From contig NZ_BOOU01000053.1 in assembly GCF_016863395.1 (NCBI RefSeq), positions 1 through 64,000 on the forward strand: a DNA stretch of 64,000 bases, in the 5' to 3' direction. The notes below the pieces were generated by a model. That model saw only the letters and a program-made list of their open reading frames with translations, had not been told where the DNA came from and ran no database searches. Of the stretch, positions 1 through 64,000 are shown piece after piece. Positions within the stretch are counted from its first letter, which is position 1; every line of letters begins with the position of its first letter. A program made the translations under genes and the position numbers. Source of the stretch: Sphaerisporangium rufum (GTDB lineage: Bacteria > Actinomycetota > Actinomycetes > Streptosporangiales > Streptosporangiaceae).

Positions 1-152
1 AGGCCAAATACTTCAACGTCTGACGGCGATGGCGCGGCCGCGCGGCGGCGGCCGGCCGGCTTCGGGTCCTCGACCGGATCCGGCCCTACCCGGCCGCCGT
101 CCCGCACCCGGGATCGCCGGCGGACTCCGGCGGCGACCGGCCGCGCCGGCCG

Positions 153-500
153 TCATGGCCAGGTCGGCTCGACCCGCACGCTGTAGGTGCCGCTCATCGT
201 GCGCCGCACCGTGGCCCCGGCCCGGACCCGGGTGGTCGCCCGCAGCAGCCCGGAGCGGCAACCGGCCCCCGAGTAGAACACCACGTCGGTGTCGGTGGCG
301 TTGATCACCCGGATCCGGGAGAACAGCGGGAAGGCCGGCAGCGCGTGGCATCCGGCGGCCGGGTTGACGATCCGCACCCGGGGGCCCCGGGTGCTCTCCA
401 CGGTCAGGGTGCCGGTGGCCGCGCCGGCCGGGCCGGCCGCGGTGAGCACCAGGGGTATTGCGGCCAGCAGGGTGCCGGCCGCCGTCAGGGCGCGTCGCAT
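153..500 (-). CDS. Small secreted protein of unknown function
   Basis: The protein has 115 residues. An n-region with two arginines, a hydrophobic core and an AxA-like end near residue 27 (GPAGA, then ATGT) make a clear Sec signal peptide. The mature part is about 88 residues, beta-strand-like, with two cysteines that could form one disulfide. The ATG at 500 is chosen because GGAGGT lies 5 bases upstream and the signal peptide starts there; the reading frame extends much further upstream without support. An imperfect inverted repeat (512-536) sits just above the ribosome site. I do not recognise a family; an exported or wall-associated role is inferred from the signal peptide only. Confidence 0.75.
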   Translation of the reverse strand: MRRALTAAGTLLAAIPLVLTAAGPAGAATGTLTVESTRGPRVRIVNPAAGCHALPAFPLFSRIRVINATDTDVVFYSGAGCRSGLLRATTRVRAGATVRRTMSGTYSVRVEPTWP

Positions 501-511
501 GACCACCTCCA

Positions 512-536
512 CGATCGTCACTATCCGTGATGATCG
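512..536. promoter_or_regulatory. Inverted repeat just upstream of the secreted-protein start
   Basis: CGATCGTCAC (512-521) and GTGATGATCG (527-536) are inverted repeats with one mismatch and a 5-base spacer. They lie immediately above the GGAGGT of the gene starting at 500. The stretch is less GC-rich than its surroundings and holds GATAGT on the minus strand, a possible -10. It may be an operator or a short hairpin in the leader; no binding protein can be named. Confidence 0.4.
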
Positions 537-577
537 TAACTCGGTGAGATAGACCGGCGGGGGAGGCGCTCGGGACC

Positions 578-1384
578 TCAGCCGGCCAGCAGGCGGCGCG
601 CCAGGCCGGTGAGGTGATCCTGCCAGGCGGCCAGCGCGGCCCGCCGGTGCTCGGGCGGGCAGGTGTGGGTCAGTACCAGGCGGGCCCCGTGCCCGGTGCC
701 CTCGCGCAGCTCCCACCGCACCCGGCCGGGGCGGGCGTCGTACTCCAACAGCCGCGGCGCCTTGACGTCGGCCACCTCCAGCGGCGGGAACTCGGCCACG
801 GTGAAGCCGGCCGGGACGCGCCCGCCGGTGGGGGTGCCGCCCAGCGCGTCCCACACCTCGGGGATCGGCCGGCTCAGCTGCCGTTCGAAGCGGACGCCGT
901 CGTCGTCCGCGGTGCCGGCCGCCATGCCCAGGACGTCGATGTACTTCTCCAGCAGCGCGGCCATGTCCCGGGACCCGTCCGCGGGCGCGGTGCCGGCCAG
1001 CGCGGCCGCCAGCGCGTCGAGGCAGGAGTGCCACCCGGCGGCGAAGCTGGGCGCGCCGAACCGGTCGTCGAAGGTGTGCCGCAGGATCAGCAGCGCGCCG
1101 TCGCCGTCCGGCCGCACCTCCCAGCGCAGCAGATCGCCGCCCCAGGTGAAGGCGAGGAGGTGCGGCGGCTGGAAATCGCGGACCTCGCCCACATCGCCGC
1201 CCGGTTCGCCGTAGACGACCTCCCCGCCGGCCCGTGGCTCGATCCGGGCCGGGGTGGGGAACCAGTGGGCCAGCTCGGCCGGCTCGGTCAGCGCCCGCCA
1301 CACCCGGTCCGGGGGGTGCGGCAGCCGCCGCTCCATCCGCAGCACGCTCCGGCCGTCCACCGTTTCCAGCGTCTCCCTCATCAT
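578..1384 (-). CDS. Tandem SRPBCC (AHSA1-like) domain protein
   Basis: The 268-residue protein holds two SRPBCC/START-like folds of the AHSA1 (activator of Hsp90 ATPase homologue) type. The first, about residues 10-125, has the usual beginning (RRLPHPPDRVWRALTEP), the AHWFPTPARIEP step and a KxxR-like H-T-F-D-D segment. The second, about 150-268, is more degenerate. Such proteins bind small hydrophobic ligands in a cleft; many actinobacterial members sit beside or under ArsR-type repressors. The start ATG has GAGGAG 3 bases upstream. No ArsR gene is adjacent here, but an ArsR-sized palindrome lies 77 bases upstream of the start. Ligand unknown. Confidence 0.85.
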   Translation of the reverse strand: MMRETLETVDGRSVLRMERRLPHPPDRVWRALTEPAELAHWFPTPARIEPRAGGEVVYGEPGGDVGEVRDFQPPHLLAFTWGGDLLRWEVRPDGDGALLILRHTFDDRFGAPSFAAGWHSCLDALAAALAGTAPADGSRDMAALLEKYIDVLGMAAGTADDDGVRFERQLSRPIPEVWDALGGTPTGGRVPAGFTVAEFPPLEVADVKAPRLLEYDARPGRVRWELREGTGHGARLVLTHTCPPEHRRAALAAWQDHLTGLARRLLAG

Positions 1385-1460
1385 CCGCTCCTCGGGGGCG
1401 CGGCGCCGTGGCGCCGGACGGGCGCGGGTCGCCCGTCCCTGCCGAACATACCATGCCGGT

Positions 1461-1482
1461 TATATGCCGGTAAACGCATATA
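1461..1482. promoter_or_regulatory. Operator-like palindrome upstream of the SRPBCC gene
   Basis: TATATGC (1461-1467) and GCATATA (1476-1482) form a perfect inverted repeat around 8 bases, flanked by CCGGT and CCG. It is an AT-rich island in GC-rich DNA and lies between the end of the lipase gene and the start of the SRPBCC gene, which is read leftward from 1384. Its form fits a dimeric winged-helix or TetR repressor site. The repressor is not encoded nearby. Confidence 0.5.
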
Positions 1483-1524
1483 CCGAGCCTGGGGCGGGCC
1501 GATGGCGACCCCGCGTCCGCCGGT

Positions 1525-2823
1525 TCAGTCGCCGAACTCGTTCTGCACGCCGGGCGGGGTGAGGGCGGAGACATAGTGCTGGGGCAGGTGATCGTCGATC
1601 GAGTAGACCGACGGCAGCGAGCGGGTGACCTCGAAGCCGCGTGCCAGGTACGCGAGCCCGGCCAGCGGGATGCCGAGCAGGCCGGGCATCTGCGGTGTGG
1701 CGCTCCGCCGGCTCTCCCACCGGCCGCGCCGCTCCGGCGGAGCGCACCGGCCACCGGTCAGCGTGCCGAGCAGCGTGTTGCGCAGATGCGGCACGGCGTA
1801 GCGCAGCTCGCGGCCGAAGTGCCGGAACGCGCCGGAGGCGGTGGACGGCAGGTGCGGCACCACGTCCCGGTCGTAGACATACCGGATCACCCGCTCGCGC
1901 AGGAAGTCGTCCTGCCGGCACGCCTCGGCGAAGCGCGGGTCGCCGATCATCGGCTGGCCGAAGGTGTAGACCGCGCGGAGCCGGCTCGCGAAGACGTCCC
2001 GGTACTTGCGCTCGTGCCGCATCATGACGCCCATCAGCGCGGCCATCGCCCCGCCCTGGCTGTGCCCGGTGATGTAGAGCACCTCCAGGCCGCCCTCCAG
2101 CGGGCCGGGCCGTCCCGCCGGCCGGGTCGCGCCGGCCGCGGCGCGTACCGAGCGGTGCTCGCAGGCGAGCCGCAGCGCGTTCATCACCTCGTAGCGGGTC
2201 GCCCGCACGTTGCGGTACAGGCCGGCGTGCACCGTGGCGCACGGGTCGCCGATCCGGTAGCCGATGCGCTCCGGCGCCACGTCCAGCACGCCGAGCCAGT
2301 TGACGAAGTTCAGCGGCTCGGTGCCGCGGTAACACAGGATGCCCACCCGGCCGCTCCGGCTCTGCACCAGGAAGGCGGTCGAGCAGATCAGCATCGCGTC
2401 GACCGAGGCGCGGATCATCCGGCACCGGTTGTCCGCCAGCCCCAGCCGCGCCATGATCATGGACAACGTCCGGGGGTCGGCGTAGGAGTACGCGGCACAG
2501 GTGGCCATGACGTGCGCGATCACCGGGTCCGGGTGCTCGCCGGGCGCCAGCAGCCGCCGCTCCAGGTCCTTGTACACCGGGAACCCCGGCGTCTCGCGGT
2601 GCCCGTATGGCCGCAACTCGTCATAACTCGGGGCCGCCGCGTCCCGGTTCCACACCCCGCCGGCCGCCAGGACGTCCCGCATCCGCCCTTCCCACTCGGT
2701 GGGGAACAGCGACTCGCCCGCACTCGCGCCGCCGGCGGCCGGGACCCGCCCGGCCGCCGCGCCGGTCCCGGTGATGATGGTCTTGCCCTGCCGGCTGTTC
2801 CCGGTCCCGTCCGTCCCTGCCAC
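1525..2823 (-). CDS. Class-3 lipase-like alpha/beta hydrolase
   Basis: The 432-residue protein resembles the lipase (class 3) family. The nucleophile elbow GHSQGG is present; downstream lie YTFGQPMIGD, typical of class-3 lipases, and YVYDRDVVPHLP, which supplies the catalytic aspartate. A late histidine (HFGRELRY or HLPQHY) would complete the triad. There is no convincing signal peptide, so it probably acts inside the cell or leaves by another route. The GTG at 2823 is preferred because GGAAGG precedes it by 8 bases; an ATG near 2690 would still keep the whole catalytic domain. Substrate is unknown; esterase or lipase activity is inferred from the family. Confidence 0.8.
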   Translation of the reverse strand: MAGTDGTGNSRQGKTIITGTGAAAGRVPAAGGASAGESLFPTEWEGRMRDVLAAGGVWNRDAAAPSYDELRPYGHRETPGFPVYKDLERRLLAPGEHPDPVIAHVMATCAAYSYADPRTLSMIMARLGLADNRCRMIRASVDAMLICSTAFLVQSRSGRVGILCYRGTEPLNFVNWLGVLDVAPERIGYRIGDPCATVHAGLYRNVRATRYEVMNALRLACEHRSVRAAAGATRPAGRPGPLEGGLEVLYITGHSQGGAMAALMGVMMRHERKYRDVFASRLRAVYTFGQPMIGDPRFAEACRQDDFLRERVIRYVYDRDVVPHLPSTASGAFRHFGRELRYAVPHLRNTLLGTLTGGRCAPPERRGRWESRRSATPQMPGLLGIPLAGLAYLARGFEVTRSLPSVYSIDDHLPQHYVSALTPPGVQNEFGD

Positions 2824-3100
2824 GCCTGCCACCTTCCGTTCGATGACCGTGCCGCCGGGTGCCGGTGGTCCCGTGCCCGGCGGACGGCCTCGTCGCCCGC
2901 GACCCCGCTCGCCCCAAGATCGGTCTGACGGCTGGATTTCCGTCCGGAGTCCGGTGGAATCCCTCGGGCACGCAAACACCTGGCCACCCGCCCGATTCCT
3001 CCCGCCCGCCGGCGGACCCGGGCATGGCCCCGCGGACCGTCCGATGGTGCAGTAACGTCGTCGGAAGTCCTGCGCAGCCTCATCCGGTGGAGGTAGGCCC

Positions 3101-3595
3101 ATGTTCCTCGTTCTCGGCGCGGTGACGTACGTGCCCATGATCATTGTTCTGGTCGTGGGCATCGTGCTGACCGCGCGGGCCAGACGCGAGCGGGGCGCCC
3201 CGGCCACCCTGGGCCTGGCCGGCTGCGCCGTGCTGCTGGTCGCCGCGGTGCTGGAGCTGGTCCGCGCCTTCGTGCTGCCCGGGTTGGGCGCGTCGATGGG
3301 CCTGGGCGCCGTCCAGTTCATGGCGATGGCGGGCCTGCTGTTGACGGTGCTGCACGTCACGGGCGTCGGGCTGCTGATCGCCGGGGTCGTCACCCGGCGG
3401 CGGACGCCCGGCGGCCCGGGCCCGGTGCCGCCGGGCGGATGGCCGTCCGATGCGGGCGGATATCCCGGGCCGAGTACGGCACCCGGGTACGGCACGCCGT
3501 ACGGCCCGGGCGCCCAGGGCGGCCCGCACGGCCCGGGTGGGCCGTACGGCGGCCCGAGCGGCCCAGGCGCGCCGGGCGGGCGGCCGGCGGGCTGA
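3101..3595 (+). CDS. Small membrane protein with Pro/Gly-rich tail
   Basis: The protein has 164 residues. Three or four hydrophobic segments lie at about 2-24, 36-60 and 72-103, the last perhaps two short spans. After TRRR comes a cytoplasmic tail of about 60 residues made of G, P, Y and S (GYGTPYGPG-like repeats). The ATG follows GGAGGT at good spacing. Tails of this kind are common on actinobacterial membrane proteins of unknown function. It converges on the sensor kinase gene that ends 12 bases downstream on the other strand. No family function can be assigned. Confidence 0.75.
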   Translation: MFLVLGAVTYVPMIIVLVVGIVLTARARRERGAPATLGLAGCAVLLVAAVLELVRAFVLPGLGASMGLGAVQFMAMAGLLLTVLHVTGVGLLIAGVVTRRRTPGGPGPVPPGGWPSDAGGYPGPSTAPGYGTPYGPGAQGGPHGPGGPYGGPSGPGAPGGRPAG

Positions 3596-3607
3596 CGGGC
3601 CGGCGGG

Positions 3608-4759
3608 TCAGGCGCAGCTGCGGGCCGGTGCCCGGCTCGGCGCGCACCGCTCGGCCAGCGGCAGCCGGACCACGAACCGCGCCCCGCCCAGCGGGGAGGC
3701 GCCGACCTCGATCGTCCCGTGGTGAGCATGCACGATGTCCCGGACGATGGCCAGGCCGAGACCGGTGCCGCCCCGGTCCCGGCTGCGTGCCGCGTCCAGC
3801 CGGGTGAACCGCTCGAAGATCCGCTCACGGTCGGCCGGCGCGACGCCCGCCCCGTCGTCGTCCACCACCAGTTCGGCGGTGCCGCCGTCGCAGCGCACCT
3901 CGGCCACCACCTGGCGCCGCGCATGGCGTTCGGCGTTGTCCAGCAGGTTGGTGACCACCCGGCCGATCTGGGTGTGCACCACTTCGATGACCGCCGGGCA
4001 GCAGGGCCGCAGCCGCACGGCGCACCGGCCGGAGCGCCGCGACACCTCCTCGTGCACGATCGAGGCCAGGGCGGCGCGCGTGCGCGGCAGGAACGGGGCG
4101 GCGCTGCCGGCCCGGTCCAGCAGCAGCAGGTCGGTGATGATCGTCTGCAACCGGTCCACGTCGCGCAGGCTGTGGTCGAGGAGCCGGGGCAGGTCGGTCT
4201 GGCCGGGGTGCAGCCGTGCCTCCTCCAGCTGGGCGCGCAGGCCGGCGACCGGGGTGCGCAGCTCGTGCGAGGCGTCGGCCGCGAACTGCCGCTCGCGGTC
4301 GAGCGACAGCTGCGAGCGGATCCGGGCGTGCTCCAGCCGGGCCAGCGTGCTGTTGACGGTGCGGGCCAGCCGCGCGATCTCGTCGTTCCCGGCCGGTTCT
4401 GGCACCCGCCCGCTCAGGTCGTTGACGTTGATGGCGGACAGTTCGGCGCGGATCGCCTCCACCGGCCGCAGCGCCCGGCCGGTGATCTTCCAGCCGGCCA
4501 GGACCGCCGCGGCGACCAGGGCGGCGGCCTGGACGGCGAAGATGATGTCGATCATGATCGCCGGGTCGCGCGCGACGGGGCCGGCGGCCTGCGGGATGGC
4601 CACGTGCGCCAGCATTCCGGCCAGCGCCGCCGAGGGGATGAGCAGCAGCGCGGCCAGCACGCCGACCAGGACGGCGATGCGGCCGCGCAGCGTACGGGGA
4701 CGCGGCAGAGCGCGGATGGGAGGCCGGCCGGCCGGCGCGTCGTGTTCCTCGGCGATCAT
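3608..4759 (-). CDS. Two-component sensor histidine kinase (orphan)
   Basis: The 383-residue kinase has two membrane segments (about 28-49 and 70-91) around a short outside loop of some 20 residues, a HAMP domain (about 92-145), a HisKA dimerisation domain with the phospho-acceptor in SHELRTP (His165), and an HATPase_c domain with N (NLLDNAERH), G1 (DDDGAGV) and G2 (GGTGLGLAIV) boxes. The short sensor loop suggests it senses the membrane or an interacting protein rather than a ligand. GGAGGG precedes the ATG. No response regulator is adjacent, so its partner is elsewhere in the genome. Confidence 0.92.
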   Translation of the reverse strand: MIAEEHDAPAGRPPIRALPRPRTLRGRIAVLVGVLAALLLIPSAALAGMLAHVAIPQAAGPVARDPAIMIDIIFAVQAAALVAAAVLAGWKITGRALRPVEAIRAELSAINVNDLSGRVPEPAGNDEIARLARTVNSTLARLEHARIRSQLSLDRERQFAADASHELRTPVAGLRAQLEEARLHPGQTDLPRLLDHSLRDVDRLQTIITDLLLLDRAGSAAPFLPRTRAALASIVHEEVSRRSGRCAVRLRPCCPAVIEVVHTQIGRVVTNLLDNAERHARRQVVAEVRCDGGTAELVVDDDGAGVAPADRERIFERFTRLDAARSRDRGGTGLGLAIVRDIVHAHHGTIEVGASPLGGARFVVRLPLAERCAPSRAPARSCA

Positions 4760-4913
4760 GGTGAGCCCTCCGTCGCGGTCCGCGGGACGGCACTTGGATA
4801 GCGCTTTCCCTGGCCGGCGAATCTCGTGTCGTCCGGCGGTACCGGCCGGGCGCGGGTCCGGCCGGGCACCGCGGGGGGATGGTCCGGTGTGCTGGAAGGG
4901 CTCAAGCTAGCAG

Positions 4914-4945
4914 CGGCCAAGCCCGGGGAACCCCGGGCTTGGCCG
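4914..4945. terminator. Strong GC hairpin, probable terminator
   Basis: A perfect 15-bp stem (4914-4928 with 4931-4945) closes on a 2-base AA turn, so the sequence is almost a full palindrome. On the plus strand it is followed by GGGCTTTTG, a short T tract. It lies 68 bases past the stop of the amine oxidase gene, which is read leftward, and before the start of no plus-strand gene. It most likely ends transcription of the amine oxidase mRNA, perhaps with no need for a long U tract, as is usual in actinomycetes. Confidence 0.65.
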
Positions 4946-5012
4946 GGCTTTTGCCGACCTTTGCCGAGATTTGAGGCCTATGCCGTTTTTGTCGGCGATG
5001 CGAAGGATCGGG

Positions 5013-6887
5013 TCACCGGGACACCTCAAGGGCCACCCGGACCGCGGACTCCAGGGCACCCTCGATCCAGGCGTGTTTCAGCGACGTGTGGTCGCCGGCG
5101 AAGTGCAGCGGCCCTTCCGCCCGCGGGATGGCCGGGTGGATCTCGGTCATCTGCCCGGGGGTGAACACCGCCGCCTCGCCGAACGCGTACCGGTTGCGCA
5201 GCCAGCTCTGCGTCCGGCCGTGCCCGGTGTAGAACTCGGCGATCCGGTCGCCGTGCACCTGCTGCAGGCCGCGCAGCGCGTACCCGTAACGCTCGCGGTC
5301 GTCCATCGAGTCCCAGCGGGCGGCGTCGTCCGCCCAGACGTAGCTCGCCAGCACGACCCCGCCCCGGCTGCCCGGCACCGGATGCGAGGGGTAGTAGGTG
5401 AACCGGTTGGCGTTGTCGGCCACCGAGCCGCCGCCGGTCACGTGGGTGACCGGGCCGGGCCGGTAACGAGCGCCGAGCTCGCGCCGCCAGTCGGCCTCGT
5501 CGAACTCCCACCAGCGCCGGGAGAACTCCAGCAGCACCTTGGTCGCGGTGTCGTAGTGCAACTCCATCACCGCGCGGCGCTTGGCGTAGGACAGCGCCGG
5601 CGTGATCTCCACGTGCCGCAGCGCCGGGAACGGCACCGTGACGACCGCCACGTCGCCGTGGAACGTCTCGGCGGTGCGCCGTCCCCGCCAGGAGGACTCG
5701 TCGCCGGTCTCGCTGACCGTGTCGACGCGCACCCCGCCGCCGGAGGTGTCGATCCGCACCGCCCGCCGGTCCAGGTGGATCTCCTTGCGCAGCCCGGGGA
5801 CCAGCGCGTACGGCAGGCGCCGGCTGCCGCCGGCCATCTCCCAGTACGTCGCCGACGGGTTGACCAGACTCCGGGTCAGGAAGGTGTGCATGAACGCCAG
5901 CGGCAGCCGGGAGGTCAGGTTCTCCAGCGTGCCGATGGCGTCGACCGCCGCGTCGTCGAGGCCGGCGTGCTCGGTGAGGAACCGGTTCATCGAGTACCCG
6001 TCGAACTCGTACAGCACCCGCGCCCAGCCCTCGACCAGCTCCGGGAGCGGCTTGTCGACGCGGCCGGAACCGCGGGCCACCGAGAAGTGGTCGCGGACCG
6101 GGTCCAGGGCCTCGTCCAGGATGCGCCCGGCGGTCCGGCCGTCCCGCAGGCCGAAGGAGGCGTTGACCCGGCGCGGGTCGGCGGCGTAGGCGTCGCGCCG
6201 CTGGACGATGCCGTTGACCCGGATCCAGGTGTGGTTCAGCCGCTCGGGCGCGGTGAACCGCCCCCGGGCGGGCCCGGACCGCCACACGCTCCCGTCCCGC
6301 GCCGGGTAGACGACCGGCGGCACCGGACCGCGCGGCCGGGCGCCCGGGCGCACGTCCACGTTGTAGAACGGGCGGCGCGCGATGCCCAGCTTGTCGATCA
6401 GGGCCAGCGCGAGCGGGTGGAAGTCCGGGACGCGCATGGCCCCGGCCTCGGCGTACTGCCGGTGGTCGGCGAAGCCGGTGGTGAAGGTCTTGATCCGGCC
6501 GCCGATCCGGTCGCCGTTGGCCTCGATCACGGTCACCCGGTGGCCGGCCTGCTTCAACAGCGTCGCGGCCACCAGCCCGGAGATGCCGGCTCCGATGACC
6601 AGCACCCGCTTCGGGCGGCGGGCCTTCGGCAACCCGTCGTCGATGAGCACCTTGAGCATGCCCAGCTTGAGGTCGGTCCCGTCCTCGCCGACCAGCAGCA
6701 GGTCGCGGGCCACCTCCAGGCAGGTGCGCCGGCGCGCGGCGTCGCCCGTCGCCGGGGCGGGGGACGGCGGGACGGCGGCGGGCGCGGCCGCCGCCGCGGC
6801 GGGGGCGGCGGGCAGCGCGGCCAGGGCCGGGCCGGCCACGCCGAGCGCGGCCAGCCTGCCGAATCCTCGCCGGTTGATCTCTGGCAC
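5013..6887 (-). CDS. Exported flavin-dependent amine oxidase
   Basis: The 624-residue protein belongs to the flavin monoamine oxidase / L-amino-acid oxidase family and would oxidise an amine to imine, releasing ammonia and hydrogen peroxide. The N-terminus carries RRGFGR followed by an Ala-rich hydrophobic stretch, a Tat-type signal, so export with bound FAD is likely. The FAD-binding site is [12 protein letters not shown] with [11 protein letters not shown] about 25 residues on; the C-terminal FAD motif is HFAGDHTS, followed by [12 protein letters not shown] at 6887 has AAGGAA 8 bases upstream. The gene is single, ends before a strong hairpin, and the substrate (amino acid, polyamine or aromatic amine) cannot be read from sequence. 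Confidence 0.88.
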
Positions 6888-7224
6888 GATGTCGGTTCCT
6901 TTCCGGGGGGACTACGGTCGGTGATGAACGACCACGGAGAGTTTCCTGCGTGCGGTGAAATCGGGAACGACGGCACGCCATGTCGGGCGAGCTGGCATTC
7001 CAGCTGATTCGCCGAACCGCGCGGGCCGCGGGCTTGCGCGGCCATCGCGCGGCAGGCGCGGTCCGTCCGGCGTGACGAGCCCGCTCAGGGGTGATGCGCC
7101 CTGGTGAGGCGGGACGGGCCCTGGGCGGGCACGGCGGTTTCCGGCCGGGCACGGTGGGCGCTGGTCGGGCGCGGGGCGCCCTGGTCGGGCATGGTGGGAT
7201 GTGGTCGGGCGCGGACGGCCGCGG
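6888..7224. other. Intergenic stretch, amine oxidase leader and SARP 3' region
   Basis: No gene is supported in these 337 bases. The part near 6890-7010 is the likely promoter region of the amine oxidase gene; it is somewhat less GC-rich (for example GAAATCGGGAACGACG) but I cannot pick a confident -10/-35. The part from 7101 to 7220 is a 20-bp periodic array described separately. Confidence 0.6.
7101..7220. repeat. Six-unit 20-bp tandem repeat after the SARP stop codon
   Basis: Units start at 7101, 7121, 7141, 7161, 7181 and 7201. The first half of each is a version of CTGGTCGGGC: CTGGTGAGGC, CTGGGCGGGC, CCGGCCGGGC, CTGGTCGGGC, CTGGTCGGGC, GTGGTCGGGC. The second half is looser (for example ACGGTGGGCG, ATGGTGGGAT). 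The array stops 4 bases before the stop codon of the SARP gene. A 20-bp period is not a multiple of three, so it is not a coding repeat. Two helical turns per unit would place bound proteins on one DNA face. Confidence 0.75.
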
Positions 7225-10200
7225 TCAGCCGCCGTCGCCGAGCGGGCGGCCCAGCTGGCCGCGCATCTGCTGGGCCACCGGGGCGTCCATCTTGTCGGTG
7301 AGCGCCAGTGCCTGGGCCAGCGAGTCCTGTGCGCCGTCGGCGTCGCCGGCCGCCTGCTGGGAGTCGCCCAGCATGATCAGCGTCCGGGCCTCCTGCAGCG
7401 GCATGTGCATCTGGCGGAACAGCGACAGCGCCTGCTCGAAACGGATGACCGCCTCCGGCGCGTCCCCGCGGGCCATCGACAGCTCGCCCAGCCCGAGCTG
7501 CACCCGCGCCTCGACCAGGTGCTCGCTGGCGGTGCTCGCGAGCATCAGCGAGCGGCGCAGCGCGCTCTCCGCCTCGTCCAGCTCGGCCCGCCGCAGCCGC
7601 GCGACGCCGAGCCCGTGCAGGGCGTAGGCCTCGCCGGTGGGGTCGCCGATGTCCCGCACGACCTCCAGGGCCTCCTCGAAGACCTCGACCGCCAGCGCGG
7701 GCTGGCCCGACTGCAGGTAGGTGTGGCCGATCCGGTGCAGTACCTGCGCCTCGACCCGGCGGCTGCCGCTGCTGCGGCTCAGCTCCAGCGCCTCCGACAG
7801 CAGCCGCTGCGCGCCGGGCAGGTCGTCGAACTCCAGGCGCAGCTGCGCCAGGTTGTGCAGCACGTAGGCCGAGGCCACCTGGTCGCCGGTGCCGCGGAAG
7901 ATCTCCAGCGCCCGGCGGTAGTGCGCCTCGGCGTCGGCGAACCGGCCGCTCAACCGGTCCAGGAAGCCGATGTTGCGAATCACCAGCGCGGTGCCCTGCT
8001 GGTCGCCGATCTCCTCGAACAGCTGGACCGCCGCCTCGAAGTCGCATCGCGCGTCGCCGAAGCGCTGCTCGGTGATGTACAGCGAGCCGCGCGAGTAGAG
8101 CATCGCCGCCTGCCCGCACCGGTCCTGAGCCTGCCGGGTGGCGGTCAGCGCGACCTGGTGGGTCTCCCGCCAGTCGTCCAGGTAGACCCGCGACTCGAAG
8201 AGCGTGACCGAGCTGATGGCCAGGTCCCAGCACAGCGAGACGAAGCCCGCCTGCGCCGCCTGCCGGATACCGGACACCAGCATCGAACGCTCCCGCTCGT
8301 ACCACTGCAGCGGCGAGGCGACCAGCTGGTTCACCAGCCGCTCGGGCAGCGGCCAGCGCGGGGCGTCGCTGTGGATCTGCACGTAGTCGCCGCCGTACTC
8401 GCGGCGGTGCGCGGCCTCGGCGAGGAAGAGCAGGCCGCCGAGCACCCGCCGCAGCGCCGCGTTCCGCTCGGCGGGGGACTCCTCGGCGGCCAGGCGTTCG
8501 CGGGCGAACACCCGGATCAGGTCGTGGAAGCGGTACTGGCTGTGCACGCCGTAGCCCATGCCGGTGGTCTCGATGAGCTGGGCGTCGGCCAGATCGTCCA
8601 GCAGGTCCTGCGCCTCGGGCAGCGGCCGGTCGAGCAGTGCCGCACTCACCCAGGCGGAGAAGATCTGCGAGTCCAGGATGGTGAGCCTGCGGAACAGCCG
8701 GCGCGCGTCCTCGCCGACGCTGTCGTAGGTCAGCGAGATGCTGGCGCGGATGCCCATCTCGCCGTGTTTCAGCTCGTCCAGGCGGCGGGTCTCGTCGGCC
8801 AGCCGGCTCACCAGCTGCTCGACGCTCCAGTGCTGCCGGGCCGACAGCCGCGCTCCGGCGATGCGCAGCGCGAGCGGCAGGTGCCCGCACAGTTCGGCCA
8901 GTTCCTCGGCCGCGTCCACCTCCGACTGGACCCGCTCGATGCCGGCGATGCGCGACAGCAGGTTGACCGACTGGTCGGCGTCGAAGATGTCCAGGTCGAC
9001 GTGGACCGCGCCGGCCAGCCCGGCCAGCCGGCTGCGGCTGGTGATGATCACCGCGGAGGCGGGGTTGCCGGGCAGTAGCGGGAGGATCTGGCTCTCGCTG
9101 CCCGCGTCGTCCAGGACGATCAGCATCCGCCGGTCGGCCAGCAGCGCCCGGTACATCTCGGCGCGTTCCTCCAGGCCGTCGGGGATCGCGGTGCCGGAGA
9201 CCCCGAGCACCCGCAGGAACCGCTCCAGCACCTGCATGGGGCCGGCCGGCCGGGACGCCCCGCCGTGCAGGTCCGCGAACAGCTGCCCGTGCGGGAACCG
9301 GTCGACGACGCTGTGCGAGACGTGCACGGCGATGGTGGACTTGCCGACCCCGGGCTTGCCGACGACCACGATGATCGGGACGGCGAACCGGGAGCGGCCC
9401 TCGGTGGCGAGCATGAGCCGCTGGCGGATCTCCTCGACCTGCTTGGTGCGCCCGGTGAAGTCGGCGATGTCGGTGGGGAGCATGCCGGGGACGGTGGGCA
9501 CGGTGGGCGGCGCCGGTTGTCGCGGTCCGGTCGCCTCCTGGGGCGGCGCCGGGGGGTCCAGACTCTCGTCGGAGGTCAGGATCGCGTGCTCCAGCTGCTG
9601 CAGCCGCTCGTTCGGCTCGATGCCGAGTTCCTCGATCATCGTGCGCCGGGCGTTGCGGTACACCTGGAGCGCCTCGGCCTGCCGGCCCGATCGGTAGAGC
9701 GCGGTCATCAGCTGGGCGCGCAGCCGCTCCCGCAGCGGGTACTCCTCGGTGAGCTCGGTCAACTCCCCGACCAGCTCGTGGTGGCGGCCGAGGTCGAGCT
9801 CCAGCTGGATGCAGTCCTCGTTGGCGGTGATCCGGTTCTCGGTGAGGCGGCCGGCCGCGGTCTGCACCAGCCTGCTCTCCATGCCGTCCAGCGCCGGTCC
9901 CCGCCACAGCGCGAGCGCCTCGCGGTAGTGCTTGATCGCCTCGTTGACGTTGCGGGCCTCGCGGGCGCGGCGGGCCCGCAGCACCAGGCTCTCGAAGCGC
10001 TGGGCGTCGATCTGGTCGGCGGCGACCCGGATGGTGTAGCCGAGCGACTGGGTGGAGATGATGTCGGGGCAGCCGTGCGCGGCGAACATGCGGCGCAGCG
10101 AGGAGATGCAGATCTGTATCTGGGCCCGGGCGGTGATCGGCGGCTCGTCCTCGTAGATCGCCTCCATCAGCCGGCCGATGGTGACCACCCGGTTGGCGTC

Positions 10201-10302
10201 GAGCAGCAGGATGGCGAGGACGATCTGCTGCCTGATGCCGCCGAGATCCAGCCGCCGCTCGCCGGCCCAGGCCTCAAGGCCACCGAGAATCCCGAATTTC
10301 AC
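7225..10302 (-). CDS. SARP-family regulator with BTAD, NB-ARC and TPR domains (AfsR type)
   Basis: The 1025-residue protein is an AfsR-like transcription activator. It has an OmpR-type winged-helix DNA-binding domain (about 1-92), a BTAD domain (about 95-240), an NB-ARC ATPase with Walker A GKPGVGKS (about 315-322) and Walker B LIVLDDAG, then about ten TPR repeats to the C-terminus (for example SAYVLHNLAQLRLEF). Such proteins usually switch on secondary-metabolite genes in response to nucleotide and partner binding. The GTG at 10302 is preferred to the ATG six bases upstream because GAGGAG touches that ATG but sits 6 bases from the GTG. It is divergent from the transthyretin-like gene across a 1-kb non-coding region. 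Confidence 0.92.
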   Translation of the reverse strand: MKFGILGGLEAWAGERRLDLGGIRQQIVLAILLLDANRVVTIGRLMEAIYEDEPPITARAQIQICISSLRRMFAAHGCPDIISTQSLGYTIRVAADQIDAQRFESLVLRARRAREARNVNEAIKHYREALALWRGPALDGMESRLVQTAAGRLTENRITANEDCIQLELDLGRHHELVGELTELTEEYPLRERLRAQLMTALYRSGRQAEALQVYRNARRTMIEELGIEPNERLQQLEHAILTSDESLDPPAPPQEATGPRQPAPPTVPTVPGMLPTDIADFTGRTKQVEEIRQRLMLATEGRSRFAVPIIVVVGKPGVGKSTIAVHVSHSVVDRFPHGQLFADLHGGASRPAGPMQVLERFLRVLGVSGTAIPDGLEERAEMYRALLADRRMLIVLDDAGSESQILPLLPGNPASAVIITSRSRLAGLAGAVHVDLDIFDADQSVNLLSRIAGIERVQSEVDAAEELAELCGHLPLALRIAGARLSARQHWSVEQLVSRLADETRRLDELKHGEMGIRASISLTYDSVGEDARRLFRRLTILDSQIFSAWVSAALLDRPLPEAQDLLDDLADAQLIETTGMGYGVHSQYRFHDLIRVFARERLAAEESPAERNAALRRVLGGLLFLAEAAHRREYGGDYVQIHSDAPRWPLPERLVNQLVASPLQWYERERSMLVSGIRQAAQAGFVSLCWDLAISSVTLFESRVYLDDWRETHQVALTATRQAQDRCGQAAMLYSRGSLYITEQRFGDARCDFEAAVQLFEEIGDQQGTALVIRNIGFLDRLSGRFADAEAHYRRALEIFRGTGDQVASAYVLHNLAQLRLEFDDLPGAQRLLSEALELSRSSGSRRVEAQVLHRIGHTYLQSGQPALAVEVFEEALEVVRDIGDPTGEAYALHGLGVARLRRAELDEAESALRRSLMLASTASEHLVEARVQLGLGELSMARGDAPEAVIRFEQALSLFRQMHMPLQEARTLIMLGDSQQAAGDADGAQDSLAQALALTDKMDAPVAQQMRGQLGRPLGDGG

Positions 10303-11323
10303 CTGCATCTCCTCGCAAGAAGCTCGCGGGCCGTCCGGAAGTCGCTCACCCTCCGATGCGAGAGGTAACAGGTGCCTGGCTCAGGAGATCCGCCCCCAGT
10401 AGTAAAGAACGGCTTTCCACCGCCTTGTTGACACAGTGCCCATGTACTGTCGGCGGCGAGCCGGTCACATATGGCGATGTCACTTATGTCTGGATCGTAC
10501 TACTATACGAGGGTTCCAGCTATAGAAAGGCTACGAATACTTTCCGCTTTCCCGCAATGTTCATGCGTTCACGTACTGCTACCGCAGGGTAAGGCGACCG
10601 ACCGGGAGAATATGTCCGGTTTGCGGAGTTCTTGTGGTTGCGGGCGTCCGGAAGTCGGGGTCCGGATGGCGGGCCGGCGCCCGGGCGGACGCCGGGCCGG
10701 GTGAACGGCGTTCAGCCCCAGGGCGTGTTGCCGCCGCGGCCGGGCCGGGCCGGGCGGAGGTGGGACGGTGTGGTGGCGGAGAGGGCGGCGACGGGAAAGG
10801 CGGGGCGGCCGGCGTGAGCATTCATGTCTGCTGACCTCTTCTTGCGTCGTTACCTGGCGTGTTCGGCAGCCGGTCGGCTGGAACATCATCAAGGTAGAAA
10901 TCGCCGCCATTCACTCCTTATCGCTTCGCTTCTCGCTGGCCATTTCGCCAGGTAAAAGGTTATTTGGGGTTATTGTCGGCATGTCACGCCCATCCCGCCG
11001 GGAGCGGCACCGGAATTTTTCCCGCGGCGGAAAAGCGCGCCCGCCTGCGGTGACGCCGGCCCGGGCCGCCTGGAGAGCCGGCGCGAATAGCGGAACGAAA
11101 GCGAGGTGATAGGAGAGTGCGGCACGCTGGCCCGCAGGCCGTGGGCGGGCCGGCGCCGCCGGATTCTCCCGTCCCGGACCAAGGGCGCGCCGGCCAGGGC
11201 GGTGAACCGGGGGCGGACCGCCGCCGGATGCCGCGCGTCGCGCGTGGACGTCACCGGCGCCGGCGCTTGATCGCGATGGTGGTCCGGCCGTCCGCCCCGG
11301 CGGGCCCGGCAGATGGGTGTTTC
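10303..11323. other. 1-kb non-coding region between divergent SARP and transthyretin-like genes
   Basis: No open frame here has both codon bias and a ribosome site. Two stretches, about 10400-10620 and 10840-10990, have strikingly lower GC content than the rest of the window. The first holds a direct repeat GTCAC(A/T)TATG at 10464 and 10479 and AT-rich motifs such as TACTATACG that could serve as promoters. The second contains the inverted-repeat element at 10850-10955. The segment 11110-11323 is GC-rich and reads in frame into the transthyretin-like gene, but lacks an earlier supported start. This long region is probably where the SARP gene and its divergent neighbour are regulated. Confidence 0.6.
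10850..10955. other. 106-bp element bounded by perfect 10-bp inverted repeats
   Basis: TTACCTGGCG (10850-10859) and CGCCAGGTAA (10946-10955) are perfect inverted repeats 86 bases apart. Inside the left end lies a second palindrome, CAGCCG-GT-CGGCTG (10867-10880), itself flanked by TGTTC (10860-10864) and GAACA (10880s) that can also pair. The enclosed DNA is low in GC. It could be a structured RNA, a complex regulatory site or a miniature inverted-repeat element; no target-site duplication is obvious. Confidence 0.4.
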
Positions 11324-11659
11324 ATGAGTATTACCGCGCAAGCGTTGGACGGCCTGTACGGACGGTCGGCGGCCGGGGTCCGTGCCCGCCTGGAGCGGGA
11401 CGGTCTCGGCGGATGGCAGGATCTCGCCGACGCCGAGACCGACAGCGAGGGCCGGATCAGCGACTGGAGCGACAAGAGGTTCGAACGAGGGCTTTACCGG
11501 ATTCGTTTCGACAGCGACTACTACTTTGTCGGGCTCGGCCTGACCGCCGCGTATCCCGAGATAATCGTGACGTTCAGAATGCACGACGAGACCGACGCGT
11601 ACCAGATACAGGTCATGCTGTCGCCGTATTCGTATTCGACGCATTTCCGGATCAGATGA
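11324..11659 (+). CDS. Transthyretin-fold protein related to 5-hydroxyisourate hydrolase, catalytic residues lost
   Basis: The 111-residue protein aligns by eye along its whole length with 5-hydroxyisourate hydrolase (PucM/HiuH), an enzyme of urate breakdown. Conserved landmarks are ALDGLYGRSAAGVRARLER, TDSEGR, and LSPYSYST near the end. The catalytic His of the HVLD motif is Gln6, the second catalytic His (YHVPLLLSP motif) is Gln94, and the YRGS tail is replaced by HFRIR; Arg44 of the GR motif is kept. It is therefore likely non-enzymatic or altered, as in vertebrate transthyretin. The ATG at 11324 matches the start of the domain; upstream in-frame sequence has no support. It precedes the isopropylmalate-synthase gene by 115 bases and may be co-transcribed. 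Confidence 0.72.
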   Translation: MSITAQALDGLYGRSAAGVRARLERDGLGGWQDLADAETDSEGRISDWSDKRFERGLYRIRFDSDYYFVGLGLTAAYPEIIVTFRMHDETDAYQIQVMLSPYSYSTHFRIR

Positions 11660-11774
11660 TGACCGGCGTCCGCGCCGCCGCCGGCGCGCGGCCGGCCGGC
11701 CCGCCGGGCGACGGAGCGGGGAACGCCGAGGAAGACCAGGGAACGCCGAGGGAACGCAGAGGGCAAGGAACACC

Positions 11775-13613
11775 GTGAGAACCGATGACCCCGCGGGGGC
11801 CTCGCCGGCCGCCCGCTACCGGCCGTTACCGGCCATGCCGCTGGACGACCGCCGCTGGCCGGGAAACGTGATCACGCGGGCGCCGCGCTGGCTGTCCACC
11901 GACCTGCGGGACGGCAACCAGTCGCTGGCCACGCCCATGTCACCTGAGCGCAAGCTGGAGATGTTCCGGCTGCTCACCGCGATGGGGTACCGGGAGATCG
12001 AGGTCGGCTTCCCGGTGGCCAGCCGGGACGACCACGCGTTCGTGCGCACCCTGATCGAGCGCGACCTCATCCCGGACGGCGTGCGGATCTCGGTCCTGAC
12101 CCAGGCCCGCGACGAGCTGATCCGCCGCACGGTCGAGTGCCTGGCGGGCGCGCCGCGGGCGACCGTCCACCTCTACAACGCCACCTCGCCGCTGTTCCGC
12201 CGGGTGGTGTTCGGCATGGACCGCGACGAGTGCCGGGACCTCGCGGTGCGGGGCACCCGGCTGGTCGCCGAGTACGCCGAGCGGCTGCCGGCCGGCTGCG
12301 ACCTGGAGTTGGAGTATTCACCGGAGCTGTTCAACGAGACCGAGCCGGACTTCACCCTGGAGGTGTGCGCGGCGGTGATGCGGGAGTGGGGGACCGGCCC
12401 CGGCCGGGAGATCATCATCAACCTTCCCGCCACCGTGGAGCGGTCGCTGCCCAACGTGTTCGCCGACCAGGTCGAGTGGCTGCACCGCAACCTGCCCGAC
12501 CGCCGCCACGTGTGCCTGTCGGTGCACCCGCACAACGATCGGGGCACCGCGGTGGCCGCGGCGGAACTGGCCGTGCTCGCCGGGGCCGAGCGCGTCGAGG
12601 GCTGCCTGTTCGGCCACGGCGAGCGGGCCGGCAACGTCTGCCTGGTGACCCTCGGGCTGAACCTGCTCACCCAGGGCGTAGACCCGGGCGTCGACTTCTC
12701 CGATCTCGGCGCGGTGCGGCGCACCGTCGAGACGTGCACCGGGATGCCGGTGCACCCCCGCCACCCGTACGGCGGCGATCTGGTGCACACCGCGTTCTCC
12801 GGCTCGCACCAGGACGCGATCAAGAAGGGCTTCGACGCGATGGCCCGGACCGGGGCGAGCACCGGGCGGGCGCCGGTGTGGGAGGTGCCCTACCTGCCGA
12901 TCGACCCGCGCGACGTGGGCCGGGACTACGAGCCGGTGGTACGGATCACCAGCCAGTCCGGTAAGGGCGGCGTCGCCTACATCATGAGCGAGCGGCACGG
13001 GCTGGAACTGCCGGCCGGGCTGCGGGCGGAGTTCGCCCGGGTGGTGCAGCGGCATGCCGACGCCGAAGGTGCGGAGCTCGGCGCGGAGCGGATCGGCCGG
13101 CTGTTCGCCGAGGAGTACGTCGAGCGTCCGGCGCCGCCGCTGCCCCCGCCGGTCCCTGGAGAGCCGGTCACCGTGGAGGTGCACCTGGACGGCGCGGCGG
13201 GCGCTGACCCGGAGCGCCAGGTACGTGCGGAGCTGGCCCGCCGGGGTGTGCGGGTGCGGGCGGTGCGCCGGATCCCCGGGCGGCGGTCGCGCGCCGGCGC
13301 CGGCGAGGTGGTGGTCTACGCCGAGTGCCGCACCGGCGGCCGGACGCTGTGGGGGGCGGCCGCCGGTGCGGAGGCGGCGGAGGTGGCGCTGCGCGCCGTG
13401 CGGTCCGCCGTCGCCCGGGCCCGGCCTGCCGCCGCCGGGCCGGCCATCGAGCCGATCTCCGAGTCCGCGATCGAGCCCGCGATCGAGCCCGCGATCGAGC
13501 CGGCCACCGCGCCGGCCCTCGAATCGGCACTCGAATCGGCCCCCGCGCCGGTCACCGCACCGGCCGGCGGCCGGTGCGGTCACCGGATCGCCGATGCGAT
13601 AGCCGCGCGATAG
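11775..13613 (+). CDS. leuA: 2-isopropylmalate synthase family enzyme (long LeuA form)
   Basis: The 612-residue protein is a DRE-TIM metallolyase. STDLRDGNQSL gives the metal- and acyl-CoA-binding start, EVGFPVAS and HPHNDRG the remaining active-site landmarks, and GHGERAGN the C-terminal signature of the catalytic domain. Residues about 455-560 resemble the LeuA regulatory domain (leucine binding), followed by an Ala/Glu/Pro repeat tail. It would condense acetyl-CoA with 2-oxoisovalerate in leucine synthesis. GTG at 11775 follows AAGGAA. It lies between a SARP and a LAL regulator rather than with leuB/leuCD, so it may be a second copy serving a specialised pathway; only a genome search for another leuA could tell. 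Confidence 0.85.
   Translation: MRTDDPAGASPAARYRPLPAMPLDDRRWPGNVITRAPRWLSTDLRDGNQSLATPMSPERKLEMFRLLTAMGYREIEVGFPVASRDDHAFVRTLIERDLIPDGVRISVLTQARDELIRRTVECLAGAPRATVHLYNATSPLFRRVVFGMDRDECRDLAVRGTRLVAEYAERLPAGCDLELEYSPELFNETEPDFTLEVCAAVMREWGTGPGREIIINLPATVERSLPNVFADQVEWLHRNLPDRRHVCLSVHPHNDRGTAVAAAELAVLAGAERVEGCLFGHGERAGNVCLVTLGLNLLTQGVDPGVDFSDLGAVRRTVETCTGMPVHPRHPYGGDLVHTAFSGSHQDAIKKGFDAMARTGASTGRAPVWEVPYLPIDPRDVGRDYEPVVRITSQSGKGGVAYIMSERHGLELPAGLRAEFARVVQRHADAEGAELGAERIGRLFAEEYVERPAPPLPPPVPGEPVTVEVHLDGAAGADPERQVRAELARRGVRVRAVRRIPGRRSRAGAGEVVVYAECRTGGRTLWGAAAGAEAAEVALRAVRSAVARARPAAAGPAIEPISESAIEPAIEPAIEPATAPALESALESAPAPVTAPAGGRCGHRIADAIAAR
13467..13502 (+). repeat. In-frame 12-bp tandem repeat in the leuA tail
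   Basis: Three copies of GCGATCGAGCCC run from 13467 to 13502 (the last ends in G), followed by diverged copies. They encode repeated A-I-E-P units in the extra C-terminal tail of the isopropylmalate synthase. The tail continues with A-L-E-S units. It lies outside the catalytic and regulatory domains. Confidence 0.8.
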
Positions 13614-13819
13614 GGACCGGAAGCCGCCGCCGCCTAACGTCGTCATCAACGAACAAACCGGACAATTCACAGCACTTGGCACGGCGCCTCGATCATGCGG
13701 CGACTCCGGTACGGAGAGCGCGGCGGCGGGAACGCCCCGGCCCGCGGGCCCGGCCGGCCGGAACTCGCGCGTCTGATCCACGGCGGAATGCGGTCCTCGT
13801 CGGGAAAGGGAGGCTGGGC

Positions 13820-16618
13820 ATGAGCCTGATGGAACGCCAGGAGGCGCTCGCCTCCCTGGAGGGACTCCTCGCCAGCGCGATCATGGGCAAGGGCCGGGTC
13901 GCCCTGGTCAGCGGCGCCGTCGCCACCGGTAAGAGCGAGCTGCTGCACTCCTTCGCCGAGCAGGCCGCCGAACGGGGGGCGCTGCCCGTCACCGCCACCG
14001 GTTCGGCGGCCGAGCGCGACCTGCCGCTCGGCGTGCTCGGCCAGCTCATCCAGGACGCCCCGCTCACCCCGGCCGACCGCGAGCGGGCCATGGCCCTGCT
14101 GCGCGAGGGCGCCCGCACCGTCCTGCCGCCCGGCGGCGGCCCGGCCGGGCTCAACCAGGTGGACGCCCAGGTCGTGCACGCGCTGTGCACCGTGCTGCTC
14201 GAGCTGTCCGAGCGATACCCGCTGCTGCTGATCGTGGACGACGTGCACCACGCCGACCGCGCCTCGCTGCTGTGCCTTTCCTACCTCGCGCGCCGGGTCC
14301 GCTTCGCCGCGATCATGGCGGTGTTCGGCCACTCCTCGCACGGGCGCTACGCCGAGGCGTCCTTCCCCACCGAGCTGCTGCGCCAGCCGCACTGCCGCCG
14401 GGTCCAGCTCGCGCCGCTGTCGCAGGCCGGGGTGATGAGCCTGGTCGCCGAGCAGCTCGGGACCGGCGACGCCGAGCGGTTCGCCGGCGAGTGGTACGAC
14501 TACACCGGTGGCAACCCCCTGCTGGCCGCCGGCCTGATGGAGGACCACCAGGCCGCGGTCCGCGCGGCCGGCGGGCAGCCTCCCGCCGAGCTGGTCCCCG
14601 GCGACGCCTACGGCCAGGCGGTGCTGTCGTGCCTGCACCGCGCCGACCCCCGGCTGCTGCGGGTCGCCTTCGGCCTGGGCGTGCTCGGCCGGCCCGAGGC
14701 ACTGGACCGGCTCTTGGACGTCAGCCTGGAATACGTCACCCGCGAGCTGCAGTCGCTGGCCGCCGCCGGCGTGCTGAGCGGCGGGCGCTTCCGGCACGAG
14801 GCCGCCCGGGCCGCCGTGCTCGCCGAACTCGACCCGGCCGAGCGGGCCGGCCTGCACCGGCGGGCCGCCGAGCTGGCCTACGCCGGCGGCGGCTCCACCA
14901 CGGCCATCGCCGACCACCTGCTGCAGGCGGGCCAGGTCCGCGAGCCGTGGGCGGTGGAGGTGCTGGAGGACGCCGCCAGGCACGCGCTGCGCGACGGCCG
15001 GGTGCACCAGGCCGTGGAGTACCTGCGCCTGGCCTGCCTGACCTGCGCCGACGAGCAGCGCCGCACCCGGATCACCACCGCGCTGATGCGCGCCGAATGG
15101 CGGCTCAATCCCAGCACCCCGACCGGGCACTTCCCCGAGCTGACCGACGCCCTGCAGCGCGGGCACCTGCGCGGCGGAGACGCCGTCGTCCTGGCCAAGG
15201 CCCTGCTGTGGCACGGCCGGTTCGACGACGCACAGGACGTGCTCCGGCGGGTGGGCGAGTCGGAGGAGAAGCTCGACGCCGAGACGGTGACCGAGCTGGT
15301 CGTCACCCGGCCCTGGGTGCGCGTCACGCACACCCCGTTCCTGTCACACGTGCCGCAGGTCACCGGCGAGCAGTCCCGCGCCGCCATCCTCACCGTGTCG
15401 GCGTACCGCCGGCTGGAGTCGTCGGTGACCCTCGCCTCGGTGCTCACCCGCGGGCCGCGCAAGGACCTGGTCGCGGTGGTCGAACGGATCCTGCGCAGTT
15501 CGCGGCTGGACGAGATGTCCATGGACACCGTGGAGAGCGCGCTGCTGGCCCTGACCTACGGCGGCCGGCCGGACAAGGCGGCGCCCTGGTGCGACCTGTT
15601 CATCGACGAGGCGTCCTCCCGGCACGCGCCGAGCCGGCGGGCCCGGCTGTCGGCCATCCGCGCCGAGATCGCGCTGCGCCAGGGCGACATGCTCGGCGCC
15701 GAATTCCACGGGCGGCTCGCCCTGGACGCCATCTCGCTGAGCGGCTGGGGCGTCGCGGCCGGTGGGCCGCTGTCCAGCCTGGTGATCGCGGCGACCGCGA
15801 TGGGCCTCCACGACGCGGTGAACGAGCTGCTCGACCTGCCGGTGCCCGAGGCGATGTTCCAGACCCGCTGGGGGCTGCACTACCTGCACGCCCGGGGGCG
15901 CTACAGCATGGCGACCGAGCACGCCCAGCTCGCGCTGCGCGACTTCCAGCGCTGCGGCGAGCTGATGGGACGCTGGGACATCGACGTGCCGTGGCTGATC
16001 CCGTGGCGCGCCGAGGCGGCCGAGGCGTGCCTGCGCCTGGGCCGCCCCGACCAGGCCCGCCGGCTGGCCGAGGAGCAGATCCGCCGGTGCGGCGGGTCGG
16101 CGCCCCGGGTGCACGGCATCGCCATGCGGCTGCTCGCCGCCACCGGCGAGGCCCGGCACCGGCCCATGCTGCTGCGCCAGGCCGGTGACCTGCTGCAGTC
16201 CTCCGGCGACCGCTACGAACTGGCCCGGGTGCTCGCCGACCTGACCGAGGCCTTCCACGCGCTCGGCGAGTACCGCCGGGCCGGGATGATCGGCGGCCGG
16301 GCCCGCGCGGTCGCCCAGGAGTGCCACGCCGAGCCGCTGGCCCGGGCGCTCGCCCGCGGCGCCGACACCGCCGCCGCCGGCCCCGCGCCGGGCGCCGCGC
16401 CGGAGGCCGGCGACGCCACGGCGGTGCTGAGCGACGCCGAGCGACGGGTCGCGGTGCTGGCCGCCGCCGGGTACACCAACCGGGAGATCGCCGACAAGCT
16501 GTACGTCACGGTGAGCACCGTCGAGCAGCACCTGACCCGCACCTACCGCAAGCTGGACATCACCAGCCGCGCCGAGCTGCCCTCCACCCTGGAGCTGGGC
16601 ACCTCGATGGCCGTCTGA
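13820..16618 (+). CDS. LAL-type LuxR-family transcription regulator
   Basis: The 932-residue protein is a large ATP-binding regulator of the LuxR/MalT class. Walker A (GAVATGKS) is at residues 32-39, Walker B at LLLIVDDVHH, followed by a long helical TPR-like region. The last 65 residues are a LuxR-type helix-turn-helix (LSDAERRVAVLAAAGYTNRE, then IADKLYVTVSTVEQHLTRTY). GGGAGG precedes the ATG by 6 bases. LAL regulators commonly act as pathway-specific activators in antibiotic clusters. It follows the isopropylmalate-synthase gene by 206 bases and converges on the second SARP gene, so the pair of regulators probably share the same regulon, which is inference. Confidence 0.92.
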   Translation: MSLMERQEALASLEGLLASAIMGKGRVALVSGAVATGKSELLHSFAEQAAERGALPVTATGSAAERDLPLGVLGQLIQDAPLTPADRERAMALLREGARTVLPPGGGPAGLNQVDAQVVHALCTVLLELSERYPLLLIVDDVHHADRASLLCLSYLARRVRFAAIMAVFGHSSHGRYAEASFPTELLRQPHCRRVQLAPLSQAGVMSLVAEQLGTGDAERFAGEWYDYTGGNPLLAAGLMEDHQAAVRAAGGQPPAELVPGDAYGQAVLSCLHRADPRLLRVAFGLGVLGRPEALDRLLDVSLEYVTRELQSLAAAGVLSGGRFRHEAARAAVLAELDPAERAGLHRRAAELAYAGGGSTTAIADHLLQAGQVREPWAVEVLEDAARHALRDGRVHQAVEYLRLACLTCADEQRRTRITTALMRAEWRLNPSTPTGHFPELTDALQRGHLRGGDAVVLAKALLWHGRFDDAQDVLRRVGESEEKLDAETVTELVVTRPWVRVTHTPFLSHVPQVTGEQSRAAILTVSAYRRLESSVTLASVLTRGPRKDLVAVVERILRSSRLDEMSMDTVESALLALTYGGRPDKAAPWCDLFIDEASSRHAPSRRARLSAIRAEIALRQGDMLGAEFHGRLALDAISLSGWGVAAGGPLSSLVIAATAMGLHDAVNELLDLPVPEAMFQTRWGLHYLHARGRYSMATEHAQLALRDFQRCGELMGRWDIDVPWLIPWRAEAAEACLRLGRPDQARRLAEEQIRRCGGSAPRVHGIAMRLLAATGEARHRPMLLRQAGDLLQSSGDRYELARVLADLTEAFHALGEYRRAGMIGGRARAVAQECHAEPLARALARGADTAAAGPAPGAAPEAGDATAVLSDAERRVAVLAAAGYTNREIADKLYVTVSTVEQHLTRTYRKLDITSRAELPSTLELGTSMAV

Positions 16619-16679
16619 AGCCGGCGCCCGCGGCGGCCGCCCCCCGGTGCGGCCGTCCCGGCGGGCCGGCGGGCCGGCG

Positions 16680-19600
16680 TCAGCCTTCGGCCAGCAGGCT
16701 CCGGGCCCCGGCGGCCACGCCGGCCATGCCGAGGCGCTCGGCCAGGCGCAGCGAGCGGTGCAGCAGCCGGTCGGCCTCGCCGGGCCGGCCGGCCCGGCGC
16801 AGTGCCCTGGCCCGGTCCAGGCTGAGCCGGGCCATCTGCGGCGGCGCGCCGGAGGCCAGGTCGACCGCCTCGCCGAAGTACTCCACCGCGTCCGGCGCGT
16901 CCCCGGCGGCCAGGGCCACTAGGCCGCGGAACCGCGCGGCCGGCCCGAGCAGCGCGGCCGGCCAGCCGGCGAGCACGATCTCCCGGGGGTAGGCCGAAAG
17001 GCGGGCGGCGAGCACCGGCAGCACCGGGGCCGCCGCGTCGCCGGCCCCAGCGGCGGCCAGCAGCGCGCACGACTCCGCCAGCACCGCCGCCGTGGCCACC
17101 GCCCAGCCGTGCGGCGGCAGCGCGGCCAGCCCGGAGGTGTCGCGCACCAGTGCGTCCAGGTGGTCGGCGGCCTCGTCGTACCGGCCGGTCTCGCACAGCG
17201 CCAGCACGTGCGCGGCCCGCCACACCGGGAAGTAGCCGTGCTCCTCGATCTGGCGGGCCAGCCCGGCGCCGAACAGCTCGCCAGGGGTGCCCCGCTCGTG
17301 CATCAGCCAGTAGTACTGCGCCATCCAGGTCTGCCGCAGCGTCTCCACGGGCACCGCCTGCCCGGCGGCCAGCTCCTCGACCATGGCGAGGGACTCGCCG
17401 GCCAGCCGCTCGTGGGCGCGGGCGAACTCCCCGCTCCACAGGTCCATCATGGTGTCGAAGGTGGCGCGCAGCCACCCGCCGAGCACCCGCGGGTTACGGG
17501 ACAGGTGCCGGCGGTGCTCGGCCACCGTGCCGAGCGCCTCGGGAAACCGGCCGAGGCGCAGCTGGTCGACCGCCTGGGCCACCATGCCCTCGCTCTCGAA
17601 GTACGTCGAGCCGGCCTGGATGCCCGCCTCGCGCAGCCGGCCGGCCAGGCCGAGCAGCTCGGCGGGCCCGGCGTGGTCGAACAGGGCCCAGCGGCACTCG
17701 TTCAGCACCTCGCACCGCACCAGCGGGTCCACCTCCGCCGGCAGCGCGGCGAGCGTCTCGCGGGCCAGCGCGGCCCCGCCGGCCGTCCCGGCCGGGGCGC
17801 CGACCGCCAGGGTGCGCTTCTTGGCCAGGTGCGCCAGCAGTTGCAGCCGCAGGGCCACCGCGGGCGGCGCGGGGTCGTCGCCGAGCGAGTCCAGCGCCCC
17901 GGCCAGCACGCCCAGTAATTGGTGGTCGACCTGGCCGGGCGCCGACCACCGGCGTGCCAGGCGGACCGCCGCGGCGGCCGCCGCCCGGGGCAGCCCGCCG
18001 GCCGCCTGGTGCGCGGCCAGGTACCGCCGGCCCGCCTGGTCCATGTCCCCGCCGTCGGCGAGCGCGTCGCCCAGCGTGATCAGCAGGTCCACCCTGGTGG
18101 CGGGGTCGCAGCGCAGTTCCAGACCGTGGTGCGCCCACGCCACCGCCCCCTGGACGTCGAAGCCGCGCTGCGCGGCCCGGGCCGCCGCCAGGCAGGCGGC
18201 CGCCGCCTCCTCCTCCGGGACCGCCGTACCGGCGGCGCGCGCGTGCCGGGCGACGCGGCCGGGTAAGGAGGGGTCGGCCCACCGCGCCGCGGCCAGGCGC
18301 TCGCGCAGGACGGCGAACGCGCGCCGGTGCAGGTCGCGGGCGAGCGCCGGGTCGCGTCCGAGCGCGTCGAGCACCGTCTCGCGGGAGCGCTCGTGGCGGA
18401 AGCGGACCCGGTCGTGCCCGATGACCGCGCCGCCCGCGGCCGCGGCGGCCTGCAGGCGGTCCGCGGCGGCAGCGGGCAGCTCCAGCAGCCGGGCCACCAG
18501 CCCCGCGTCGACCTCTACCCCGAGCGCGGTGATCGCTGCCGCGGCGAGCCAGCGGAAGTCCGCGTCGCCGCCACCCGCAGGGCCGGTCGCGGCGGCGGCG
18601 TCCCGCGAGGCCGCACCCGCGGGCCGCCCGCCGGCCCGTACCGGCGCGCCGCCGGGTCCGCCGCCGGCTCTGTCAGCGGGTCCGCCGCCGGCTCTGTCAC
18701 CTGGTCCGCCGCCGGCTCTGTCACCGGGTCCGTCAGCGTCACCGGGTCCGTCAGCGGGTCCGCCGCCGGGTGTCCGGCCGTCCGGGACGGCCGCGACCGG
18801 CTCCGCCGGGCGGGCCGCCATGGTCAGCTCGCACAGCTCCAGCGGCAGGCCGCCGGTGACGCGCAGGGCCTCCTTGACCTCATGCTCGGCCGGCGGCCGC
18901 CCCCAGGCCCCGGCCAGCCACCGCGCCACCTCGGCCGCCGACAGCGGGGACGGCTCCAGGATCTCCAGGGCGCCGGCCCAGGTATCGGCGTCCGGCCGCC
19001 CCGCCACCAGGAAGCCCACCGGCGCCGTGCCGAGACCGCCGCGCACCCGGCGCAGCAGTTCCACCGCGTGCGGGCTCAGCAGGTGGGCGTCGTCGAACGC
19101 CACCAGCAGGCCGTCACCGGCGGCGCGGCGCAGCAGGTTGGTGACCAGCAGGGTGAGGTCGCGGGGGTCGCGCTCGTGCCCCGGCAGCGCGGTGGAGCCG
19201 CCGTCGCCCGCGGTCATCAGCTTGCCGAGGGTGTCGCGCTCCCGCGCGCTGATCGGCTCGGCCGGTGCCGCCGGATCGCGCCGCAGGTACGCCCACAGGA
19301 CGCCGGCCAGCTCCCGCCACGGCTGCAGGCCGTCCAGCTCCCGGCAGGTGACCGTGGCGGTGGTGACGCCTCGCGCGGCGGCCCCGGCCGCGGCCTCGGC
19401 GAGCAGGCGGGACTTGCCGGTGCCGGCCGGGCCGCACAGCGCGAGCCCGGCGGGCTCGCCGCCGGCGACCCTGGCGGCCACCTCGTCCAGCGCGGCCAGC
19501 TCACGCCGCCGGCCGACCAGCGGCGGCGCGCCGCCGGCGGGCTCGGCCGCGCCGAGGGGCGCGCCGGCGTCGACGCCGTGCCGGTGCAGGGCGAGCAGAT

Positions 19601-20399
19601 CCTCGGCGCGGCGCACCGCGTCGTCGGCCGCCCCCGCGGCGCCCCCCGGGCCGGACCGGCGGGCGGCCAGCAGCCGGCCCGCGGCGGTGGCGCCGTCCTG
19701 CCGCAGGGTGCTGAGGAACCGGACCAGCCACACCGCGGTGGTGTCGTCCAGTCCCTCGCCGATGGCGGTCCGGGCCAGGAACGCGGCGTCCTCGGGCCGG
19801 CCCGTCCGCAGGGCGATCCGGGCGACCAGCCGGACCAGCTCGTCGCGCCGCTCCTCCAGCTTGGCCCGGTAGGTCTGGCAGGCGCGGGGGAGCGGCCACG
19901 CCGCCGCCAGCGAGGCGAACGGCGCGCCCCGCCACTCGTCCGCCGCCGCTCGCAGCGCCGCCAGCGCCCCGGCCAGGTCGCCCTGCTCGTACCGTTCGCG
20001 GCCCGTGGCCAGGCCGGCGGTGAACCGCTCGGTGTCCAGTGCCCGGGCGAGACCGCCCGGCTCGGTCTCCACCAGCGCGTAGGCGTGCGACCACTTGGCC
20101 GGAGGGATGTCCAGCGCGCTGCCGGCCAGGGCGCGCCGCAACCGCGACAGCGGCGGCGCCACGTCGGGCACCGGCCACTGCGGGCCCTGGCCGAGCGCGG
20201 CCGCCAGGGTGGCCTGGGGCACCGGGTGGCGGGCCGCCACCAGCATGGCCAGGGCCTTGGCCGTCTGCGGGAGGAGCTTGCGCGGCACGCCGTCCACCAG
20301 GACGCGTACGTCGCCGAGGAGTCTGATATCGAAATGCGCCACTTTCACCGCCGCACCGGTCCCGCCGATCTCGCGCGACGGCCTCCCCCGCAAGGTCAT
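16680..20399 (-). CDS. Second SARP/BTAD regulator with AAA ATPase and TPR repeats
   Basis: The protein has about 1239 residues. A SARP-type winged helix (DIRLLGDVRVLVDGVPRKLL) and BTAD domain fill roughly the first 270 residues, an AAA-type ATPase follows with Walker A GPAGTGKS (about residue 320) and Walker B LLVAFDDAHLL, and the C-terminal half is TPR-like. An in-frame minisatellite encodes a G/D/R/A-rich linker in the middle. The ATG at 20399 is chosen for its GGAG 9 bases upstream; a GTG at 20348 starts closer to the conserved domain and leaves more room (94 rather than 43 bases) to the divergent GTPase gene, so it remains possible. Likely an activator of neighbouring or distant secondary metabolism. 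Confidence 0.85.
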   Translation of the reverse strand: MTLRGRPSREIGGTGAAVKVAHFDIRLLGDVRVLVDGVPRKLLPQTAKALAMLVAARHPVPQATLAAALGQGPQWPVPDVAPPLSRLRRALAGSALDIPPAKWSHAYALVETEPGGLARALDTERFTAGLATGRERYEQGDLAGALAALRAAADEWRGAPFASLAAAWPLPRACQTYRAKLEERRDELVRLVARIALRTGRPEDAAFLARTAIGEGLDDTTAVWLVRFLSTLRQDGATAAGRLLAARRSGPGGAAGAADDAVRRAEDLLALHRHGVDAGAPLGAAEPAGGAPPLVGRRRELAALDEVAARVAGGEPAGLALCGPAGTGKSRLLAEAAAGAAARGVTTATVTCRELDGLQPWRELAGVLWAYLRRDPAAPAEPISARERDTLGKLMTAGDGGSTALPGHERDPRDLTLLVTNLLRRAAGDGLLVAFDDAHLLSPHAVELLRRVRGGLGTAPVGFLVAGRPDADTWAGALEILEPSPLSAAEVARWLAGAWGRPPAEHEVKEALRVTGGLPLELCELTMAARPAEPVAAVPDGRTPGGGPADGPGDADGPGDRAGGGPGDRAGGGPADRAGGGPGGAPVRAGGRPAGAASRDAAAATGPAGGGDADFRWLAAAAITALGVEVDAGLVARLLELPAAAADRLQAAAAAGGAVIGHDRVRFRHERSRETVLDALGRDPALARDLHRRAFAVLRERLAAARWADPSLPGRVARHARAAGTAVPEEEAAAACLAAARAAQRGFDVQGAVAWAHHGLELRCDPATRVDLLITLGDALADGGDMDQAGRRYLAAHQAAGGLPRAAAAAAVRLARRWSAPGQVDHQLLGVLAGALDSLGDDPAPPAVALRLQLLAHLAKKRTLAVGAPAGTAGGAALARETLAALPAEVDPLVRCEVLNECRWALFDHAGPAELLGLAGRLREAGIQAGSTYFESEGMVAQAVDQLRLGRFPEALGTVAEHRRHLSRNPRVLGGWLRATFDTMMDLWSGEFARAHERLAGESLAMVEELAAGQAVPVETLRQTWMAQYYWLMHERGTPGELFGAGLARQIEEHGYFPVWRAAHVLALCETGRYDEAADHLDALVRDTSGLAALPPHGWAVATAAVLAESCALLAAAGAGDAAAPVLPVLAARLSAYPREIVLAGWPAALLGPAARFRGLVALAAGDAPDAVEYFGEAVDLASGAPPQMARLSLDRARALRRAGRPGEADRLLHRSLRLAERLGMAGVAAGARSLLAEG
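18654..18755 (-). repeat. In-frame 24-bp minisatellite in the second SARP gene
   Basis: Three near-identical 24-bp units occupy 18654-18677, 18678-18701 and 18702-18725, followed by shorter units beginning GGGTCCGTCAGC at 18726 and 18744. Each 24-bp unit encodes 8 residues of the type GDRAGGGP on the minus strand. Because the period is a multiple of three, copy-number change would only lengthen or shorten a flexible linker. Confidence 0.88.
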
Positions 20400-20442
20400 C
20401 GCAAGCTTCTCCGGCCACGATGGGGCCGGTGGCGGAGAACGA

Positions 20443-21513
20443 ATGTCCATGAACGTCGCCGACGTTATGTCGTGGGGTGAGTCTGTGGCAAGGACGGCCC
20501 GAATTTCCGCGGCCGATCTCGGCGCGCGGCGGCTCGGCGAGCTGCGCCGGGCGGTGCGCGACGAGCGGGCCGCCGCGGCGGCAGAACCCCTGGTGGTCGC
20601 GGTGATGGGTGCGCCAGGAGTCGGTAAGGCCTCATTGCTCAATGCCCTTTTCGGCACCGATTTCCCGGTGGGTGGAACGAAAGAACCGCCCGGCCGGCCG
20701 GAGCTCCGTGAATCGACCGGAAACACCGGCCATATATTGAAATTTTGGGATATGCCGGGAATGGCGGATTCTTGGGCCGGACGGCCGGCGATGCTGGACG
20801 CGCTCATCACCTCCGACGTCGTCGTCTGGGCCTGCCACGCCGACGCCCGGCCCGCCGGGTGCGAGGGGGCCCGGCTGCGCGAGCTGCTCGACTCCGCCGG
20901 GCCGGACCACGCGCGGCGCGTCGGTGGCCGGATCGCCGCGGTCCTCACCAAGGCCGACCTGCTGAGCCCACCGCCATGGATCTTCGACGCCCGCGGCCGG
21001 CGCGGGTCCTTCGTGCCCGGCCCGGCGCTCGCGGCCCGGCTGGAGCGGCGGGCCGCGCGGGCCGAGCAGGCCCTGCTCGCCCCGCTCGGTGACCTGCTCA
21101 CCGCCGCCACCTATCCCACCGCCGATCCCGAAGGCCGCCCGGCCGGCATCCTGCCGGCGGATGACGGCCGGCTGCGCGGCGACCGGCACGCCGTCCGCTA
21201 CCGCGGGCACTTCTCCGGATCCGTGCACGAGCGGTACCGCGACGCCCACCCCGAGCACGCCGACGTCCTCGGCCGCCTGCGCGACGACCACCGGGTCATC
21301 CCCTGCTCGGCGCGGTTCCGCTACAACCTGCCGCGCCTGCTGCTCGCCCTGGCGACCCGGGTCACGCCCGCCGCGGTCTTCCGGTTCCAGCGGATGCTGG
21401 ACGACGCCGCCGCGCTCGCCGAGTTGCCCGCCTCCGCCGTGGCGCGGCACGCCAACCTGGTGCGGTGGGACGGCGAGCGCTGCCGCCCGGCCGTCGCCGG
21501 GCCGGCCTGCTGA
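20443..21513 (+). CDS. Dynamin-like / ribosome-assembly-type GTPase with altered G1 motif
   Basis: The 356-residue protein has the order of motifs of a TRAFAC GTPase: G1 GAPGVGKA (56-63), a possible G2 threonine in VGGTKEPP, G3 DMPG, and G4 LTKADLL. The residue that normally binds magnesium and phosphate in G1 (Ser/Thr after GK) is Ala63, with Ser64 next to it. The C-terminal 120 residues are helical and probably bind a partner. The ATG at 20443 follows GGAG by about 6 bases; a second ATG lies two codons later. It is divergent from the second SARP gene and 11 bases ahead of the small acidic repeat protein, with which it likely forms an operon. The function is unknown. Confidence 0.75.
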   Translation: MSMNVADVMSWGESVARTARISAADLGARRLGELRRAVRDERAAAAAEPLVVAVMGAPGVGKASLLNALFGTDFPVGGTKEPPGRPELRESTGNTGHILKFWDMPGMADSWAGRPAMLDALITSDVVVWACHADARPAGCEGARLRELLDSAGPDHARRVGGRIAAVLTKADLLSPPPWIFDARGRRGSFVPGPALAARLERRAARAEQALLAPLGDLLTAATYPTADPEGRPAGILPADDGRLRGDRHAVRYRGHFSGSVHERYRDAHPEHADVLGRLRDDHRVIPCSARFRYNLPRLLLALATRVTPAAVFRFQRMLDDAAALAELPASAVARHANLVRWDGERCRPAVAGPAC

Positions 21514-21523
21514 CCCGCCCGCG

Positions 21524-21898
21524 ATGGACGAGGGAAGGCGAGAGTGCGCGGACGTGGTGCCGGCCCAGGGCCGGGACGCGGGCATGGAAGCCGGCCGGGA
21601 CGCGGGCATGGAGGCGGGCCGGGACGGAGTGGAGGCGGGCCGGGACGGAGGCGTGGACGCGGCCGTGGACGAGGGGGTGGACGAGGACGAGGTGCTCCGG
21701 CTGGTCGAGCGGCACCGCCGGGAGGCCACGGCGGAACTGGCCCGGCTGGACGAGGCCGTGCACTACCGGGACGAGGCCGCGATCGAGCACCTCACCCGGT
21801 CGGCGGCCGCCCGGATCCTCGGCCTGCCCGCCGGCGAGACGCCCGACGTCGACCCCGCCCTGGTGCGCGCGGTGTGGAACTGGCTCGCCGCGCACTGA
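21524..21898 (+). CDS. Small acidic protein with N-terminal tandem repeats
   Basis: The 124-residue protein starts with about 25 unremarkable residues, then four repeats of the form GRDAGMEA / GRDGVEA, then an acidic stretch (VDEGVDEDEV). The last 75 residues form predicted helices (LVERHRREATAELARLDEAV) ending in a Trp-containing helix. Codon bias supports coding. The ATG at 21524 lies 10 bases past the GTPase stop and lacks a strong ribosome site, so coupling to GTPase translation is likely. I do not recognise a family; a partner of the GTPase is a guess from position. Confidence 0.6.
   Translation: MDEGRRECADVVPAQGRDAGMEAGRDAGMEAGRDGVEAGRDGGVDAAVDEGVDEDEVLRLVERHRREATAELARLDEAVHYRDEAAIEHLTRSAAARILGLPAGETPDVDPALVRAVWNWLAAH
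21569..21660 (+). repeat. In-frame 21-24-bp tandem repeat in the small acidic gene
   Basis: Units start at 21569, 21593, 21617 and 21638; the first two are 24 bp (GGCCGGGACGCGGGCATGGA core), the next two 21 bp. The period keeps the frame, giving repeats of GRDAGMEA type. The array accounts for the N-terminal third of the small protein downstream of the GTPase. Confidence 0.85.
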
Positions 21899-22205
21899 AC
21901 CCGGCCGCCGCCGGTCCGCTGCTCGCCGGTCCGCTGCCCGCGGGTAACGGTTCGCCGCCGGTCCCGATACCGCCCGCCGGAGGGCGTACCACCACCTTGG
22001 GTGCTCTGACCTGCGGTGATTCCCGACGCTCACCGTTCCGTAACGGCTGCGTGACCGGTATGTGATCGAATACCGGCCGGCCCGGCGCCGCTCCGCCGCA
22101 CGCGCACCCCGCAATTATGGAAAGAATGTCTATGTAAACGGTGTGGGACGGCTCGCACGGGGGAGGTGCGCGGCTTTGGGCATGCGCGGAGCGGGCGGCC
22201 CGCCG
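21899..22205 (+). promoter_or_regulatory. Probable promoter region of the PknG-type operon
   Basis: The 307 bases between the acidic-repeat gene and the operon hold no gene. They contain two inverted repeats: CCGTT-N4-AACGG (22033-22046) and CCGGTAT-N8-ATACCGG (22055-22076). An AT-rich tract follows at about 22112-22140 (TTATGGAAAGAATG, then TCTATGTAAACGG) that could hold the -10 region. The palindromes upstream of an AT-rich core suggest a regulated promoter for the genes from 22206 onward. Confidence 0.5.
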
Positions 22206-23372
22206 ATGAGCCTGGAAGGCGTCGACGACGCGCTGCGCCGGCGCGGCGAGGAGCGCGAACGCGTCGCCGGTGACCTGCTCGACCTCGACGGGCACCAGAG
22301 CGTCGCCCTGCTGTCCGGCCTGGCCCTCACCGGGGAGACCGGCCGCCGCTGGGAGCGGGCGCGCGGCCTCATCGCCACCTTGTGGTGGCTCTTCGACGGC
22401 TACCGCCGGGTGCTCGACCTCGCCCAGGAGGCCAGGGCCGCCGGCCGGCCCGACCTGGCCCGGCTCACCGCGCTGCTCGCCGGCCCGTCGGTCGAGCTGA
22501 AGCCGGAGGACGTCCCGGTCGAGCGGCGCTCGCTGCTGCGCGCCGTCGGCGAGCAGATCACCCTGGACGTCGCGCTGGCCCGGATGGACGAGGCCTACCG
22601 CGAGGCCGCCGCCACGGTCGCCGCGGTGGACGCCGCCTGGAGCGAGCTGCTGCCACCGCTGGACCGGGCCGACGCCGCCCGTCGCGCCGCCCGCGACGCC
22701 GCCACCGCCCTCGGCGAGCCCGACCCGGTGCTGGACCGGCTGGACGCCGCGGCCGCCCGGCTGCGCGAGCGCGTCACCACCGACCCGCTCGGCTCGGCCG
22801 CGCTCGGCCCGGACCTCGCCGCCGCGCTGGCCGCCGCCACCGCCCGGCTGGCCGAACTGGAGCGCGCCGCGCTGCTGCGCGAGGACCTCGCCGCGCGGAC
22901 CGGCCGGCTGGCCGCGCGCATCGACGAGGTCGCCGCCGCCGAGGCCGAGGCGCGCGCCGTCCGCGACACCGTCCAGCGGAAGATCGTCGCCCCTGGCCTG
23001 CCCGAGCCGCCCGCCCAGGCCGCCGCGCTGCGCGACCGGCTCGCCGCGCTCGGCACGGTCGGCGGGCGCTGGCTGGAACTGGCCGAGCGGCTGGCCGCCC
23101 TGGAACAGGGCGTCGAGGAGGCCCTGGCCCGCGCCCGGGCCGCCGCCGACTCGGCCGGCGGGCTGATCGGGCGGCGCGACGAGCTTCGCGGGCGCCTGTC
23201 GGCCTACCAGGCCAAGGCGTTCCGTCTCGGCCACGCGGAGGACGCCGGGCTCGCCGTGCTCTACGGCGCGGCCCGCGACCTGCTGTGGACGGCACCGTGC
23301 GACCTGCGCCGGGCGACCGTGGCGGTCGCCGAATACCAGCGGGCCATCACTCGGATCGGAGCGGCCGGATGA
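22206..23372 (+). CDS. Coiled-coil protein, first gene of the PknG-type operon
   Basis: The 388-residue protein is Ala-, Arg-, Leu- and Glu-rich and almost wholly helical, with long coiled-coil stretches (for example LAAATARLAELERAALLRED and ARIDEVAAAEAEARAVRDTV). There is no signal peptide or membrane segment. It ends by ATGA overlap with the kinase start, so it is translationally coupled to it. ATG 22206 is taken as start because MSLEGVDDAL begins the helical region; an ATG at 22182 preceded at a distance by GGGGGAGG is an alternative. No known family; a scaffold or kinase substrate is an inference from position. Confidence 0.72.
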   Translation: MSLEGVDDALRRRGEERERVAGDLLDLDGHQSVALLSGLALTGETGRRWERARGLIATLWWLFDGYRRVLDLAQEARAAGRPDLARLTALLAGPSVELKPEDVPVERRSLLRAVGEQITLDVALARMDEAYREAAATVAAVDAAWSELLPPLDRADAARRAARDAATALGEPDPVLDRLDAAAARLRERVTTDPLGSAALGPDLAAALAAATARLAELERAALLREDLAARTGRLAARIDEVAAAEAEARAVRDTVQRKIVAPGLPEPPAQAAALRDRLAALGTVGGRWLELAERLAALEQGVEEALARARAAADSAGGLIGRRDELRGRLSAYQAKAFRLGHAEDAGLAVLYGAARDLLWTAPCDLRRATVAVAEYQRAITRIGAAG

Positions 23373-25795
23373 CCAAGTGCGCCCAACCCGGATGCGCCGG
23401 GACGGTGGTGGAGGGGTACTGCGACCAGTGCGGCATGGCACCCGCCGCCCCGGCGTTCACCGGCGCCCCGCCGGCCGCCGCGCCCTACCCGGCCGCCGCG
23501 CCCTACCCGGGCGGCGCGCCGCCCGGCGCCGCCCAGCCCTCCGCCGGCCCCGTTCCGGCGCCCGGCCGCACCGCGTGGCCGTCCGCGCCGGGCGGCCCGC
23601 CCGCGGCGCCCCCCGGTGCCGCCTCCGGCCTGACCGCCTGGCCCTCCGCGGCCACCCCGGGCGGTCCGGGCCCCGTCTCGGGCGCGATGACCCGGCCGTC
23701 CATCGCCGGCACCGCGGCGACCGCCGCGTCCGGCGCCACCGGGTTCACCAGCGGCTCGCGGCGCAGCAGCAGGTCCCGGCGCGGCATGCTCGGCATGGGC
23801 CTGGTCGAGGTGCCGCCGGTGCCCTACCGCGACCCCTCGGCGGTGGTCCTCGCCGACCCTGAGGTGCCCGAGGACCGGCGCTACTGCGGCAACCCCGACT
23901 GCGGCAAGCCCGTCGGCCGCCGCCGGGACGGCCGCCCGGGCCGGCCGGAGGGCTACTGCCCGCACTGCGGGCAGCGGTTCTCCTTCACCCCCAAGCTGCG
24001 CGCCGGCGACATCGTCGCCGGCCAGTACGAGGTGAAGGGCTGCCTGGCCCACGGCGGCCTCGGCTGGATCTACCTGGCCGCCGACCGCAACCTGGACGGC
24101 CGCTGGGTGGTCATGAAGGGCCTGCTGGACACCGGCGACCTGGAGGCGCTCGCCGCGGCCGAGGCCGAACGCCGCTTCCTCACGGCGATGGACCACCCGA
24201 ACATCGTCAAGATCTTCAACTTCGTGAACCACCCCGACCCGGGCACCGGGTCGCTGGTCGGCTACATCGTGATGGAGTACGTCGGCGGCCAGTCGTTGCA
24301 GGAGATGCTCCGCGGGCGGCTGCGCGAGAGCGACAGCCGCCAGGCGCTCCCGCCGGCGCAGGTGATGGCCTACGGGCTGGAGATCCTGCGCGCCTTCGGG
24401 TACCTGCACGACCGCGGCATGCTGTACTGCGACCTCAAGCCCGCCAACGTCATCCAGGTCGAGGAGCAGCTCAAGCTCATCGACCTCGGCGCGGTGCGCC
24501 GGCTGGACGACCCCGACAGCGCGATCTACGGCACCGTCGGGTACCAGGCCCCGGAGATCGCCGCCCAGGGGCCGTCGATCGCCTCCGACATCTACACCGT
24601 CGGCCGGACGCTCGCGGTGCTCAGCGTGCCGTTCAGCCCGGCCAGTGGCGGTTCCGCGGCGCCGATCCCCGACCTCGGCCCGCACTACGAGTCCTACCAG
24701 CGGTTGCTGCGCCGGGCCACCGACGCCGATCCGGCGCGGCGGTTCCCCAACGCGGCGGAGATGTCCGAGCAGCTGGTCGGGGTGCTGCGCGAGACCCGGG
24801 CCGCCGAGGACGGCGTCCCGCATCCCGCGCCGTCCGGCGTGTTCGGCCCGGAGCGGGCGGCGGTCGGCACCGAGCTCGCCCCGGCCGCCGGCGGCCGGGT
24901 GTTCGCCCCGCTGGACCGGCGGGAGGCCACCGCGGCGCTCCCGGTGCCGCTGGTGGAGCCGCTCGACCCGGCCGCGGGGTTCCTGGCGGGCATCACCTCC
25001 GGCAACCCCGACGAGCTGATCGCGCTGCTGCAGTCGGTGCCGCCCACGCCGGAGACCAGGCTGGCGCTGATCCGGGTGATGAGCGAGCTCGGCCGGCCGG
25101 CGCCCGAGGAGCTGTACACGGCGGTCGCCGCCGAGCTGCCCGGCGACTGGCGGCTGTGGTGGTATCGCGGCGTGTACGAACTCGCCGCCGGCGACCCGGG
25201 CACCGCCGTGCGCTACTTCGACGGCCTGTACGGCTGGTTCCCCGGCGAGGCCGCGCCCCGGCTGGCGCTGGCGTTCGCCCTTGAGGCGGCCGGCCAGGGC
25301 GCCGAGGCGATCCGCCACCACGCCGCCATCTGGCGCACCGACCGCTCCTACGTCGGTTCCTGCTTCGCGCTGGCCCGCATCCTGCTGGACCAGGGCGACC
25401 CGGACGCGGCCACCCGGGTGCTGGACGAGGTGCCGCCCACCTCCATCCACCGGACCGCGGCCCAGGTGGCCGCGGTGGCGGTGACCGTACGCGGCCGGGC
25501 GCCCGCCGAGGGGGAACTGGTCGGCGCCGGCGAGCGGCTGCAGGGCCTTCGGCTCGACTCGCGCGACCGGGACGGCCTGGCCTCGGAGGTGCTGGAGAGC
25601 GCGCTCGCCCGGTTCGTCACCGGGCGGTCCGCCGGCGGCGGCGGCACCCTGCTCGGCACGCCGCTGAGCGAGCAGGGCGTGCGCGGCGAGCTGGAGCGGG
25701 TCTACCGGTCGCTGGCCCGGTCGGCGCGTTCCCCGGAGGAGCGGCACGCCATGATCGGCCGGGCCAACGCGGTGCGCCCGAGGACGCTGTGGTGA
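23369..25795 (+). CDS. pknG: PknG-like Ser/Thr protein kinase with zinc ribbons and TPR domain
   Basis: The 808-residue kinase has an N-terminal zinc ribbon (CAQPGC...GYCDQCG), a Pro/Ala linker, then a second metal site of the PknG rubredoxin type: Cys173 and Cys178 (YCGNPDCGKPVGRR) with Cys197 and Cys200 (CPHCG). The kinase domain starts near 218 with catalytic Lys250 (VVMK), catalytic Asp355 in YCDLKPAN (a non-RD form as in PknG) and metal-binding Asp372 in DLG. The C-terminal third is TPR-like (AAGDPGTAVRYFDGLYGWFP). In mycobacteria and corynebacteria PknG phosphorylates the FHA protein GarA/OdhI and so controls 2-oxoglutarate metabolism. Here the FHA gene and the GlnX/GlnH sensors are in the same operon, supporting the same role. 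Confidence 0.93.
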   Translation: MTKCAQPGCAGTVVEGYCDQCGMAPAAPAFTGAPPAAAPYPAAAPYPGGAPPGAAQPSAGPVPAPGRTAWPSAPGGPPAAPPGAASGLTAWPSAATPGGPGPVSGAMTRPSIAGTAATAASGATGFTSGSRRSSRSRRGMLGMGLVEVPPVPYRDPSAVVLADPEVPEDRRYCGNPDCGKPVGRRRDGRPGRPEGYCPHCGQRFSFTPKLRAGDIVAGQYEVKGCLAHGGLGWIYLAADRNLDGRWVVMKGLLDTGDLEALAAAEAERRFLTAMDHPNIVKIFNFVNHPDPGTGSLVGYIVMEYVGGQSLQEMLRGRLRESDSRQALPPAQVMAYGLEILRAFGYLHDRGMLYCDLKPANVIQVEEQLKLIDLGAVRRLDDPDSAIYGTVGYQAPEIAAQGPSIASDIYTVGRTLAVLSVPFSPASGGSAAPIPDLGPHYESYQRLLRRATDADPARRFPNAAEMSEQLVGVLRETRAAEDGVPHPAPSGVFGPERAAVGTELAPAAGGRVFAPLDRREATAALPVPLVEPLDPAAGFLAGITSGNPDELIALLQSVPPTPETRLALIRVMSELGRPAPEELYTAVAAELPGDWRLWWYRGVYELAAGDPGTAVRYFDGLYGWFPGEAAPRLALAFALEAAGQGAEAIRHHAAIWRTDRSYVGSCFALARILLDQGDPDAATRVLDEVPPTSIHRTAAQVAAVAVTVRGRAPAEGELVGAGERLQGLRLDSRDRDGLASEVLESALARFVTGRSAGGGGTLLGTPLSEQGVRGELERVYRSLARSARSPEERHAMIGRANAVRPRTLW

Positions 25796-26703
25796 GCGCC
25801 TGCCCCGCCTGCGGCACCGGGGTGCTGGCCGGCGAGTCGTTCTGCGAGCGGTGCGGGCACGACCTGTCGGCCGCCGTCACCGCCGCCGCCTGCGCGGCCT
25901 GCGGCTCGGCCGCCGTCGGCGCCGACGGCTACTGCGAGAACTGCGGCATGCTGCAGCCGTCCGGCCGCGACCATGTCGAGACCGACCTGCCCGGCCTGGC
26001 CGGGGTCAGCGACCGCGGCCGCCGGCACAGCCGCAACGAGGACGCCATGGCGCTGGCGGCCGCTCCGGCCGCGCTGCTGGCGGTGGTCTGCGACGGCGTG
26101 TCCACCAGTGCCCGGCCGGACGAGGCCTCCCAGGCCGCCGCCGACACCGCGGCCGGCGTGCTGGCCAAGCGGCTCGCCGACGGCGACGACCCGCAGGCGG
26201 CCACCCGCCAGGCGGTGCGGGCGGCGGCCGCGGCGGTCGCCGACGCGGCCAGGCCGGGGGAGGACGCCCCCGCGTGCACCTACGTATCCGCCGTGGTCAC
26301 CGGGCGAAAGGTCACGGTCGGCTGGGTCGGCGACAGCCGCGCGTATTGGCTCGGCACCCATTCCGCGCTGCTCACCGTGGACGACGCCACCCCGGGCACC
26401 CACATGCTCACCGCGTGGCTCGGCGCCGACGCCGGCGAGGTGGTGCCGCACGTGCGCACGTTCACCACCGACGGCCCCGGCGCCGTCGTGCTGTGCAGCG
26501 ACGGCCTGTGGAACTACTACCCCGAGCCGGAGAGCATCGCGGCCAACGCCCTCGGCCAGGCCCCCCTCGCGGCGGCGCGGCACCTGGTGCGGCTGGCGAA
26601 CGAGGCCGGCGGCCACGACAACATCACCGTCGCGGTCATCCCGTTCGGCCAGGGGGAGCCGGGCGAGACCACGGTGGCATTCCCGAAGGAGAGAAGTGAC
26701 TGA
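25792..26703 (+). CDS. PP2C-family protein phosphatase with two N-terminal zinc ribbons
   Basis: The protein has 303 residues. Two zinc ribbons open it (CPACG...CERCG and CAACG...CENCG). The PP2C domain follows with the metal-binding landmarks RNEDAM, VCDGVS, WVGDSRAYW, LCSDGLW and GHDNITV, so it should be an active magnesium/manganese-dependent Ser/Thr phosphatase. The GTG overlaps the kinase stop codon as GTGA, giving tight coupling. It probably removes the phosphates placed by the PknG-like kinase, on the FHA protein or the kinase itself. Soluble: there is no membrane segment. The ribbons match those of the kinase and FHA protein, hinting at a common docking partner. Confidence 0.92.
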   Translation: MSACPACGTGVLAGESFCERCGHDLSAAVTAAACAACGSAAVGADGYCENCGMLQPSGRDHVETDLPGLAGVSDRGRRHSRNEDAMALAAAPAALLAVVCDGVSTSARPDEASQAAADTAAGVLAKRLADGDDPQAATRQAVRAAAAAVADAARPGEDAPACTYVSAVVTGRKVTVGWVGDSRAYWLGTHSALLTVDDATPGTHMLTAWLGADAGEVVPHVRTFTTDGPGAVVLCSDGLWNYYPEPESIAANALGQAPLAAARHLVRLANEAGGHDNITVAVIPFGQGEPGETTVAFPKERSD

Positions 26704-27985
26704 CTTCAGCGTCCGCGTGGACCAGAACAAGTACCTGCCGGCGGGGAGCCAGGAGGTGCACGCGATCGTCACCGTCGAGGCGAGCGGGGCGCCCGAGCGG
26801 GCGCCGGCCGCCGAGGCCGCCGAAGTGATCATCGTGGACACGTCCGGCTCCATGTCCTACGGGAAGATCAACGACGCGCGCAAGGCCGCGCAAACCGCGG
26901 TGGACACGCTGCGCGACGGCGTCTACTTCGCGGTGATCGCCGGCAACCACCAGGCCGAGGTGATCTTCCCGCACTACGGGCGGCTGGCACCGGCCGACCC
27001 CGAGAGCCGGCAGGCGGCCAAGCAGGCCATCGCCGGGCTGCGCGCCGACGGCGGCACCGCCATGGGCCGCTGGCTGCGCCGCGCCGCCGACCTGTTCAGC
27101 GCGCACGAGGGGGCCCGCCCCGGCGCCATCCGGCACGCCATCCTGCTGACCGACGGCAAGAACGAGCACGAGCCGGCCCCCGAGTTCGACGCCAACCTCG
27201 CCTACTGTGCGGGCAAGTTCGTCTGCGACTGCCGCGGCGTCGGCACCGACTGGGTGGTCGCCGAGGTGCGCCGGATCGGCTCCACGCTGCTCGGCAGCGT
27301 GATGGACGTGCGCCGCCCGGAGGACCTCGCCGACGACTTCCGGGCGATGACCGAGGCGGCGATGGGCAAGACCGTCGCCGACGTCGCGCTGCGGCTGTGG
27401 ACGCCGCGCGCGGCCACGCTGAACTTCGTCAAGCAGGTGTCCCCGGCCCTGGAGGACCTGACCGGCCGCCGCACCCCCGTCGACGAGCTCAGCGGCGACT
27501 ACCCGACCGGCAGCTGGGGCGCGGAGTCCCGCGAGTACCACATCAGCATCCAGGTGCCCCCCGGGCAGGTCGGCCAGGAGATGCGCGCCGGCCTGGTCAA
27601 GCTGGTCGCCCCGGCCACCGGCGAGGTGTACGGCTCGGGCAACGTCCTGGCGCAGTGGAGCGACGACCCGGTCCAGTCCACCCGCATCAACCCGCGGGTC
27701 GCCCACTACACCGGCCAGCAGGAGCTGGCCGAGCTGATCCAGGAGGGCCTGCAGGCCCGCAACGACGGCGACGTGGAGACCGCGACCGCCCGGCTCGGCC
27801 GGGCCCGCGGCATCGCCGAGCGGGCCGGCAACGACGAGACCGCCCGGCTGCTGGCCAAGGTGGTCGAGGTCGACCCCGAGACCGGGACCGCCCGGCTCAA
27901 GCGGGTCGTCGACAAGGCCGACGAGATCGCGCTGGACACCCGCTCGGTCCGCACCGTCCGCATGCGCAAGGACCCGGAGGGCTGA
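26696..27985 (+). CDS. von Willebrand factor A domain protein (TerY-like) in the kinase operon
   Basis: The 429-residue protein carries a VWA domain with a complete MIDAS metal site: DTSGSM (about 50-55), the threonine of GGTAMG and the aspartate of LLTDGKN. The part after about residue 230 is beta-rich (LRLWTPRAATLNFVKQVSP) and the C-terminal 80 residues are helical. GTG at 26696 follows AAGGAG and overlaps the phosphatase end by 8 bases. VWA, PP2C and kinase triads are known from TerY-linked predicted phospho-signalling systems; here the VWA protein may present partners to kinase and phosphatase through its metal site. The assignment of role is inference. Confidence 0.9.
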   Translation: MTDFSVRVDQNKYLPAGSQEVHAIVTVEASGAPERAPAAEAAEVIIVDTSGSMSYGKINDARKAAQTAVDTLRDGVYFAVIAGNHQAEVIFPHYGRLAPADPESRQAAKQAIAGLRADGGTAMGRWLRRAADLFSAHEGARPGAIRHAILLTDGKNEHEPAPEFDANLAYCAGKFVCDCRGVGTDWVVAEVRRIGSTLLGSVMDVRRPEDLADDFRAMTEAAMGKTVADVALRLWTPRAATLNFVKQVSPALEDLTGRRTPVDELSGDYPTGSWGAESREYHISIQVPPGQVGQEMRAGLVKLVAPATGEVYGSGNVLAQWSDDPVQSTRINPRVAHYTGQQELAELIQEGLQARNDGDVETATARLGRARGIAERAGNDETARLLAKVVEVDPETGTARLKRVVDKADEIALDTRSVRTVRMRKDPEG

Positions 27986-28872
27986 TGATGGCCACCTGCC
28001 CGCAGGGCCACGAATCCGCCGACGAGGAGTACTGCGACATCTGCGGCGCGCTGATGTCCGGCGCCGCCGCCCCGGCACCGGGCGGTTCCGGCCAGGCCGG
28101 CGCCCCGGCCGGGTCCGGGCCGGCGCCCGCCGAGGCGGGGCCGGACGGTCCGTGCCCCGACTGCGGCGCGCCGCGCACCGGCCGCTTCTGCGAGACCTGC
28201 GGCTACGACTTCGTTCTCGGCGGCGGCCGGCCGTCCCCGCCGCAGGAGCGGCCCGCCGCCCCCGCCGCGCCCGCCGCGCCGGGCGGGACCACCGGATCCT
28301 GGCGGCCTGCCGAGCCCTGGCGGCCCGCCGCCCCGGTGCCCCCCGCCGCGCCGATCGCCGCCGAGACCCCCGCCGTCCCGCTGCCCACCCCGTACCCCGC
28401 CGCGCCGCCCGTCGCCCCGGACGGCGCGCCGTCCGCCGCGCCGTCCGGTCAGCCCGCCGCGCCGGCCGCCGGCTGGACCGCCGTGATCGAGGCCGACCGG
28501 GCCCACTACGACGAGATGGTCGGCCAGGGCGGCCCGGACGCCGCCGCGGTGGCGTTCCCGCCGTACTGCCCGCCGCGCTCGGTCCCGCTCACCGGCGCCC
28601 AGGTGCGCATCGGCCGGCACAGCCGGTCCCGGTCGCTGCGCCCGGAGATCGACCTGTCCGGCCCGCCGGAGGACCCCGGGGTCTCCCATCTGCACGCGGT
28701 GCTGCTGGCCGGCCCGGACGGCGGGTGGTCGCTGGTCGACCCCGGGTCGGCCAACGGCACCCTGGTCGACGGCGAGCCGGCCGAGGTCAACGTCCCGGTC
28801 CCGCTGGCCGACGGCGCCCGCGTGCATCTCGGCGCGTGGACGCTCATCACCGTGCGGAAGGCGGCGTCGTGA
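27985..28872 (+). CDS. Zinc-ribbon FHA-domain protein, candidate substrate/reader of the PknG-like kinase
   Basis: The 295-residue protein has two zinc ribbons (CPQGHES...CDICG and CPDCG...CETCG), an Ala/Pro linker of about 110 residues and a C-terminal FHA domain with IGRHS, SHLHA and SANGT, the phosphothreonine-binding core. FHA proteins bind phosphothreonine; GarA/OdhI, the known PknG target, is a short FHA protein with an N-terminal ETTS site. That site is not visible here, so it may be phosphorylated elsewhere in the linker or act only as reader. ATG overlaps the VWA stop (TGATG) and GGAGG lies 5 bases upstream. Confidence 0.9.
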   Translation: MMATCPQGHESADEEYCDICGALMSGAAAPAPGGSGQAGAPAGSGPAPAEAGPDGPCPDCGAPRTGRFCETCGYDFVLGGGRPSPPQERPAAPAAPAAPGGTTGSWRPAEPWRPAAPVPPAAPIAAETPAVPLPTPYPAAPPVAPDGAPSAAPSGQPAAPAAGWTAVIEADRAHYDEMVGQGGPDAAAVAFPPYCPPRSVPLTGAQVRIGRHSRSRSLRPEIDLSGPPEDPGVSHLHAVLLAGPDGGWSLVDPGSANGTLVDGEPAEVNVPVPLADGARVHLGAWTLITVRKAAS

Positions 28873-30290
28873 CCGTCCAGGCCCCCGCTCCCGCCGCCCC
28901 GGCGCCCGCCGCCGCCGCCCCGCCCGCCGCGCCGCGCCGCCGGGTGCGGACCGTGCCCGGGTGGATCCGCCTGCTGGTGACCGTGGTCGTGGTCGCCGCC
29001 GCCGCCCTGTTCGCGGCGGTCACCGTCTCCATCGGCCACGCCCGCGACGGCCTGCGCTCCATCGGCCACACCGCGGGCCCGCAGGTGGTCGCCACCGCCG
29101 ACCTGTACTTCGCGCTCAGCGACATGGACGCCCAGGTCGCCAACCTGCTGCTCACCGGCCGCCAGAGCGGCGGCCGGCAGGCGATGCTCGACCGGTACGA
29201 GGAGCGCCGCTCGCAGGCCGACCGGGCCGTGCTGGAGGCGGCCGACCTGGCCGGCGACGACGCGACCGGGCGGATGACCGTGCGCGCCGTGCTCGACGGG
29301 CTCGGCCGCTACGAGCGCCTCGCCGAGCGCGCCCTGGTGCTCGCCGAGCGCGCCCCGGCCGGGGACGGGCCGCCGCCGGCCGCGGTGCTGGAGGTCTACC
29401 GCCAGGCCACCGATTTGATGCGGCTGGACCTGCTGCCCAAGGCCTACAACCTGACCCTGGACAGCGGCACCATCGTCCGGCGCTCCTACCTGGCCGAGCT
29501 GTCGGCGGTGCGGGCCGGCCGGGTGTGGGTCGCGGTCACCGGCCTGCTCGCGCTGGCCGCGCTGGTCGCGCTGCAGGTGTACCTGAGCCGCCGGTTCCGC
29601 CGCACCCTCAACCTGCCGGTGCTGGCCGCCACGGTCGTCGCCGCCGGGCTGGCGGTGGCCGCGGTGGTCGTGCTGCAGCGGGAGGCCGGCGCGCTGGCCC
29701 GCGCCAAGGAGGACGGCTTCAACTCCGTCCTCGCCTTGTCGCGGGCCCGCGCCATCGGCAACACCCTGCACGGCGACCAGAGCCGCTACCTGCTGGACCC
29801 GCAGCGGGCCGACACCTACGAGCAGGTGTATCTGGACAAGTCGCAGGCCGTCTTCTACCTGCCGGCCGGCAACCTGGACAAGTACTACGCCGCCGTGGAC
29901 CGCGGCGTGGCCGGCTACCCCGGCCGGGCCGACTTCCTGGGGTTCTACGGCTCGGAGGCCGCGCACGTCACCCTGCCGGGCCAGCGCGAGTCGATCAGCG
30001 AGACGCTGAAGCTCTACCAGGCCTTCCAGCAGGCCGACCGCCGGCTGCGCCAGGCCGCGGCCGGCGGCGACCGGCAGGCCGCGGTCGCCCAGGCCATGGG
30101 CCCGGCCTTCGCCTCCTACGACGACGCGCTGGTCCGGCTCACCGGCCTGCATCGCACCGCGTTCGACGCCGCGGTGGCCGAGGGCGACGCCGCGCTGCGC
30201 GGCTGGGAGTGGGTGCCTCCGGCGGCCGCGCTGGCCGCCGTCCTGCTGGTGCTGATCGGGGTCCGGCCCCGGCTCGCCGAGTACCGCTGA
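28869..30290 (+). CDS. glnX: GlnX-like four-helix membrane sensor
   Basis: The 473-residue protein has four membrane segments at about 33-56, 219-240, 249-270 and 450-468. The two loops outside the membrane, about 57-218 and 271-448, are helical and look like tandem four-helix-bundle sensor domains. The N-terminal 30 residues are Pro/Ala-rich and cytoplasmic. This layout matches GlnX, the mycobacterial membrane protein that transfers the amino-acid signal from lipoprotein GlnH to PknG. The GTG overlaps the FHA stop (GTGA) and the GlnH-like gene follows 13 bases later. The assignment rests on topology and context more than on motifs. Confidence 0.75.
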   Translation: MTVQAPAPAAPAPAAAAPPAAPRRRVRTVPGWIRLLVTVVVVAAAALFAAVTVSIGHARDGLRSIGHTAGPQVVATADLYFALSDMDAQVANLLLTGRQSGGRQAMLDRYEERRSQADRAVLEAADLAGDDATGRMTVRAVLDGLGRYERLAERALVLAERAPAGDGPPPAAVLEVYRQATDLMRLDLLPKAYNLTLDSGTIVRRSYLAELSAVRAGRVWVAVTGLLALAALVALQVYLSRRFRRTLNLPVLAATVVAAGLAVAAVVVLQREAGALARAKEDGFNSVLALSRARAIGNTLHGDQSRYLLDPQRADTYEQVYLDKSQAVFYLPAGNLDKYYAAVDRGVAGYPGRADFLGFYGSEAAHVTLPGQRESISETLKLYQAFQQADRRLRQAAAGGDRQAAVAQAMGPAFASYDDALVRLTGLHRTAFDAAVAEGDAALRGWEWVPPAAALAAVLLVLIGVRPRLAEYR

Positions 30291-30303
30291 AGGGAACGGG
30301 TCA

Positions 30304-31149
30304 ATGCTCACGCTCCTTCGCGCCGGCCGGCCGCGCCGCGCCCGGCGCCGTGCCGGGCGGGTCGCCGCCGTGGCGCTCGCCGTGGCGGCGGTGCTGCCCG
30401 CGGCCACCTCCTGCGCCGCCGGCACCTCGATCCTGGACGGGGATTCGCTGGTCATCGGGGTCAAACCCGACCAGCCGGGTCTCGGAGTCCGCGACGCGTC
30501 CGGCAAGTTCACCGGGTTCGACGTCGACGTGGCCACCTACGTGGCCGGCAAGCTCGGCAAGACCGCCAGGTTCGTCGCCGCGCCGTCCGCCACCCGCGAG
30601 GCGATGATCATGCAGGGTCGGGTGGACCTGGTCTTCGCCACCTACTCGATCACCCCCGAGCGCAAGACCAAGGTCTCCTTCGGGGGGCCGTACTACGTGG
30701 CCCACCAGGACACGCTGGTCCGGTCGGGGGAGAGCGGCGTGTCGAACGTCCGCGATCTGCGCGGCCGGCGGCTGTGCCAGGTCACCGGCTCCAACTCCTG
30801 GCGGCGGGTGAAGGAGGAGCGCAAGATCCCGGTGGAGCTGGTCCAGTCGGCCTCCTACAGCGAGTGCGTCCGGGACCTGAAGGAGGACCGGGTGGACGCG
30901 GTGTCCACCGACGACCTGATCCTGGCCGGCTTCGCCACCGCGGGCACCAAGATCGTGAACGCGCCGTTCAGTGACGAGCGGTACGGCGTCGGCATCCGCA
31001 GCGGTGACATCGACGGCTGCGAGGCGGTGAACAAGGCGATCACCGAGATGTACCAGGACGGCACCGCCCGGCGCCTGCTGCGCAAATGGTTCGCCGAGTC
31101 GGGGCTGGCCCTCAACTTCGCCGTCCCGCAGTTCGAGGGCTGCGGCTGA
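30304..31149 (+). CDS. glnH: GlnH-like glutamate/aspartate-binding lipoprotein
   Basis: The 281-residue protein has a lipoprotein signal with lipobox ATSC (Cys37) and a class-3 periplasmic amino-acid-binding domain: VIGVKPDQPGLGVRDASGKF, TGFDVDVATYVAGKLG, ATYSITPERKTKVSFGGPYY, RRLCQVTGSNSW. It would sit on the outer face of the membrane and bind acidic amino acids or glutamine. No permease or ATPase gene follows, so it acts in sensing, not import, as GlnH of Mycobacterium does with GlnX and PknG. GAAGGGA lies upstream of the ATG. It is the last gene of the operon. Confidence 0.9.
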   Translation: MLTLLRAGRPRRARRRAGRVAAVALAVAAVLPAATSCAAGTSILDGDSLVIGVKPDQPGLGVRDASGKFTGFDVDVATYVAGKLGKTARFVAAPSATREAMIMQGRVDLVFATYSITPERKTKVSFGGPYYVAHQDTLVRSGESGVSNVRDLRGRRLCQVTGSNSWRRVKEERKIPVELVQSASYSECVRDLKEDRVDAVSTDDLILAGFATAGTKIVNAPFSDERYGVGIRSGDIDGCEAVNKAITEMYQDGTARRLLRKWFAESGLALNFAVPQFEGCG

Positions 31150-31215
31150 CCGCCCGGGGCCGCCCGGTCGCCGTCCCGGTTGCCGCCCGGCACCGGGGGC
31201 CGGTATGAAGGCGGG

Positions 31216-31989
31216 ATGTCCAGCCCGCAGACCGGCGCCGCGCCGCGCCGGCGCATCCCGTACGGCCCGCACCCCGACCAGTGGGGCGAGCTGTGGCCGC
31301 CGGCCCCGGCCGGCGGCCCGCCGCCGGTGGCCGTCCTGGTGCACGGCGGCTACTGGCGGTCGGTCTGGGAGGCCGGCCTGATGGACGCGCTGGCCGCCGA
31401 CCTGGCCGGCCGCGGCTTCGCCGCCTGGAGCCTGGAGTACCGCCGGCCGGACCGGCACGGCTGGGCGGCGACCACCGCCGACGTGGCCGCCGGGCTGGCG
31501 GCGGTGGCCGCCCTGCCGGGGGTGGACCGCGGCCGGGTCGCGGTCGTCGGCCACTCGGCCGGCGGGCAGCTCGCGCTGCGCGCCGCCGCCGATGACGGGC
31601 GGGTCGCGCTCGCGGTATCGCTGGCCGGCGTGCTGGACCTGGTGGAGGCGCACCGGCACGGCCTCGGCTCCGGGGCGGTCGCCGCCGCCCTCGGCGGCGA
31701 TCCGGAGTCGCTCCCGCAGGTGTACGCCGCCGCCGACCCGATGGCCCGGCTGCCCCTCGGCGTGCCGCAGCTGATCGTGCAGTGCACCGAGGACGATCCC
31801 GGGCTGGTGGCGGTCAACCGCGGCTACGCCCGGGCGGCCGGCGCGGAGGCGACCTACCTGGAGCGGCCCGGCGACCACTTCGCGGTGATCGACCCGGCGA
31901 CCCCCGTCTGGCGCGAGGTCGCCGCCGAGCTCGCCGCCCGGCTCGGCCCCCCGGCCGGGCCACCGGTCAGCCCTCCGCCATCGGGCTGA
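31216..31989 (+). CDS. Alpha/beta hydrolase, probable kynurenine formamidase
   Basis: The 257-residue hydrolase has HGGYWR, the oxyanion motif characteristic of kynurenine formamidases, the nucleophile elbow GHSAGG, an acidic residue in CTEDDPG and a late histidine in GDHF. It would hydrolyse N-formylkynurenine to kynurenine and formate. The tryptophan dioxygenase gene that makes this substrate lies 570 bases downstream, with an Lrp regulator between on the other strand. ATG 31216 follows GAAGGCGGG; a TTG at 31180 is less likely. Its 3' end overlaps the Lrp gene by 23 bases. Other esterase roles cannot be excluded. Confidence 0.72.
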   Translation: MSSPQTGAAPRRRIPYGPHPDQWGELWPPAPAGGPPPVAVLVHGGYWRSVWEAGLMDALAADLAGRGFAAWSLEYRRPDRHGWAATTADVAAGLAAVAALPGVDRGRVAVVGHSAGGQLALRAAADDGRVALAVSLAGVLDLVEAHRHGLGSGAVAAALGGDPESLPQVYAAADPMARLPLGVPQLIVQCTEDDPGLVAVNRGYARAAGAEATYLERPGDHFAVIDPATPVWREVAAELAARLGPPAGPPVSPPPSG

Positions 31990-32410
31990 GCGCCCGCCAC
32001 GGCATCGGGCTGGACAGCATCATCATGCTGGACGGCTGGCCGTGCGGCGCCAGCCGGTCGATCAGATCCTCGAAGGCCGGCATCGAGGTGGTGGCCACCC
32101 GCAGCAGGCAGCAGGTGTCCCCGGTCACCCGGTGCACCTCCACGATCTCCGGCCAGGCCAGCACCGCCCGGTCACGCAGCACGCAGCGGGCCCCGTAGCA
32201 CGACATGCGGATCAGCGCGGCGACCGTGCGGCCCGCGCGCGCCAGGTCCACCCGGGCATGGTAGCCGGCGATGACCCCGGCCTCCTCCAGGCGCCGCACC
32301 CGCTCGGCCACCGCCGGCGCCGACAGGTGCACCCTGCGGGAGAGCTCGCTGTAGGACAGCCGGGCGTCCGCCTGCAACTCGCCCAGCAGTGCCCAGTCCA
32401 TCGCGTCCAT
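31967..32410 (-). CDS. Lrp/AsnC-family transcription regulator
   Basis: The 147-residue protein has a winged helix-turn-helix (LLGELQADARLSYSELSRRV, HLSAPAVAERVRRLEEAGVI) in the first 60 residues and an AsnC/RAM ligand-binding domain after it (VLAWPEIVEVHRVTGDTCCL). Such regulators form dimers to octamers and respond to amino acids. Its gene is divergent from tryptophan dioxygenase (151 bases between starts) and convergent with the formamidase-like gene, so control of tryptophan breakdown by tryptophan or a product is the obvious inference. GGGAGG precedes the ATG. Confidence 0.92.
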   Translation of the reverse strand: MDAMDWALLGELQADARLSYSELSRRVHLSAPAVAERVRRLEEAGVIAGYHARVDLARAGRTVAALIRMSCYGARCVLRDRAVLAWPEIVEVHRVTGDTCCLLRVATTSMPAFEDLIDRLAPHGQPSSMMMLSSPMPWRALSPMAEG

Positions 32411-32560
32411 CGCGTCCCTCCCTCACGCTGCGTCATCCCCGAACCGGTACCGCCCGCACACCTCGCGTCCGGCAAGCGAACCGGGCGGATCACCTTGCGT
32501 TCATCCTTTCACCACCCGCCCCGGCCCGGCGACGATGGGGTGGGACACCGAGAGGCGGAG

Positions 32561-33442
32561 ATGACCAGCAGACGGCGGGCGGCAGGCGCCCGGATACGGC
32601 CCGGCGGCGCCCGGCAGCGGGCGATCCGGACGGCGGCGAACCGGGGCGCGCCCACGCTCGACTTCCCGGCGCAGACCCCCTACGACGAGTACGTGGGCGC
32701 CGAGACGCTGCACCGGCTGCAGCGCACGGTGACCGACATCCCGGAGGAACGCGCCTTCCTGGTCACCACGCAGATCATGGAGCTGTACTTCGGGCTGCTG
32801 CGCGCCGAGTGGCTGCTCGTCCAGCGCCTGCTGGACGGCGGCGACGCGGCCGGGGCCACCGCGGTGCTGTCCCGCAGCACCCGCTACTTCGACGGGCTGA
32901 ACGCCGCCTGGGGGGCGCTCGGCTGGATGACGCCGGCGCAGTTCAACTCCTTCCGCGACGACCTCGGCGAGGGCTCGGGGTTCCAGTCGGCCATGTACCG
33001 GCACCTGGAGTTCCTGCTGGGCAACAAGTCGGCGGCGCTGGTCCGGCCGCACCGCCGCAGCCCGCGGGTGCACGGCGAGCTGCTGGCCGCGCTGGACCGG
33101 CCCAGCCTGTACGACAGCGTGCTCGCCCTGCTCGCCCGGCGCGGCCTGGCCGTCCCGCCGCCCGGCGACCCGCGCGCCGAGTACGTGCCGAGCCAGGCGG
33201 TCGAGGACGCCTGGGTGGAGATCTACGCCCGCGGCCCCGGCGACGACCTGCACGACCTCGGCGAGGCCCTCACCGACGTCTCCGAGCGCTTCACCGACTG
33301 GCGCTACCGCCACCTGATGTCCGTGCGGCGCACCATGGGCGCCAAACCGGGCACCGGCGGCTCCAGCGGGGTGAGCTGGCTGGAGCGCAGCCTGCGCCGC
33401 GAGGTGTTCCCCGAGCTGTGGTCGGCCCGCACCCGCATGTGA
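32561..33442 (+). CDS. kynA: Tryptophan 2,3-dioxygenase
   Basis: The 293-residue protein is a heme-dependent tryptophan 2,3-dioxygenase, which opens the indole ring to N-formylkynurenine. Signatures include YDEYVGAETL near the start, QIMELYFGLLRAEW, LGWMTPAQFNSFRDDLGEGSG (substrate-binding region), SAMYRHLEFLLGNK and the heme-ligand segment YRHLMSVRRTMGAKPGTGG. Length fits the family. ATG follows AGAGGCGGAG. With the formamidase-like gene it would carry tryptophan to kynurenine; kynureninase is not in the window. Confidence 0.93.
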   Translation: MTSRRRAAGARIRPGGARQRAIRTAANRGAPTLDFPAQTPYDEYVGAETLHRLQRTVTDIPEERAFLVTTQIMELYFGLLRAEWLLVQRLLDGGDAAGATAVLSRSTRYFDGLNAAWGALGWMTPAQFNSFRDDLGEGSGFQSAMYRHLEFLLGNKSAALVRPHRRSPRVHGELLAALDRPSLYDSVLALLARRGLAVPPPGDPRAEYVPSQAVEDAWVEIYARGPGDDLHDLGEALTDVSERFTDWRYRHLMSVRRTMGAKPGTGGSSGVSWLERSLRREVFPELWSARTRM

Positions 33443-33499
33443 TCACCCGGCGCGGCCGCACGGGGTAGGACGGCCGATCGGCGGGGTAGGGAAGCGCGG

Positions 33500-34045
33500 G
33501 TGAACACCACCGAAGACGACCCGGCGGCCGGCGCGGTCACCGCCGACCTGCGGCTGCGCGTCAACGACCGGTCCCGCCCGGTCTGCGTCGACACCCGCGA
33601 GACCCTGCTGGACACCCTGCGCGAGCGGCTGGACCTGACCGGCGCCAAGAAGGGCTGCGACCACGGCCAGTGCGGCGCCTGCACCGTCCTGCTGGACGGC
33701 CGGCGGGTGAAGTCCTGCCTCGTGCTCACCGTCACCGCCGACGACCGCGAGATCACCACCGTGGAAGGGCTCGCCCGCGACGGCGGGCTCCACCCGCTGC
33801 AGGAGGCCTTCGTCGCCAACGACGCCCTGCAGTGCGGATACTGCACCCCAGGCCAGCTCTGCTCGGCGCTCGGCATGCTCGCCGAGGCCGCCCAGGGGTG
33901 GCCGAGCGCGGTCACCCCGACCGACGCCGGCGACGGAGAGGTGCGGCTGGACGAGGCGGAGATCCGCGAGCGGATGAGCGGCAACCTGTGCCGCTGCGGC
34001 GCCTACCGCGGCATGGTCGAGGCCATCGGCGAGGTGGCCCGGTGA
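33500..34045 (+). CDS. Molybdenum hydroxylase [2Fe-2S] subunit
   Basis: The 181-residue protein holds the two [2Fe-2S] clusters of the xanthine oxidase family. The plant-ferredoxin-type cluster is bound by GCDHGQCGACTVLLDG and a later Cys (KSCL); the second by CGYCTPGQ and CRCGAYRG in the helical C-terminal domain. It passes electrons from the molybdenum centre to FAD. GTG at 33500 follows AGGGAAG. The stop overlaps the FAD subunit start (GTGA), and the three subunits form one operon. There is no Tat signal, unlike E. coli PaoA, so the complex should be cytoplasmic. Confidence 0.92.
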   Translation: MNTTEDDPAAGAVTADLRLRVNDRSRPVCVDTRETLLDTLRERLDLTGAKKGCDHGQCGACTVLLDGRRVKSCLVLTVTADDREITTVEGLARDGGLHPLQEAFVANDALQCGYCTPGQLCSALGMLAEAAQGWPSAVTPTDAGDGEVRLDEAEIRERMSGNLCRCGAYRGMVEAIGEVAR

Positions 34046-35040
34046 GGCCGTTCACCTACGTGCGGCCCGGCGACGCGGCGGAGGCGGTGGCCGCGGCCGC
34101 CGCGCCGGACGCCGCCTACCTCGGCGGCGGCACCAACCTGGTGGACCTGATGCGGCTCGGCGTCGCCACCCCGGGCACGCTGGTGGACGTCACCCGGGTG
34201 GCCGGCGACGAGATCGAGGAGCTGCCCGGCGGCGAGGTGCGGGTCGGCGCGGCGGTCCGTAACGCCGACCTGGCCGGCCACCCGCTGATCCGGCGCCGCT
34301 ACCCGATGCTCGCCCAGGCCGTGGTGGCCGGCGCGTCGGGGCAGATCCGCAACATGGCCACCGTGGCCGGCAACCTGCTCCAGCGCACCCGCTGCCCCTA
34401 CTTCCAGGACGTGACCAAACCCTGCAACAAGCGGAACCCCGGCTCCGGCTGCCCGGCCCGGGACGGCGAGCACCGCGACCTGGCCGTTCTCGGCCATTCC
34501 GCCGCCTGCGTGGCGACCCATCCCTCCGACATGGCCGTCGCCATGGCCGCGCTCGGCGCGGTCGTGCACGTGGCGGGCGCCGACGGCCCGCGCGCCCTGC
34601 CGCTGCCCGGCCTGCACCGGCTGCCCGGCGACCACCCCGAACGCGACACCCTGCTGCGCCCCGGCGACCTGATCACCGCGGTCGACCTGCCCGTGCTGCC
34701 CATGGCCGCCCGCTCCCGCTATCGCAAGGTGCGCGACCGGGCCTCGTTCGCGTTCGCGGTGGTGTCGGTGGCCGCCGCGCTGGAGGTGGACCACGGCTCC
34801 GGCGGCCCGGTGGTGCGGGACTGCCGGCTGGCCCTCGGCGGGGTGGCGCACACCCCGTGGCGCGCCGAGGCGGCCGAGACCGCGCTGCGCGGCGGGCCCG
34901 CCACCGAGGAGGCGTTCGCCCGGGCGGCCGGCGCCGAGCTGGCCGCCGCCCGCCCGCTGCCGGGCAACGCCTTCAAGGTGCCCCTCGCCCGCAATCTCAT
35001 CGTCCGCACGCTGGCCGGCCTGGTGGAGGGATCATCATGA
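34042..35040 (+). CDS. Molybdenum hydroxylase FAD subunit with extra Fe-S site (PaoB type)
   Basis: The 332-residue protein has the FAD-binding domain of the CO dehydrogenase medium-subunit family (YLGGGTNLVDLMRLGV and ATVAGNLLQRTRCPYF). The cysteines in RCPYF, KPCNK and GSGC match the extra [4Fe-4S] site found in PaoB, the E. coli aldehyde oxidoreductase FAD subunit, and absent from ordinary xanthine dehydrogenases. This places the enzyme in the PaoABC-type aldehyde oxidase group. GTG overlaps the upstream stop, and its own stop overlaps the ATG of the large subunit. Confidence 0.92.
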   Translation: MRPFTYVRPGDAAEAVAAAAAPDAAYLGGGTNLVDLMRLGVATPGTLVDVTRVAGDEIEELPGGEVRVGAAVRNADLAGHPLIRRRYPMLAQAVVAGASGQIRNMATVAGNLLQRTRCPYFQDVTKPCNKRNPGSGCPARDGEHRDLAVLGHSAACVATHPSDMAVAMAALGAVVHVAGADGPRALPLPGLHRLPGDHPERDTLLRPGDLITAVDLPVLPMAARSRYRKVRDRASFAFAVVSVAAALEVDHGSGGPVVRDCRLALGGVAHTPWRAEAAETALRGGPATEEAFARAAGAELAAARPLPGNAFKVPLARNLIVRTLAGLVEGSS

Positions 35041-37136
35041 CAACGACCGCCGCCCCCGCCGTCGGCTCGGCCCTGCCCCGGGTCGACGGCCTGGACAAGG
35101 TCACCGGGCGCGCCCGGTACGCCTTCGAGCACACCCCGCGCGACGCGCTGTACGCCGCCCCCGTGCAGGCGACCATCGCCCGCGGCGAGGTCGACCGGGT
35201 GGACGCCACCGAGGCGCTGCGGCGGCCCGGCGTCGTCGCGGTCGTCTGGCACGCCAACGCGCCCCGGCTGGCGCCCGCCGACGACGCCGAGCTGGCCGTG
35301 CTGCAGTCGCCCCGGGTGGCCTACCGGGGCCAGTACGTCGCGGTGGTGCTGGCCGAGACCCCGCACGAGGCGCGCGAGGCGGCCCGGCTGCTGCACGTGG
35401 AGTACACCGCCGAGCCGCACGACGTCGAGCTGCGCGCCGACCACCCCAAGATGTACCGCCCGGCGCAGGTCAACGCGGGCTACGCCACCGACGAGGAGCA
35501 CGGTGACCCGGACGCGGCGCTGGCGGCCGCCCCGGTGGTGGTGGACGCCACCTACACCACGCCGGCCGAGCACAACAACCCGATGGAGCCGCACGCCACC
35601 GTCGCCGAGTGGCATTCCGGCGGGCTGGTCCTGCACGACTCCACCCAGGGCGCGTCGGCGCTGCGCCGCACGCTGGCGGCGCTGTTCGGCATGCCGCCCG
35701 AGCAGGTGCGCGTCATCGCCCGGCATGTCGGCGGCGGCTTCGGCTCCAAGGGGCGCGCCCATCCGCACGTGGTGCTGGCCGCGCTGGCCGCCAAGCAGGT
35801 GGGCCGGCCGGTCAAGCTCGCGGTGACCCGGCAACAGATGTTCGCGGTCACCGGCTACCGCACCCCCACCGTGCAGCGGGTCCGGCTGGGCGCCGAACCC
35901 GACGGGCGGCTGGCCGCCATCGTGCACGAGGCGTTCGAGCAGAGCTCCACCATCGCCGAGTTCGCCGAGCAGACCACCGTGCCGACCCGCATGATGTACG
36001 CCGCGCCGCACCGGCGCACCTGCCACCGGCTGGTCCGGCTGGACGTGCCCACCCCGTCGTGGATGCGGGCGCCGGGCGAGACGCCCGGCATGTTCGCGCT
36101 GGAGTCGGCCATGGACGAGCTGGCCGCCGCGTGCGGTGTCGACCCGGTGGAACTGCGGGTGCGCAACGAGCCCGCCACCGATCCGGCGACCGGCCTGCCG
36201 TTCAGCTCGCGCAACCTCGTCGCCTGCCTGCGGGAGGGCGCGCGCCGGTTCGGCTGGGCCGGCCGCGACCCGCGGCCGGGGGTCCGCCGCGAGGGCCGGC
36301 TGCTGGTCGGCACCGGGGTGGCCGCCTCCACCTACCCCGCCTACCGGGCACCCTCGGCGGCGTCGGTCACCGCCGGCCCGGACGGCGACTTCGTGGTGCG
36401 CATCGCCGCGACCGACATCGGCACCGGCGCCCGCACGGCGCTCACCCAGATCGCCGCGGACGCGCTCGGCACCGCTCCGGGCCGGGTGCGGCTGGAGATC
36501 GGCGACAGCGATCTGCCGCGGGCCACCGTGGCCGGCGGGTCGATGGGCACCGCCTCCTGGGGCACCGCCGTGGTGCGGGCCTGCCACGCGCTGGTCGCCG
36601 AGCTCGACCGGCACGCCGGCCGGGTGCCGGCCGGCGGCCTCACCGCCGAGGCCGACACCGGCGAGGAGATCCGCGGCCAGGAGAAGCTCGCCCGGCACGC
36701 CTTCGGGGCCCAGTTCGCCGAGGTGGCGGTGGACGCCGACACCGGCGAGACCCGGGTGCGGCGGCTGCTCGGCGTGTTCGCCGCCGGCCGCATCATCAAC
36801 CCGGTGACCGCTCGCTCGCAGTTCCTCGGCGGGATGACGATGGGCCTGTCGATGGCGCTGCTGGAGGAGAGCGTCATGGACCGCGAGTTCGGTGACTACC
36901 TCAACCACGACCTGGCGCAGTACCACCTGGCGGCGCACGCCGACGTTCCCGACGTGCAGGCGTGCTGGGTGGCCGAGGACGACCCGCACCTGAACCCGAT
37001 GGGATCCAAGGGCATCGGCGAGATCGGCATCGTGGGCACCGCGGCCGCGATCGCCAACGCCGTGCACCACGCCACCGGCGTGCGGGTGCGGGACCTGCCG
37101 ATCCGGCTGGAGCGGCTGCTGGAGCACCTGCCGTGA
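35037..37136 (+). CDS. Molybdenum hydroxylase catalytic subunit (PaoC/XdhA type)
   Basis: The 699-residue protein is the molybdopterin-cytosine-dinucleotide-binding subunit of an aldehyde or heterocycle oxidase. It contains the substrate-domain start RVDGLDKVTGRARYA, RHVGGGFGSKG near the cofactor, MRAPGETPGMFALES, and the catalytic glutamate in GSKGIGEIGIVGTA. Length is close to PaoC (about 730). With its neighbours it would oxidise aromatic aldehydes or N-heterocycles to acids or hydroxylated products. The insertion chaperone (PaoD/XdhC) and Moco genes are not in the window. Position next to tryptophan dioxygenase makes an aromatic substrate plausible, but unproven. Confidence 0.92.
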   Translation: MTTTAAPAVGSALPRVDGLDKVTGRARYAFEHTPRDALYAAPVQATIARGEVDRVDATEALRRPGVVAVVWHANAPRLAPADDAELAVLQSPRVAYRGQYVAVVLAETPHEAREAARLLHVEYTAEPHDVELRADHPKMYRPAQVNAGYATDEEHGDPDAALAAAPVVVDATYTTPAEHNNPMEPHATVAEWHSGGLVLHDSTQGASALRRTLAALFGMPPEQVRVIARHVGGGFGSKGRAHPHVVLAALAAKQVGRPVKLAVTRQQMFAVTGYRTPTVQRVRLGAEPDGRLAAIVHEAFEQSSTIAEFAEQTTVPTRMMYAAPHRRTCHRLVRLDVPTPSWMRAPGETPGMFALESAMDELAAACGVDPVELRVRNEPATDPATGLPFSSRNLVACLREGARRFGWAGRDPRPGVRREGRLLVGTGVAASTYPAYRAPSAASVTAGPDGDFVVRIAATDIGTGARTALTQIAADALGTAPGRVRLEIGDSDLPRATVAGGSMGTASWGTAVVRACHALVAELDRHAGRVPAGGLTAEADTGEEIRGQEKLARHAFGAQFAEVAVDADTGETRVRRLLGVFAAGRIINPVTARSQFLGGMTMGLSMALLEESVMDREFGDYLNHDLAQYHLAAHADVPDVQACWVAEDDPHLNPMGSKGIGEIGIVGTAAAIANAVHHATGVRVRDLPIRLERLLEHLP

Positions 37137-37172
37137 TCCCGGGACCCGCCACCGGACCCCGCAGGGACGCCA

Positions 37173-37227
37173 AGGGACGTGAAGGGACCCCGCCGACATC
37201 GGGGACGTGCGAGGGACGTGAAGGGAC
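37173..37227. repeat. Direct repeats between convergent genes
   Basis: A 16-bp sequence, AGGGACGTGAAGGGAC, occurs at 37173-37188 and again at 37212-37227, 39 bp apart. Further GGGAC copies lie around it (37141, 37164, 37202). The repeats fill the gap between the molybdenum hydroxylase stop (37136) and the stop of the TPR gene on the other strand (37291). I see no hairpin, so a terminator role is not supported. Confidence 0.7.
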
Positions 37228-37290
37228 GCCGCCGGACCACCCGGGAGACGCCTGGGCACGCGCCCGGGGGGCGCGCGGTCCGGCGCCGGG

Positions 37291-39423
37291 TCAGGCGTCC
37301 TCCCATAACACCGGCCGGGCCGCGTGCGGCTGCCGGACGGTGCCGCTGCGGTCGGCCAGGGCGAGCGCCTTGAGCAGCAGCGGATGGCCGTCGCCCAGCG
37401 CCGGGCGGCCGTGCGCCAGCGGCGTGCGGTCCAGCAGCGGGTCCAGCAGCCCGTCCAGCCCCTCCGGGCGGCCGGCGGCGAAGCACCGCGCCGCCTGGTC
37501 ATAGCGGGCGGCCAGCAGCAGCGGGTGCCGGGGGTCCAGCTCCACCCCGGCCAGCGCGGCGCGGGCGGCCTCGGCGGCCGCGCCGTCGCCGCGTGCCTCG
37601 GCGCACCGGGCCGCCAGCAGCAGGGTCCGCGCCCGGCCGGGCGGGTCGCCGCCGCCCTCCTCGGCCGCGGCCACCGACGCCAGCAGCGCGGCGGCCCCGG
37701 CCGGGTCGCCGTCGCGCAGCCGGACCTCGGCCAGCGCCCGCCGCGCCGACCTGGCCAGCGCGTCGGCGGGCGCCCCGGCCAGCAGGGCGTCCAGCTCCGC
37801 CAGCGCGCCCAGCGCCGCCGGGACGTCGTCATCCATCGCCATGGCCAGGGCGTGCGCCACCCTGGCCTCGCCCCACAGCCGGAACGACACCTCCCGGCCG
37901 AACCAGTCCGACAGCACCGGGGCACGTTCCAACATGCGCGCCGCCGCCGCCGGGTCGCGCAGCACCAGCTCCGCCTGCGCCGCGCGCACGACGTCGTGGT
38001 TGGGCCAGTAGGCGTCCGGGCGGAGCACCTCCGCCCGCCGGCGGGCGGCCTCCTGCAGCACGTGCCGGGCCTCGACCGGCTGCCCGGCGGCCAGCAGCGC
38101 CTCGCCGAGCGCGACCCGGGCCGCGACCACGTTGATGTCCCCGGGGTCGCCCAGGCGGGCCCGCCGGTCGGCCGCCACCCGCTCGGCGAGCCGCAGCCCG
38201 TCGGTGACCCGGCCGCACCGGGTGGCCGCGCGGGCGGCGGCCAGCTCGGTCAGCGTGTGGCGCCGCCACCCGTGAGAGGCCCCGCCCGGGTCCGCGTCGG
38301 TGGCCCGGGCGGTCCGGGCCTGCTCCAGCAGCCGCGCCCCCTCCACCGGCCGGCCCGCCTCCACCAGCGCCTCGCCCAGGTTGTGCCAGGCCCGCGCGAG
38401 GCAGGAGGCGTTCTCCGGATCGCCCGCCGCGATCTCCTCGGCGATCTGAAGGCCGGCCGCGAACGAGCGCCGGGCGCCGTCGGCGTCGCCGAACCGCAGC
38501 AGCGCCAGCCCGTGGCGGCCGAGCGCCTCGCACCGGGCGCGCGGCGCGGCGGCGGGCGGGCCGTCGAGCAGCCGGCACAGCCGGGCGGCCTCCCGGGCGG
38601 CCCGGGCCATCAGCACGCCGGTGCCGAGCAGGGCGCGCAGCACCTGGTCCTGGGCGGCCGCCTCGGCGGTGGTGTCCTCACCGGAGCGCAGCGCGACGTC
38701 GCGGGCCCGCTCGGCGACGTCCAGGTCACCGAGCCAGGTGCCGGCCAGCGGCACCAGGTGCCGCTCGTACCAGTGGGCGCCGAGGGCCGCGGCCTGCCGG
38801 TCCACCGGGCCGTCGGGGTCGTCCGACAGCGCGTCGAAGGCCAGGTCGGACAGCCGGTCGGCGCAGGTGGTCACCCAGCCGGGCGGGGCGGGGCAGACCG
38901 CCTCGGTGGCCGCGGCGATCGCCGGGGCCAGGTGGTCGGCGTAGGCCACCATCCGGCCGGCCCAGCCGGCGGCCGCGACCCGCCCCATCACGGTGTCCGG
39001 CCAGGCCGGCGGACCGGCCGGCCCGGACTGGCGCTTCTCGGAGGTGGCGATGTCCCCGATGCCGAGCTGGACCTGCTGGGTGAGGAAGGACTCGGCGCGG
39101 TGAAAGCGCGCCACCAGCAGCAGGGCCTCGGTGACCAGGTCGCGCGCCTCCACCAGGCTGCCGGGCGCCGGCGGCCGCTCGGGCACGACGTGCCGCTCGG
39201 CGAACCGGGCGAAGGCGTGCCGCAGGGCCAGGGAGACCAGGACGCGACGGCTCTTGACCTCGTTGTACAGCCACACCGCGCTGCGGCGGCCGCTCTGCCC
39301 CTCCCGCGACAGCCGGACCGCCGCGGCGACGTCCTCGGCCCGGACCAGGTGGTAGTCGGTGCGGCGCAGGACCTCCGCCGCCGCCTCGCCGATCGCCGCT
39401 AGCCGTCTGTCTTGGGCCGACAC
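37291..39423 (-). CDS. TetR-like HTH fused to a long TPR region, putative regulator
   Basis: The 710-residue protein begins with a helical domain that reads like a TetR-type helix-turn-helix (IGEAAAEVLRRTDYHLVRAE, DVAAAVRLS, then SAVWLYNEVKSRRVLVSLAL and RHAFARFAER). From about residue 230 on it consists of TPR-like helical repeats (ALLRFGDADGARRSFAAGLQ, LGEALLAAGQPVEARHVLQE). There is no ATP-binding motif. GTG at 39423 follows GAGGAGG by 8 bases; longer frames upstream are not supported. A TetR-type DNA-binding head on a protein-binding TPR body is unusual. Targets unknown; the gene stands alone between the oxidase operon and egtD. Confidence 0.72.
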   Translation of the reverse strand: MSAQDRRLAAIGEAAAEVLRRTDYHLVRAEDVAAAVRLSREGQSGRRSAVWLYNEVKSRRVLVSLALRHAFARFAERHVVPERPPAPGSLVEARDLVTEALLLVARFHRAESFLTQQVQLGIGDIATSEKRQSGPAGPPAWPDTVMGRVAAAGWAGRMVAYADHLAPAIAAATEAVCPAPPGWVTTCADRLSDLAFDALSDDPDGPVDRQAAALGAHWYERHLVPLAGTWLGDLDVAERARDVALRSGEDTTAEAAAQDQVLRALLGTGVLMARAAREAARLCRLLDGPPAAAPRARCEALGRHGLALLRFGDADGARRSFAAGLQIAEEIAAGDPENASCLARAWHNLGEALVEAGRPVEGARLLEQARTARATDADPGGASHGWRRHTLTELAAARAATRCGRVTDGLRLAERVAADRRARLGDPGDINVVAARVALGEALLAAGQPVEARHVLQEAARRRAEVLRPDAYWPNHDVVRAAQAELVLRDPAAAARMLERAPVLSDWFGREVSFRLWGEARVAHALAMAMDDDVPAALGALAELDALLAGAPADALARSARRALAEVRLRDGDPAGAAALLASVAAAEEGGGDPPGRARTLLLAARCAEARGDGAAAEAARAALAGVELDPRHPLLLAARYDQAARCFAAGRPEGLDGLLDPLLDRTPLAHGRPALGDGHPLLLKALALADRSGTVRQPHAARPVLWEDA

Positions 39424-39622
39424 CGTGCAGGCCTCCTCGGTCCGTCGCCTGGTGCCCCGTTTCAGCGGCAGAAGCCGTATTGATCTCCAAAGCATATATC
39501 TCGCGGCGGGCCCCGGTGCCGGTCGGCCGTCCCCTCGCCGAGCCCGTCCGCCGCGCCTCCCCGGCATCGCCCCTCACCACGCTCGGTCACCGTGGTCTCT
39601 TCTGAGGTCGTCGACCGCGGTC

Positions 39623-40645
39623 TCACCGAGGTCCCGCGCCGGGCGGAGCGGCGCCGGGGACACGGGCCAGGACGACGGCGAAGTCACCGGCCGGGTCGGT
39701 GTACCACCGGGTCACCGCGAAACCGGCACGGCACAGCTCACCGGTCAGCCCGCGCCGGTCGAACTTGGCGCTGATCTCGGTGCGCATCTCCTCGCCGGCC
39801 CGGAAGGCGACCCGCAGGGCCAGGGCCGGCAGCCGCACCCGCATCGCGCGGGCGGCCCGCAGCCGCATCTCGATGCGGTGCCGCCGGGTGTCGTACCGCG
39901 CGACGTGGTCGAACGCCTCGGGCTCGAAGTCCGCGCCGAGCTCCTGGTTCAGCACGCGCAGCACGTTGCGGTTGAACGCGGCGGTGACCCCCGCGGCGTC
40001 GTCGTAGGCCGCGACCAGCCGCGCGGGGTCCTTGACCAGGTCCGCGCCGAGCAGCAGGCCGTCACCGGGGGCGAGGGTGCCGCGCAGCGCGGCCAGGAAC
40101 GCCGCCCGGGGCGCCTCGTCCAGGTTGCCGACGGTGCCGCCGAGGAAGGCGACCAGCCGGCGGCCCAGGCGCGGCAGCCGGGCCAGGTGACGCTCGAAGT
40201 CGGCGCACACCGCCCACACCGCGATCGAGGGGTGCGCGGCCGCGATCCGCCCGGCCGCGGCCGAAAGGGTGACCGCGTCCACGTCGACCGGCGAGTACGC
40301 CCGCAGCGTCCCCGCCGCCTCCAGCGCGGCCAGCAGCACGCCGGTCTTCTCGCTGGTGCCCGACCCCAGCTCCACCAGGGTCTCCGCCCCGCTCAGCCGG
40401 GCGATCTCGGTGGCGGCCCCCCGCAGGATGGCCGCCTCGCGCCGCGCGGGATAGTACTCCGGCAGCCGGGTGATGCGGGTGTACAGCTCGCTGCCCGCCG
40501 CGTCGTAGAACCACTTGGGCGGCAGCCGCTTGGGCTCGGCGGTCAGCCCGGCGCGCGCGTCGCGGGCCAGGGCACGGCGCAGGTACCGCGCGCCGAGGTG
40601 GTCGACGGTGCACAGGAATGGCAGCGGGATCTGGGTGACGGACAC
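39623..40645 (-). CDS. egtD: L-histidine N-alpha-methyltransferase EgtD
   Basis: The 340-residue enzyme adds three methyl groups to the alpha-nitrogen of histidine, giving hercynine, the first step of ergothioneine synthesis. The DUF2260/EgtD landmarks are KWFYDAAGSELYTRITRLPE, YYPARREAAIL, the SAM-binding ETLVELGSGTSEKT, and FLGGTVGNLD. It uses a GTG start and is last in the egtABCD operon, 88 bases after egtC. Length and motifs agree with the family. Confidence 0.95.
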   Translation of the reverse strand: MSVTQIPLPFLCTVDHLGARYLRRALARDARAGLTAEPKRLPPKWFYDAAGSELYTRITRLPEYYPARREAAILRGAATEIARLSGAETLVELGSGTSEKTGVLLAALEAAGTLRAYSPVDVDAVTLSAAAGRIAAAHPSIAVWAVCADFERHLARLPRLGRRLVAFLGGTVGNLDEAPRAAFLAALRGTLAPGDGLLLGADLVKDPARLVAAYDDAAGVTAAFNRNVLRVLNQELGADFEPEAFDHVARYDTRRHRIEMRLRAARAMRVRLPALALRVAFRAGEEMRTEISAKFDRRGLTGELCRAGFAVTRWYTDPAGDFAVVLARVPGAAPPGAGPR

Positions 40646-40733
40646 GCGGGCCTCCCCAGTGGTGCGGGCCTTCGGGTGGTGGGCCGGGGACGGCGGGCCG
40701 CCCCGGCGGGGTCACAGCGGGGTCACAGCGGGG

Positions 40734-41528
40734 TCACAGCGGGTCCAGGCGGATCCCGTCGGGGGTGGCGAGCAGCAGGTGCCGGTCGGGGACGGGTTCC
40801 CAGCCGGGCCGGTCGTCCAGCGGCTCGCTGGCGATCACCACCCCCTCGTCCAGGTGCACGAACAGCGTCTCCCGCCACGCGGTGGCCGCGACGGCGCCAC
40901 CGTCGGCGACCAGCAGGTTGAGCCGGGCCGCCGGGTCGGCCGCGCCGGCGCCGGCCACCACCTCGGCGACCGCGCCGTCCAGCGGGAACCCCGCGCCGAG
41001 CCGGGCGAACACCGCCGCGGCCAGCCACGCCGAGTCGCAGGCGCTCTCGGGCTCCCGGCCGGCCGCGAGCGGCCGGACCGCGCGGCGGGCCACCCGCCCG
41101 TTGTGGCTGAGCAGCCAGCGGCCCTCGGCGAACGGCGCGGTCGCCGACTCCTCGACCGGCATGCCGGGGCTCGCCGACCGGACCGCCGCCAGCAGGCAGG
41201 TCGACACCGCGACATCGGCCAGCCCGGGCAGGTTGGCGTCCGCCCAGATCGGGCCGGTCCGGCGGTAGCGCACCGGGCCGGCGCGCCGCTCGTCGTACCA
41301 GCCGGCGCCGAAGCCGTCGGCGTTGACCGTGCCGCAGCGCTGCAGGCGCGGCGCGAAAGCCAGCCGGTGCAGGCCGCCGCTCTCCGGACCGCTCTCCGGA
41401 CCGCGCACCGGACCGCGCACCAGGCCGCTCTCCGGGCCGCTCTCCCCACCGCGGACCGAGCCGCCCGCCGGGCCGAGCAGCGTGGCGAGCGAGCGGGCCG
41501 CGCCGAGCCAGGCGGCGTGGCGGCACAT
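40734..41528 (-). CDS. egtC: Ergothioneine biosynthesis glutamine amidotransferase-like hydrolase EgtC
   Basis: The 264-residue protein is a class-II amidotransferase-fold hydrolase. It starts MCRHAAWLG, so Cys2 becomes the N-terminal nucleophile; later landmarks are GFGAGWYD and LLSHNGRV. It removes glutamate from the gamma-glutamyl hercynylcysteine sulfoxide. ATG overlaps the egtB stop. Odd: about 25 residues after the start, a 12-bp minisatellite encodes an extra G/E/S/P/R-rich loop (ESGPESG-type repeats, roughly residues 27-55) where homologues have a short turn. Confidence 0.92.
   Translation of the reverse strand: MCRHAAWLGAARSLATLLGPAGGSVRGGESGPESGLVRGPVRGPESGPESGGLHRLAFAPRLQRCGTVNADGFGAGWYDERRAGPVRYRRTGPIWADANLPGLADVAVSTCLLAAVRSASPGMPVEESATAPFAEGRWLLSHNGRVARRAVRPLAAGREPESACDSAWLAAAVFARLGAGFPLDGAVAEVVAGAGAADPAARLNLLVADGGAVAATAWRETLFVHLDEGVVIASEPLDDRPGWEPVPDRHLLLATPDGIRLDPL
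41377..41472 (-). repeat. Eight-unit 12-bp minisatellite inside egtC
   Basis: Eight 12-bp units run from 41377 to 41472 on the plus strand: CCGCTCTCCGGA twice, CCGCGCACCGGA, CCGCGCACCAGG, CCGCTCTCCGGG, CCGCTCTCCCCA, CCGCGGACCGAG and CCGCCCGCCGGG. On the coding strand they give four-residue units such as SGPE and RGPV. The period keeps the frame; the array lies in a loop between the first and second conserved segments of EgtC. Confidence 0.88.
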
Positions 41529-42829
41529 CAGCACTCCTCCGGGCCGGCGGCGCGCGCGGTCCGGAACCCGGCGAAGATCTGCCGCCGCACCGGCAGGTCC
41601 CAGTTGCGGAAGGTGGTGCGGACGGCGTCGGGGTGGGTGGCCCACGAGCCGCCGCGCAGCACCCGATGGGTACGGCCGAAGAAGACCTCGCTGTACTCGC
41701 GGTAGGGGAAGGCGCGGAACCCGGGATAGGGCCGGAACCAGGAGGACGTCCACTCCCACACGTCGCCGATCATCTGCTCGGCGCCGCACGGGCTCGCCCC
41801 CGCCGGGTAGGCGCCGGCCGGCGCCGGGCGGGCGGCCCGGTGGCCGAGGCCGGCGTGCTGCGGCCCCGGCGGGCCGTCGCCCCACGGGTACAGCAGGGCC
41901 CGGCCCGCGGCGCGGTCCCAGCCGCACGCCTTCTCCCATTCCGCCTCGGTCGGCAGCCGGCGGCCGGCCCACCGGGCGTAGGCGTCCGCCTCGTACCAGC
42001 TGACGTGCTGGACCGGCTCCTCCGGCGGCACCGGCTCGGTGCGCCCGAACCTGGTACGCCACCACCGGCCGCCGTCCCGGGTCCAGAACAGCGGGGCGGT
42101 CACCTCCCCTTCCCGCCGCCACCGGTACCCGGCCGGGTCCCACCAGCGCGGGTCGGTGTAGCCGCCGTCCGCGACGAACTCGGCGAACCGCTCGTTGGTG
42201 ACCGGCAGCCGGTCGATCCAGAACGCCGGCACCTCCACCAGGTGGGCGGGCCGCTCGTTGTCGTAGGCCCACGGCAGGGCGTCGGTGCCGGCCAGGAACG
42301 GCCCGCCCGGCACCAGCACCTCCGCCGGGCCGCCCGACCGGCCCGGCGGCGGCTCGCCGTCGCGCACCAGCCCGGCCCGGCCGGACAGCTGCAGGGTGGC
42401 CAGCATGGTCTCGCCGTGCTGGTGCTCGTGCTGCACGGCCAGCCCGAAGGCGAAACCGCCGGCCCGCAGCGGGTCCGGCGCGCCGAGGTCGGCGGCGTCC
42501 AGCACGTCCAGCACCCGGCCGCGCACGCCGGAGATGTAGGCCCGCGCCTCGCGCGGGGTCAGCAGCGGCAGCCCGGCCCGCTCGGCGCGGGGATGGGCGA
42601 ACGCGTCGTACATCTGGTCGATCTCCGGGCGCAGCGGCTCGATCCCGCCGAGCGCGCGCAGCACCCAGAGCTCCTCGTAGTTGCCGACGTGCGCCAGGTC
42701 CCACACCAGCGGGGACATCAGCCGCGAGTGCCGGCGCACCAGCACCGCGTCGTCGGCGTCGGTGTAGGTGAGCGACCGGTCGCGCACCTCGCGCAGCGCG
42801 GCGGCGATCCGCTCCTTCAGGTCGGTCAT
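41528..42829 (-). CDS. egtB: Hercynine oxygenase (sulfoxide synthase) EgtB
   Basis: The 433-residue iron enzyme joins gamma-glutamylcysteine (or cysteine) to hercynine with oxygen. The DinB-like N-terminal domain carries the iron ligands: a histidine in HVGNYEE and the pair in HEHQH. The C-terminal FGE-sulfatase domain shows PFWIDR-like and SWYEADAYARWAGRRLPTEA, EWEKA, GDVWEWTSSWF and RVLRGGSWAT. It lies between egtA and egtC, with ATGA overlap into egtC, in the mycobacterial order. Confidence 0.95.
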   Translation of the reverse strand: MTDLKERIAAALREVRDRSLTYTDADDAVLVRRHSRLMSPLVWDLAHVGNYEELWVLRALGGIEPLRPEIDQMYDAFAHPRAERAGLPLLTPREARAYISGVRGRVLDVLDAADLGAPDPLRAGGFAFGLAVQHEHQHGETMLATLQLSGRAGLVRDGEPPPGRSGGPAEVLVPGGPFLAGTDALPWAYDNERPAHLVEVPAFWIDRLPVTNERFAEFVADGGYTDPRWWDPAGYRWRREGEVTAPLFWTRDGGRWWRTRFGRTEPVPPEEPVQHVSWYEADAYARWAGRRLPTEAEWEKACGWDRAAGRALLYPWGDGPPGPQHAGLGHRAARPAPAGAYPAGASPCGAEQMIGDVWEWTSSWFRPYPGFRAFPYREYSEVFFGRTHRVLRGGSWATHPDAVRTTFRNWDLPVRRQIFAGFRTARAAGPEEC

Positions 42830-42923
42830 CTGCGTCCTCCAGCCTCCGGGCCGGGCAAGGGCGGGACGGGGGGAGCGGGCGGGCGTCAGGCGGTGGGGAG
42901 AGCGGGGACGGCACGCCCCCGGG

Positions 42924-44156
42924 TCAGGCGGGCACCTCCTCCCCGGTCTGGAACGCGGCGGCGGGGCCGGCGGCGGCCCGGTCCAGCACGTCCACGGCGG
43001 GGGAGCGGCCGGTGCAGACGTGCCGGGCCGCGTACGCCTCGACCTCGGCCGCCAACCGGGTGTCGCAGCCGAGCCGGGGCAGCGCCGCCAGGGCGGCCCC
43101 GAAGCACTCCTCGGCGGCCCGGCGCAACCCGTCGTCGGCCAGGCCGGACCGGGCGGCCTGCCACCAGCGCCCGGCCAGCGGCGCGGCCGCGGCCAGCGCG
43201 GCGTCGGCGGCCCGGTCGTCCAGCAGCAGCGCCGCGGTCACCGCGACGCACACCGGCCAGCGGGCCGGGTCCAGCGCGTCGAGGTAGCGCACCTCCAGCC
43301 AGCCGCGCGGGCGGACCGGCGGGAAGACGGTGGTCGCGTGGTAGGCCAGGTCGGCCATGGTGGGCGGCCGGCCGCCCAGGCCGGGGCGCCGCATCCAGTG
43401 GGCGAAGGTGACCCGGCTCGGCGGGCCGCGGCGGCGCGCGCCCGGCGGGCGCGCCAGCATCAGCCGGGCGTCCGCCAGGTAGCGCGCCCAGGCCGCCGCC
43501 GGGTCGCCGCCGGCCGGCAGCGGCCTGGTCCGGGTGGGGTCCAGGTGCAGCCACACGGCCTGGCGCCCCGAGGTCCAGCCGCACGGCCGCCCTTCGGCCA
43601 GCGGCGAATTGGCGAACGCGGCCGACAGCACCGGGCCGAGCAGGCAGGCACGCTCCCAGCGGGCGGCCGGGCACGGGCCGAAGTCCACGTTGACCTGGAT
43701 CGACGCGGTCAGGCACATCATCATCGGGCCGTAGGGCACGCCGAGCAGGTCGGCCATGGCGTCGTAGCGCGGCTCGCGCAGCTGGCGCACCGGCGGGCGG
43801 AGCGGGTCCAGGCCGGGCCCGGCCAGTGCCAGTCCCGCCTCGCCGAGCGCCCGGCGGACGGCGGCCACGTCGGCGCGCAACCCGGCGATCGCCCGATCCA
43901 GCGTGACCGGCGGCCCGGACAGCTCCAGCTGGCCGCCCGGCTCGAATCCGGCCACCGCGCCGGCGGGCAGCGGGGGCAGCGCGGCGCGCACCTCGTCCAC
44001 CGGCACCCGGCGCGCCGGGTCGGCCGGGTGGACGACCAGGAATTCCAGCTCCACGCCCACCCGGTCGCCGGGCGTGCCGGTGAAACAGCGCCGGGCGAAA
44101 TCCGCCACCTCATCCCGGCCGCGGACCCGTGCCTGGTCGTTCCCGGTGCCGATCAT
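42924..44156 (-). CDS. egtA: Glutamate-cysteine ligase EgtA
   Basis: The 410-residue enzyme belongs to the GCS2 family and makes gamma-glutamylcysteine, the sulfur donor for EgtB. Visible landmarks are VGVELEFLVV (metal and ATP site), MMMCLTASIQVNVDFG, and RGWLEVRYLDA. It heads the egtABCD operon, 94 bases before egtB. No egtE lyase is in the window; that last step may use another PLP enzyme. GGAGAGT precedes the ATG by a few bases. Confidence 0.93.
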   Translation of the reverse strand: MIGTGNDQARVRGRDEVADFARRCFTGTPGDRVGVELEFLVVHPADPARRVPVDEVRAALPPLPAGAVAGFEPGGQLELSGPPVTLDRAIAGLRADVAAVRRALGEAGLALAGPGLDPLRPPVRQLREPRYDAMADLLGVPYGPMMMCLTASIQVNVDFGPCPAARWERACLLGPVLSAAFANSPLAEGRPCGWTSGRQAVWLHLDPTRTRPLPAGGDPAAAWARYLADARLMLARPPGARRRGPPSRVTFAHWMRRPGLGGRPPTMADLAYHATTVFPPVRPRGWLEVRYLDALDPARWPVCVAVTAALLLDDRAADAALAAAAPLAGRWWQAARSGLADDGLRRAAEECFGAALAALPRLGCDTRLAAEVEAYAARHVCTGRSPAVDVLDRAAAGPAAAFQTGEEVPA

Positions 44157-44534
44157 GGACTCTCCTCGCGATCAGGCGTGCGGGCGGGGGACCTGGTGCG
44201 GACCTCCTCACCGGCCGGGCGGCCGTCATCTCGTTCGCCGGGCGCCGTCGCTGCTCGGCCTGGCCATCAGCTGAATGCCCCGGCTTATCCGACATGAAGC
44301 TCTAAATAGGGTGATGGCCCCTTTAGGTGACAAATGGGATTTAGCGATACGGAGGGGTGTGGGCCGGCCGGATGGCCGGTTGTGGCCGGGCCGGAGTGTG
44401 GACACTCTGCGTAGTGACTGAATACCGTGAGTGACGAAGTGCCGAGTTCATCGCCGCACCGGTGATCCCGAGGCGTCCCGCGCCACGCGGGAAGGGCCGG
44501 CCGGGGCGGACCGCGACGACGCAAGGGAGAAGCG
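44157..44534. promoter_or_regulatory. Divergent promoter region of egtA and a small secreted-protein gene
   Basis: No gene is supported in these 378 bases. A tract at 44283-44350 is AT-rich. On the minus strand it reads TTGTCA (44333-44328), then 18-19 bases, then CTATTTA (44309-44303), a fair housekeeping promoter for egtA with a leader near 140 bases. On the plus strand TGGACA (44399-44404) with AATACCGT about 17 bases on is a weaker candidate for the gene at 44535. Confidence 0.45.
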
Positions 44535-44891
44535 ATGCATCTCAAGAGGCTCTGGGCGCCGAGCCTGGCGGTGGCCGCGTGCGGCGCGCTCGCCGCGGCG
44601 CTGGTGGCGGCCGTCCCGCAGGCCGCCGGCGCGCGGGCCGCCGCACCGGCGGACATCCCCGGCTACCAGATCGTCAAGCTGCCCAACGCCAACGTCCCGA
44701 ACTTCACCCGCCGCACGGTGCGCTGCCCGGCCGGCAAGCGGGCGATCGGTGGCGGGGCCGAGGCCCAGGGCGCCGACGCCATCCTGGTCGGCAGCTTCCC
44801 GACCGACGACGGCACCGGCTGGATCGGCCTCGGCCGGCAGAACAGGTACGGCGACGTCGGCATCAGCGTGTACGTGATCTGCGCGAGCTGA
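44535..44891 (+). CDS. Small secreted protein
   Basis: The 118-residue protein has a signal peptide (HLKR, hydrophobic Ala/Leu core, cleavage near AGARA at about 35). The mature 80 residues are beta-rich with two cysteines (VRCPAG and VICAS) likely to form a disulfide near the ends, and glycine-rich turns (AIGGGAEAQGADAI). GGGAGAAG lies upstream of the ATG. Similar small exported proteins are common in actinomycetes; no function is known to me. Confidence 0.8.
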   Translation: MHLKRLWAPSLAVAACGALAAALVAAVPQAAGARAAAPADIPGYQIVKLPNANVPNFTRRTVRCPAGKRAIGGGAEAQGADAILVGSFPTDDGTGWIGLGRQNRYGDVGISVYVICAS

Positions 44892-44959
44892 CCCTCCGGC
44901 CCGCGCCCGACGGCGCGGCGGCCGCCGGCGGCACCCGGACCGCCGGCGGCCGGCCCCGG

Positions 44960-45493
44960 TCATGGGGCGGCGGCGCCGGCGTCGTCGAGATCCCCGGCGC
45001 CGCGGCCGGCCAGCCACTCCCGGGCCCGGGCCAGGTGCGCGCCGGTCAGGCCGGTCATCGGGTCCACGTCCACCAGCAGGAACTCCCCGACGCCCGGATG
45101 ATCCAGCAGGTACTGCCAGTCGGGCACGCCCAGCGAGTCGTCGAACCACACGAACGGCCGGCCGGCCACGTACTCGGCGACGTGCCGGGTCTTGAAGTGC
45201 TCGCCCGCCCGGCTGCCCGGGTCGTCGGTGACCTTGATCACCGGGAGCGGCGGCAGCCCGACCCGCGGGCCGATCCAGAGGTTCGCGTGCTCCTCCCAGG
45301 TGGTGGCCCACGCCAGCTCCGCGCCGGACTCCCGGGCCAGCGCCGCCAGCGCCCGGCCGTGCCGGCGGTCCAGATACACCTGGTAGACGCGCCCGTCGAG
45401 CACGCATTCGTGGCGCCGCGATCGCAGGCCGCGCCGGCGGGCCGGGTTGAGCACCCCGTCCACGTCCAGCAGCACAAGGGGACGCTTGCTCAC
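44960..45493 (-). CDS. HAD-like hydrolase fold protein
   Basis: The 177-residue protein opens with LVLLDVDGVLNP, the DxD motif I of HAD hydrolases, and has WATTWEEHANLWIG (motif II, Thr), a lysine in FKTRHVAE, and FVWFDDSLGVPDW (acidic motif). This matches a family of small HAD-domain proteins in actinobacteria whose substrates are unknown; phosphatase activity is the family expectation. GTG at 45493 follows GGAG by 6 bases; the frame runs on upstream without a start that has a ribosome site. Confidence 0.82.
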   Translation of the reverse strand: MSKRPLVLLDVDGVLNPARRRGLRSRRHECVLDGRVYQVYLDRRHGRALAALARESGAELAWATTWEEHANLWIGPRVGLPPLPVIKVTDDPGSRAGEHFKTRHVAEYVAGRPFVWFDDSLGVPDWQYLLDHPGVGEFLLVDVDPMTGLTGAHLARAREWLAGRGAGDLDDAGAAAP

Positions 45494-45889
45494 GTGTGTC
45501 TCCGCGTCGTCGGGTCCCGGGCGCGGGCCCGGCCATCCGGGGGAGTCTGCCACACCGGTCGCCGGCGGAAACAGTGCCGTGCCCCGCGTCCCGAAGGACG
45601 CGGGGCACGGCACCCACGCCGGTGAGCGGTCGCCTCTCGGCGGAATGCACAACGTGGCTCCAGCCGGACGGTATTCCACGAAGGCGGTTGGTGAGGCCCG
45701 GGGACTCGAACTCACCGGCACCTCTGACAACCCCGATCCCCCCGCGGGCATTCCCGCCGGCGCGATAATCTCCGCGAACCTCGGCGGAAACGGACGGCGC
45801 GCGTGCCAATCCGGACGGCGGACCGCCGCGAAGTACCTGTGTCCGTAGTCGTCGCGTGGCCCGCCCACGCCCACGGTCAGGGAGATCGG
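45494..45889. other. Intergenic region between divergent HAD and ECF sigma genes
   Basis: There is no supported gene in these 396 bases. They hold the 18-bp stem-loop at 45574-45613 and a tRNA-T-loop-like string near 45705 that does not fold into a T arm. The ribosome site of the sigma gene (GGGAG at about 45880) closes the region. I could not find a clear ECF-type promoter (AAC...CGT pairs) for the sigma gene. Confidence 0.55.
45574..45613. other. Perfect 18-bp stem-loop with CGAA loop
   Basis: The arms 45574-45591 and 45596-45613 are perfectly complementary (GTGCCGTGCCCCGCGTCC and its complement) with a CGAA tetraloop, a very stable hairpin. It lies 81 bases upstream of the HAD gene start and 277 bases upstream of the sigma gene start, which are divergent, so it is at the end of neither. 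No T tract follows on either strand. It may be part of an unseen small transcript or a leader attenuator for the HAD gene. Confidence 0.7.
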
Positions 45890-46480
45890 ATGAGACCGAG
45901 AAGGGCCGCGCCGCCCTACGGCGGCCACGACGGCGGCCCGCCGCTGGAGAGCCTGCTGGACCGGGTGGCGCACGGCGACCGGGCGGCGTTCGAGGAGCTG
46001 TACGAGCAGGTGGCGCCCGCGATGTACGGCGTCGGCCTGCGGGTGCTGCGCGACCCGGCGCAGGCCGAGGAGGTGGCCCAGGAGGCGCTGGTCGAGGTGT
46101 GGCGCGCCGCCGCGCGCTTCGACGCCCGGCGGGGCTCGGCGCTGTCGTGGATGATGACGATCGCCCACCACCGGGCGGTGGACCGGGTGCGCGCCGCCCA
46201 GGCGGCGACCGACCGGGAGGACCGGGTGGCGCGGCTGGAGGTGCGGCGCCCCTACGACGACGTCGTGGAGTCGGTCGAGCTGACCCTGGACCGGGAGCGG
46301 CTGCGCCGCTGCCTGGCCGGGCTCACCGAGTTGCAGCGCGAGTCGGTCACCTACGCCTACTACGGCGGCTACAGCTACCGGGAGGTGGCCGAGCTGCTGA
46401 AGGTGCCGCTGGCCACGGTCAAGACGCGGATGCGTGACGGGCTCATCCGGATGCGCGACTGCCTGGGGGTGGAGCGATGA
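45890..46480 (+). CDS. ECF-type RNA polymerase sigma factor (SigK-like)
   Basis: The 196-residue protein has sigma region 2 (AFEELYEQVAPAMYGVGLRV, DPAQAEEVAQEALVEVWRAA, SWMMTIAHHRAVDRVR) and region 4 (LTELQRESVTYAYYGGYSYR, EVAELLKVPLATVKTRMRDG). It lies directly ahead of, and overlaps by 4 bases, an anti-sigma factor gene, as in sigK-rskA of Mycobacterium. ATG 45890 follows GGGAG; an earlier frame start at 45803 lacks support. It should be held inactive by the membrane anti-sigma factor and released upon oxidative or envelope stress. Confidence 0.93.
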   Translation: MRPRRAAPPYGGHDGGPPLESLLDRVAHGDRAAFEELYEQVAPAMYGVGLRVLRDPAQAEEVAQEALVEVWRAAARFDARRGSALSWMMTIAHHRAVDRVRAAQAATDREDRVARLEVRRPYDDVVESVELTLDRERLRRCLAGLTELQRESVTYAYYGGYSYREVAELLKVPLATVKTRMRDGLIRMRDCLGVER

Positions 46481-47223
46481 GGTCCGATCCGCACACCCTG
46501 GCCGGGGCGTACGCCCTGCACGCCGTGGACGACCTCGGCGAGCTGGCCGCCATCGAGGGCCACCTCGCCGGCTGCCCCGAGTGCGCTGAGGAGGCGCGCG
46601 GGCTGCGCGAGACCGCCGCCCGGCTCGGCGCCGCGGTGGCCGTCGCGCCGCCCCCCGCGCTGCGCGCCCGGGTCATGGCCGAGATCGGCCTGGTCCGCCA
46701 GCTGCCTCCGGCCGTCCCGCCGGCGCGGGCGCACGCCGCGCCGGCGGCCGCCCGCTCCTGGTGGCCGCGGGCCGCGACGGCGCTGGCCGCCGCCTGCCTG
46801 GCCGTCGCGGTGGGCCTCGGCGTGGTGGTGGTCCGCACCAGGGACCAGCTCGACGCCGAACGGGACGGCGGCCGGCGGATCGCCGCGGTGCTGGCCGCGC
46901 CGGATTCCCGGTCGGTGACCGCCCGCACCGGGGCCGGCGGCACCGCCACGGTCGTCGTCTCCCGATCCGAGCAGAGCATGGTCTTCTTCTCCAGCGGGAT
47001 GGCCGCGCTGCCGCAGGGCCGCACCTACCAGCTGTGGCGGATCGGCCGGGACGGCCCGCGGCCGGACCGGCTGACCCGGCCCGACACCGCCGGCCGGGTG
47101 CCGCCGACCGTGCTGGGCGGTCTCGGCGACGCCACCAAGGTGGCGGTCACCGTGGAACCGGCCGGCGGTTCCGCGCGGCCGACGACCGAGCCGCTGCTGG
47201 TGCTCGACCTGCCCCGCGCCTGA
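46477..47223 (+). CDS. Membrane anti-sigma factor (RskA-like)
   Basis: The 248-residue protein has an N-terminal anti-sigma domain with a zinc-binding pattern, H-x3-C-x2-C in GHLAGCPEC, one membrane segment at about 95-117 (ATALAAACLAVAVGLGVVVV) and an extracytoplasmic domain of the RskA C-terminal type (MVFFSSGMAALPQGRTYQLW, followed by a beta-rich tail). Its ATG overlaps the stop of the sigma gene, so the two are made together. It would bind and silence the sigma factor until cleaved by proteases. Confidence 0.93.
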   Translation: MRSDPHTLAGAYALHAVDDLGELAAIEGHLAGCPECAEEARGLRETAARLGAAVAVAPPPALRARVMAEIGLVRQLPPAVPPARAHAAPAAARSWWPRAATALAAACLAVAVGLGVVVVRTRDQLDAERDGGRRIAAVLAAPDSRSVTARTGAGGTATVVVSRSEQSMVFFSSGMAALPQGRTYQLWRIGRDGPRPDRLTRPDTAGRVPPTVLGGLGDATKVAVTVEPAGGSARPTTEPLLVLDLPRA

Positions 47224-47309
47224 CGGCCGGCGCCGCCGGGACCGCCGCCACGACCGCCGCCGGACCGGGCGGGCCGGGCGGCGGGTCCGGCGGCCGCCCG
47301 TGGCGCCGC

Positions 47310-48467
47310 TCAGCCGGAGGCGGCCGCCGCGGGCGAGGGGCGGGGCGGCAGCGGGAAACGCAGCTCGGCGGCGACGAGGTGGCCGGCGAGCTCGGTGTCG
47401 GCCAGCACGTGCTCGACCGTGCCGCCCTCGTCGATCACCGCGTCGGCGAGCTCGCCGAGGACGTTCGCGGCCGGCCGGGTCGCCCGGCCGCACAGCGGGC
47501 AGGTGTCGCCGGAGGCGGCCAGCCACCCCGACTCGTCGCACACCACGCCCGCGGCGGTCGCGCCCTCCTGGACCAGCAGGCTGTGGATCGCCGCCACCGA
47601 CGCGGCCCACAGGCAGTCGGCGGGGCCCAGCGCGGCCGGGCGGCCGGCCGCGGCCAGATCCAGCACCCGGGCCACCTGGCGGCGCTCCTCGGCGCGCTCG
47701 TACCGCTCGACGACGTGTTCGGCGCCGCGCCGCACGTCGGCGGGGGTGGCGGTGCGCGGGTCCACCTCGAACGTGCCGGCCAGCCGGGCGCGCAGCCGGT
47801 GGGGCAGGAAGCAGGCGAAGCACGACACCGCCTCCGCACGGCCGCCGATCACCAGCAGCTCGCGGTCGCCGGCCCGGAAGAGCTGGTCGAGCATCCGCAC
47901 GGTGGTCCGGTAGTGCCGCCGGGTCGGATCGTCGGCGCGGTTGCGCACCCGGTCCCCGGCCGGCCCGTGCCGGCCGAGGTGGCCGGGTCCGTGCGGCACC
48001 TGGTCCTCCACCCGGCCGAGGCCGGTCATCTCGTCCTGGTAGAGCTCCCAGATCTCCGCCGAGCGCCGGTCCACCACCGCCACGCAGGTGCGGTGGTACT
48101 CGTCCAGCACCGCCAGCAGCGGCCGGGCCCACGGTGTCGCGGCCACCATGACCCGGTCCCGCACCGGCCGGGGAAGCGGCACCCGCTCGAACAGGTCCCC
48201 CTCGCTGCAGCAGAACACCGCCAGCCCGCCGGACCCGGCGAACCCGTCCAGCCCCTCCAGCCGCTCGATGTCGGCGCGGATCGACCGGCGCGCCCGCCGG
48301 TCCAGCGAGCCGTCCCAGGCGAGTGGACGTATCTCGTGCAGCAGGCCGCGCAGCCGCGCGGGCAGCGCGGGCGCCCCCTCCCGGCCGGCTGCGACGTACA
48401 GCGACACCACCGGCATCTCGCCCCCGTGGTACCCGATGATCCGGCCGATCGTCTCCGCGGTGATCAT
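47310..48467 (-). CDS. baeRF-type (eRF1-like) protein
   Basis: The 385-residue protein resembles bacterial members of the archaeo-eukaryotic release factor (eRF1) superfamily. The middle domain has ARPLLAVLDEYHRTCVAVVD, RRSAEIWELYQ and RELLVIGGRAEAV; the C-terminal domain (YERAEERRQVARVLDLAAAG, VVCDESGWLAASGDTCPLCG) carries a Cys pair in CPLCGR that can bind zinc. Family members are linked to ribosome rescue or peptidyl-tRNA hydrolysis; that role is not shown here. GAGGGGGGCGC precedes the ATG at 48467. It converges on the anti-sigma gene. Confidence 0.78.
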   Translation of the reverse strand: MITAETIGRIIGYHGGEMPVVSLYVAAGREGAPALPARLRGLLHEIRPLAWDGSLDRRARRSIRADIERLEGLDGFAGSGGLAVFCCSEGDLFERVPLPRPVRDRVMVAATPWARPLLAVLDEYHRTCVAVVDRRSAEIWELYQDEMTGLGRVEDQVPHGPGHLGRHGPAGDRVRNRADDPTRRHYRTTVRMLDQLFRAGDRELLVIGGRAEAVSCFACFLPHRLRARLAGTFEVDPRTATPADVRRGAEHVVERYERAEERRQVARVLDLAAAGRPAALGPADCLWAASVAAIHSLLVQEGATAAGVVCDESGWLAASGDTCPLCGRATRPAANVLGELADAVIDEGGTVEHVLADTELAGHLVAAELRFPLPPRPSPAAAASG

Positions 48468-48757
48468 GCGCCCCCCTCGCCGCTTCCCACGACCTCGATA
48501 TTCCCCGTTCGTGGCCCGCGGCCCCGGCGCGCCGCCCGGCGGATCCGGGGCGGGGCGGCGGATCCGGCGGGGGGCATGCTTATGCTCGATGTACGCGCAC
48601 GCGTCCGGCGGGTGGCGCGAGGGCCATCCGGCGGAGCAGGATGGACCCCCGGTCCCCGCCGCCGGGGGCGCGGGCCGCCACAGGGCCGCCACGCCGGCAC
48701 CCGGGACCGGGGCCGGACGCCGGCGAGCCGCCCACCAGTGACCGCGAGGAGAATCCA

Positions 48758-48991
48758 TTGACCACCGCACCGAGGATCGACAACCTCGACCTGGCGACCA
48801 GCGCCCGTCGGCTGGCCGACGACGCGCCCACCGGGTCGCTCGCCCACGCCGCGGCCACCTCGGTGGCGATCACCTGCGCCACCACCCGGGACGTGGCCGA
48901 GGCCCGGGCGGCGCTGGACGGCGTCACGCCGGCCGACGTGCGCCAGGCCGCGCTGGACATCTTCCGCCGCCTGTCCGCGCAGGCGCGCTGA
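48758..48991 (+). CDS. Small hypothetical protein
   Basis: A 77-residue protein from TTG 48758 with GAGGAG 8 bases upstream. It is helical, with LATSARRLADDAPTGSLAHA and VTPADVRQAALDIFRRLSAQ, and has no signal or membrane segment. Codon bias supports it. A much earlier ATG at 48641 would add a Pro-rich, poorly biased N-terminus and is not preferred. It ends 36 bases before the end of the convergent sensor kinase. No family is recognised. Confidence 0.6.
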   Translation: MTTAPRIDNLDLATSARRLADDAPTGSLAHAAATSVAITCATTRDVAEARAALDGVTPADVRQAALDIFRRLSAQAR

Positions 48992-49027
48992 GCTTCGCGG
49001 CCGGGCCGGCGTACCGGGGGCGCGGCC

Positions 49028-50476
49028 TCAGCCCGCCGGCGGCACCGCGGCCGGGCCCGGCGCGCCGGATCCGCCGGGGTTCTCGCCCGGCGGAGACGCC
49101 CCCGGGTTCGCGACCGGCAGCCTGAGCACCAGCCGGGCGCCGCGGCCGCCGGGCTCGGCGCTCAGCGAGCCGCCGCCCGCCTCGGCGATCTGCCGGGCGA
49201 TCGCCAGGCCGAGTCCGGTGCCGCCCGGGTCCAGCCGGCGGCCCTCCTCCAGCCGGGCGAAGCGCTGGAAGACGGCCTCGCGCTGGTCCGGCGGGATGCC
49301 CGCCCCGTCGTCGAGCACCTCCAGGACCGCGGTGCCGTGCGGGAACCGGTCGTCGCCCGGCTCGCGCCGCAGGCTGACGACCACCAGGGATGTGGCGTGC
49401 CGCTCGGCGTTGTCCACCAGATTGGTCAGCAGCCTGGCCAGCCGCGGCGGGTCGCCCAGCACCACGATGCCGGGTTCCAGCCGGGTCTCGACCGACGGGC
49501 TGTTGTGGCGGTGGGCGGTCAGCTCGCCGGCGACCAGCGCGCCGAGGTCCACCGGTTCGCGGGCGCCCACGTCCCCCGCGTCCAGCCGGGCGGCCATCAG
49601 CAGGTCGGCGACCAGCGCCTGCAGCCGGTCCAGGCTGGTCAGCAAGGATCGGCCCAGGTCGCGCACGTCGGTCTCGCCCGGGGCCAGCAGGGCCTCCTCG
49701 ACCTCCGCCCGCATCGCGGTGAGCGGGCTGCGCAGGTCGTGGGAGGCGTCGGAGGCGAACCGGCGCTGGCGTTCGATCGCCCGTTGCAGGCGTTCCAGGG
49801 TGCGGTTGACGCTCACGGCCAGGTCGTGGATCTCGTCGCCGGTCCGGGGCACCGGCACCCGGCGCCCGGGGTCGCGGGCGTTGATGGCGTCCAGCTCGGC
49901 CCGGATGACGTCCACCGGCGCCAGCGAGCCGGCGACCAGCCGGTGGGCGCCGTAGGTCACGGCCACCGCCAGCAGGATCGAGCCTCCGATGACCAGGGTG
50001 GCCAGCTTGGGATGGACCAGCGGCGGGATCGCCGGGGCCGAGCTGTAGACCACCAGGCTGCCCGCCGAGCGGTGGTAGACCCGGTGCGCGACGACGATGT
50101 CGCAGTCGCCGCCGTGGCAGACGACCGCGGAGGCGGTGCTGCCGTTGCCGGCCGGGGCGAAGGTGGCCATCCGCGGCCGTCCCTCCATGCCCGGGCTGGC
50201 GGCCAGGATCCGGCCGGTCGCCCCGAGTACCTGGTGCCGGTGCAGGACGTCGGCGGATATCTGCGGGCGCAGGCCGGCCCGCTCGATCTCGAAGACGACG
50301 CGGCTGCCGGTGGCGGTGACCTCCTTGACCCGGTAGGCGGTGGCCAGGCGGTTGACAGCGATCATGAGCACGGTGGCGAGCAGCGCCGACAGCAAGGCCG
50401 CCGTGACGCCGGCGTACAACGTCAGACGCGCTCGCACCGACCAGTGACGCGGTGCGCCCAGCCTGTTCCCTACCAC
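49028..50476 (-). CDS. Two-component sensor histidine kinase (orphan)
   Basis: The 482-residue kinase has membrane segments at about 17-43 and 157-178, with an extracytoplasmic domain of some 110 residues holding two cysteines (VVCHGGDC) close enough for a disulfide. HAMP follows (about 180-232), then HisKA with SHDLRSP (His246) and HATPase_c with NLVDNAERH, LDDGAGIP and GGTGLGLAIA. The CHGGDC pair is suitable for redox or metal sensing, which is speculation. No response regulator lies adjacent. A Pro/Gly tail ends the protein. Confidence 0.9.
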   Translation of the reverse strand: MVGNRLGAPRHWSVRARLTLYAGVTAALLSALLATVLMIAVNRLATAYRVKEVTATGSRVVFEIERAGLRPQISADVLHRHQVLGATGRILAASPGMEGRPRMATFAPAGNGSTASAVVCHGGDCDIVVAHRVYHRSAGSLVVYSSAPAIPPLVHPKLATLVIGGSILLAVAVTYGAHRLVAGSLAPVDVIRAELDAINARDPGRRVPVPRTGDEIHDLAVSVNRTLERLQRAIERQRRFASDASHDLRSPLTAMRAEVEEALLAPGETDVRDLGRSLLTSLDRLQALVADLLMAARLDAGDVGAREPVDLGALVAGELTAHRHNSPSVETRLEPGIVVLGDPPRLARLLTNLVDNAERHATSLVVVSLRREPGDDRFPHGTAVLEVLDDGAGIPPDQREAVFQRFARLEEGRRLDPGGTGLGLAIARQIAEAGGGSLSAEPGGRGARLVLRLPVANPGASPPGENPGGSGAPGPAAVPPAG

Positions 50477-50565
50477 TTACGTCAGTCGACCACAACGCCG
50501 GTGGTGGGGAACGCGCCAGGTGCCCGATTTTTCGTGAGTTTTGAGGCGCTTTTACGCTTTCCGGG

Positions 50566-50721
50566 TCAATCTCCGGAGCCGGTGGCGGCGGTCTCCCCGG
50601 CCCGTAGCGTGAGCGAGCGCACTGCCTCGGTCAGGTCGGCGACCTGCTGTTCCAGGTTGTGCAGCCTGGCTTCGAGCTCGATGGGACTGGGGGGCTGGTA
50701 GCCGGGGATCTGCCTTGCCAT
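50566..50721 (-). CDS. Possible 51-residue coiled-coil protein, in frame with the ATPase gene
   Basis: From the ATG at 50721, preceded by AAGGGAG at 9 bases, a 51-residue protein follows with a short coiled coil (EARLHNLEQQVADLTEAVRS). The frame is the same as that of the ABC ATPase upstream and no stop codon separates them, so this may be a separate small gene or the C-terminal end of the ATPase product. The ribosome site and the low-complexity, poorly biased stretch just upstream favour a separate start. Confidence 0.5.
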   Translation of the reverse strand: MARQIPGYQPPSPIELEARLHNLEQQVADLTEAVRSLTLRAGETAATGSGD

Positions 50722-51534
50722 CGGCGACGGCTCCCTTCGGTGGTGGTCCGAGCGCGAGCTGGCTGGTCGCGGGGAGGTTCCGTCGCGATCCCAGCCCTTT
50801 ACCTCTGCCCACACCGAGCCGAGACAAGCCTCGGCCGCCCGATAAGGTGACAGGCTTTTCCGAAGATCGACCGGACCAGGGGTTCGTGCCGGGGCCGGCC
50901 CGGTCTCCCGGGTCACCGCGCCGTCCTCCAGCACGACGAGCCGGTCGGCCAGGGCCGCCGCGTCGTAGGCGTCCCGGGTGGCCAGCAGGCAGATCCCGCC
51001 GAAGCCGCGCAGCTGATGCCGCAGCAGCTCGCGCAGCCGGCGCCGGGGCCGGGACGGGAGGCCGGCCAGCGGTTCGTCGAGCAGCAGTAGCCGCGGGCGG
51101 GCCGCCAGCGCCCGGGCCAGTGCCACCCGGCGAGCCTGCTCGGCGGTCAGCGCGCGGGTCGGGCCGGCACCGGACCCGGCCAGGCCGACGCACAGGAGCC
51201 AGGCGGCGGCCGCCCGGCGGGCCTCCGGCCGGCCGGTGCCCTGGCAGCGCGGGCCGAAGGCCACGTTGTCCAGCACGCTCAGGTGCGGGAAGAGCAGCGG
51301 ATCGGCTCCCAGCAGGCCTACCGAGCGCGTCTCCGCGGGCCGGGTGTGCACCGGCTCGCCGTCGAGCAGGACGTGTCCGGCCGGGGCGGGGTCGAGCCCG
51401 GCCAGTACCCGCAGCGCGGTGGTCTTGCCGGCGCCGTCCGGCCCGAGCAGCGCGACGACCTCGCCGCGCGCGGCGCGCAGCCGGACGTCGAGCCGGAACC
51501 CGGGACGCTCGGCGATCAGGTGGGCGGTCAGCAC
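50566..51534 (-). CDS. ModC-like ABC transporter ATPase with degenerate motifs
   Basis: Read from GTG 51534 the product has 322 residues. The ABC core occupies about 1-210: Walker A GPDGAGKT (31-38) and Walker B LLLLDEP (with Glu154) are kept. The Q-loop glutamine (FQ in ModC) is Gly76 in LLGADPLLFPH, the LSGGQ signature is LTAEQ (129-133), the D-loop has Pro160 instead of Asp, and the H-loop histidine is Arg187 (ATRD). The last 100 residues are not a TOBE domain; they read through a poorly coding stretch into the small coiled-coil product. It overlaps the permease gene by 7 bases. Weak or regulatory ATPase, or a decaying gene. Confidence 0.75.
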   Translation of the reverse strand: MLTAHLIAERPGFRLDVRLRAARGEVVALLGPDGAGKTTALRVLAGLDPAPAGHVLLDGEPVHTRPAETRSVGLLGADPLLFPHLSVLDNVAFGPRCQGTGRPEARRAAAAWLLCVGLAGSGAGPTRALTAEQARRVALARALAARPRLLLLDEPLAGLPSRPRRRLRELLRHQLRGFGGICLLATRDAYDAAALADRLVVLEDGAVTRETGPAPARTPGPVDLRKSLSPYRAAEACLGSVWAEVKGWDRDGTSPRPASSRSDHHRREPSPMARQIPGYQPPSPIELEARLHNLEQQVADLTEAVRSLTLRAGETAATGSGD

Positions 51535-52355
51535 GCGGTGCTCAGCCAGTGATGGCGCAGCACGGTGAGCACCGTGACGCTGGCCAGCAGCAGCGGCGGG
51601 CCGACGGCCGCCAGCACGGCGGGCGCCGCCCCGGCGGGCAGGTGGGCCGACGCCGGGCCGGCCGGTGCCGTGCCGGGCAGCCCGCCGGCGACCGAGACCG
51701 CGGCGCCGAACTCGCCGAGGGCCCGGGCGAAGGCGAGCACCGTCCCGGCGGCGATCCCCCGCGCGGCCGGCGGCAGTGCCACCCGGCGGAAGGCGGTCCA
51801 CCGCGAGGCGCCCAGGGTCAGGGCCACCTCCTCGGCCCGCGGGCCGGCGGCCAGCAGCGCTCGCTCGGTGCTGAGCACCAGGAAGGGCAGCGCCATGAAC
51901 GCCTGCGCCAGGACCACCGGTGCCAGCGCCGCACCGCCGGCCGGTGGCGCGGCGGCCAGGTCGCGGTGGCCGAACACCAGCATCAGCGCGGCGGCGCCGG
52001 CGACCGGCGGTAGCAGCAGCGGCACGGTCACCAGGGCGCGGACCGCACGCCGGCCGCGGAAGGCGCCCCGGGCCAGCGTCCAGGCGAGCGGTACGCCGAG
52101 CAGCAGGCAGACCAGCGCGGCACCGCCGGACGTCGCCACCGCCAGCCGGAGCGCGGCGGCCGTTCCGGCGGCGAGCCGGCCGGGCAGCGCCGGGCGCGGT
52201 GCGTGGGCGAGCAGCCCGGCCAGCGGCAGCAGCAGGAACAGCAGGCCCCCGGCGGCGGGCAGCAGCAGGATGAGCGGAGGCCGGGGGACCGGGACGCCGG
52301 CCGGCCGGCGCCGGGCGCCGCGACCGGAGCAAACAAGGCGAATTAATGCCCTCAT
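51528..52355 (-). CDS. Molybdate-type (ModB-like) ABC permease
   Basis: The 275-residue protein has six probable membrane segments (about 28-50, 65-95, 108-130, 145-170, 198-220, 245-270) and the EAA-loop of the ModB/CysT permeases: EVALTLGASRWTAFRRVALP followed by GEFGAA. It would form the channel for an oxyanion such as molybdate. No modA binding-protein gene is next to it. The start ATG has AAAAGGAC close upstream; a later GTG before PVPRPP is possible. The Mo hydroxylase operon 15 kb away would need molybdate, but a link is conjecture. Confidence 0.82.
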   Translation of the reverse strand: MRALIRLVCSGRGARRRPAGVPVPRPPLILLLPAAGGLLFLLLPLAGLLAHAPRPALPGRLAAGTAAALRLAVATSGGAALVCLLLGVPLAWTLARGAFRGRRAVRALVTVPLLLPPVAGAAALMLVFGHRDLAAAPPAGGAALAPVVLAQAFMALPFLVLSTERALLAAGPRAEEVALTLGASRWTAFRRVALPPAARGIAAGTVLAFARALGEFGAAVSVAGGLPGTAPAGPASAHLPAGAAPAVLAAVGPPLLLASVTVLTVLRHHWLSTAC

Positions 52356-52474
52356 GTCCTTTTCATGCCCGGAATCCGGTTTTCTGAGGGCAACCGGCGC
52401 TAAGCAGTTGAAGCGGAGAAGTTTACCTTCCGGTATGGCGGTAGAAGAAGGTCGACCTCGAAAGGAGGAGGCCC

Positions 52475-53296
52475 ATGAATTCCGTGGCCTCGGCCGGTAA
52501 CCAGGCGCGCGGGACGGCGCGGCAGGCGACCAACACCCGGACCTTCGACCGGCTGGCGCGCTTCGGGATGGCGTGCCGCGGCGTGCTCTACGCGCTCATC
52601 GGCATCCTGGCCCTGCAGATCGCCTTCGGTGGCGGCGGCAAGGAGGCGGACAAGACCGGCGCGGTGCGCGCCGTCGCCGAGCAGCCGTTCGGCACCGTCA
52701 TCCTGTGGTTGATGGCCGTGGGCTTCCTCGCCCTGGCCATCTGGCAGGCCACCGGAGCGCTGCTCGGCGGCGGCAAGATCAAGGACCGCGTCGAGGAGGG
52801 CGCGCACGCCGTGGTCTACGGCCTGGCCCTCGGCACGATCCTCAACTTCCTGCTGAGCGGCAGCACCGGGTCGTCCACCGACAAGAGCTCCAAGGACCTG
52901 ACCGCCACCGTGATGGAATGGCCCGGCGGGCAGTTCATCGTCGGCCTGGCCGGCCTCGCCATCATCGCGCTCGGCGCCTACTGGATCTACAAGGGCGCCA
53001 AGAAGAAGTTCCTGGAGAAGCTGCGCACCGCCGAGATGTCCCCCCGCGCCCGCGGCGTGATGGAGAAGCTCGGCATGATCGGCTACGCCGCCCGCGGCGT
53101 GATCGCCATCGGCGTCGGCGTCTTCACCATCCAGGCCGCGATGTCCTTCGACCCCGACGAGGCCAAGGGCCTGGACTCCACGCTGCGGTCCTTCGCCGAC
53201 ACCCCGTTCGGCCCGTGGCTGCTGGTCGCGGTCGCCATCGGCCTGCTGCTCTTCGCCGCCTACTGCTTCGGCGAGGCCCGCTGGCGCCGGACCTGA
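52475..53296 (+). CDS. DUF1206 membrane protein
   Basis: The 273-residue protein is made of three repeats, each with two membrane segments and a sequence like FGMACRGVLYALIGILALQI / YAARGVIAIGVGVFTIQAAM; this is the DUF1206 pattern (about 70 residues per unit). All six segments are clear. It has a very strong ribosome site, AAAGGAGGAGG, before the ATG, so it should be well translated. Function unknown; the family is widespread in actinobacteria and some bacteroidetes. Confidence 0.88.
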   Translation: MNSVASAGNQARGTARQATNTRTFDRLARFGMACRGVLYALIGILALQIAFGGGGKEADKTGAVRAVAEQPFGTVILWLMAVGFLALAIWQATGALLGGGKIKDRVEEGAHAVVYGLALGTILNFLLSGSTGSSTDKSSKDLTATVMEWPGGQFIVGLAGLAIIALGAYWIYKGAKKKFLEKLRTAEMSPRARGVMEKLGMIGYAARGVIAIGVGVFTIQAAMSFDPDEAKGLDSTLRSFADTPFGPWLLVAVAIGLLLFAAYCFGEARWRRT

Positions 53297-53339
53297 GTCC
53301 GCCTGCCTTCAGCGTCCGCGGGCCCGGCCGGTAGCGGCC

Positions 53340-53417
53340 GGGTCCGCGCGCGCGTGGCGGGAACGGAGCAGCAAGTGACCGCCGTGACCTCCGACCACCC
53401 GGGTCCGCGCGCGCGTG
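53340..53417. repeat. Direct repeat between convergent DUF1206 and icmF genes
   Basis: GGGTCCGCGCGCGCGTG occurs at 53340-53356 and at 53401-53417, each followed by a GCGGGA-like hexamer. The repeat fills much of the 131-base gap between the two stop codons. Alternating CG runs could form Z-DNA or slipped structures; whether it ends transcription cannot be told. Confidence 0.7.
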
Positions 53418-53427
53418 CGGGAGCGGC

Positions 53428-56400
53428 TCACACGTTGCGCTGGTACTGCCCCCCGGCCTCGAACAGCGCCTCGGTGATCTGCCCGAGCGAGCAGACCCGG
53501 GCCGCGTCCATCAGCGCGGCGAAGGCGTTCTCGTCCGACATCGCCGCCTCCCGCAGCCGCCGCAGCGCCTCCGGCGCCTCGGCCGCGTGCGCGGCCTGGA
53601 AGGCGCGCAACCGCTCCAGCTGGCCGCGCTTCTCCTCCTCGGTGCCCCGGGCCAGCTCCAGCGAGCCGTGCTCGGCCTCGCCGGCCGGGTTGCGGAAGGT
53701 GTTCACCCCGATGATCGGCAGCGAGCCGTCGTGCTTGCGCGTCTCGTACAGCATCGACTCGTCCTGGATCCGGCCCCGCTGGTAACCGGTCTCCATGGCG
53801 CCGAGCACCCCGCCGCGGTCCGACAGCCGCTCGAACTCCGCCAGCACCGCCTCCTCCACCAGGTCGGTCAGGTCGTCGATCACGAACGACCCCTGCAGCG
53901 GGTTCTCGTTCGCCGCCAGGCCCCACTCGCGGTTGATGATCAGTTGGATGGCCATGGCCCGGCGCACCGAGTCGGCGCTCGGCGTGGTGACGGCCTCGTC
54001 GAAGGCGTTGGTGTGCAGGCTGTTGCAGTTGTCGTACACCGCGATCAGCGCCTGCAGCGTGGTGCGGATGTCGTTGAAGTTCATCTCCTGGGCGTGCAGC
54101 GAGCGCCCCGAGGTCTGGATGTGGTACTTCAGCTTCTGCGCCCGCTCCCCGGCGCCGTACCGGTCGCGCATCGCCACCGCCCAGATCCGCCTGGCCACCC
54201 GGCCGAGCACGCTGTACTCGGGGTCCATGCCGTTGGAGAAGAAGAACGACAGGTTGGGCGCGAAGTCGTCGACGGCCATCCCGCGGGCCAGGTACGCCTC
54301 GACGTAGGTGAAGCCGTTGGCCAGAGTGAAGGCCAGCTGGGTGATGGGGTTGGCCCCCGCCTCGGCGATGTGGTAGCCGGAGATGGACACCGAGTAGAAG
54401 TTGCGCACCTGGTGGGCGATGAACCATTCCTGCACGTCGGCCATCATCCGCAGGCTGAAGTCGGTGGAGAAGATGCAGGTGTTCTGGCCCTGGTCCTCCT
54501 TCAGGATGTCCGCCTGCACCGTGCCGCGCACCGTGGCCAGCGTGCGGGCGCGCACCTGCGCCGCCTCCTCGGGGGACGGCTCGCGGCCCTGGTCGGCCCG
54601 GAACCGGTCCAGCGCCTGGTCGACCGCGGTGTGCAGGAAGAACGCCAGGATGGCCGGGGCCGGCCCGTTGATGGTCATCGACACCGACGTGGTGGGCGAG
54701 GTGAGGTCGAACCCGTCGTACAGCGCCTTCATGTCGTCCAGCGTGGCGATCGAAACCCCCGAGGTGCCGACCTTGCCGTACACGTCGGGGCGCTCGGCCG
54801 GGTCGTTGCCGTACAGCGTCACCGAGTCGAACGCGGTGGACAGCCGCACGGCCGGCTGGCCCTCCGACAGCATCTTGAACCGCCGGTTGGTGCGGAACGG
54901 GTCGCCCTCGCCGGCGAACATGCGCGTCGGGTCCTCGTCGGCCCGCTTGAACGGGAAGACGCCGGCGGTGAACGGGAAGCGGCCGGGCAGGTTCTCCGAG
55001 CGCAGGAAGCGCAGCAACTCGCCGTGGTCGGCGTAGCGGGGCAGCGCCACCCGCGGCACCCGGCTGCCCGACAGCGAGGTGCGCCACAGCGGGGTGCGCA
55101 GCTCGCGGTCGCGCACCTTCACCACCAGCTCGTCGGCGGAGTAGGCGGCCACCGTTCCCGCCCAGCCGTCCAGCAGCTCGCGGCTGCCGGCCGGCAGCTC
55201 GGCGTCGGCCGTGCGGGCCAGCGCCTCCACGGCCGTGGCGTCCTGGCCCTCGGCGGCGAGCTGCGCCGCGGTCTCGGCCAGCCGCTGCCGGCGGCGGGCG
55301 ATCTCCACCTCCGCCGCGGTGCGCGCGTGGTACCCGCGCACCGCGTCGGCGATGTCGGCCAGGTAGCGGATCCGGGCCGGCGGCACCACGGCGCCGCCGA
55401 GCGTCGAGGTCTTCACCCCCGGATCGGCGAGCAGGCCCGGGCCGGCCGGCAGGCCCTTATCGGCCAGCAGGCGGCGCAGCTCGTGGTACAGGCCGGTCAC
55501 GCCGTCGTCGTTGAAGCGGGACGCCACGGTGCCGTACACCGGCATGTCGTCGGGGGCGGTGCCGAAGGCCTCCCGGTTGCGCACCAGCTGGCGGCGCACG
55601 TCGCGCAGCGCGTCCTGGGCGCCGCGCCGGTCGAACTTGTTGATCGCGACCACGTCGGCGAAGTCCAGCATGTCGATCTTCTCCAGCTGGGAGCCCGCCC
55701 CGAACTCCGGCGTCATCACGTACAGCGAGACGTCGCTGAACGGGACGACGGCCGCGTCGCCCTGGCCGATGCCCGGGGTCTCCACGATCACCAGATCGTG
55801 GCCGGCGGCCCGGCACACCGCGATGACGTCGGCCAGCTGCTCGGGAAGCTCGTGCGCGCCGCGGGTGGCCAGCGAGCGGAAGAAGACCGTGCCGCCGCCG
55901 TCACCGCCCAGGCTGTTCATCCGGATCCGGTCGCCGAGCAGCGCGCCGCCGCCGCGACGCCGGGTCGGGTCGACCGCGAGCACCGCGATGCGCAGCTTGT
56001 CCTCGTCGTCCACGCGCAGCCGGCGGACCAGCTCGTCGGTGAGCGAGGATTTGCCCGAGCCGCCGGTCCCGGTGATGCCGAGCACCGGGACGGCGCGCGC
56101 GGCGGCCGCGGCGCGCAGCGTGTCCAGGTAGCCGGCGTCCGCCCGGCCCGCCTCGACGAAGGTGATGGCCCGGGCGACGGCGCGGTGGTCGCCGCCGGCC
56201 ACCGGCGGCGGCTCGGCGCCCTCGGTCGGATCGGTGTCGCAGGCCTCGACGATGGTATTGATCATGCCGGCCAGGCCGAGCCGCTGCCCGTCCTCCGGAG
56301 TGAAGATCTTGGTGACCCCGTGCCGCTCCAGGGCGGCGACCTCGTCGGGGACGATCACCCCGCCACCGCCGCCGTACACCTTGACATGGCCGGCGCCGCG

Positions 56401-56652
56401 CTCGCGCAGCAGGTCCACGAGGTAGGTGAAGAACTCCACGTGGCCGCCCTGGTAGGAGCTGATCGCCACCGCCTGCGCGTCCTCCTGGACGGCGGCGGTG
56501 ACGATCTCGTCCACCGAGCGGTCGTGGCCGAGATGGACGACCTCGGCGCCCTGGGCCTGCAGGATGCGCCGCATGATGTTGATCGCCGCGTCGTGCCCGT
56601 CGAACAGGGCGGCCGCGGTGACCACGCGCACGGGATGGGCAGGTACGTACAC
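53428..56652 (-). CDS. icmF: Fused isobutyryl-CoA mutase IcmF
   Basis: The 1074-residue protein has the unusual IcmF order. Residues 1-140 are the B12-binding domain with the DGHDAAIN version of the DxHxxG cobalt-ligand motif (His20). A MeaB-like GTPase chaperone domain follows (Walker A GTGGSGKS, about 185-192; INKFDRRG, G4). Residues about 530-1074 are the acyl-CoA mutase barrel with QTSGRSLHAQEMNFNDIRTT (split across the active site), TVQADILKEDQGQNT and INREWGLAANENPLQGS. It interconverts isobutyryl- and n-butyryl-CoA (or pivalyl/isovaleryl-CoA) with adenosylcobalamin, loading its own cofactor. GTG 56652 follows GAGGAG. A palindromic operator lies at 56673-56703. Confidence 0.95.
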   Translation of the reverse strand: MYVPAHPVRVVTAAALFDGHDAAINIMRRILQAQGAEVVHLGHDRSVDEIVTAAVQEDAQAVAISSYQGGHVEFFTYLVDLLRERGAGHVKVYGGGGGVIVPDEVAALERHGVTKIFTPEDGQRLGLAGMINTIVEACDTDPTEGAEPPPVAGGDHRAVARAITFVEAGRADAGYLDTLRAAAAARAVPVLGITGTGGSGKSSLTDELVRRLRVDDEDKLRIAVLAVDPTRRRGGGALLGDRIRMNSLGGDGGGTVFFRSLATRGAHELPEQLADVIAVCRAAGHDLVIVETPGIGQGDAAVVPFSDVSLYVMTPEFGAGSQLEKIDMLDFADVVAINKFDRRGAQDALRDVRRQLVRNREAFGTAPDDMPVYGTVASRFNDDGVTGLYHELRRLLADKGLPAGPGLLADPGVKTSTLGGAVVPPARIRYLADIADAVRGYHARTAAEVEIARRRQRLAETAAQLAAEGQDATAVEALARTADAELPAGSRELLDGWAGTVAAYSADELVVKVRDRELRTPLWRTSLSGSRVPRVALPRYADHGELLRFLRSENLPGRFPFTAGVFPFKRADEDPTRMFAGEGDPFRTNRRFKMLSEGQPAVRLSTAFDSVTLYGNDPAERPDVYGKVGTSGVSIATLDDMKALYDGFDLTSPTTSVSMTINGPAPAILAFFLHTAVDQALDRFRADQGREPSPEEAAQVRARTLATVRGTVQADILKEDQGQNTCIFSTDFSLRMMADVQEWFIAHQVRNFYSVSISGYHIAEAGANPITQLAFTLANGFTYVEAYLARGMAVDDFAPNLSFFFSNGMDPEYSVLGRVARRIWAVAMRDRYGAGERAQKLKYHIQTSGRSLHAQEMNFNDIRTTLQALIAVYDNCNSLHTNAFDEAVTTPSADSVRRAMAIQLIINREWGLAANENPLQGSFVIDDLTDLVEEAVLAEFERLSDRGGVLGAMETGYQRGRIQDESMLYETRKHDGSLPIIGVNTFRNPAGEAEHGSLELARGTEEEKRGQLERLRAFQAAHAAEAPEALRRLREAAMSDENAFAALMDAARVCSLGQITEALFEAGGQYQRNV

Positions 56653-56672
56653 CGGGGCTCCTCGGGCAAAGT

Positions 56673-56703
56673 TACTAGGACGTCCTAATAAATACTAGGA
56701 CGC
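56673..56703 (-). promoter_or_regulatory. Palindromic operator upstream of icmF
   Basis: TAGGACGTCCTA (56676-56687) is a perfect 12-bp palindrome. TACTAGGAC is repeated at 56673-56681 and again at 56693-56701, 20 bp apart, on the same DNA face. The pair lies 24 bases above the icmF GTG, over the likely promoter (TAGTATTT on the minus strand). The spacing fits two TetR-type dimers, as seen at many branched-chain and fatty-acid catabolic promoters of actinomycetes. The regulator is not in the neighbourhood. Confidence 0.7.
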
Positions 56704-57119
56704 CGCGGCACCGGGCCGGAAGGCGGGCCGGTGCCGGCGTGCCGGATCGCCGAGCCTGCGAGGGTGACCGATGTCACCGGACATCTGCGCGTCCACCGTC
56801 TCGACAAATACCGACAAAAGGCTCATATAGTGTGTTATCCGGCAAACCCCTGCCGGATCGCGTGCCGCCTCCGCGCCCCGGCCACCCCGGGCCCGGCCGC
56901 CACGTCCCACCCGGAACGCCCGTCCGGTCCTCGTCCGGCCCTCGTCCGGTCCTCGTCCGGTCCTTCTCGGCCCCGCCGCGGGGCCGGCCGGTCCACCACC
57001 GGCGAACGCGCATGACAGGGCCGCCAGGCGCCCGTCCTGCGTTCCCGGTGTGCCCCGTTCCGCCCCATCCCCACCCCTATCCCGTCCCGCCGGTCCGGGG
57101 GACACCGCGAGGAGCCCTG
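56704..57119 (+). promoter_or_regulatory. Long leader region with overlapping palindromes and hairpin
   Basis: No gene is supported here. GGTGAC-CGAT-GTCACC (56763-56778) and GATGTC-ACCG-GACATC (56770-56785) are perfect inverted repeats that overlap and cannot both form. A promoter-like pair follows, TCGACA (56801-56806) and TATAGT (56826-56831), 19 bases apart. A hairpin, ATCCGGCA-N6-TGCCGGAT (56837-56858), lies at the probable start of the transcript. The gene at 57120 is about 280 bases downstream, so the leader is long; 56930-56980 has GTCCGGTCCTCGTCCGG-like repeats. Confidence 0.5.
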
Positions 57120-57401
57120 ATGACGAACGCCGCCGGCGGCGGGCCCGCCGAGCCCGTCACGAGTGAATGGTTCGAGTTCGACCTGGCCGGGCACGAGGCG
57201 CGCCGCCGCGCCGAGGTGCTGGCCGCCCTCGGCCCCGGCTGGGACCCCCCGGCCGCGATGCGGGCCGAGGACGCGGCCGCCGGGCTGCTGTACTCCGGTC
57301 TGGACGCCGGGCAGCGCGCGACCTACCGGATGCTCGTCGCCGCGGGCGTCCTTCCCCCGCGAGAGGGCGGTGCCGCCTCCGATGCTGCCGATCGACCCTG
57401 A
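57120..57401 (+). CDS. Small actinobacterial protein (DUF6400-like)
   Basis: The 93-residue protein reads FEFDLAGHEARRRAEVLAAL, GPGWDPPAAMRAEDAAAGLL and YSGLDAGQRATYRMLVAAGV. Helical, soluble, no cysteines. It reminds me of the DUF6400 family of small actinomycete proteins, but I cannot confirm this. GAGGAG is 6 bases from the ATG at 57120. Its 3' end overlaps the next gene by about 20 bases, so the two are coupled. Confidence 0.65.
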   Translation: MTNAAGGGPAEPVTSEWFEFDLAGHEARRRAEVLAALGPGWDPPAAMRAEDAAAGLLYSGLDAGQRATYRMLVAAGVLPPREGGAASDAADRP

Positions 57402-57615
57402 GGCCGACATCGCCCGCCGCGCCTGGGTGAGCTGCCCGTGGTGCCGGGACGACCACGGCTGCGCCGACTGCGGCGCCGGCCGCAACTGCGGCGAGCACTG
57501 GCGTTACCTGCTCGCCGTCACCGGCGCGGTCCTGCACCTGCAGTGCCCCGGGTGCACCCATCTGTGGAGCCACCCCACCGGCTTCGGCGCCGACGGCCGG
57601 CCCGCCGCACCGTGA
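57382..57615 (+). CDS. Small cysteine-rich zinc-ribbon-like protein
   Basis: The 77-residue protein has SCPWCRDDHGCADCGAGRNCGE in its middle, broken here as CPWC, CADCG and NCGEHW, and CPGC further on. Eight or nine cysteines and several histidines could bind two zinc ions. The ATG at 57382 overlaps the end of the previous gene; a GTG at 57370 with GAGAGGG just upstream is an alternative start adding four residues. No family is known to me; small actinomycete-specific proteins of this type occur next to DUF6400-like genes only by my inference. Confidence 0.6.
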   Translation: MLPIDPEADIARRAWVSCPWCRDDHGCADCGAGRNCGEHWRYLLAVTGAVLHLQCPGCTHLWSHPTGFGADGRPAAP

Positions 57616-57637
57616 GTGCGGCGCTAGCCTGTCGGGC

Positions 57638-58270
57638 ATGCCGCAGCCGTACCTGACCGTCACCGGGGAGACCGAGCACGAGATCGAGGTCCGGCGGTCG
57701 CGGTTCATCTGCGCGCTGGCGCCGGTCGGCGAGCCCGGCCAGGCCGCCGCGTTCGTCACCGCGCGGCGCCGGGCGCACCACGCCGCCCGGCACACCTGTT
57801 CGGCCTACGTCCTCGGCGGCGACCGCCGCACGCGGCGCGCCGACGACGACGGCGAGCCGTCCGGCACGGCGGGCGCCCCCATGCTGGAGGTGCTCGTCCG
57901 CCGTGGCCTGGCCGACACGATCGCGGTGGTCACCCGCTACTTCGGCGGGGTGCTGCTCGGCGCCGGCGGGCTGGTGCGCGCGTACGGCGGCGCGGTGGCC
58001 GCCGCGCTGGACCGGGCGGACCTGGTGACCATGGTGCCGGCCCGGGTGGTCACCGTGCGGGTCGAGCACGCGCTGGCCGGACGGCTGGAGAACGAGTTGC
58101 GCACGGCCGGCCACGCGGTGCGCGGCGTCTCCTACGGCGCCGAGGTGACCGCCGAGGTGGGCGTCGGGCTGGACCGGCTGCCCGGGTTCGCCGGCTGGGC
58201 GGCCGCCGTCACCGCCGGCCGGGCACGGGTCACCCCGGGTCCGCTGGTGTACGTGCCGGCGCCCGCGTGA
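57638..58270 (+). CDS. YigZ/IMPACT family protein
   Basis: The 210-residue protein has the IMPACT/YigZ N-terminal domain: EVRRSRFICALAPVGEPG, HTCSAYVLG, DDDGEPSGTAGAPML and RYFGGVLLGAGGLVRAYGGA, all hallmarks. The C-terminal part (about 130-205) is the ferredoxin-like domain of unknown function found in this family. Its role in bacteria is unclear; nucleic-acid or ribosome binding has been suggested. Its 3' end overlaps the convergent kinase gene by 41 bases. Confidence 0.93.
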   Translation: MPQPYLTVTGETEHEIEVRRSRFICALAPVGEPGQAAAFVTARRRAHHAARHTCSAYVLGGDRRTRRADDDGEPSGTAGAPMLEVLVRRGLADTIAVVTRYFGGVLLGAGGLVRAYGGAVAAALDRADLVTMVPARVVTVRVEHALAGRLENELRTAGHAVRGVSYGAEVTAEVGVGLDRLPGFAGWAAAVTAGRARVTPGPLVYVPAPA

Positions 58271-59867
58271 CGCCCGCCGCCCTGTCCGCCAGGTCGCCCG
58301 CCGGGCCGTCCGCCGCCGGCAGCGTGAAGACGAAGCGGGCGCCCTGCTCGGCGCCGGTGTCCAGCCGGATCTCGCCGCCATGGTACTCGACGATCTTCTT
58401 GCACAGCGCGAGCCCGATGCCGGTGCCGTCGTAGTCGCCCCGCCCGTGCAGCCGCTGGAAGATGACGAAGATCTTCTCGGCGAACCGCGGTTCAACACCG
58501 ATGCCGTTGTCGGTGACCGTCACCTCCCACATGTCCCCGGCCCGCCGGACGCCGACGCCGACCTTCGGCGCGCGGTCCGGCGCGCGGAACTTGATCGCGT
58601 TGCCGAGGAGGTTCTGCCACAGCATGGTCAGCAGGCCGGGATCACCGACCACCTCGGGCAGCGCCGGACGCTCCACCACGGCCCCGGACTCCTCGATCAA
58701 CCGGGTGAGGTCGGCCAGCGCCGCCTCCAGCGGCTCGTCCAGCGGCACCCGCTCGCTCGGCGCCTGCTCGCGGCCCACCCGGGAGAAGGTCAGCAGCTCG
58801 CTCACCAGGGTCTGCATGCGCTTGGCCCCGTCGATGGCGAAGGCGATGTACTCGTCGGCGCGCTCGTCCAGCCGGCCGGCGTACCGGCGCTGCAGCAGCT
58901 GGCAGAACGCGGTGACCTTGCGGACCGGCTCCTGCAGGTCGTGGGAGGCCACGTAGGCGAACTGCTCGAGCTCGGCGTTGGAGCGGCGCAGTTCCTCGGC
59001 CTGCGTGCGCAGCAGGTCGGTCTGCTCCCGCAGCCGCCGCTCGGCGTCCCGGGAGATGTCGAGCTCGGCGGTGATGCGCCGCCGGATCGCGTCCACGTCC
59101 AGGGCCAGCATGGTGATGTCGGCCGGGCCGCGCACGTCGATGACGTGCCCGAAGTCGCCCCCGGCGACCCGGCGGGACGCCGAGCCCAGCCGGTCGAGCG
59201 GGCCGAGGATGACGTACCGCAACAGCACGGCCACCGAGATCAGCGTCAGCAGGACAGTCGCGAGGATGGCCACGAAGACGGCGTCCCGCCACATGGTGGC
59301 CCGGTCGGCCGCGCGCAGCGCCGCGGTCCGGGCGCGCGTGAGGTTCTCCGCCTGCGCGTCCAGCGCGGCGCGCACCCCCTCGAACAGCACCCGGCCCCGC
59401 GCGGTGCCGGCCGTCGACACCGCCCCGGGACCGGATCCGCCGACCGCGGCGATCGACGGGTCCGCGTAGCCGGCGCGCCACTCGGTCACCCGCGCACCCA
59501 CCGTGTCCAGGTCGGCGAGCAGGACGTGGCCCGCCAGCGTCCGCCGCAGCGCCTCGGCGGACGCCTGTTCGGCGGTCCGTCCCTCCCGGTAGGAGGCCAG
59601 GAACCCGGGGTCGCCGGTGAGCACGTAGCCGTGCACCGAGCCGCGCTGGTCCTGCAGGACGCCGCGCAGGCGTTCGGCCGCCAGCAGCGCGGGCGTGAGC
59701 CGCCTGGTGATCAGCTCGGTGGCCTCGGAGGTGCGGGACAGGGCCATGCCGCCGGCCGCCGCCGAGAGCGCCGCCAGCAGGAACATGATCGCCATGGTGC
59801 CGCCGAACCACGCCCGCGTGCTGAGCCGCGGCCACCGGGCCCGGCGGCCGTACCCGGGAACGCTCAC
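58230..59867 (-). CDS. Sensor histidine kinase with CHASE3-like domain
   Basis: The 545-residue kinase has membrane segments at about 23-42 and 196-218 with a helical outer domain between them of the CHASE3 kind (RLRGVLQDQRGSVHGYVLTG, DPGFLASYREGR). HAMP (about 218-270) and a coiled coil (RLREQTDLLRTQAEELRRSN) lead to a phytochrome-type HisKA with SHDLQEP (His309) and an HATPase_c domain (NLLGNAIKF, TDNGIGVEPRF, DGTGIGLALCKKIVEYHGGE). Kinases of this build often act through diffusible response regulators. No regulator is adjacent. The 3' end overlaps YigZ. Confidence 0.92.
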   Translation of the reverse strand: MSVPGYGRRARWPRLSTRAWFGGTMAIMFLLAALSAAAGGMALSRTSEATELITRRLTPALLAAERLRGVLQDQRGSVHGYVLTGDPGFLASYREGRTAEQASAEALRRTLAGHVLLADLDTVGARVTEWRAGYADPSIAAVGGSGPGAVSTAGTARGRVLFEGVRAALDAQAENLTRARTAALRAADRATMWRDAVFVAILATVLLTLISVAVLLRYVILGPLDRLGSASRRVAGGDFGHVIDVRGPADITMLALDVDAIRRRITAELDISRDAERRLREQTDLLRTQAEELRRSNAELEQFAYVASHDLQEPVRKVTAFCQLLQRRYAGRLDERADEYIAFAIDGAKRMQTLVSELLTFSRVGREQAPSERVPLDEPLEAALADLTRLIEESGAVVERPALPEVVGDPGLLTMLWQNLLGNAIKFRAPDRAPKVGVGVRRAGDMWEVTVTDNGIGVEPRFAEKIFVIFQRLHGRGDYDGTGIGLALCKKIVEYHGGEIRLDTGAEQGARFVFTLPAADGPAGDLADRAAGVTRAPARTPADPG

Positions 59868-59938
59868 CTTGCCTCCTCCGGCGTCCGGTCCAGGTGGCCG
59901 ACCCTATCGACCGCGCCGGCCGGCCCGGCGGGGCGCCG

Positions 59939-60505
59939 TCAGCCCGGGCCGCTGCCCGCGTCCATCAACTCCCGGGCCAGCTCCAGGGCCAGCGCCTTGC
60001 GCTCGGCGTCGTCGATCTTCTCCTCGTTCAGCAGGAACAGGCCCGCGTGCAGGGAGAAGATGGCCATCGAGCGGCGCAGCCGCTGAGCGGTGGTGTCGCC
60101 CTCCTCGCCGAAGACCTCCATCAGGGCCGCCACCAGCCGGCGCATCTTCTCCACCTTCGGGTGCGTGCGCAGCGCGGTCTGGTTGCGCTCCATGAACCGC
60201 AGGAAGGCGTGGTTGCGCCCGCTGTAGAGGTTGTCGGCGTAGCGCCGCAGGAACTCGTGCCGGACCTCCCGGGTGCGCGGCTGCTCCCTGGCCCACTCGA
60301 TCAGGCGCTCCATCGCCGCCTGCTGGTCCTCGGCCAGGCTCGCGACGATGTCCTCCTTGGTCTTGAAGTGGTAGTAGAGGGCGGCCTTGGTCACCCCGAG
60401 TTCCTCGGCGATCTCCCGCAGCGAGGTCGCCTCGTAGCCCTGTTCGGTGAACAACTTCAGGGCGATCTCCTGGATCCGATCTCTGGTGTCGGTGTGTTCC
60501 CGCAT
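59939..60505 (-). CDS. TetR-family repressor of the adjacent MFS pump
   Basis: The 188-residue protein has a TetR helix-turn-helix (RDRIQEIALKLFTEQGYEAT, SLREIAEELGVTKAALYYHF, KTKEDIVASL) and an all-helical ligand-binding domain. It is divergent from the MFS gene, with 128 bases between the starts that hold a perfect operator-like palindrome at 60584-60601. The family rule that such regulators repress the divergent pump and themselves applies well. Ligand is likely a drug-like compound, unknown. Confidence 0.94.
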   Translation of the reverse strand: MREHTDTRDRIQEIALKLFTEQGYEATSLREIAEELGVTKAALYYHFKTKEDIVASLAEDQQAAMERLIEWAREQPRTREVRHEFLRRYADNLYSGRNHAFLRFMERNQTALRTHPKVEKMRRLVAALMEVFGEEGDTTAQRLRRSMAIFSLHAGLFLLNEEKIDDAERKALALELARELMDAGSGPG

Positions 60506-60540
60506 ATGCCTTCAGACTCTCCCAGGCACCCTTAATCAGC

Positions 60541-60633
60541 TTGACGGCCGGCAAGTAAGGACTCTACCTTGGTCACCATAGTAACTTGCCGGTCGGCAAG
60601 TAAGTAAGGTGTGACCAAGGGGGCGTAAAACCG
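60541..60633 (+). promoter_or_regulatory. TetR operators and promoter of the MFS pump, with nested inverted repeats
   Basis: ACTTGCCG-GT-CGGCAAGT (60584-60601) is a perfect palindrome; a half-copy, GCCGGCAAGTAAGG, lies at 60547-60560. A fair promoter is TTGACG (60541-60546) and TACCTT (60565-60570), 18 bases apart, with the half-site between. CCTTGGTCAC (60567-60576) and GTGACCAAGG (60611-60620) are perfect inverted repeats enclosing the palindrome, so the leader RNA can fold into a long hairpin. The pump ATG is at 60634 with a GGGGG ribosome site. Confidence 0.75.
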
Positions 60634-62241
60634 ATGACGGAGACCGAGGCCGCGGCCGTGCCTGGCCGGCGGCGGGAGGTCATGGCGGTCCTGCCCGGGC
60701 TGATGCTGGCGATGATCCTCGCCATGCTGGACAACATGATCGTCGGCACCGCGATGCCGCGCATCGTCGGCGAGCTGGGCGGCCTCTCCCACCTGTCCTG
60801 GGTGGTGACGGCCTATGTACTGGGGACCACGGTCTCCACCCCGATCTGGGGCAAGATCGGCGATCTGTACGGCCGCAAGACCATCTTCCTGGCGTCGATC
60901 GGCATCTTCATGGTCGGCTCGGTGCTGTGCGGCATGGCCGGCTCCGACCTGTTCGGCGGGCCGGCCGACGGCATGAGCGAGCTGATCGGCTTCCGCGCGC
61001 TGCAGGGCCTGGGCGCCGGCGGGCTCATGGTGAACGCCATGGCCATCATCGGCGACCTGGTGCCGCCGCGCGAGCGGGGCCGCTACCAGGGCATCATGGC
61101 CGCGATGATGTCGCTGGCGATGGTCGCCGGGCCGCTGGTCGGCGGCTTCATCACCGACCACCTCGACTGGCGCTGGGCGTTCTACGTGAACCTGCCCATC
61201 GGCGCGGTCGCGTTCGTCTGGCTGCTGGTCCGGCTACGGCTGCCGAAGTACCGCACCGAGCACCGCATCGACTGGTGGGGGGCCGGCCTGCTCGCGGTGG
61301 GCATCACCGCGCTGGTGCTCATCACCACCTGGGGCGGCACCGAGTACGACTGGGGTTCCTGGCAGATCCTCGCGCTGGCCGCGGTCGCGGTGGTCACCTT
61401 GGCGATCTTCATCCCGGTGCAGCGCCGGGTGCCCGAGCCGATCATGCCGCTGCACGTCTTCGCCGACCGCAACTTCACGCTCATCTCCCTGATCGGTTTC
61501 CTGCTCGGCTTCGCGATGTTCGGCGTGATCAACTTCCTGCCGCTGTTCCAGCAGACCGTCCAGGGGCAGTCGGCCACCAACTCCGGCCTGCTGCTGCTGC
61601 CGATGATGGCCGCGATGATGGTCGTCTCGCTGTTCGTCGGCCAGGCCATCACCAAGACCGGCAAGTACAAGATCTATCCGGTGGCCGGCGGCGCGGTCAT
61701 GGTGGTGGGCATGTGGCTGCTGTCGCTGCAGGACGTGCACACCGGACCGCTGCAGACCGGCCTGTTCATCGCGGTCCTCGGCCTCGGTATGGGCGGCCTC
61801 ATGCAGACCACCATGCTGATCGCGCAGAACAGCGTGGAGCAGAAGGACCTCGGCGTCGCCAGCAGCGCGTCCATGTTCTTCCGGTCCATCGGCGGCTCGT
61901 TCGGCGTCTCGATCTTCGGTGCGGTCTTCAACCACCACCTGGTGGACGAGCTGACCGCCAAGCTGGGCCCGCAGGGGGCGCGGCTGGCCGAGGGCGGCGG
62001 CGGCCGGCTCGACCCCGCCGCGCTGGCCGGCCTGCCGGCGCCGGTCCGCACCGGGCTGCTGGAGGCGCTGGCCACCTCCATCTCCGGCATCTTCGTCTGG
62101 GCGATCGCCTTCGCGGTCGCGGTGCCGGTGCTGGCGGCCTTCATCAAGGAGATCCCGCTGCGCGGCGCCACCGCGCCCGGCGGCCCGGCCGGCCCCGACT
62201 CGGCGGCGAGCAAGGAGGAGGCCGTCGCCGCCTTCGACTGA
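60634..62241 (+). CDS. MFS drug efflux transporter, DHA2 (14-TMS) family
   Basis: The 535-residue protein has 14 probable membrane helices and the MFS motifs: DNMIVGTAMPRIVGEL (motif D1-like), GKIGDLYGRKTIFLASI (motif A) and GPLVGGFITDHLDWRW (motif C, the antiporter signature). It belongs to the EmrB/QacA group, proton-driven export of hydrophobic drugs or dyes. It is under the divergent TetR gene; operator and promoter lie in the gap. The substrate is not predictable. Confidence 0.94.
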   Translation: MTETEAAAVPGRRREVMAVLPGLMLAMILAMLDNMIVGTAMPRIVGELGGLSHLSWVVTAYVLGTTVSTPIWGKIGDLYGRKTIFLASIGIFMVGSVLCGMAGSDLFGGPADGMSELIGFRALQGLGAGGLMVNAMAIIGDLVPPRERGRYQGIMAAMMSLAMVAGPLVGGFITDHLDWRWAFYVNLPIGAVAFVWLLVRLRLPKYRTEHRIDWWGAGLLAVGITALVLITTWGGTEYDWGSWQILALAAVAVVTLAIFIPVQRRVPEPIMPLHVFADRNFTLISLIGFLLGFAMFGVINFLPLFQQTVQGQSATNSGLLLLPMMAAMMVVSLFVGQAITKTGKYKIYPVAGGAVMVVGMWLLSLQDVHTGPLQTGLFIAVLGLGMGGLMQTTMLIAQNSVEQKDLGVASSASMFFRSIGGSFGVSIFGAVFNHHLVDELTAKLGPQGARLAEGGGGRLDPAALAGLPAPVRTGLLEALATSISGIFVWAIAFAVAVPVLAAFIKEIPLRGATAPGGPAGPDSAASKEEAVAAFD

Positions 62242-62307
62242 CGCACCCGCCTCCGCCGGCCGGAAATCCGGTGGCCCGGCCGGCGGAGCCGTTGCTACCG
62301 TCGCCCG

Positions 62308-63078
62308 ATGATCGAGGAGCGGCTGGCCGGAGGCGGCGTCAACGAGGTGGTGCGGGTCGGCGCGACCGTGCGGCGACCGGCCGGGCCGTGGACGCCCACG
62401 GTGCACCGGCTGCTGGCGCACCTGGCCGGCCAGGGGTTCGCCGGCGCGCCGCGGGCCCACGGACTGGACGAGCGCGGCCGCGAGGTGCTCGACTTCGTGC
62501 CCGGCGAGGTCGCGCACTATCCGGTGCCCGGTCACGCGCGGACCGACGCCGCGCTCGCGGCGGCCGGCGCGTTGCTGCGCGCCTACCACGACGCGTCCGC
62601 CGGGTTCGTGCCACCGCCGGACGCCGTCTGGTACCACCCGCCGCGCGAGCCGGCCGAGGTCGTCTGCCACGGCGATGTCGCGACCTATAACTGCGTCTAC
62701 CGGGACGGCCTGCCGGTCGCGTTCATCGATTTCGACACCGCCCACCCCGGCCCGCGGCTGGCGGACGTCGCGTACGCGGCCTACCGCTTCGTCCCGCTGG
62801 CCGACCCCGAGCGGGTGGGGGAGGACGCGCCACCGGTACCCGAGCAGGCGCGCAGGCTGCGGCTCTTCCTGGACGCCTACCGGCTGGACGCGCCGCGGCG
62901 GGCCGGGCTGCCCGAGGCGGTGGCCGAACGGCTGGACGCCCTGGTGGATCACATGCGGCGGCGGGCCGCGGCGGGCGACCGGGCCTTCGCCCGGCACCTG
63001 GCCGACGGGCACGACCGCGTCTACCACGTCGACCGCGAGCACGTCGTCCGGCACGCGGCGAGGTTCCGGCTGCTCTGA
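62308..63078 (+). CDS. Aminoglycoside-phosphotransferase-like kinase
   Basis: The 256-residue protein has the APH/choline-kinase fold. The catalytic loop is HGDVATYN (HGDxxxxN) and the metal-binding motif is FIDFDTA. The N-terminal lobe is short and has no clear glycine loop; VVRVGATVRRP supplies the first strands. Many actinobacterial paralogues phosphorylate small sugars or amines, not drugs, so resistance should not be assumed. ATG 62308; no strong ribosome site. It lies 66 bases downstream of the efflux gene and may be co-transcribed. Confidence 0.87.
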   Translation: MIEERLAGGGVNEVVRVGATVRRPAGPWTPTVHRLLAHLAGQGFAGAPRAHGLDERGREVLDFVPGEVAHYPVPGHARTDAALAAAGALLRAYHDASAGFVPPPDAVWYHPPREPAEVVCHGDVATYNCVYRDGLPVAFIDFDTAHPGPRLADVAYAAYRFVPLADPERVGEDAPPVPEQARRLRLFLDAYRLDAPRRAGLPEAVAERLDALVDHMRRRAAAGDRAFARHLADGHDRVYHVDREHVVRHAARFRLL

Positions 63079-63444
63079 CCGGGAGATCCGCCGCCCGGCG
63101 CCGGCGCCCCGGCGGGATCGGGCCGGGTTCGCCCGCGGGCGAGGAGGAGGCCGTCGCCGCCTCCGACGGGATCCAGGCCCGCCCATCCGCGAGGCCGTGA
63201 CCGCCGAGGTCACGGCCTCGGCCGTCTCCGGCGCCGCGTTGCCGCGCCGCCCCGAGCGCGCGCCTCCTCGCCGATCTCATCAGGGTGCGCCCGAGCAGGA
63301 ACACCTCGACTCCGTGCATGTCCGTGACGTGCATCAAGGCGGATGCATCTTTCCGTATACATCTGTCTTGATACATCCAAAAAGATGCTTTATGGTGTTG
63401 ATGTGCCGAGGGGCGGAACCCGCTCCGGAATCTGAGGGGACTTC
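63079..63444 (+). promoter_or_regulatory. Promoter with repeated ACATC boxes before the alpha/beta hydrolase gene
   Basis: These 366 bases hold no gene. TTGATA (63368-63373) and TATGGT (63391-63396) stand 17 bases apart, a near-ideal housekeeping promoter 49 bases ahead of the ATG. Around it lie GATGCATC (63342-63349, a palindrome), TATACATC (63356-63363), GATACATC (63370-63377, over the -35) and GATGC (63384-63388). Repeated boxes of the type (G/T)ATRCATC on an AT-rich background suggest a repressor binding several sites; the regulator probably lies beyond the right edge. Confidence 0.65.
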
Positions 63445-64000
63445 ATGGACATCACCACCGCCGGCCGGACGACGACAGGCATGCTCCGGGTAGACGGCGC
63501 CTCGCTCTACTACGAGGTGCGCGGCACCGGTCCCGTGCTGCTCATCTCTCAGAGCGGCGAGGGAGACGCCGGACGCAGCAAGGACCTGGTCGACCTGCTC
63601 GCCGGCGACTACACCGTCGTGACCTACGACCGGCGCGGCCTGTCCCGCAGCACTCCGGACGACCCCGCCCAGGGGACGAGCCTGGCCGGCCACGCGGACG
63701 ACGTGCACCGCCTGCTGGCCGAACTGACCGACGAGCCGGCGCTCATGCTCGGCTGCAGCCTCGGCGCCTCCATCGGCTTCCATCTGATCCTGGAGCACCC
63801 CGGGCAGGTCGGCACGCTCGTCGCCCACGAACCCGTCACCCCGCGGTTGCTGCCGGGTGACCAGCGCGCCCGCCACGAGCAGGAGTTGGCGCACGTCCAG
63901 CAGGTCCACCGGCGCGACGGGCTGGCCGCGACGTTCAAGGTGATCGCCGAGGTGCTGGGCATCGACCCCGCCGACCCCGACGTCGAACCCGGCCTCACCC
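63445..64000 (+). CDS. Alpha/beta hydrolase, 3' end beyond the window
   Basis: The first 185 residues are seen. The fold starts with YYEVRGTGPVLLISQSGEGD, has TYDRRGLSRS, the nucleophile elbow GCSLGAS, and HEPVTPRLLP after it. The acid and histidine of the triad would lie past the edge. ATG 63445 follows GAGGGGA. Proteins of this type (haloalkane-dehalogenase-like or peroxidase-like hydrolases) are often under MarR/TetR control, in keeping with the promoter boxes upstream. Substrate unknown. The gene is cut by the end of the window. Confidence 0.88.
   Translation, partial: MDITTAGRTTTGMLRVDGASLYYEVRGTGPVLLISQSGEGDAGRSKDLVDLLAGDYTVVTYDRRGLSRSTPDDPAQGTSLAGHADDVHRLLAELTDEPALMLGCSLGASIGFHLILEHPGQVGTLVAHEPVTPRLLPGDQRARHEQELAHVQQVHRRDGLAATFKVIAEVLGIDPADPDVEPGLT

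Follow-up and report, generated by a model that had tools for sequence, protein, structure and literature searches.

In mycobacteria and corynebacteria, the protein kinase PknG depends on GlnH and GlnX (PMC6069109, PMC9769921). According to PMC6069109, the PknG operon, of three genes, is shared within the Actinomycetales; the word phosphatase is absent from the accessible part of that text. In Corynebacterium glutamicum, the phosphatase Ppp reverses the phosphorylation of OdhI (PMC9769921). In Sulfolobus, ArnA consists of a zinc finger and an FHA domain, and the kinase ArnC phosphorylates the C terminus of ArnB (PMC6509490, PMC12852372, PMC7472852). The FHA domain of ArnA binds the Thr-phosphorylated C terminus of ArnB, and the zinc finger binds weakly, in a loose complex (PMC12852372). 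This phosphorylation is reversed by PP2A, and the ArnA-ArnB pair controls archaellum expression (PMC6509490, PMC12852372, PMC7472852). The TerY-P systems, as described in the accessible passages, bring together a VWA protein, a PP2C phosphatase, a kinase and a zinc-binding domain, with a zinc ribbon at the C terminus of the kinase (PMC11090510).

Here we describe a locus of Sphaerisporangium rufum in which homologs of GlnX, GlnH and PknG are encoded in one block with a PP2C phosphatase, a VWA protein, an FHA protein and a further protein denoted CC. The window, that is, the whole stretch of DNA analysed, comprises 64,000 nucleotides of contig C53 (genome size, 7.8 Mb), and the operon occupies positions 22206-31149 of its + strand. 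The earlier note on this DNA described seven overlapping or nearly touching genes and named PknG, GlnX, GlnH, PP2C, VWA and FHA components among them; the coordinates and the Pfam, NCBIfam and PDB matches agree with that description. The features of the operon are as follows.

22206-23372, + strand: CC, 388 aa; coiled-coil protein by the description in the earlier note, kept with the operon
23369-25795, + strand: PknG; N-terminal cysteine segment (by eye), rubredoxin, Hanks kinase and C-terminal TPR domain
25789-26703, + strand: PP2C; Ser/Thr phosphatase with an N-terminal double zinc ribbon
26696-27985, + strand: 4FX5-type VWA protein (4FX5 being from Catenulispora), with VWA and VWA_3_C domains
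27938-27955, + strand: C-terminal Ser/Thr motif of the VWA protein, residues 415-420, TRSVRT; candidate phosphorylation site
27985-28872 (start at 27985 or 27988), + strand: FHA protein with zinc-ribbon-like CxxC pairs; proposed reader
28869-30290, + strand: GlnX; membrane sensor, NCBIfam NF058618
30304-31149, + strand: GlnH; solute-binding protein, a probable lipoprotein

From CC to GlnX, successive genes overlap by 4, 7, 8, 1 and 4 bases, and GlnX and GlnH are spaced by 13 bases. A promoter scan gave 0 sites at the locus, and a terminator scan gave a single terminator-like site, no more than expected from shuffled sequence. A tRNA-Gly predicted within pknG is taken to be a GC-rich false positive. 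Compared with the GlnX-GlnH-PknG operon, the block contains four extra genes (CC, PP2C, VWA and FHA), and its sensor genes, in this family, lie at the 3' end. The seven-gene block is not a chance assembly because, among the best 80 of 574 relatives, 13 named genera have loci in which all seven genes are grouped. A literature search, which covered listings and selected passages, with most subscription journals beyond reach, yielded no description of this seven-gene operon. The parts are familiar; what is new is the arrangement, the separately encoded GarA and the Arn-like reading that are discussed below.

The sensor, the binding protein and the TPR kinase are homologous to those of the mycobacterial and corynebacterial GlnX-GlnH-PknG system. 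GlnX scores 289.7 bits against the 'GlnX family' model NF058618 (cut-off 250) and 44.6 bits, below the cut-off of 780, against the narrower equivalog NF041460; Pfam gives nothing above cut-off. GlnH matches SBP_bac_3 (Pfam, 1.2e-30) and the GlnH structure 6h1u (E 4.3e-31). In Mycobacterium tuberculosis GlnH, the ligand is contacted by R147, which holds its side chain, and by T162, W232, S164, R169 and D250, with K161 contacting it through water (PMC6069109). Five of the six contacts are kept here in a pairwise alignment read by eye, with Tyr at the W232-equivalent and Ala at the K161-equivalent position. Across 118 homologs, the R147 equivalent is Arg in 117, Thr or Ser occupies the T162 position in 113 and the S164 position in all 118, R169 is Arg in 116 and D250 is Asp in 101; the W232 equivalent is Tyr in 51, Gln in 34, Trp in 14 and Ile, Leu, His or others in the rest, and the K161 equivalent is Ala in 58. 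The residues for an acidic ligand are thus largely kept, and the likely ligand, as far as these positions indicate, is Asp or Glu.

The kinase has the domain combination of PknG, namely, PknG_rubred (7.2e-25), Pkinase (8.6e-28) and PknG_TPR (1.8e-77), and matches the PknG structure 2pzi at E 5.4e-157; of 117 PknG rows, which include partial matches, 83 show the kinase motif pattern. The phosphatase matches PP2C_2 (6.1e-15) and the double zinc ribbon model DZR (3.4e-6, 27.6 bits against a cut-off of 27.3). Among 91 PP2C matches, the motifs NED, GD-R and DN-T/S are found in 90, 86 and 90, respectively, and at least two CxxC precede NED in 87. This zinc ribbon and the CxxC pairs of the FHA protein are parts beyond those listed in the earlier note. 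A GarA-like ETTV at the C terminus of PP2C in the window is not conserved, any [DE]T[TS] being present in 3 of 102 tails. CC matches no Pfam, NCBIfam or PADLOC model and has no relative in the PDB (best E 0.039). Its C-terminus is a conserved ELRG ... APCDLR stretch, and CC is probably a structural adaptor.

The VWA protein aligns with PDB 4fx5 over profile positions 3-425 of 425 (E 1.4e-172). This structure is Catenulispora Caci_2163, with a VWA domain, a beta-sandwich and a C-terminal helix bundle as in the ArnB paralogue (PMC6509490). The closest named relatives, among the matches listed, are from Sphaerisporangium and Microtetraspora (80-85% identity). We aligned 101 VWA sequences, each above 450 bits and with a stop codon: the window, 20 from loci L039-L078 and 80 from L079-L158, omitting L049 (partial VWA, low score), L159-L169 and later loci. 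The MIDAS residues D48, S50, S52, T121 and D153 are present in 101/101 of these. In the tail, S417 is found in 101/101 sequences, T420 is Thr in 100 (the remaining sequence has Ser), and T415 is Thr in 89; the residues between these positions are more variable. T415 is missing in 12 of the 101 rows (five of these are f17 sequences with Ala), so that the constant core of the tail consists of S417 and T420. A motif defined after the alignment was seen, [DE]TxSxxT, occurs within the last 60 residues of 88/101 VWA sequences, compared with 0/605 other VWA pieces. The motif occurs at the ends of 23 of 3743 other frames (control frames of at least 200 aa from L079-L158 only) and is present in 75 of the 80 VWA frames of these loci, which were counted separately. 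Folding could be an alternative cause of this conservation, the tail being inside the crystallised 4FX5 chain.

As a side observation, the [DE]-T-x-S start of the tail resembles the ETTS site of GarA; this is a resemblance only, and it is not universal, given the 12 rows in which T415 is missing.

The operon FHA protein matches Pfam FHA at 1.3e-10, and seven FHA places were found in the genome. The phosphothreonine-pocket residues R, S, H and N-G are invariant in 16 aligned FHA sequences, and at least two CxxC occur in 83 of 92 homologs; despite these CxxC pairs, Pfam calls no zinc ribbon (E 0.01). With a threshold of E 0.1, the FHA profile matches 45 PDB chains, led by 1uht ('expressed protein', 1.7e-11), followed by GarA (8.2e-10). 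The earlier note took the operon FHA protein to be the counterpart of GarA. This identification is ruled out by a separate GarA orthologue at another of the seven FHA places, C53:88121-88627, ~57 kb downstream of the operon, which has a zinc ribbon, a DTTST stretch and an FHA domain. It is followed by genes for MerR, for a protein with a bifunctional-nuclease domain and for a further, MerR-like protein (the last read from the sequence), presumably the usual neighbourhood of mycobacterial garA. The operon protein shares the FHA domain with GarA and OdhI but has no ETTS-like site ahead of this domain (by eye), sits in a different neighbourhood and, given the GarA orthologue elsewhere on C53, is a reader other than GarA. 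The view that the whole circuit is assembled in one operon therefore holds for the kinase, phosphatase, FHA protein, sensor and lipoprotein-like GlnH but not for the known effector, GarA, which is encoded outside.

The separate GarA also brings up an unlikely, if serious, alternative in which the locus is a plain PknG-GarA pathway, with PP2C dephosphorylating GarA, the VWA, FHA and CC proteins tuning PknG as scaffolds, and no second output. A GarA orthologue with its DTTST stretch on the same contig, the one PknG_rubred match found in the genome and a match to NF006914 on contig C58 (1170 bits), which we take to be oxoglutarate dehydrogenase E1, all speak for this possibility. However, the pocket residues of the FHA protein and the near-invariant VWA tail suggest a phospho-dependent contact of their own, and one locus (L188) contains PP2C-VWA-FHA alone, with no PknG match in the stretch examined.

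The putative phospho-dependent contact between neighbouring VWA and FHA proteins leads to the ArnA-ArnB module, which is a closer parallel than TerY-P. The putative Arn link draws on the architecture (from 4FX5), the neighbourhood and the CxxC pairs. The FHA protein adjoins a VWA protein of putative ArnB architecture that carries candidate C-terminal Ser/Thr sites; in addition, ArnC has a TPR-like region, and both systems appear to have a nutrient input. In the accessible text of one report, a Catenulispora VWA protein is listed among proteins of ArnB architecture, most of which fall outside ArnAB-like multi-phosphorylation (PMC12852372); gene neighbourhoods are not a subject of the accessible passages on 4FX5. 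In profile searches, the VWA profile aligns with the VWA domain of ArnB (8s05 chain A, 2.4e-8), with 4cn8, 9c4f and 6fpy ranking above it, and the FHA profile matches ArnA at 1.7e-7 (8s05 chain C) and 3.3e-7 (5a8i), with GarA and others scoring higher. The differences are considerable: ArnA is a zinc-finger FHA protein, whereas only CxxC pairs lacking a Pfam zinc-ribbon match are found here; the phosphatase is PP2A there and PP2C here; the kinase layout is different, and arnC (saci_1193) lies apart from arnA-arnB (saci_1210, saci_1211). The Arn output is the archaellum, the accessible parts of the Arn reports mention neither GlnX nor GlnH, and there is no close sequence kinship.

The distribution of the locus was followed in a scan of named genomes with the VWA alignment, from which the best 80 of 574 confirmed relatives were retained, a set that leans to close relatives; neighbours, here and in the class sample described below, were counted at at least 30 bits with overlaps removed, a rule that drops the FHA genes of L052, L062 and L078 although they are present (E ~1e-79 or better). 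The conserved gene order on which the earlier note had staked its case is found in these 80 loci: 37 have the order of the window, CC-PknG-PP2C-VWA-FHA-GlnX-GlnH, and 27 the permuted order GlnX-GlnH-CC-PknG-PP2C-VWA-FHA, on one strand in each case. The remaining 16 are cut by contig ends, miss one or two genes or contain an extra match. Among these best 80 of 574, the order of the window is represented in Sphaerisporangium, Nonomuraea, Actinomadura, Nocardiopsis and others, and the permuted order in Streptomyces, Kibdelosporangium and Saccharothrix. The extended layout is thus shared by many actinobacteria that produce antibiotics. No GlnX or GlnH match is found at L136 (Pseudonocardia), no GlnH at L135 (Kutzneria) and no PP2C or FHA at L132.

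The kinase gives a complementary view. In a sample of 148 class genomes, 39 have PknG_TPR matches above the cut-off, at 51 places, all of which were read; VWA is nearby at 31/51 and PP2C at 29/51, with the qualification that contig ends cut L039, L043, L049, L059, L063 and L165, where absences mean little. In family f4, which looks mycobacteria-like by gene order and best scores to the Pfam model, VWA, PP2C and FHA are each found, within stretches of ~19.5 kb, beside PknG at 0/11 places, in agreement with the earlier statement that the mycobacterial operon has no phosphatase or VWA gene. Nine of these 11 places are GlnX-GlnH-PknG, and the other two are PknG alone. When searched for by itself (E 1e-20), VWA is found in 26/148 class genomes, including 0/9 f4 genomes that have PknG, and in 9/246 genomes of an overlapping phylum sample.

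In the PknG tree, the five families with at least two rows each form one side of a branch (f18 with support 89/86; f17, f4, f1 and f26 starred); f4, f1 and the f17/f26 group branch from one open fork, and f18 lies outside it. The simplest reading is a single loss of PP2C-VWA-FHA at the base of f4, unless the root falls on the f4 branch. As the tree is drawn at the midpoint root and has long branches at L049, L162, L058 and L044, this reading is a lead. With VWA beside 31/51 PknG places but 0/11 in f4, the published three-gene mycobacterial operon looks like a reduced form of the extended block.

The grouping of PknG by family in the tree, as vertical inheritance predicts, also bears on the resemblance to TerY triads that the earlier note had pointed out. 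A TerY-P-like or other conflict or defence switch built from a kinase, a phosphatase and a VWA protein would account for the adjacency of these three genes, as in the accessible description of TerY-P, where a zinc-binding domain also accompanies them (PMC11090510), and for the PADLOC matches, namely, 32 models for the kinase (best PD-T4-6, 2.5e-31) and one for PP2C (PDC-M21C, 2.9e-8). Yet the 25 listed matches of the kinase mostly span the kinase domain, and CC, VWA and FHA match no PADLOC model. Moreover, the kinase here has a C-terminal TPR and an N-terminal rubredoxin domain in place of the C-terminal zinc ribbon of TerY-P, and FHA and sensor genes are added. The likeness is weak, and we consider a defence switch very improbable.

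Outside the class, L185 contains CC-PknG-PP2C-VWA-FHA, with GlnX-GlnH nearby on the opposite strand (divergent). In L186 and L187, from two genomes of one genus, CC, PP2C, VWA and FHA accompany a PknG-like kinase whose rubredoxin match is weak (26.5/25.7 bits, cut-off 28.5) and which lacks a PknG_TPR match; within 19.5 kb, neither GlnX nor GlnH is found. Two modules are accordingly separable, since f4 keeps GlnX-GlnH-PknG without PP2C-VWA-FHA and L186/L187 keep the PknG-like kinase and PP2C-VWA-FHA without GlnX-GlnH. GlnX and GlnH appear to accompany the TPR domain, a link drawn from these two related loci, and PP2C-VWA-FHA appears to accompany the kinase. Divergent second PknG copies number 11 (four in f18, seven in f17), with VWA adjoining 6 of the 11 but not the other 5: in f18, VWA lies beside L048, L160 and L164 and not beside L162; in f17, beside L058, L059 and L167 and not beside L053, L063, L066 and L165.

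Taken together, these observations suggest, with about even confidence on our part, a nutrient-responsive circuit of two separable modules, in which GlnH and GlnX would sense and drive PknG, and PknG would act, together with PP2C, VWA and FHA, in a cytosolic module. What the sequences show is which genes are present, their synteny, the catalytic and binding motifs, the conserved tail and the separate position of GarA; every interaction and phosphorylation in the circuit is one that we infer. By homology, binding of Asp or Glu to GlnH would be relayed through GlnX to PknG, probably at its TPR domain. In the cytosolic module, PknG would be the writer, the zinc-ribbon PP2C the eraser, the VWA protein a scaffold and substrate, and the FHA protein the reader. 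PknG would phosphorylate GarA, encoded elsewhere, which would then let go of 2-oxoglutarate dehydrogenase, in keeping with the NF006914 match; it would also phosphorylate the VWA protein on its conserved Ser/Thr tail. Once phosphorylated, this tail may be bound by the FHA protein, whose CxxC segment would serve as a weak anchor that needs no phosphate, and PP2C may reverse the tail phosphorylation, as in ArnA-ArnB with ArnC and PP2A. Counting against this circuit are the Tyr and Ala at the W232 and K161 equivalents of GlnH, the 5 of 11 divergent PknG copies that VWA does not adjoin and the phosphatase Ppp of C. glutamicum, which already reverses OdhI phosphorylation, so that GarA could be controlled with no operon PP2C. 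That the locus is specifically a bacterial counterpart of ArnA-ArnB wired to PknG, with the tail phosphorylated, captured by FHA and reset by PP2C as a second output, and with this arm lost in mycobacteria, is a more tentative proposal, which we hold to be less probable than its contrary.

If this proposal is correct, loss of the arm in mycobacteria would explain why work on model organisms missed the VWA/FHA branch: PknG has been much studied, yet, as far as the accessible literature goes, in lineages that on present evidence carry the reduced locus. A bacterial system would also be linked with a starvation switch of archaea. Should the extended form be ancestral, PknG signaling in antibiotic producers has a phosphatase of its own and a second branch, so far unstudied. 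It can then be tested whether PknG signals have an eraser of their own besides a general one (Ppp in C. glutamicum), and what the role of the solved VWA protein 4FX5 is.

A different function for the VWA/FHA arm has to be weighed, namely, that it governs development, or a secretion- or motility-like machine, in filamentous actinobacteria instead of metabolism. The genera of the named extended loci are mostly filamentous, and the mycobacteria-like f4 has no such arm beside PknG. The control of archaellum expression by ArnA-ArnB (PMC6509490, PMC12852372) is in line with this idea, as is a Streptomyces rimosus VWA protein, SRIM_014225, not necessarily the operon VWA, that is phosphorylated at stage SII (PMC9600765); this phosphorylation also counts in favour of the circuit proposed above. 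Nevertheless, we regard a developmental role as improbable: the nine neighbouring frames (16680-22114 and 31180-35040) include no secretion or developmental genes, and the extended form is also present in four f26 genomes of 4.2-5.1 Mb.

Two loci in the family to which S. rufum belongs amount to natural experiments on the role of the VWA protein. At one of these (L041), VWA is reduced to a weak remnant between PP2C and FHA (phmmer, 6e-9), and at the other (L043), where the available stretch is cut by a contig end, neither VWA nor FHA is present. PP2C is retained at both loci, and neither genome contains a VWA match at E 1e-20.

In family f17 of the class sample, divergent copies of PknG (loci L063, L167, L058, L053, L066 and L165) have GlnX-GlnH pairs opposite them, on the other strand, and at L063 and L167, a single kinase is flanked by two such pairs, as if the receptors had been multiplied.

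The S. rufum genome also encodes FHA proteins outside the operon. GarA (L034, also L170:6122-6628, corresponding to C53:88121-88627) has an N-terminal zinc ribbon (Zn_Ribbon_1, 5.2e-10; also a weak match to PknG_rubred, 0.0015) that is followed by a DTTST stretch. A further FHA protein (L038, on contig C44 near 240971-241186), a frame of 505 aa, carries its FHA domain at the C-terminus, immediately preceded by a cysteine-pair segment.

The operon is flanked by the following genes:

16680-21110, minus strand: large BTAD/AAA_16/TPR regulator, upstream of the operon and on the opposite strand
31180-31989, plus strand: alpha/beta hydrolase, starting thirty bases past GlnH
32042-33442, plus strand: tryptophan 2,3-dioxygenase frame, 3' of the hydrolase

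The regulator region contains overlapping open frames on both strands, including one (20095-21513, plus strand) with a weak match to a GTPase. The two downstream frames (31180-33442) are perhaps the beginning of a tryptophan-kynurenine catabolism unit. Within pknG, ARAGORN called a tRNA-Gly (24905-24983, plus strand), likely a false positive of GC-rich coding DNA.
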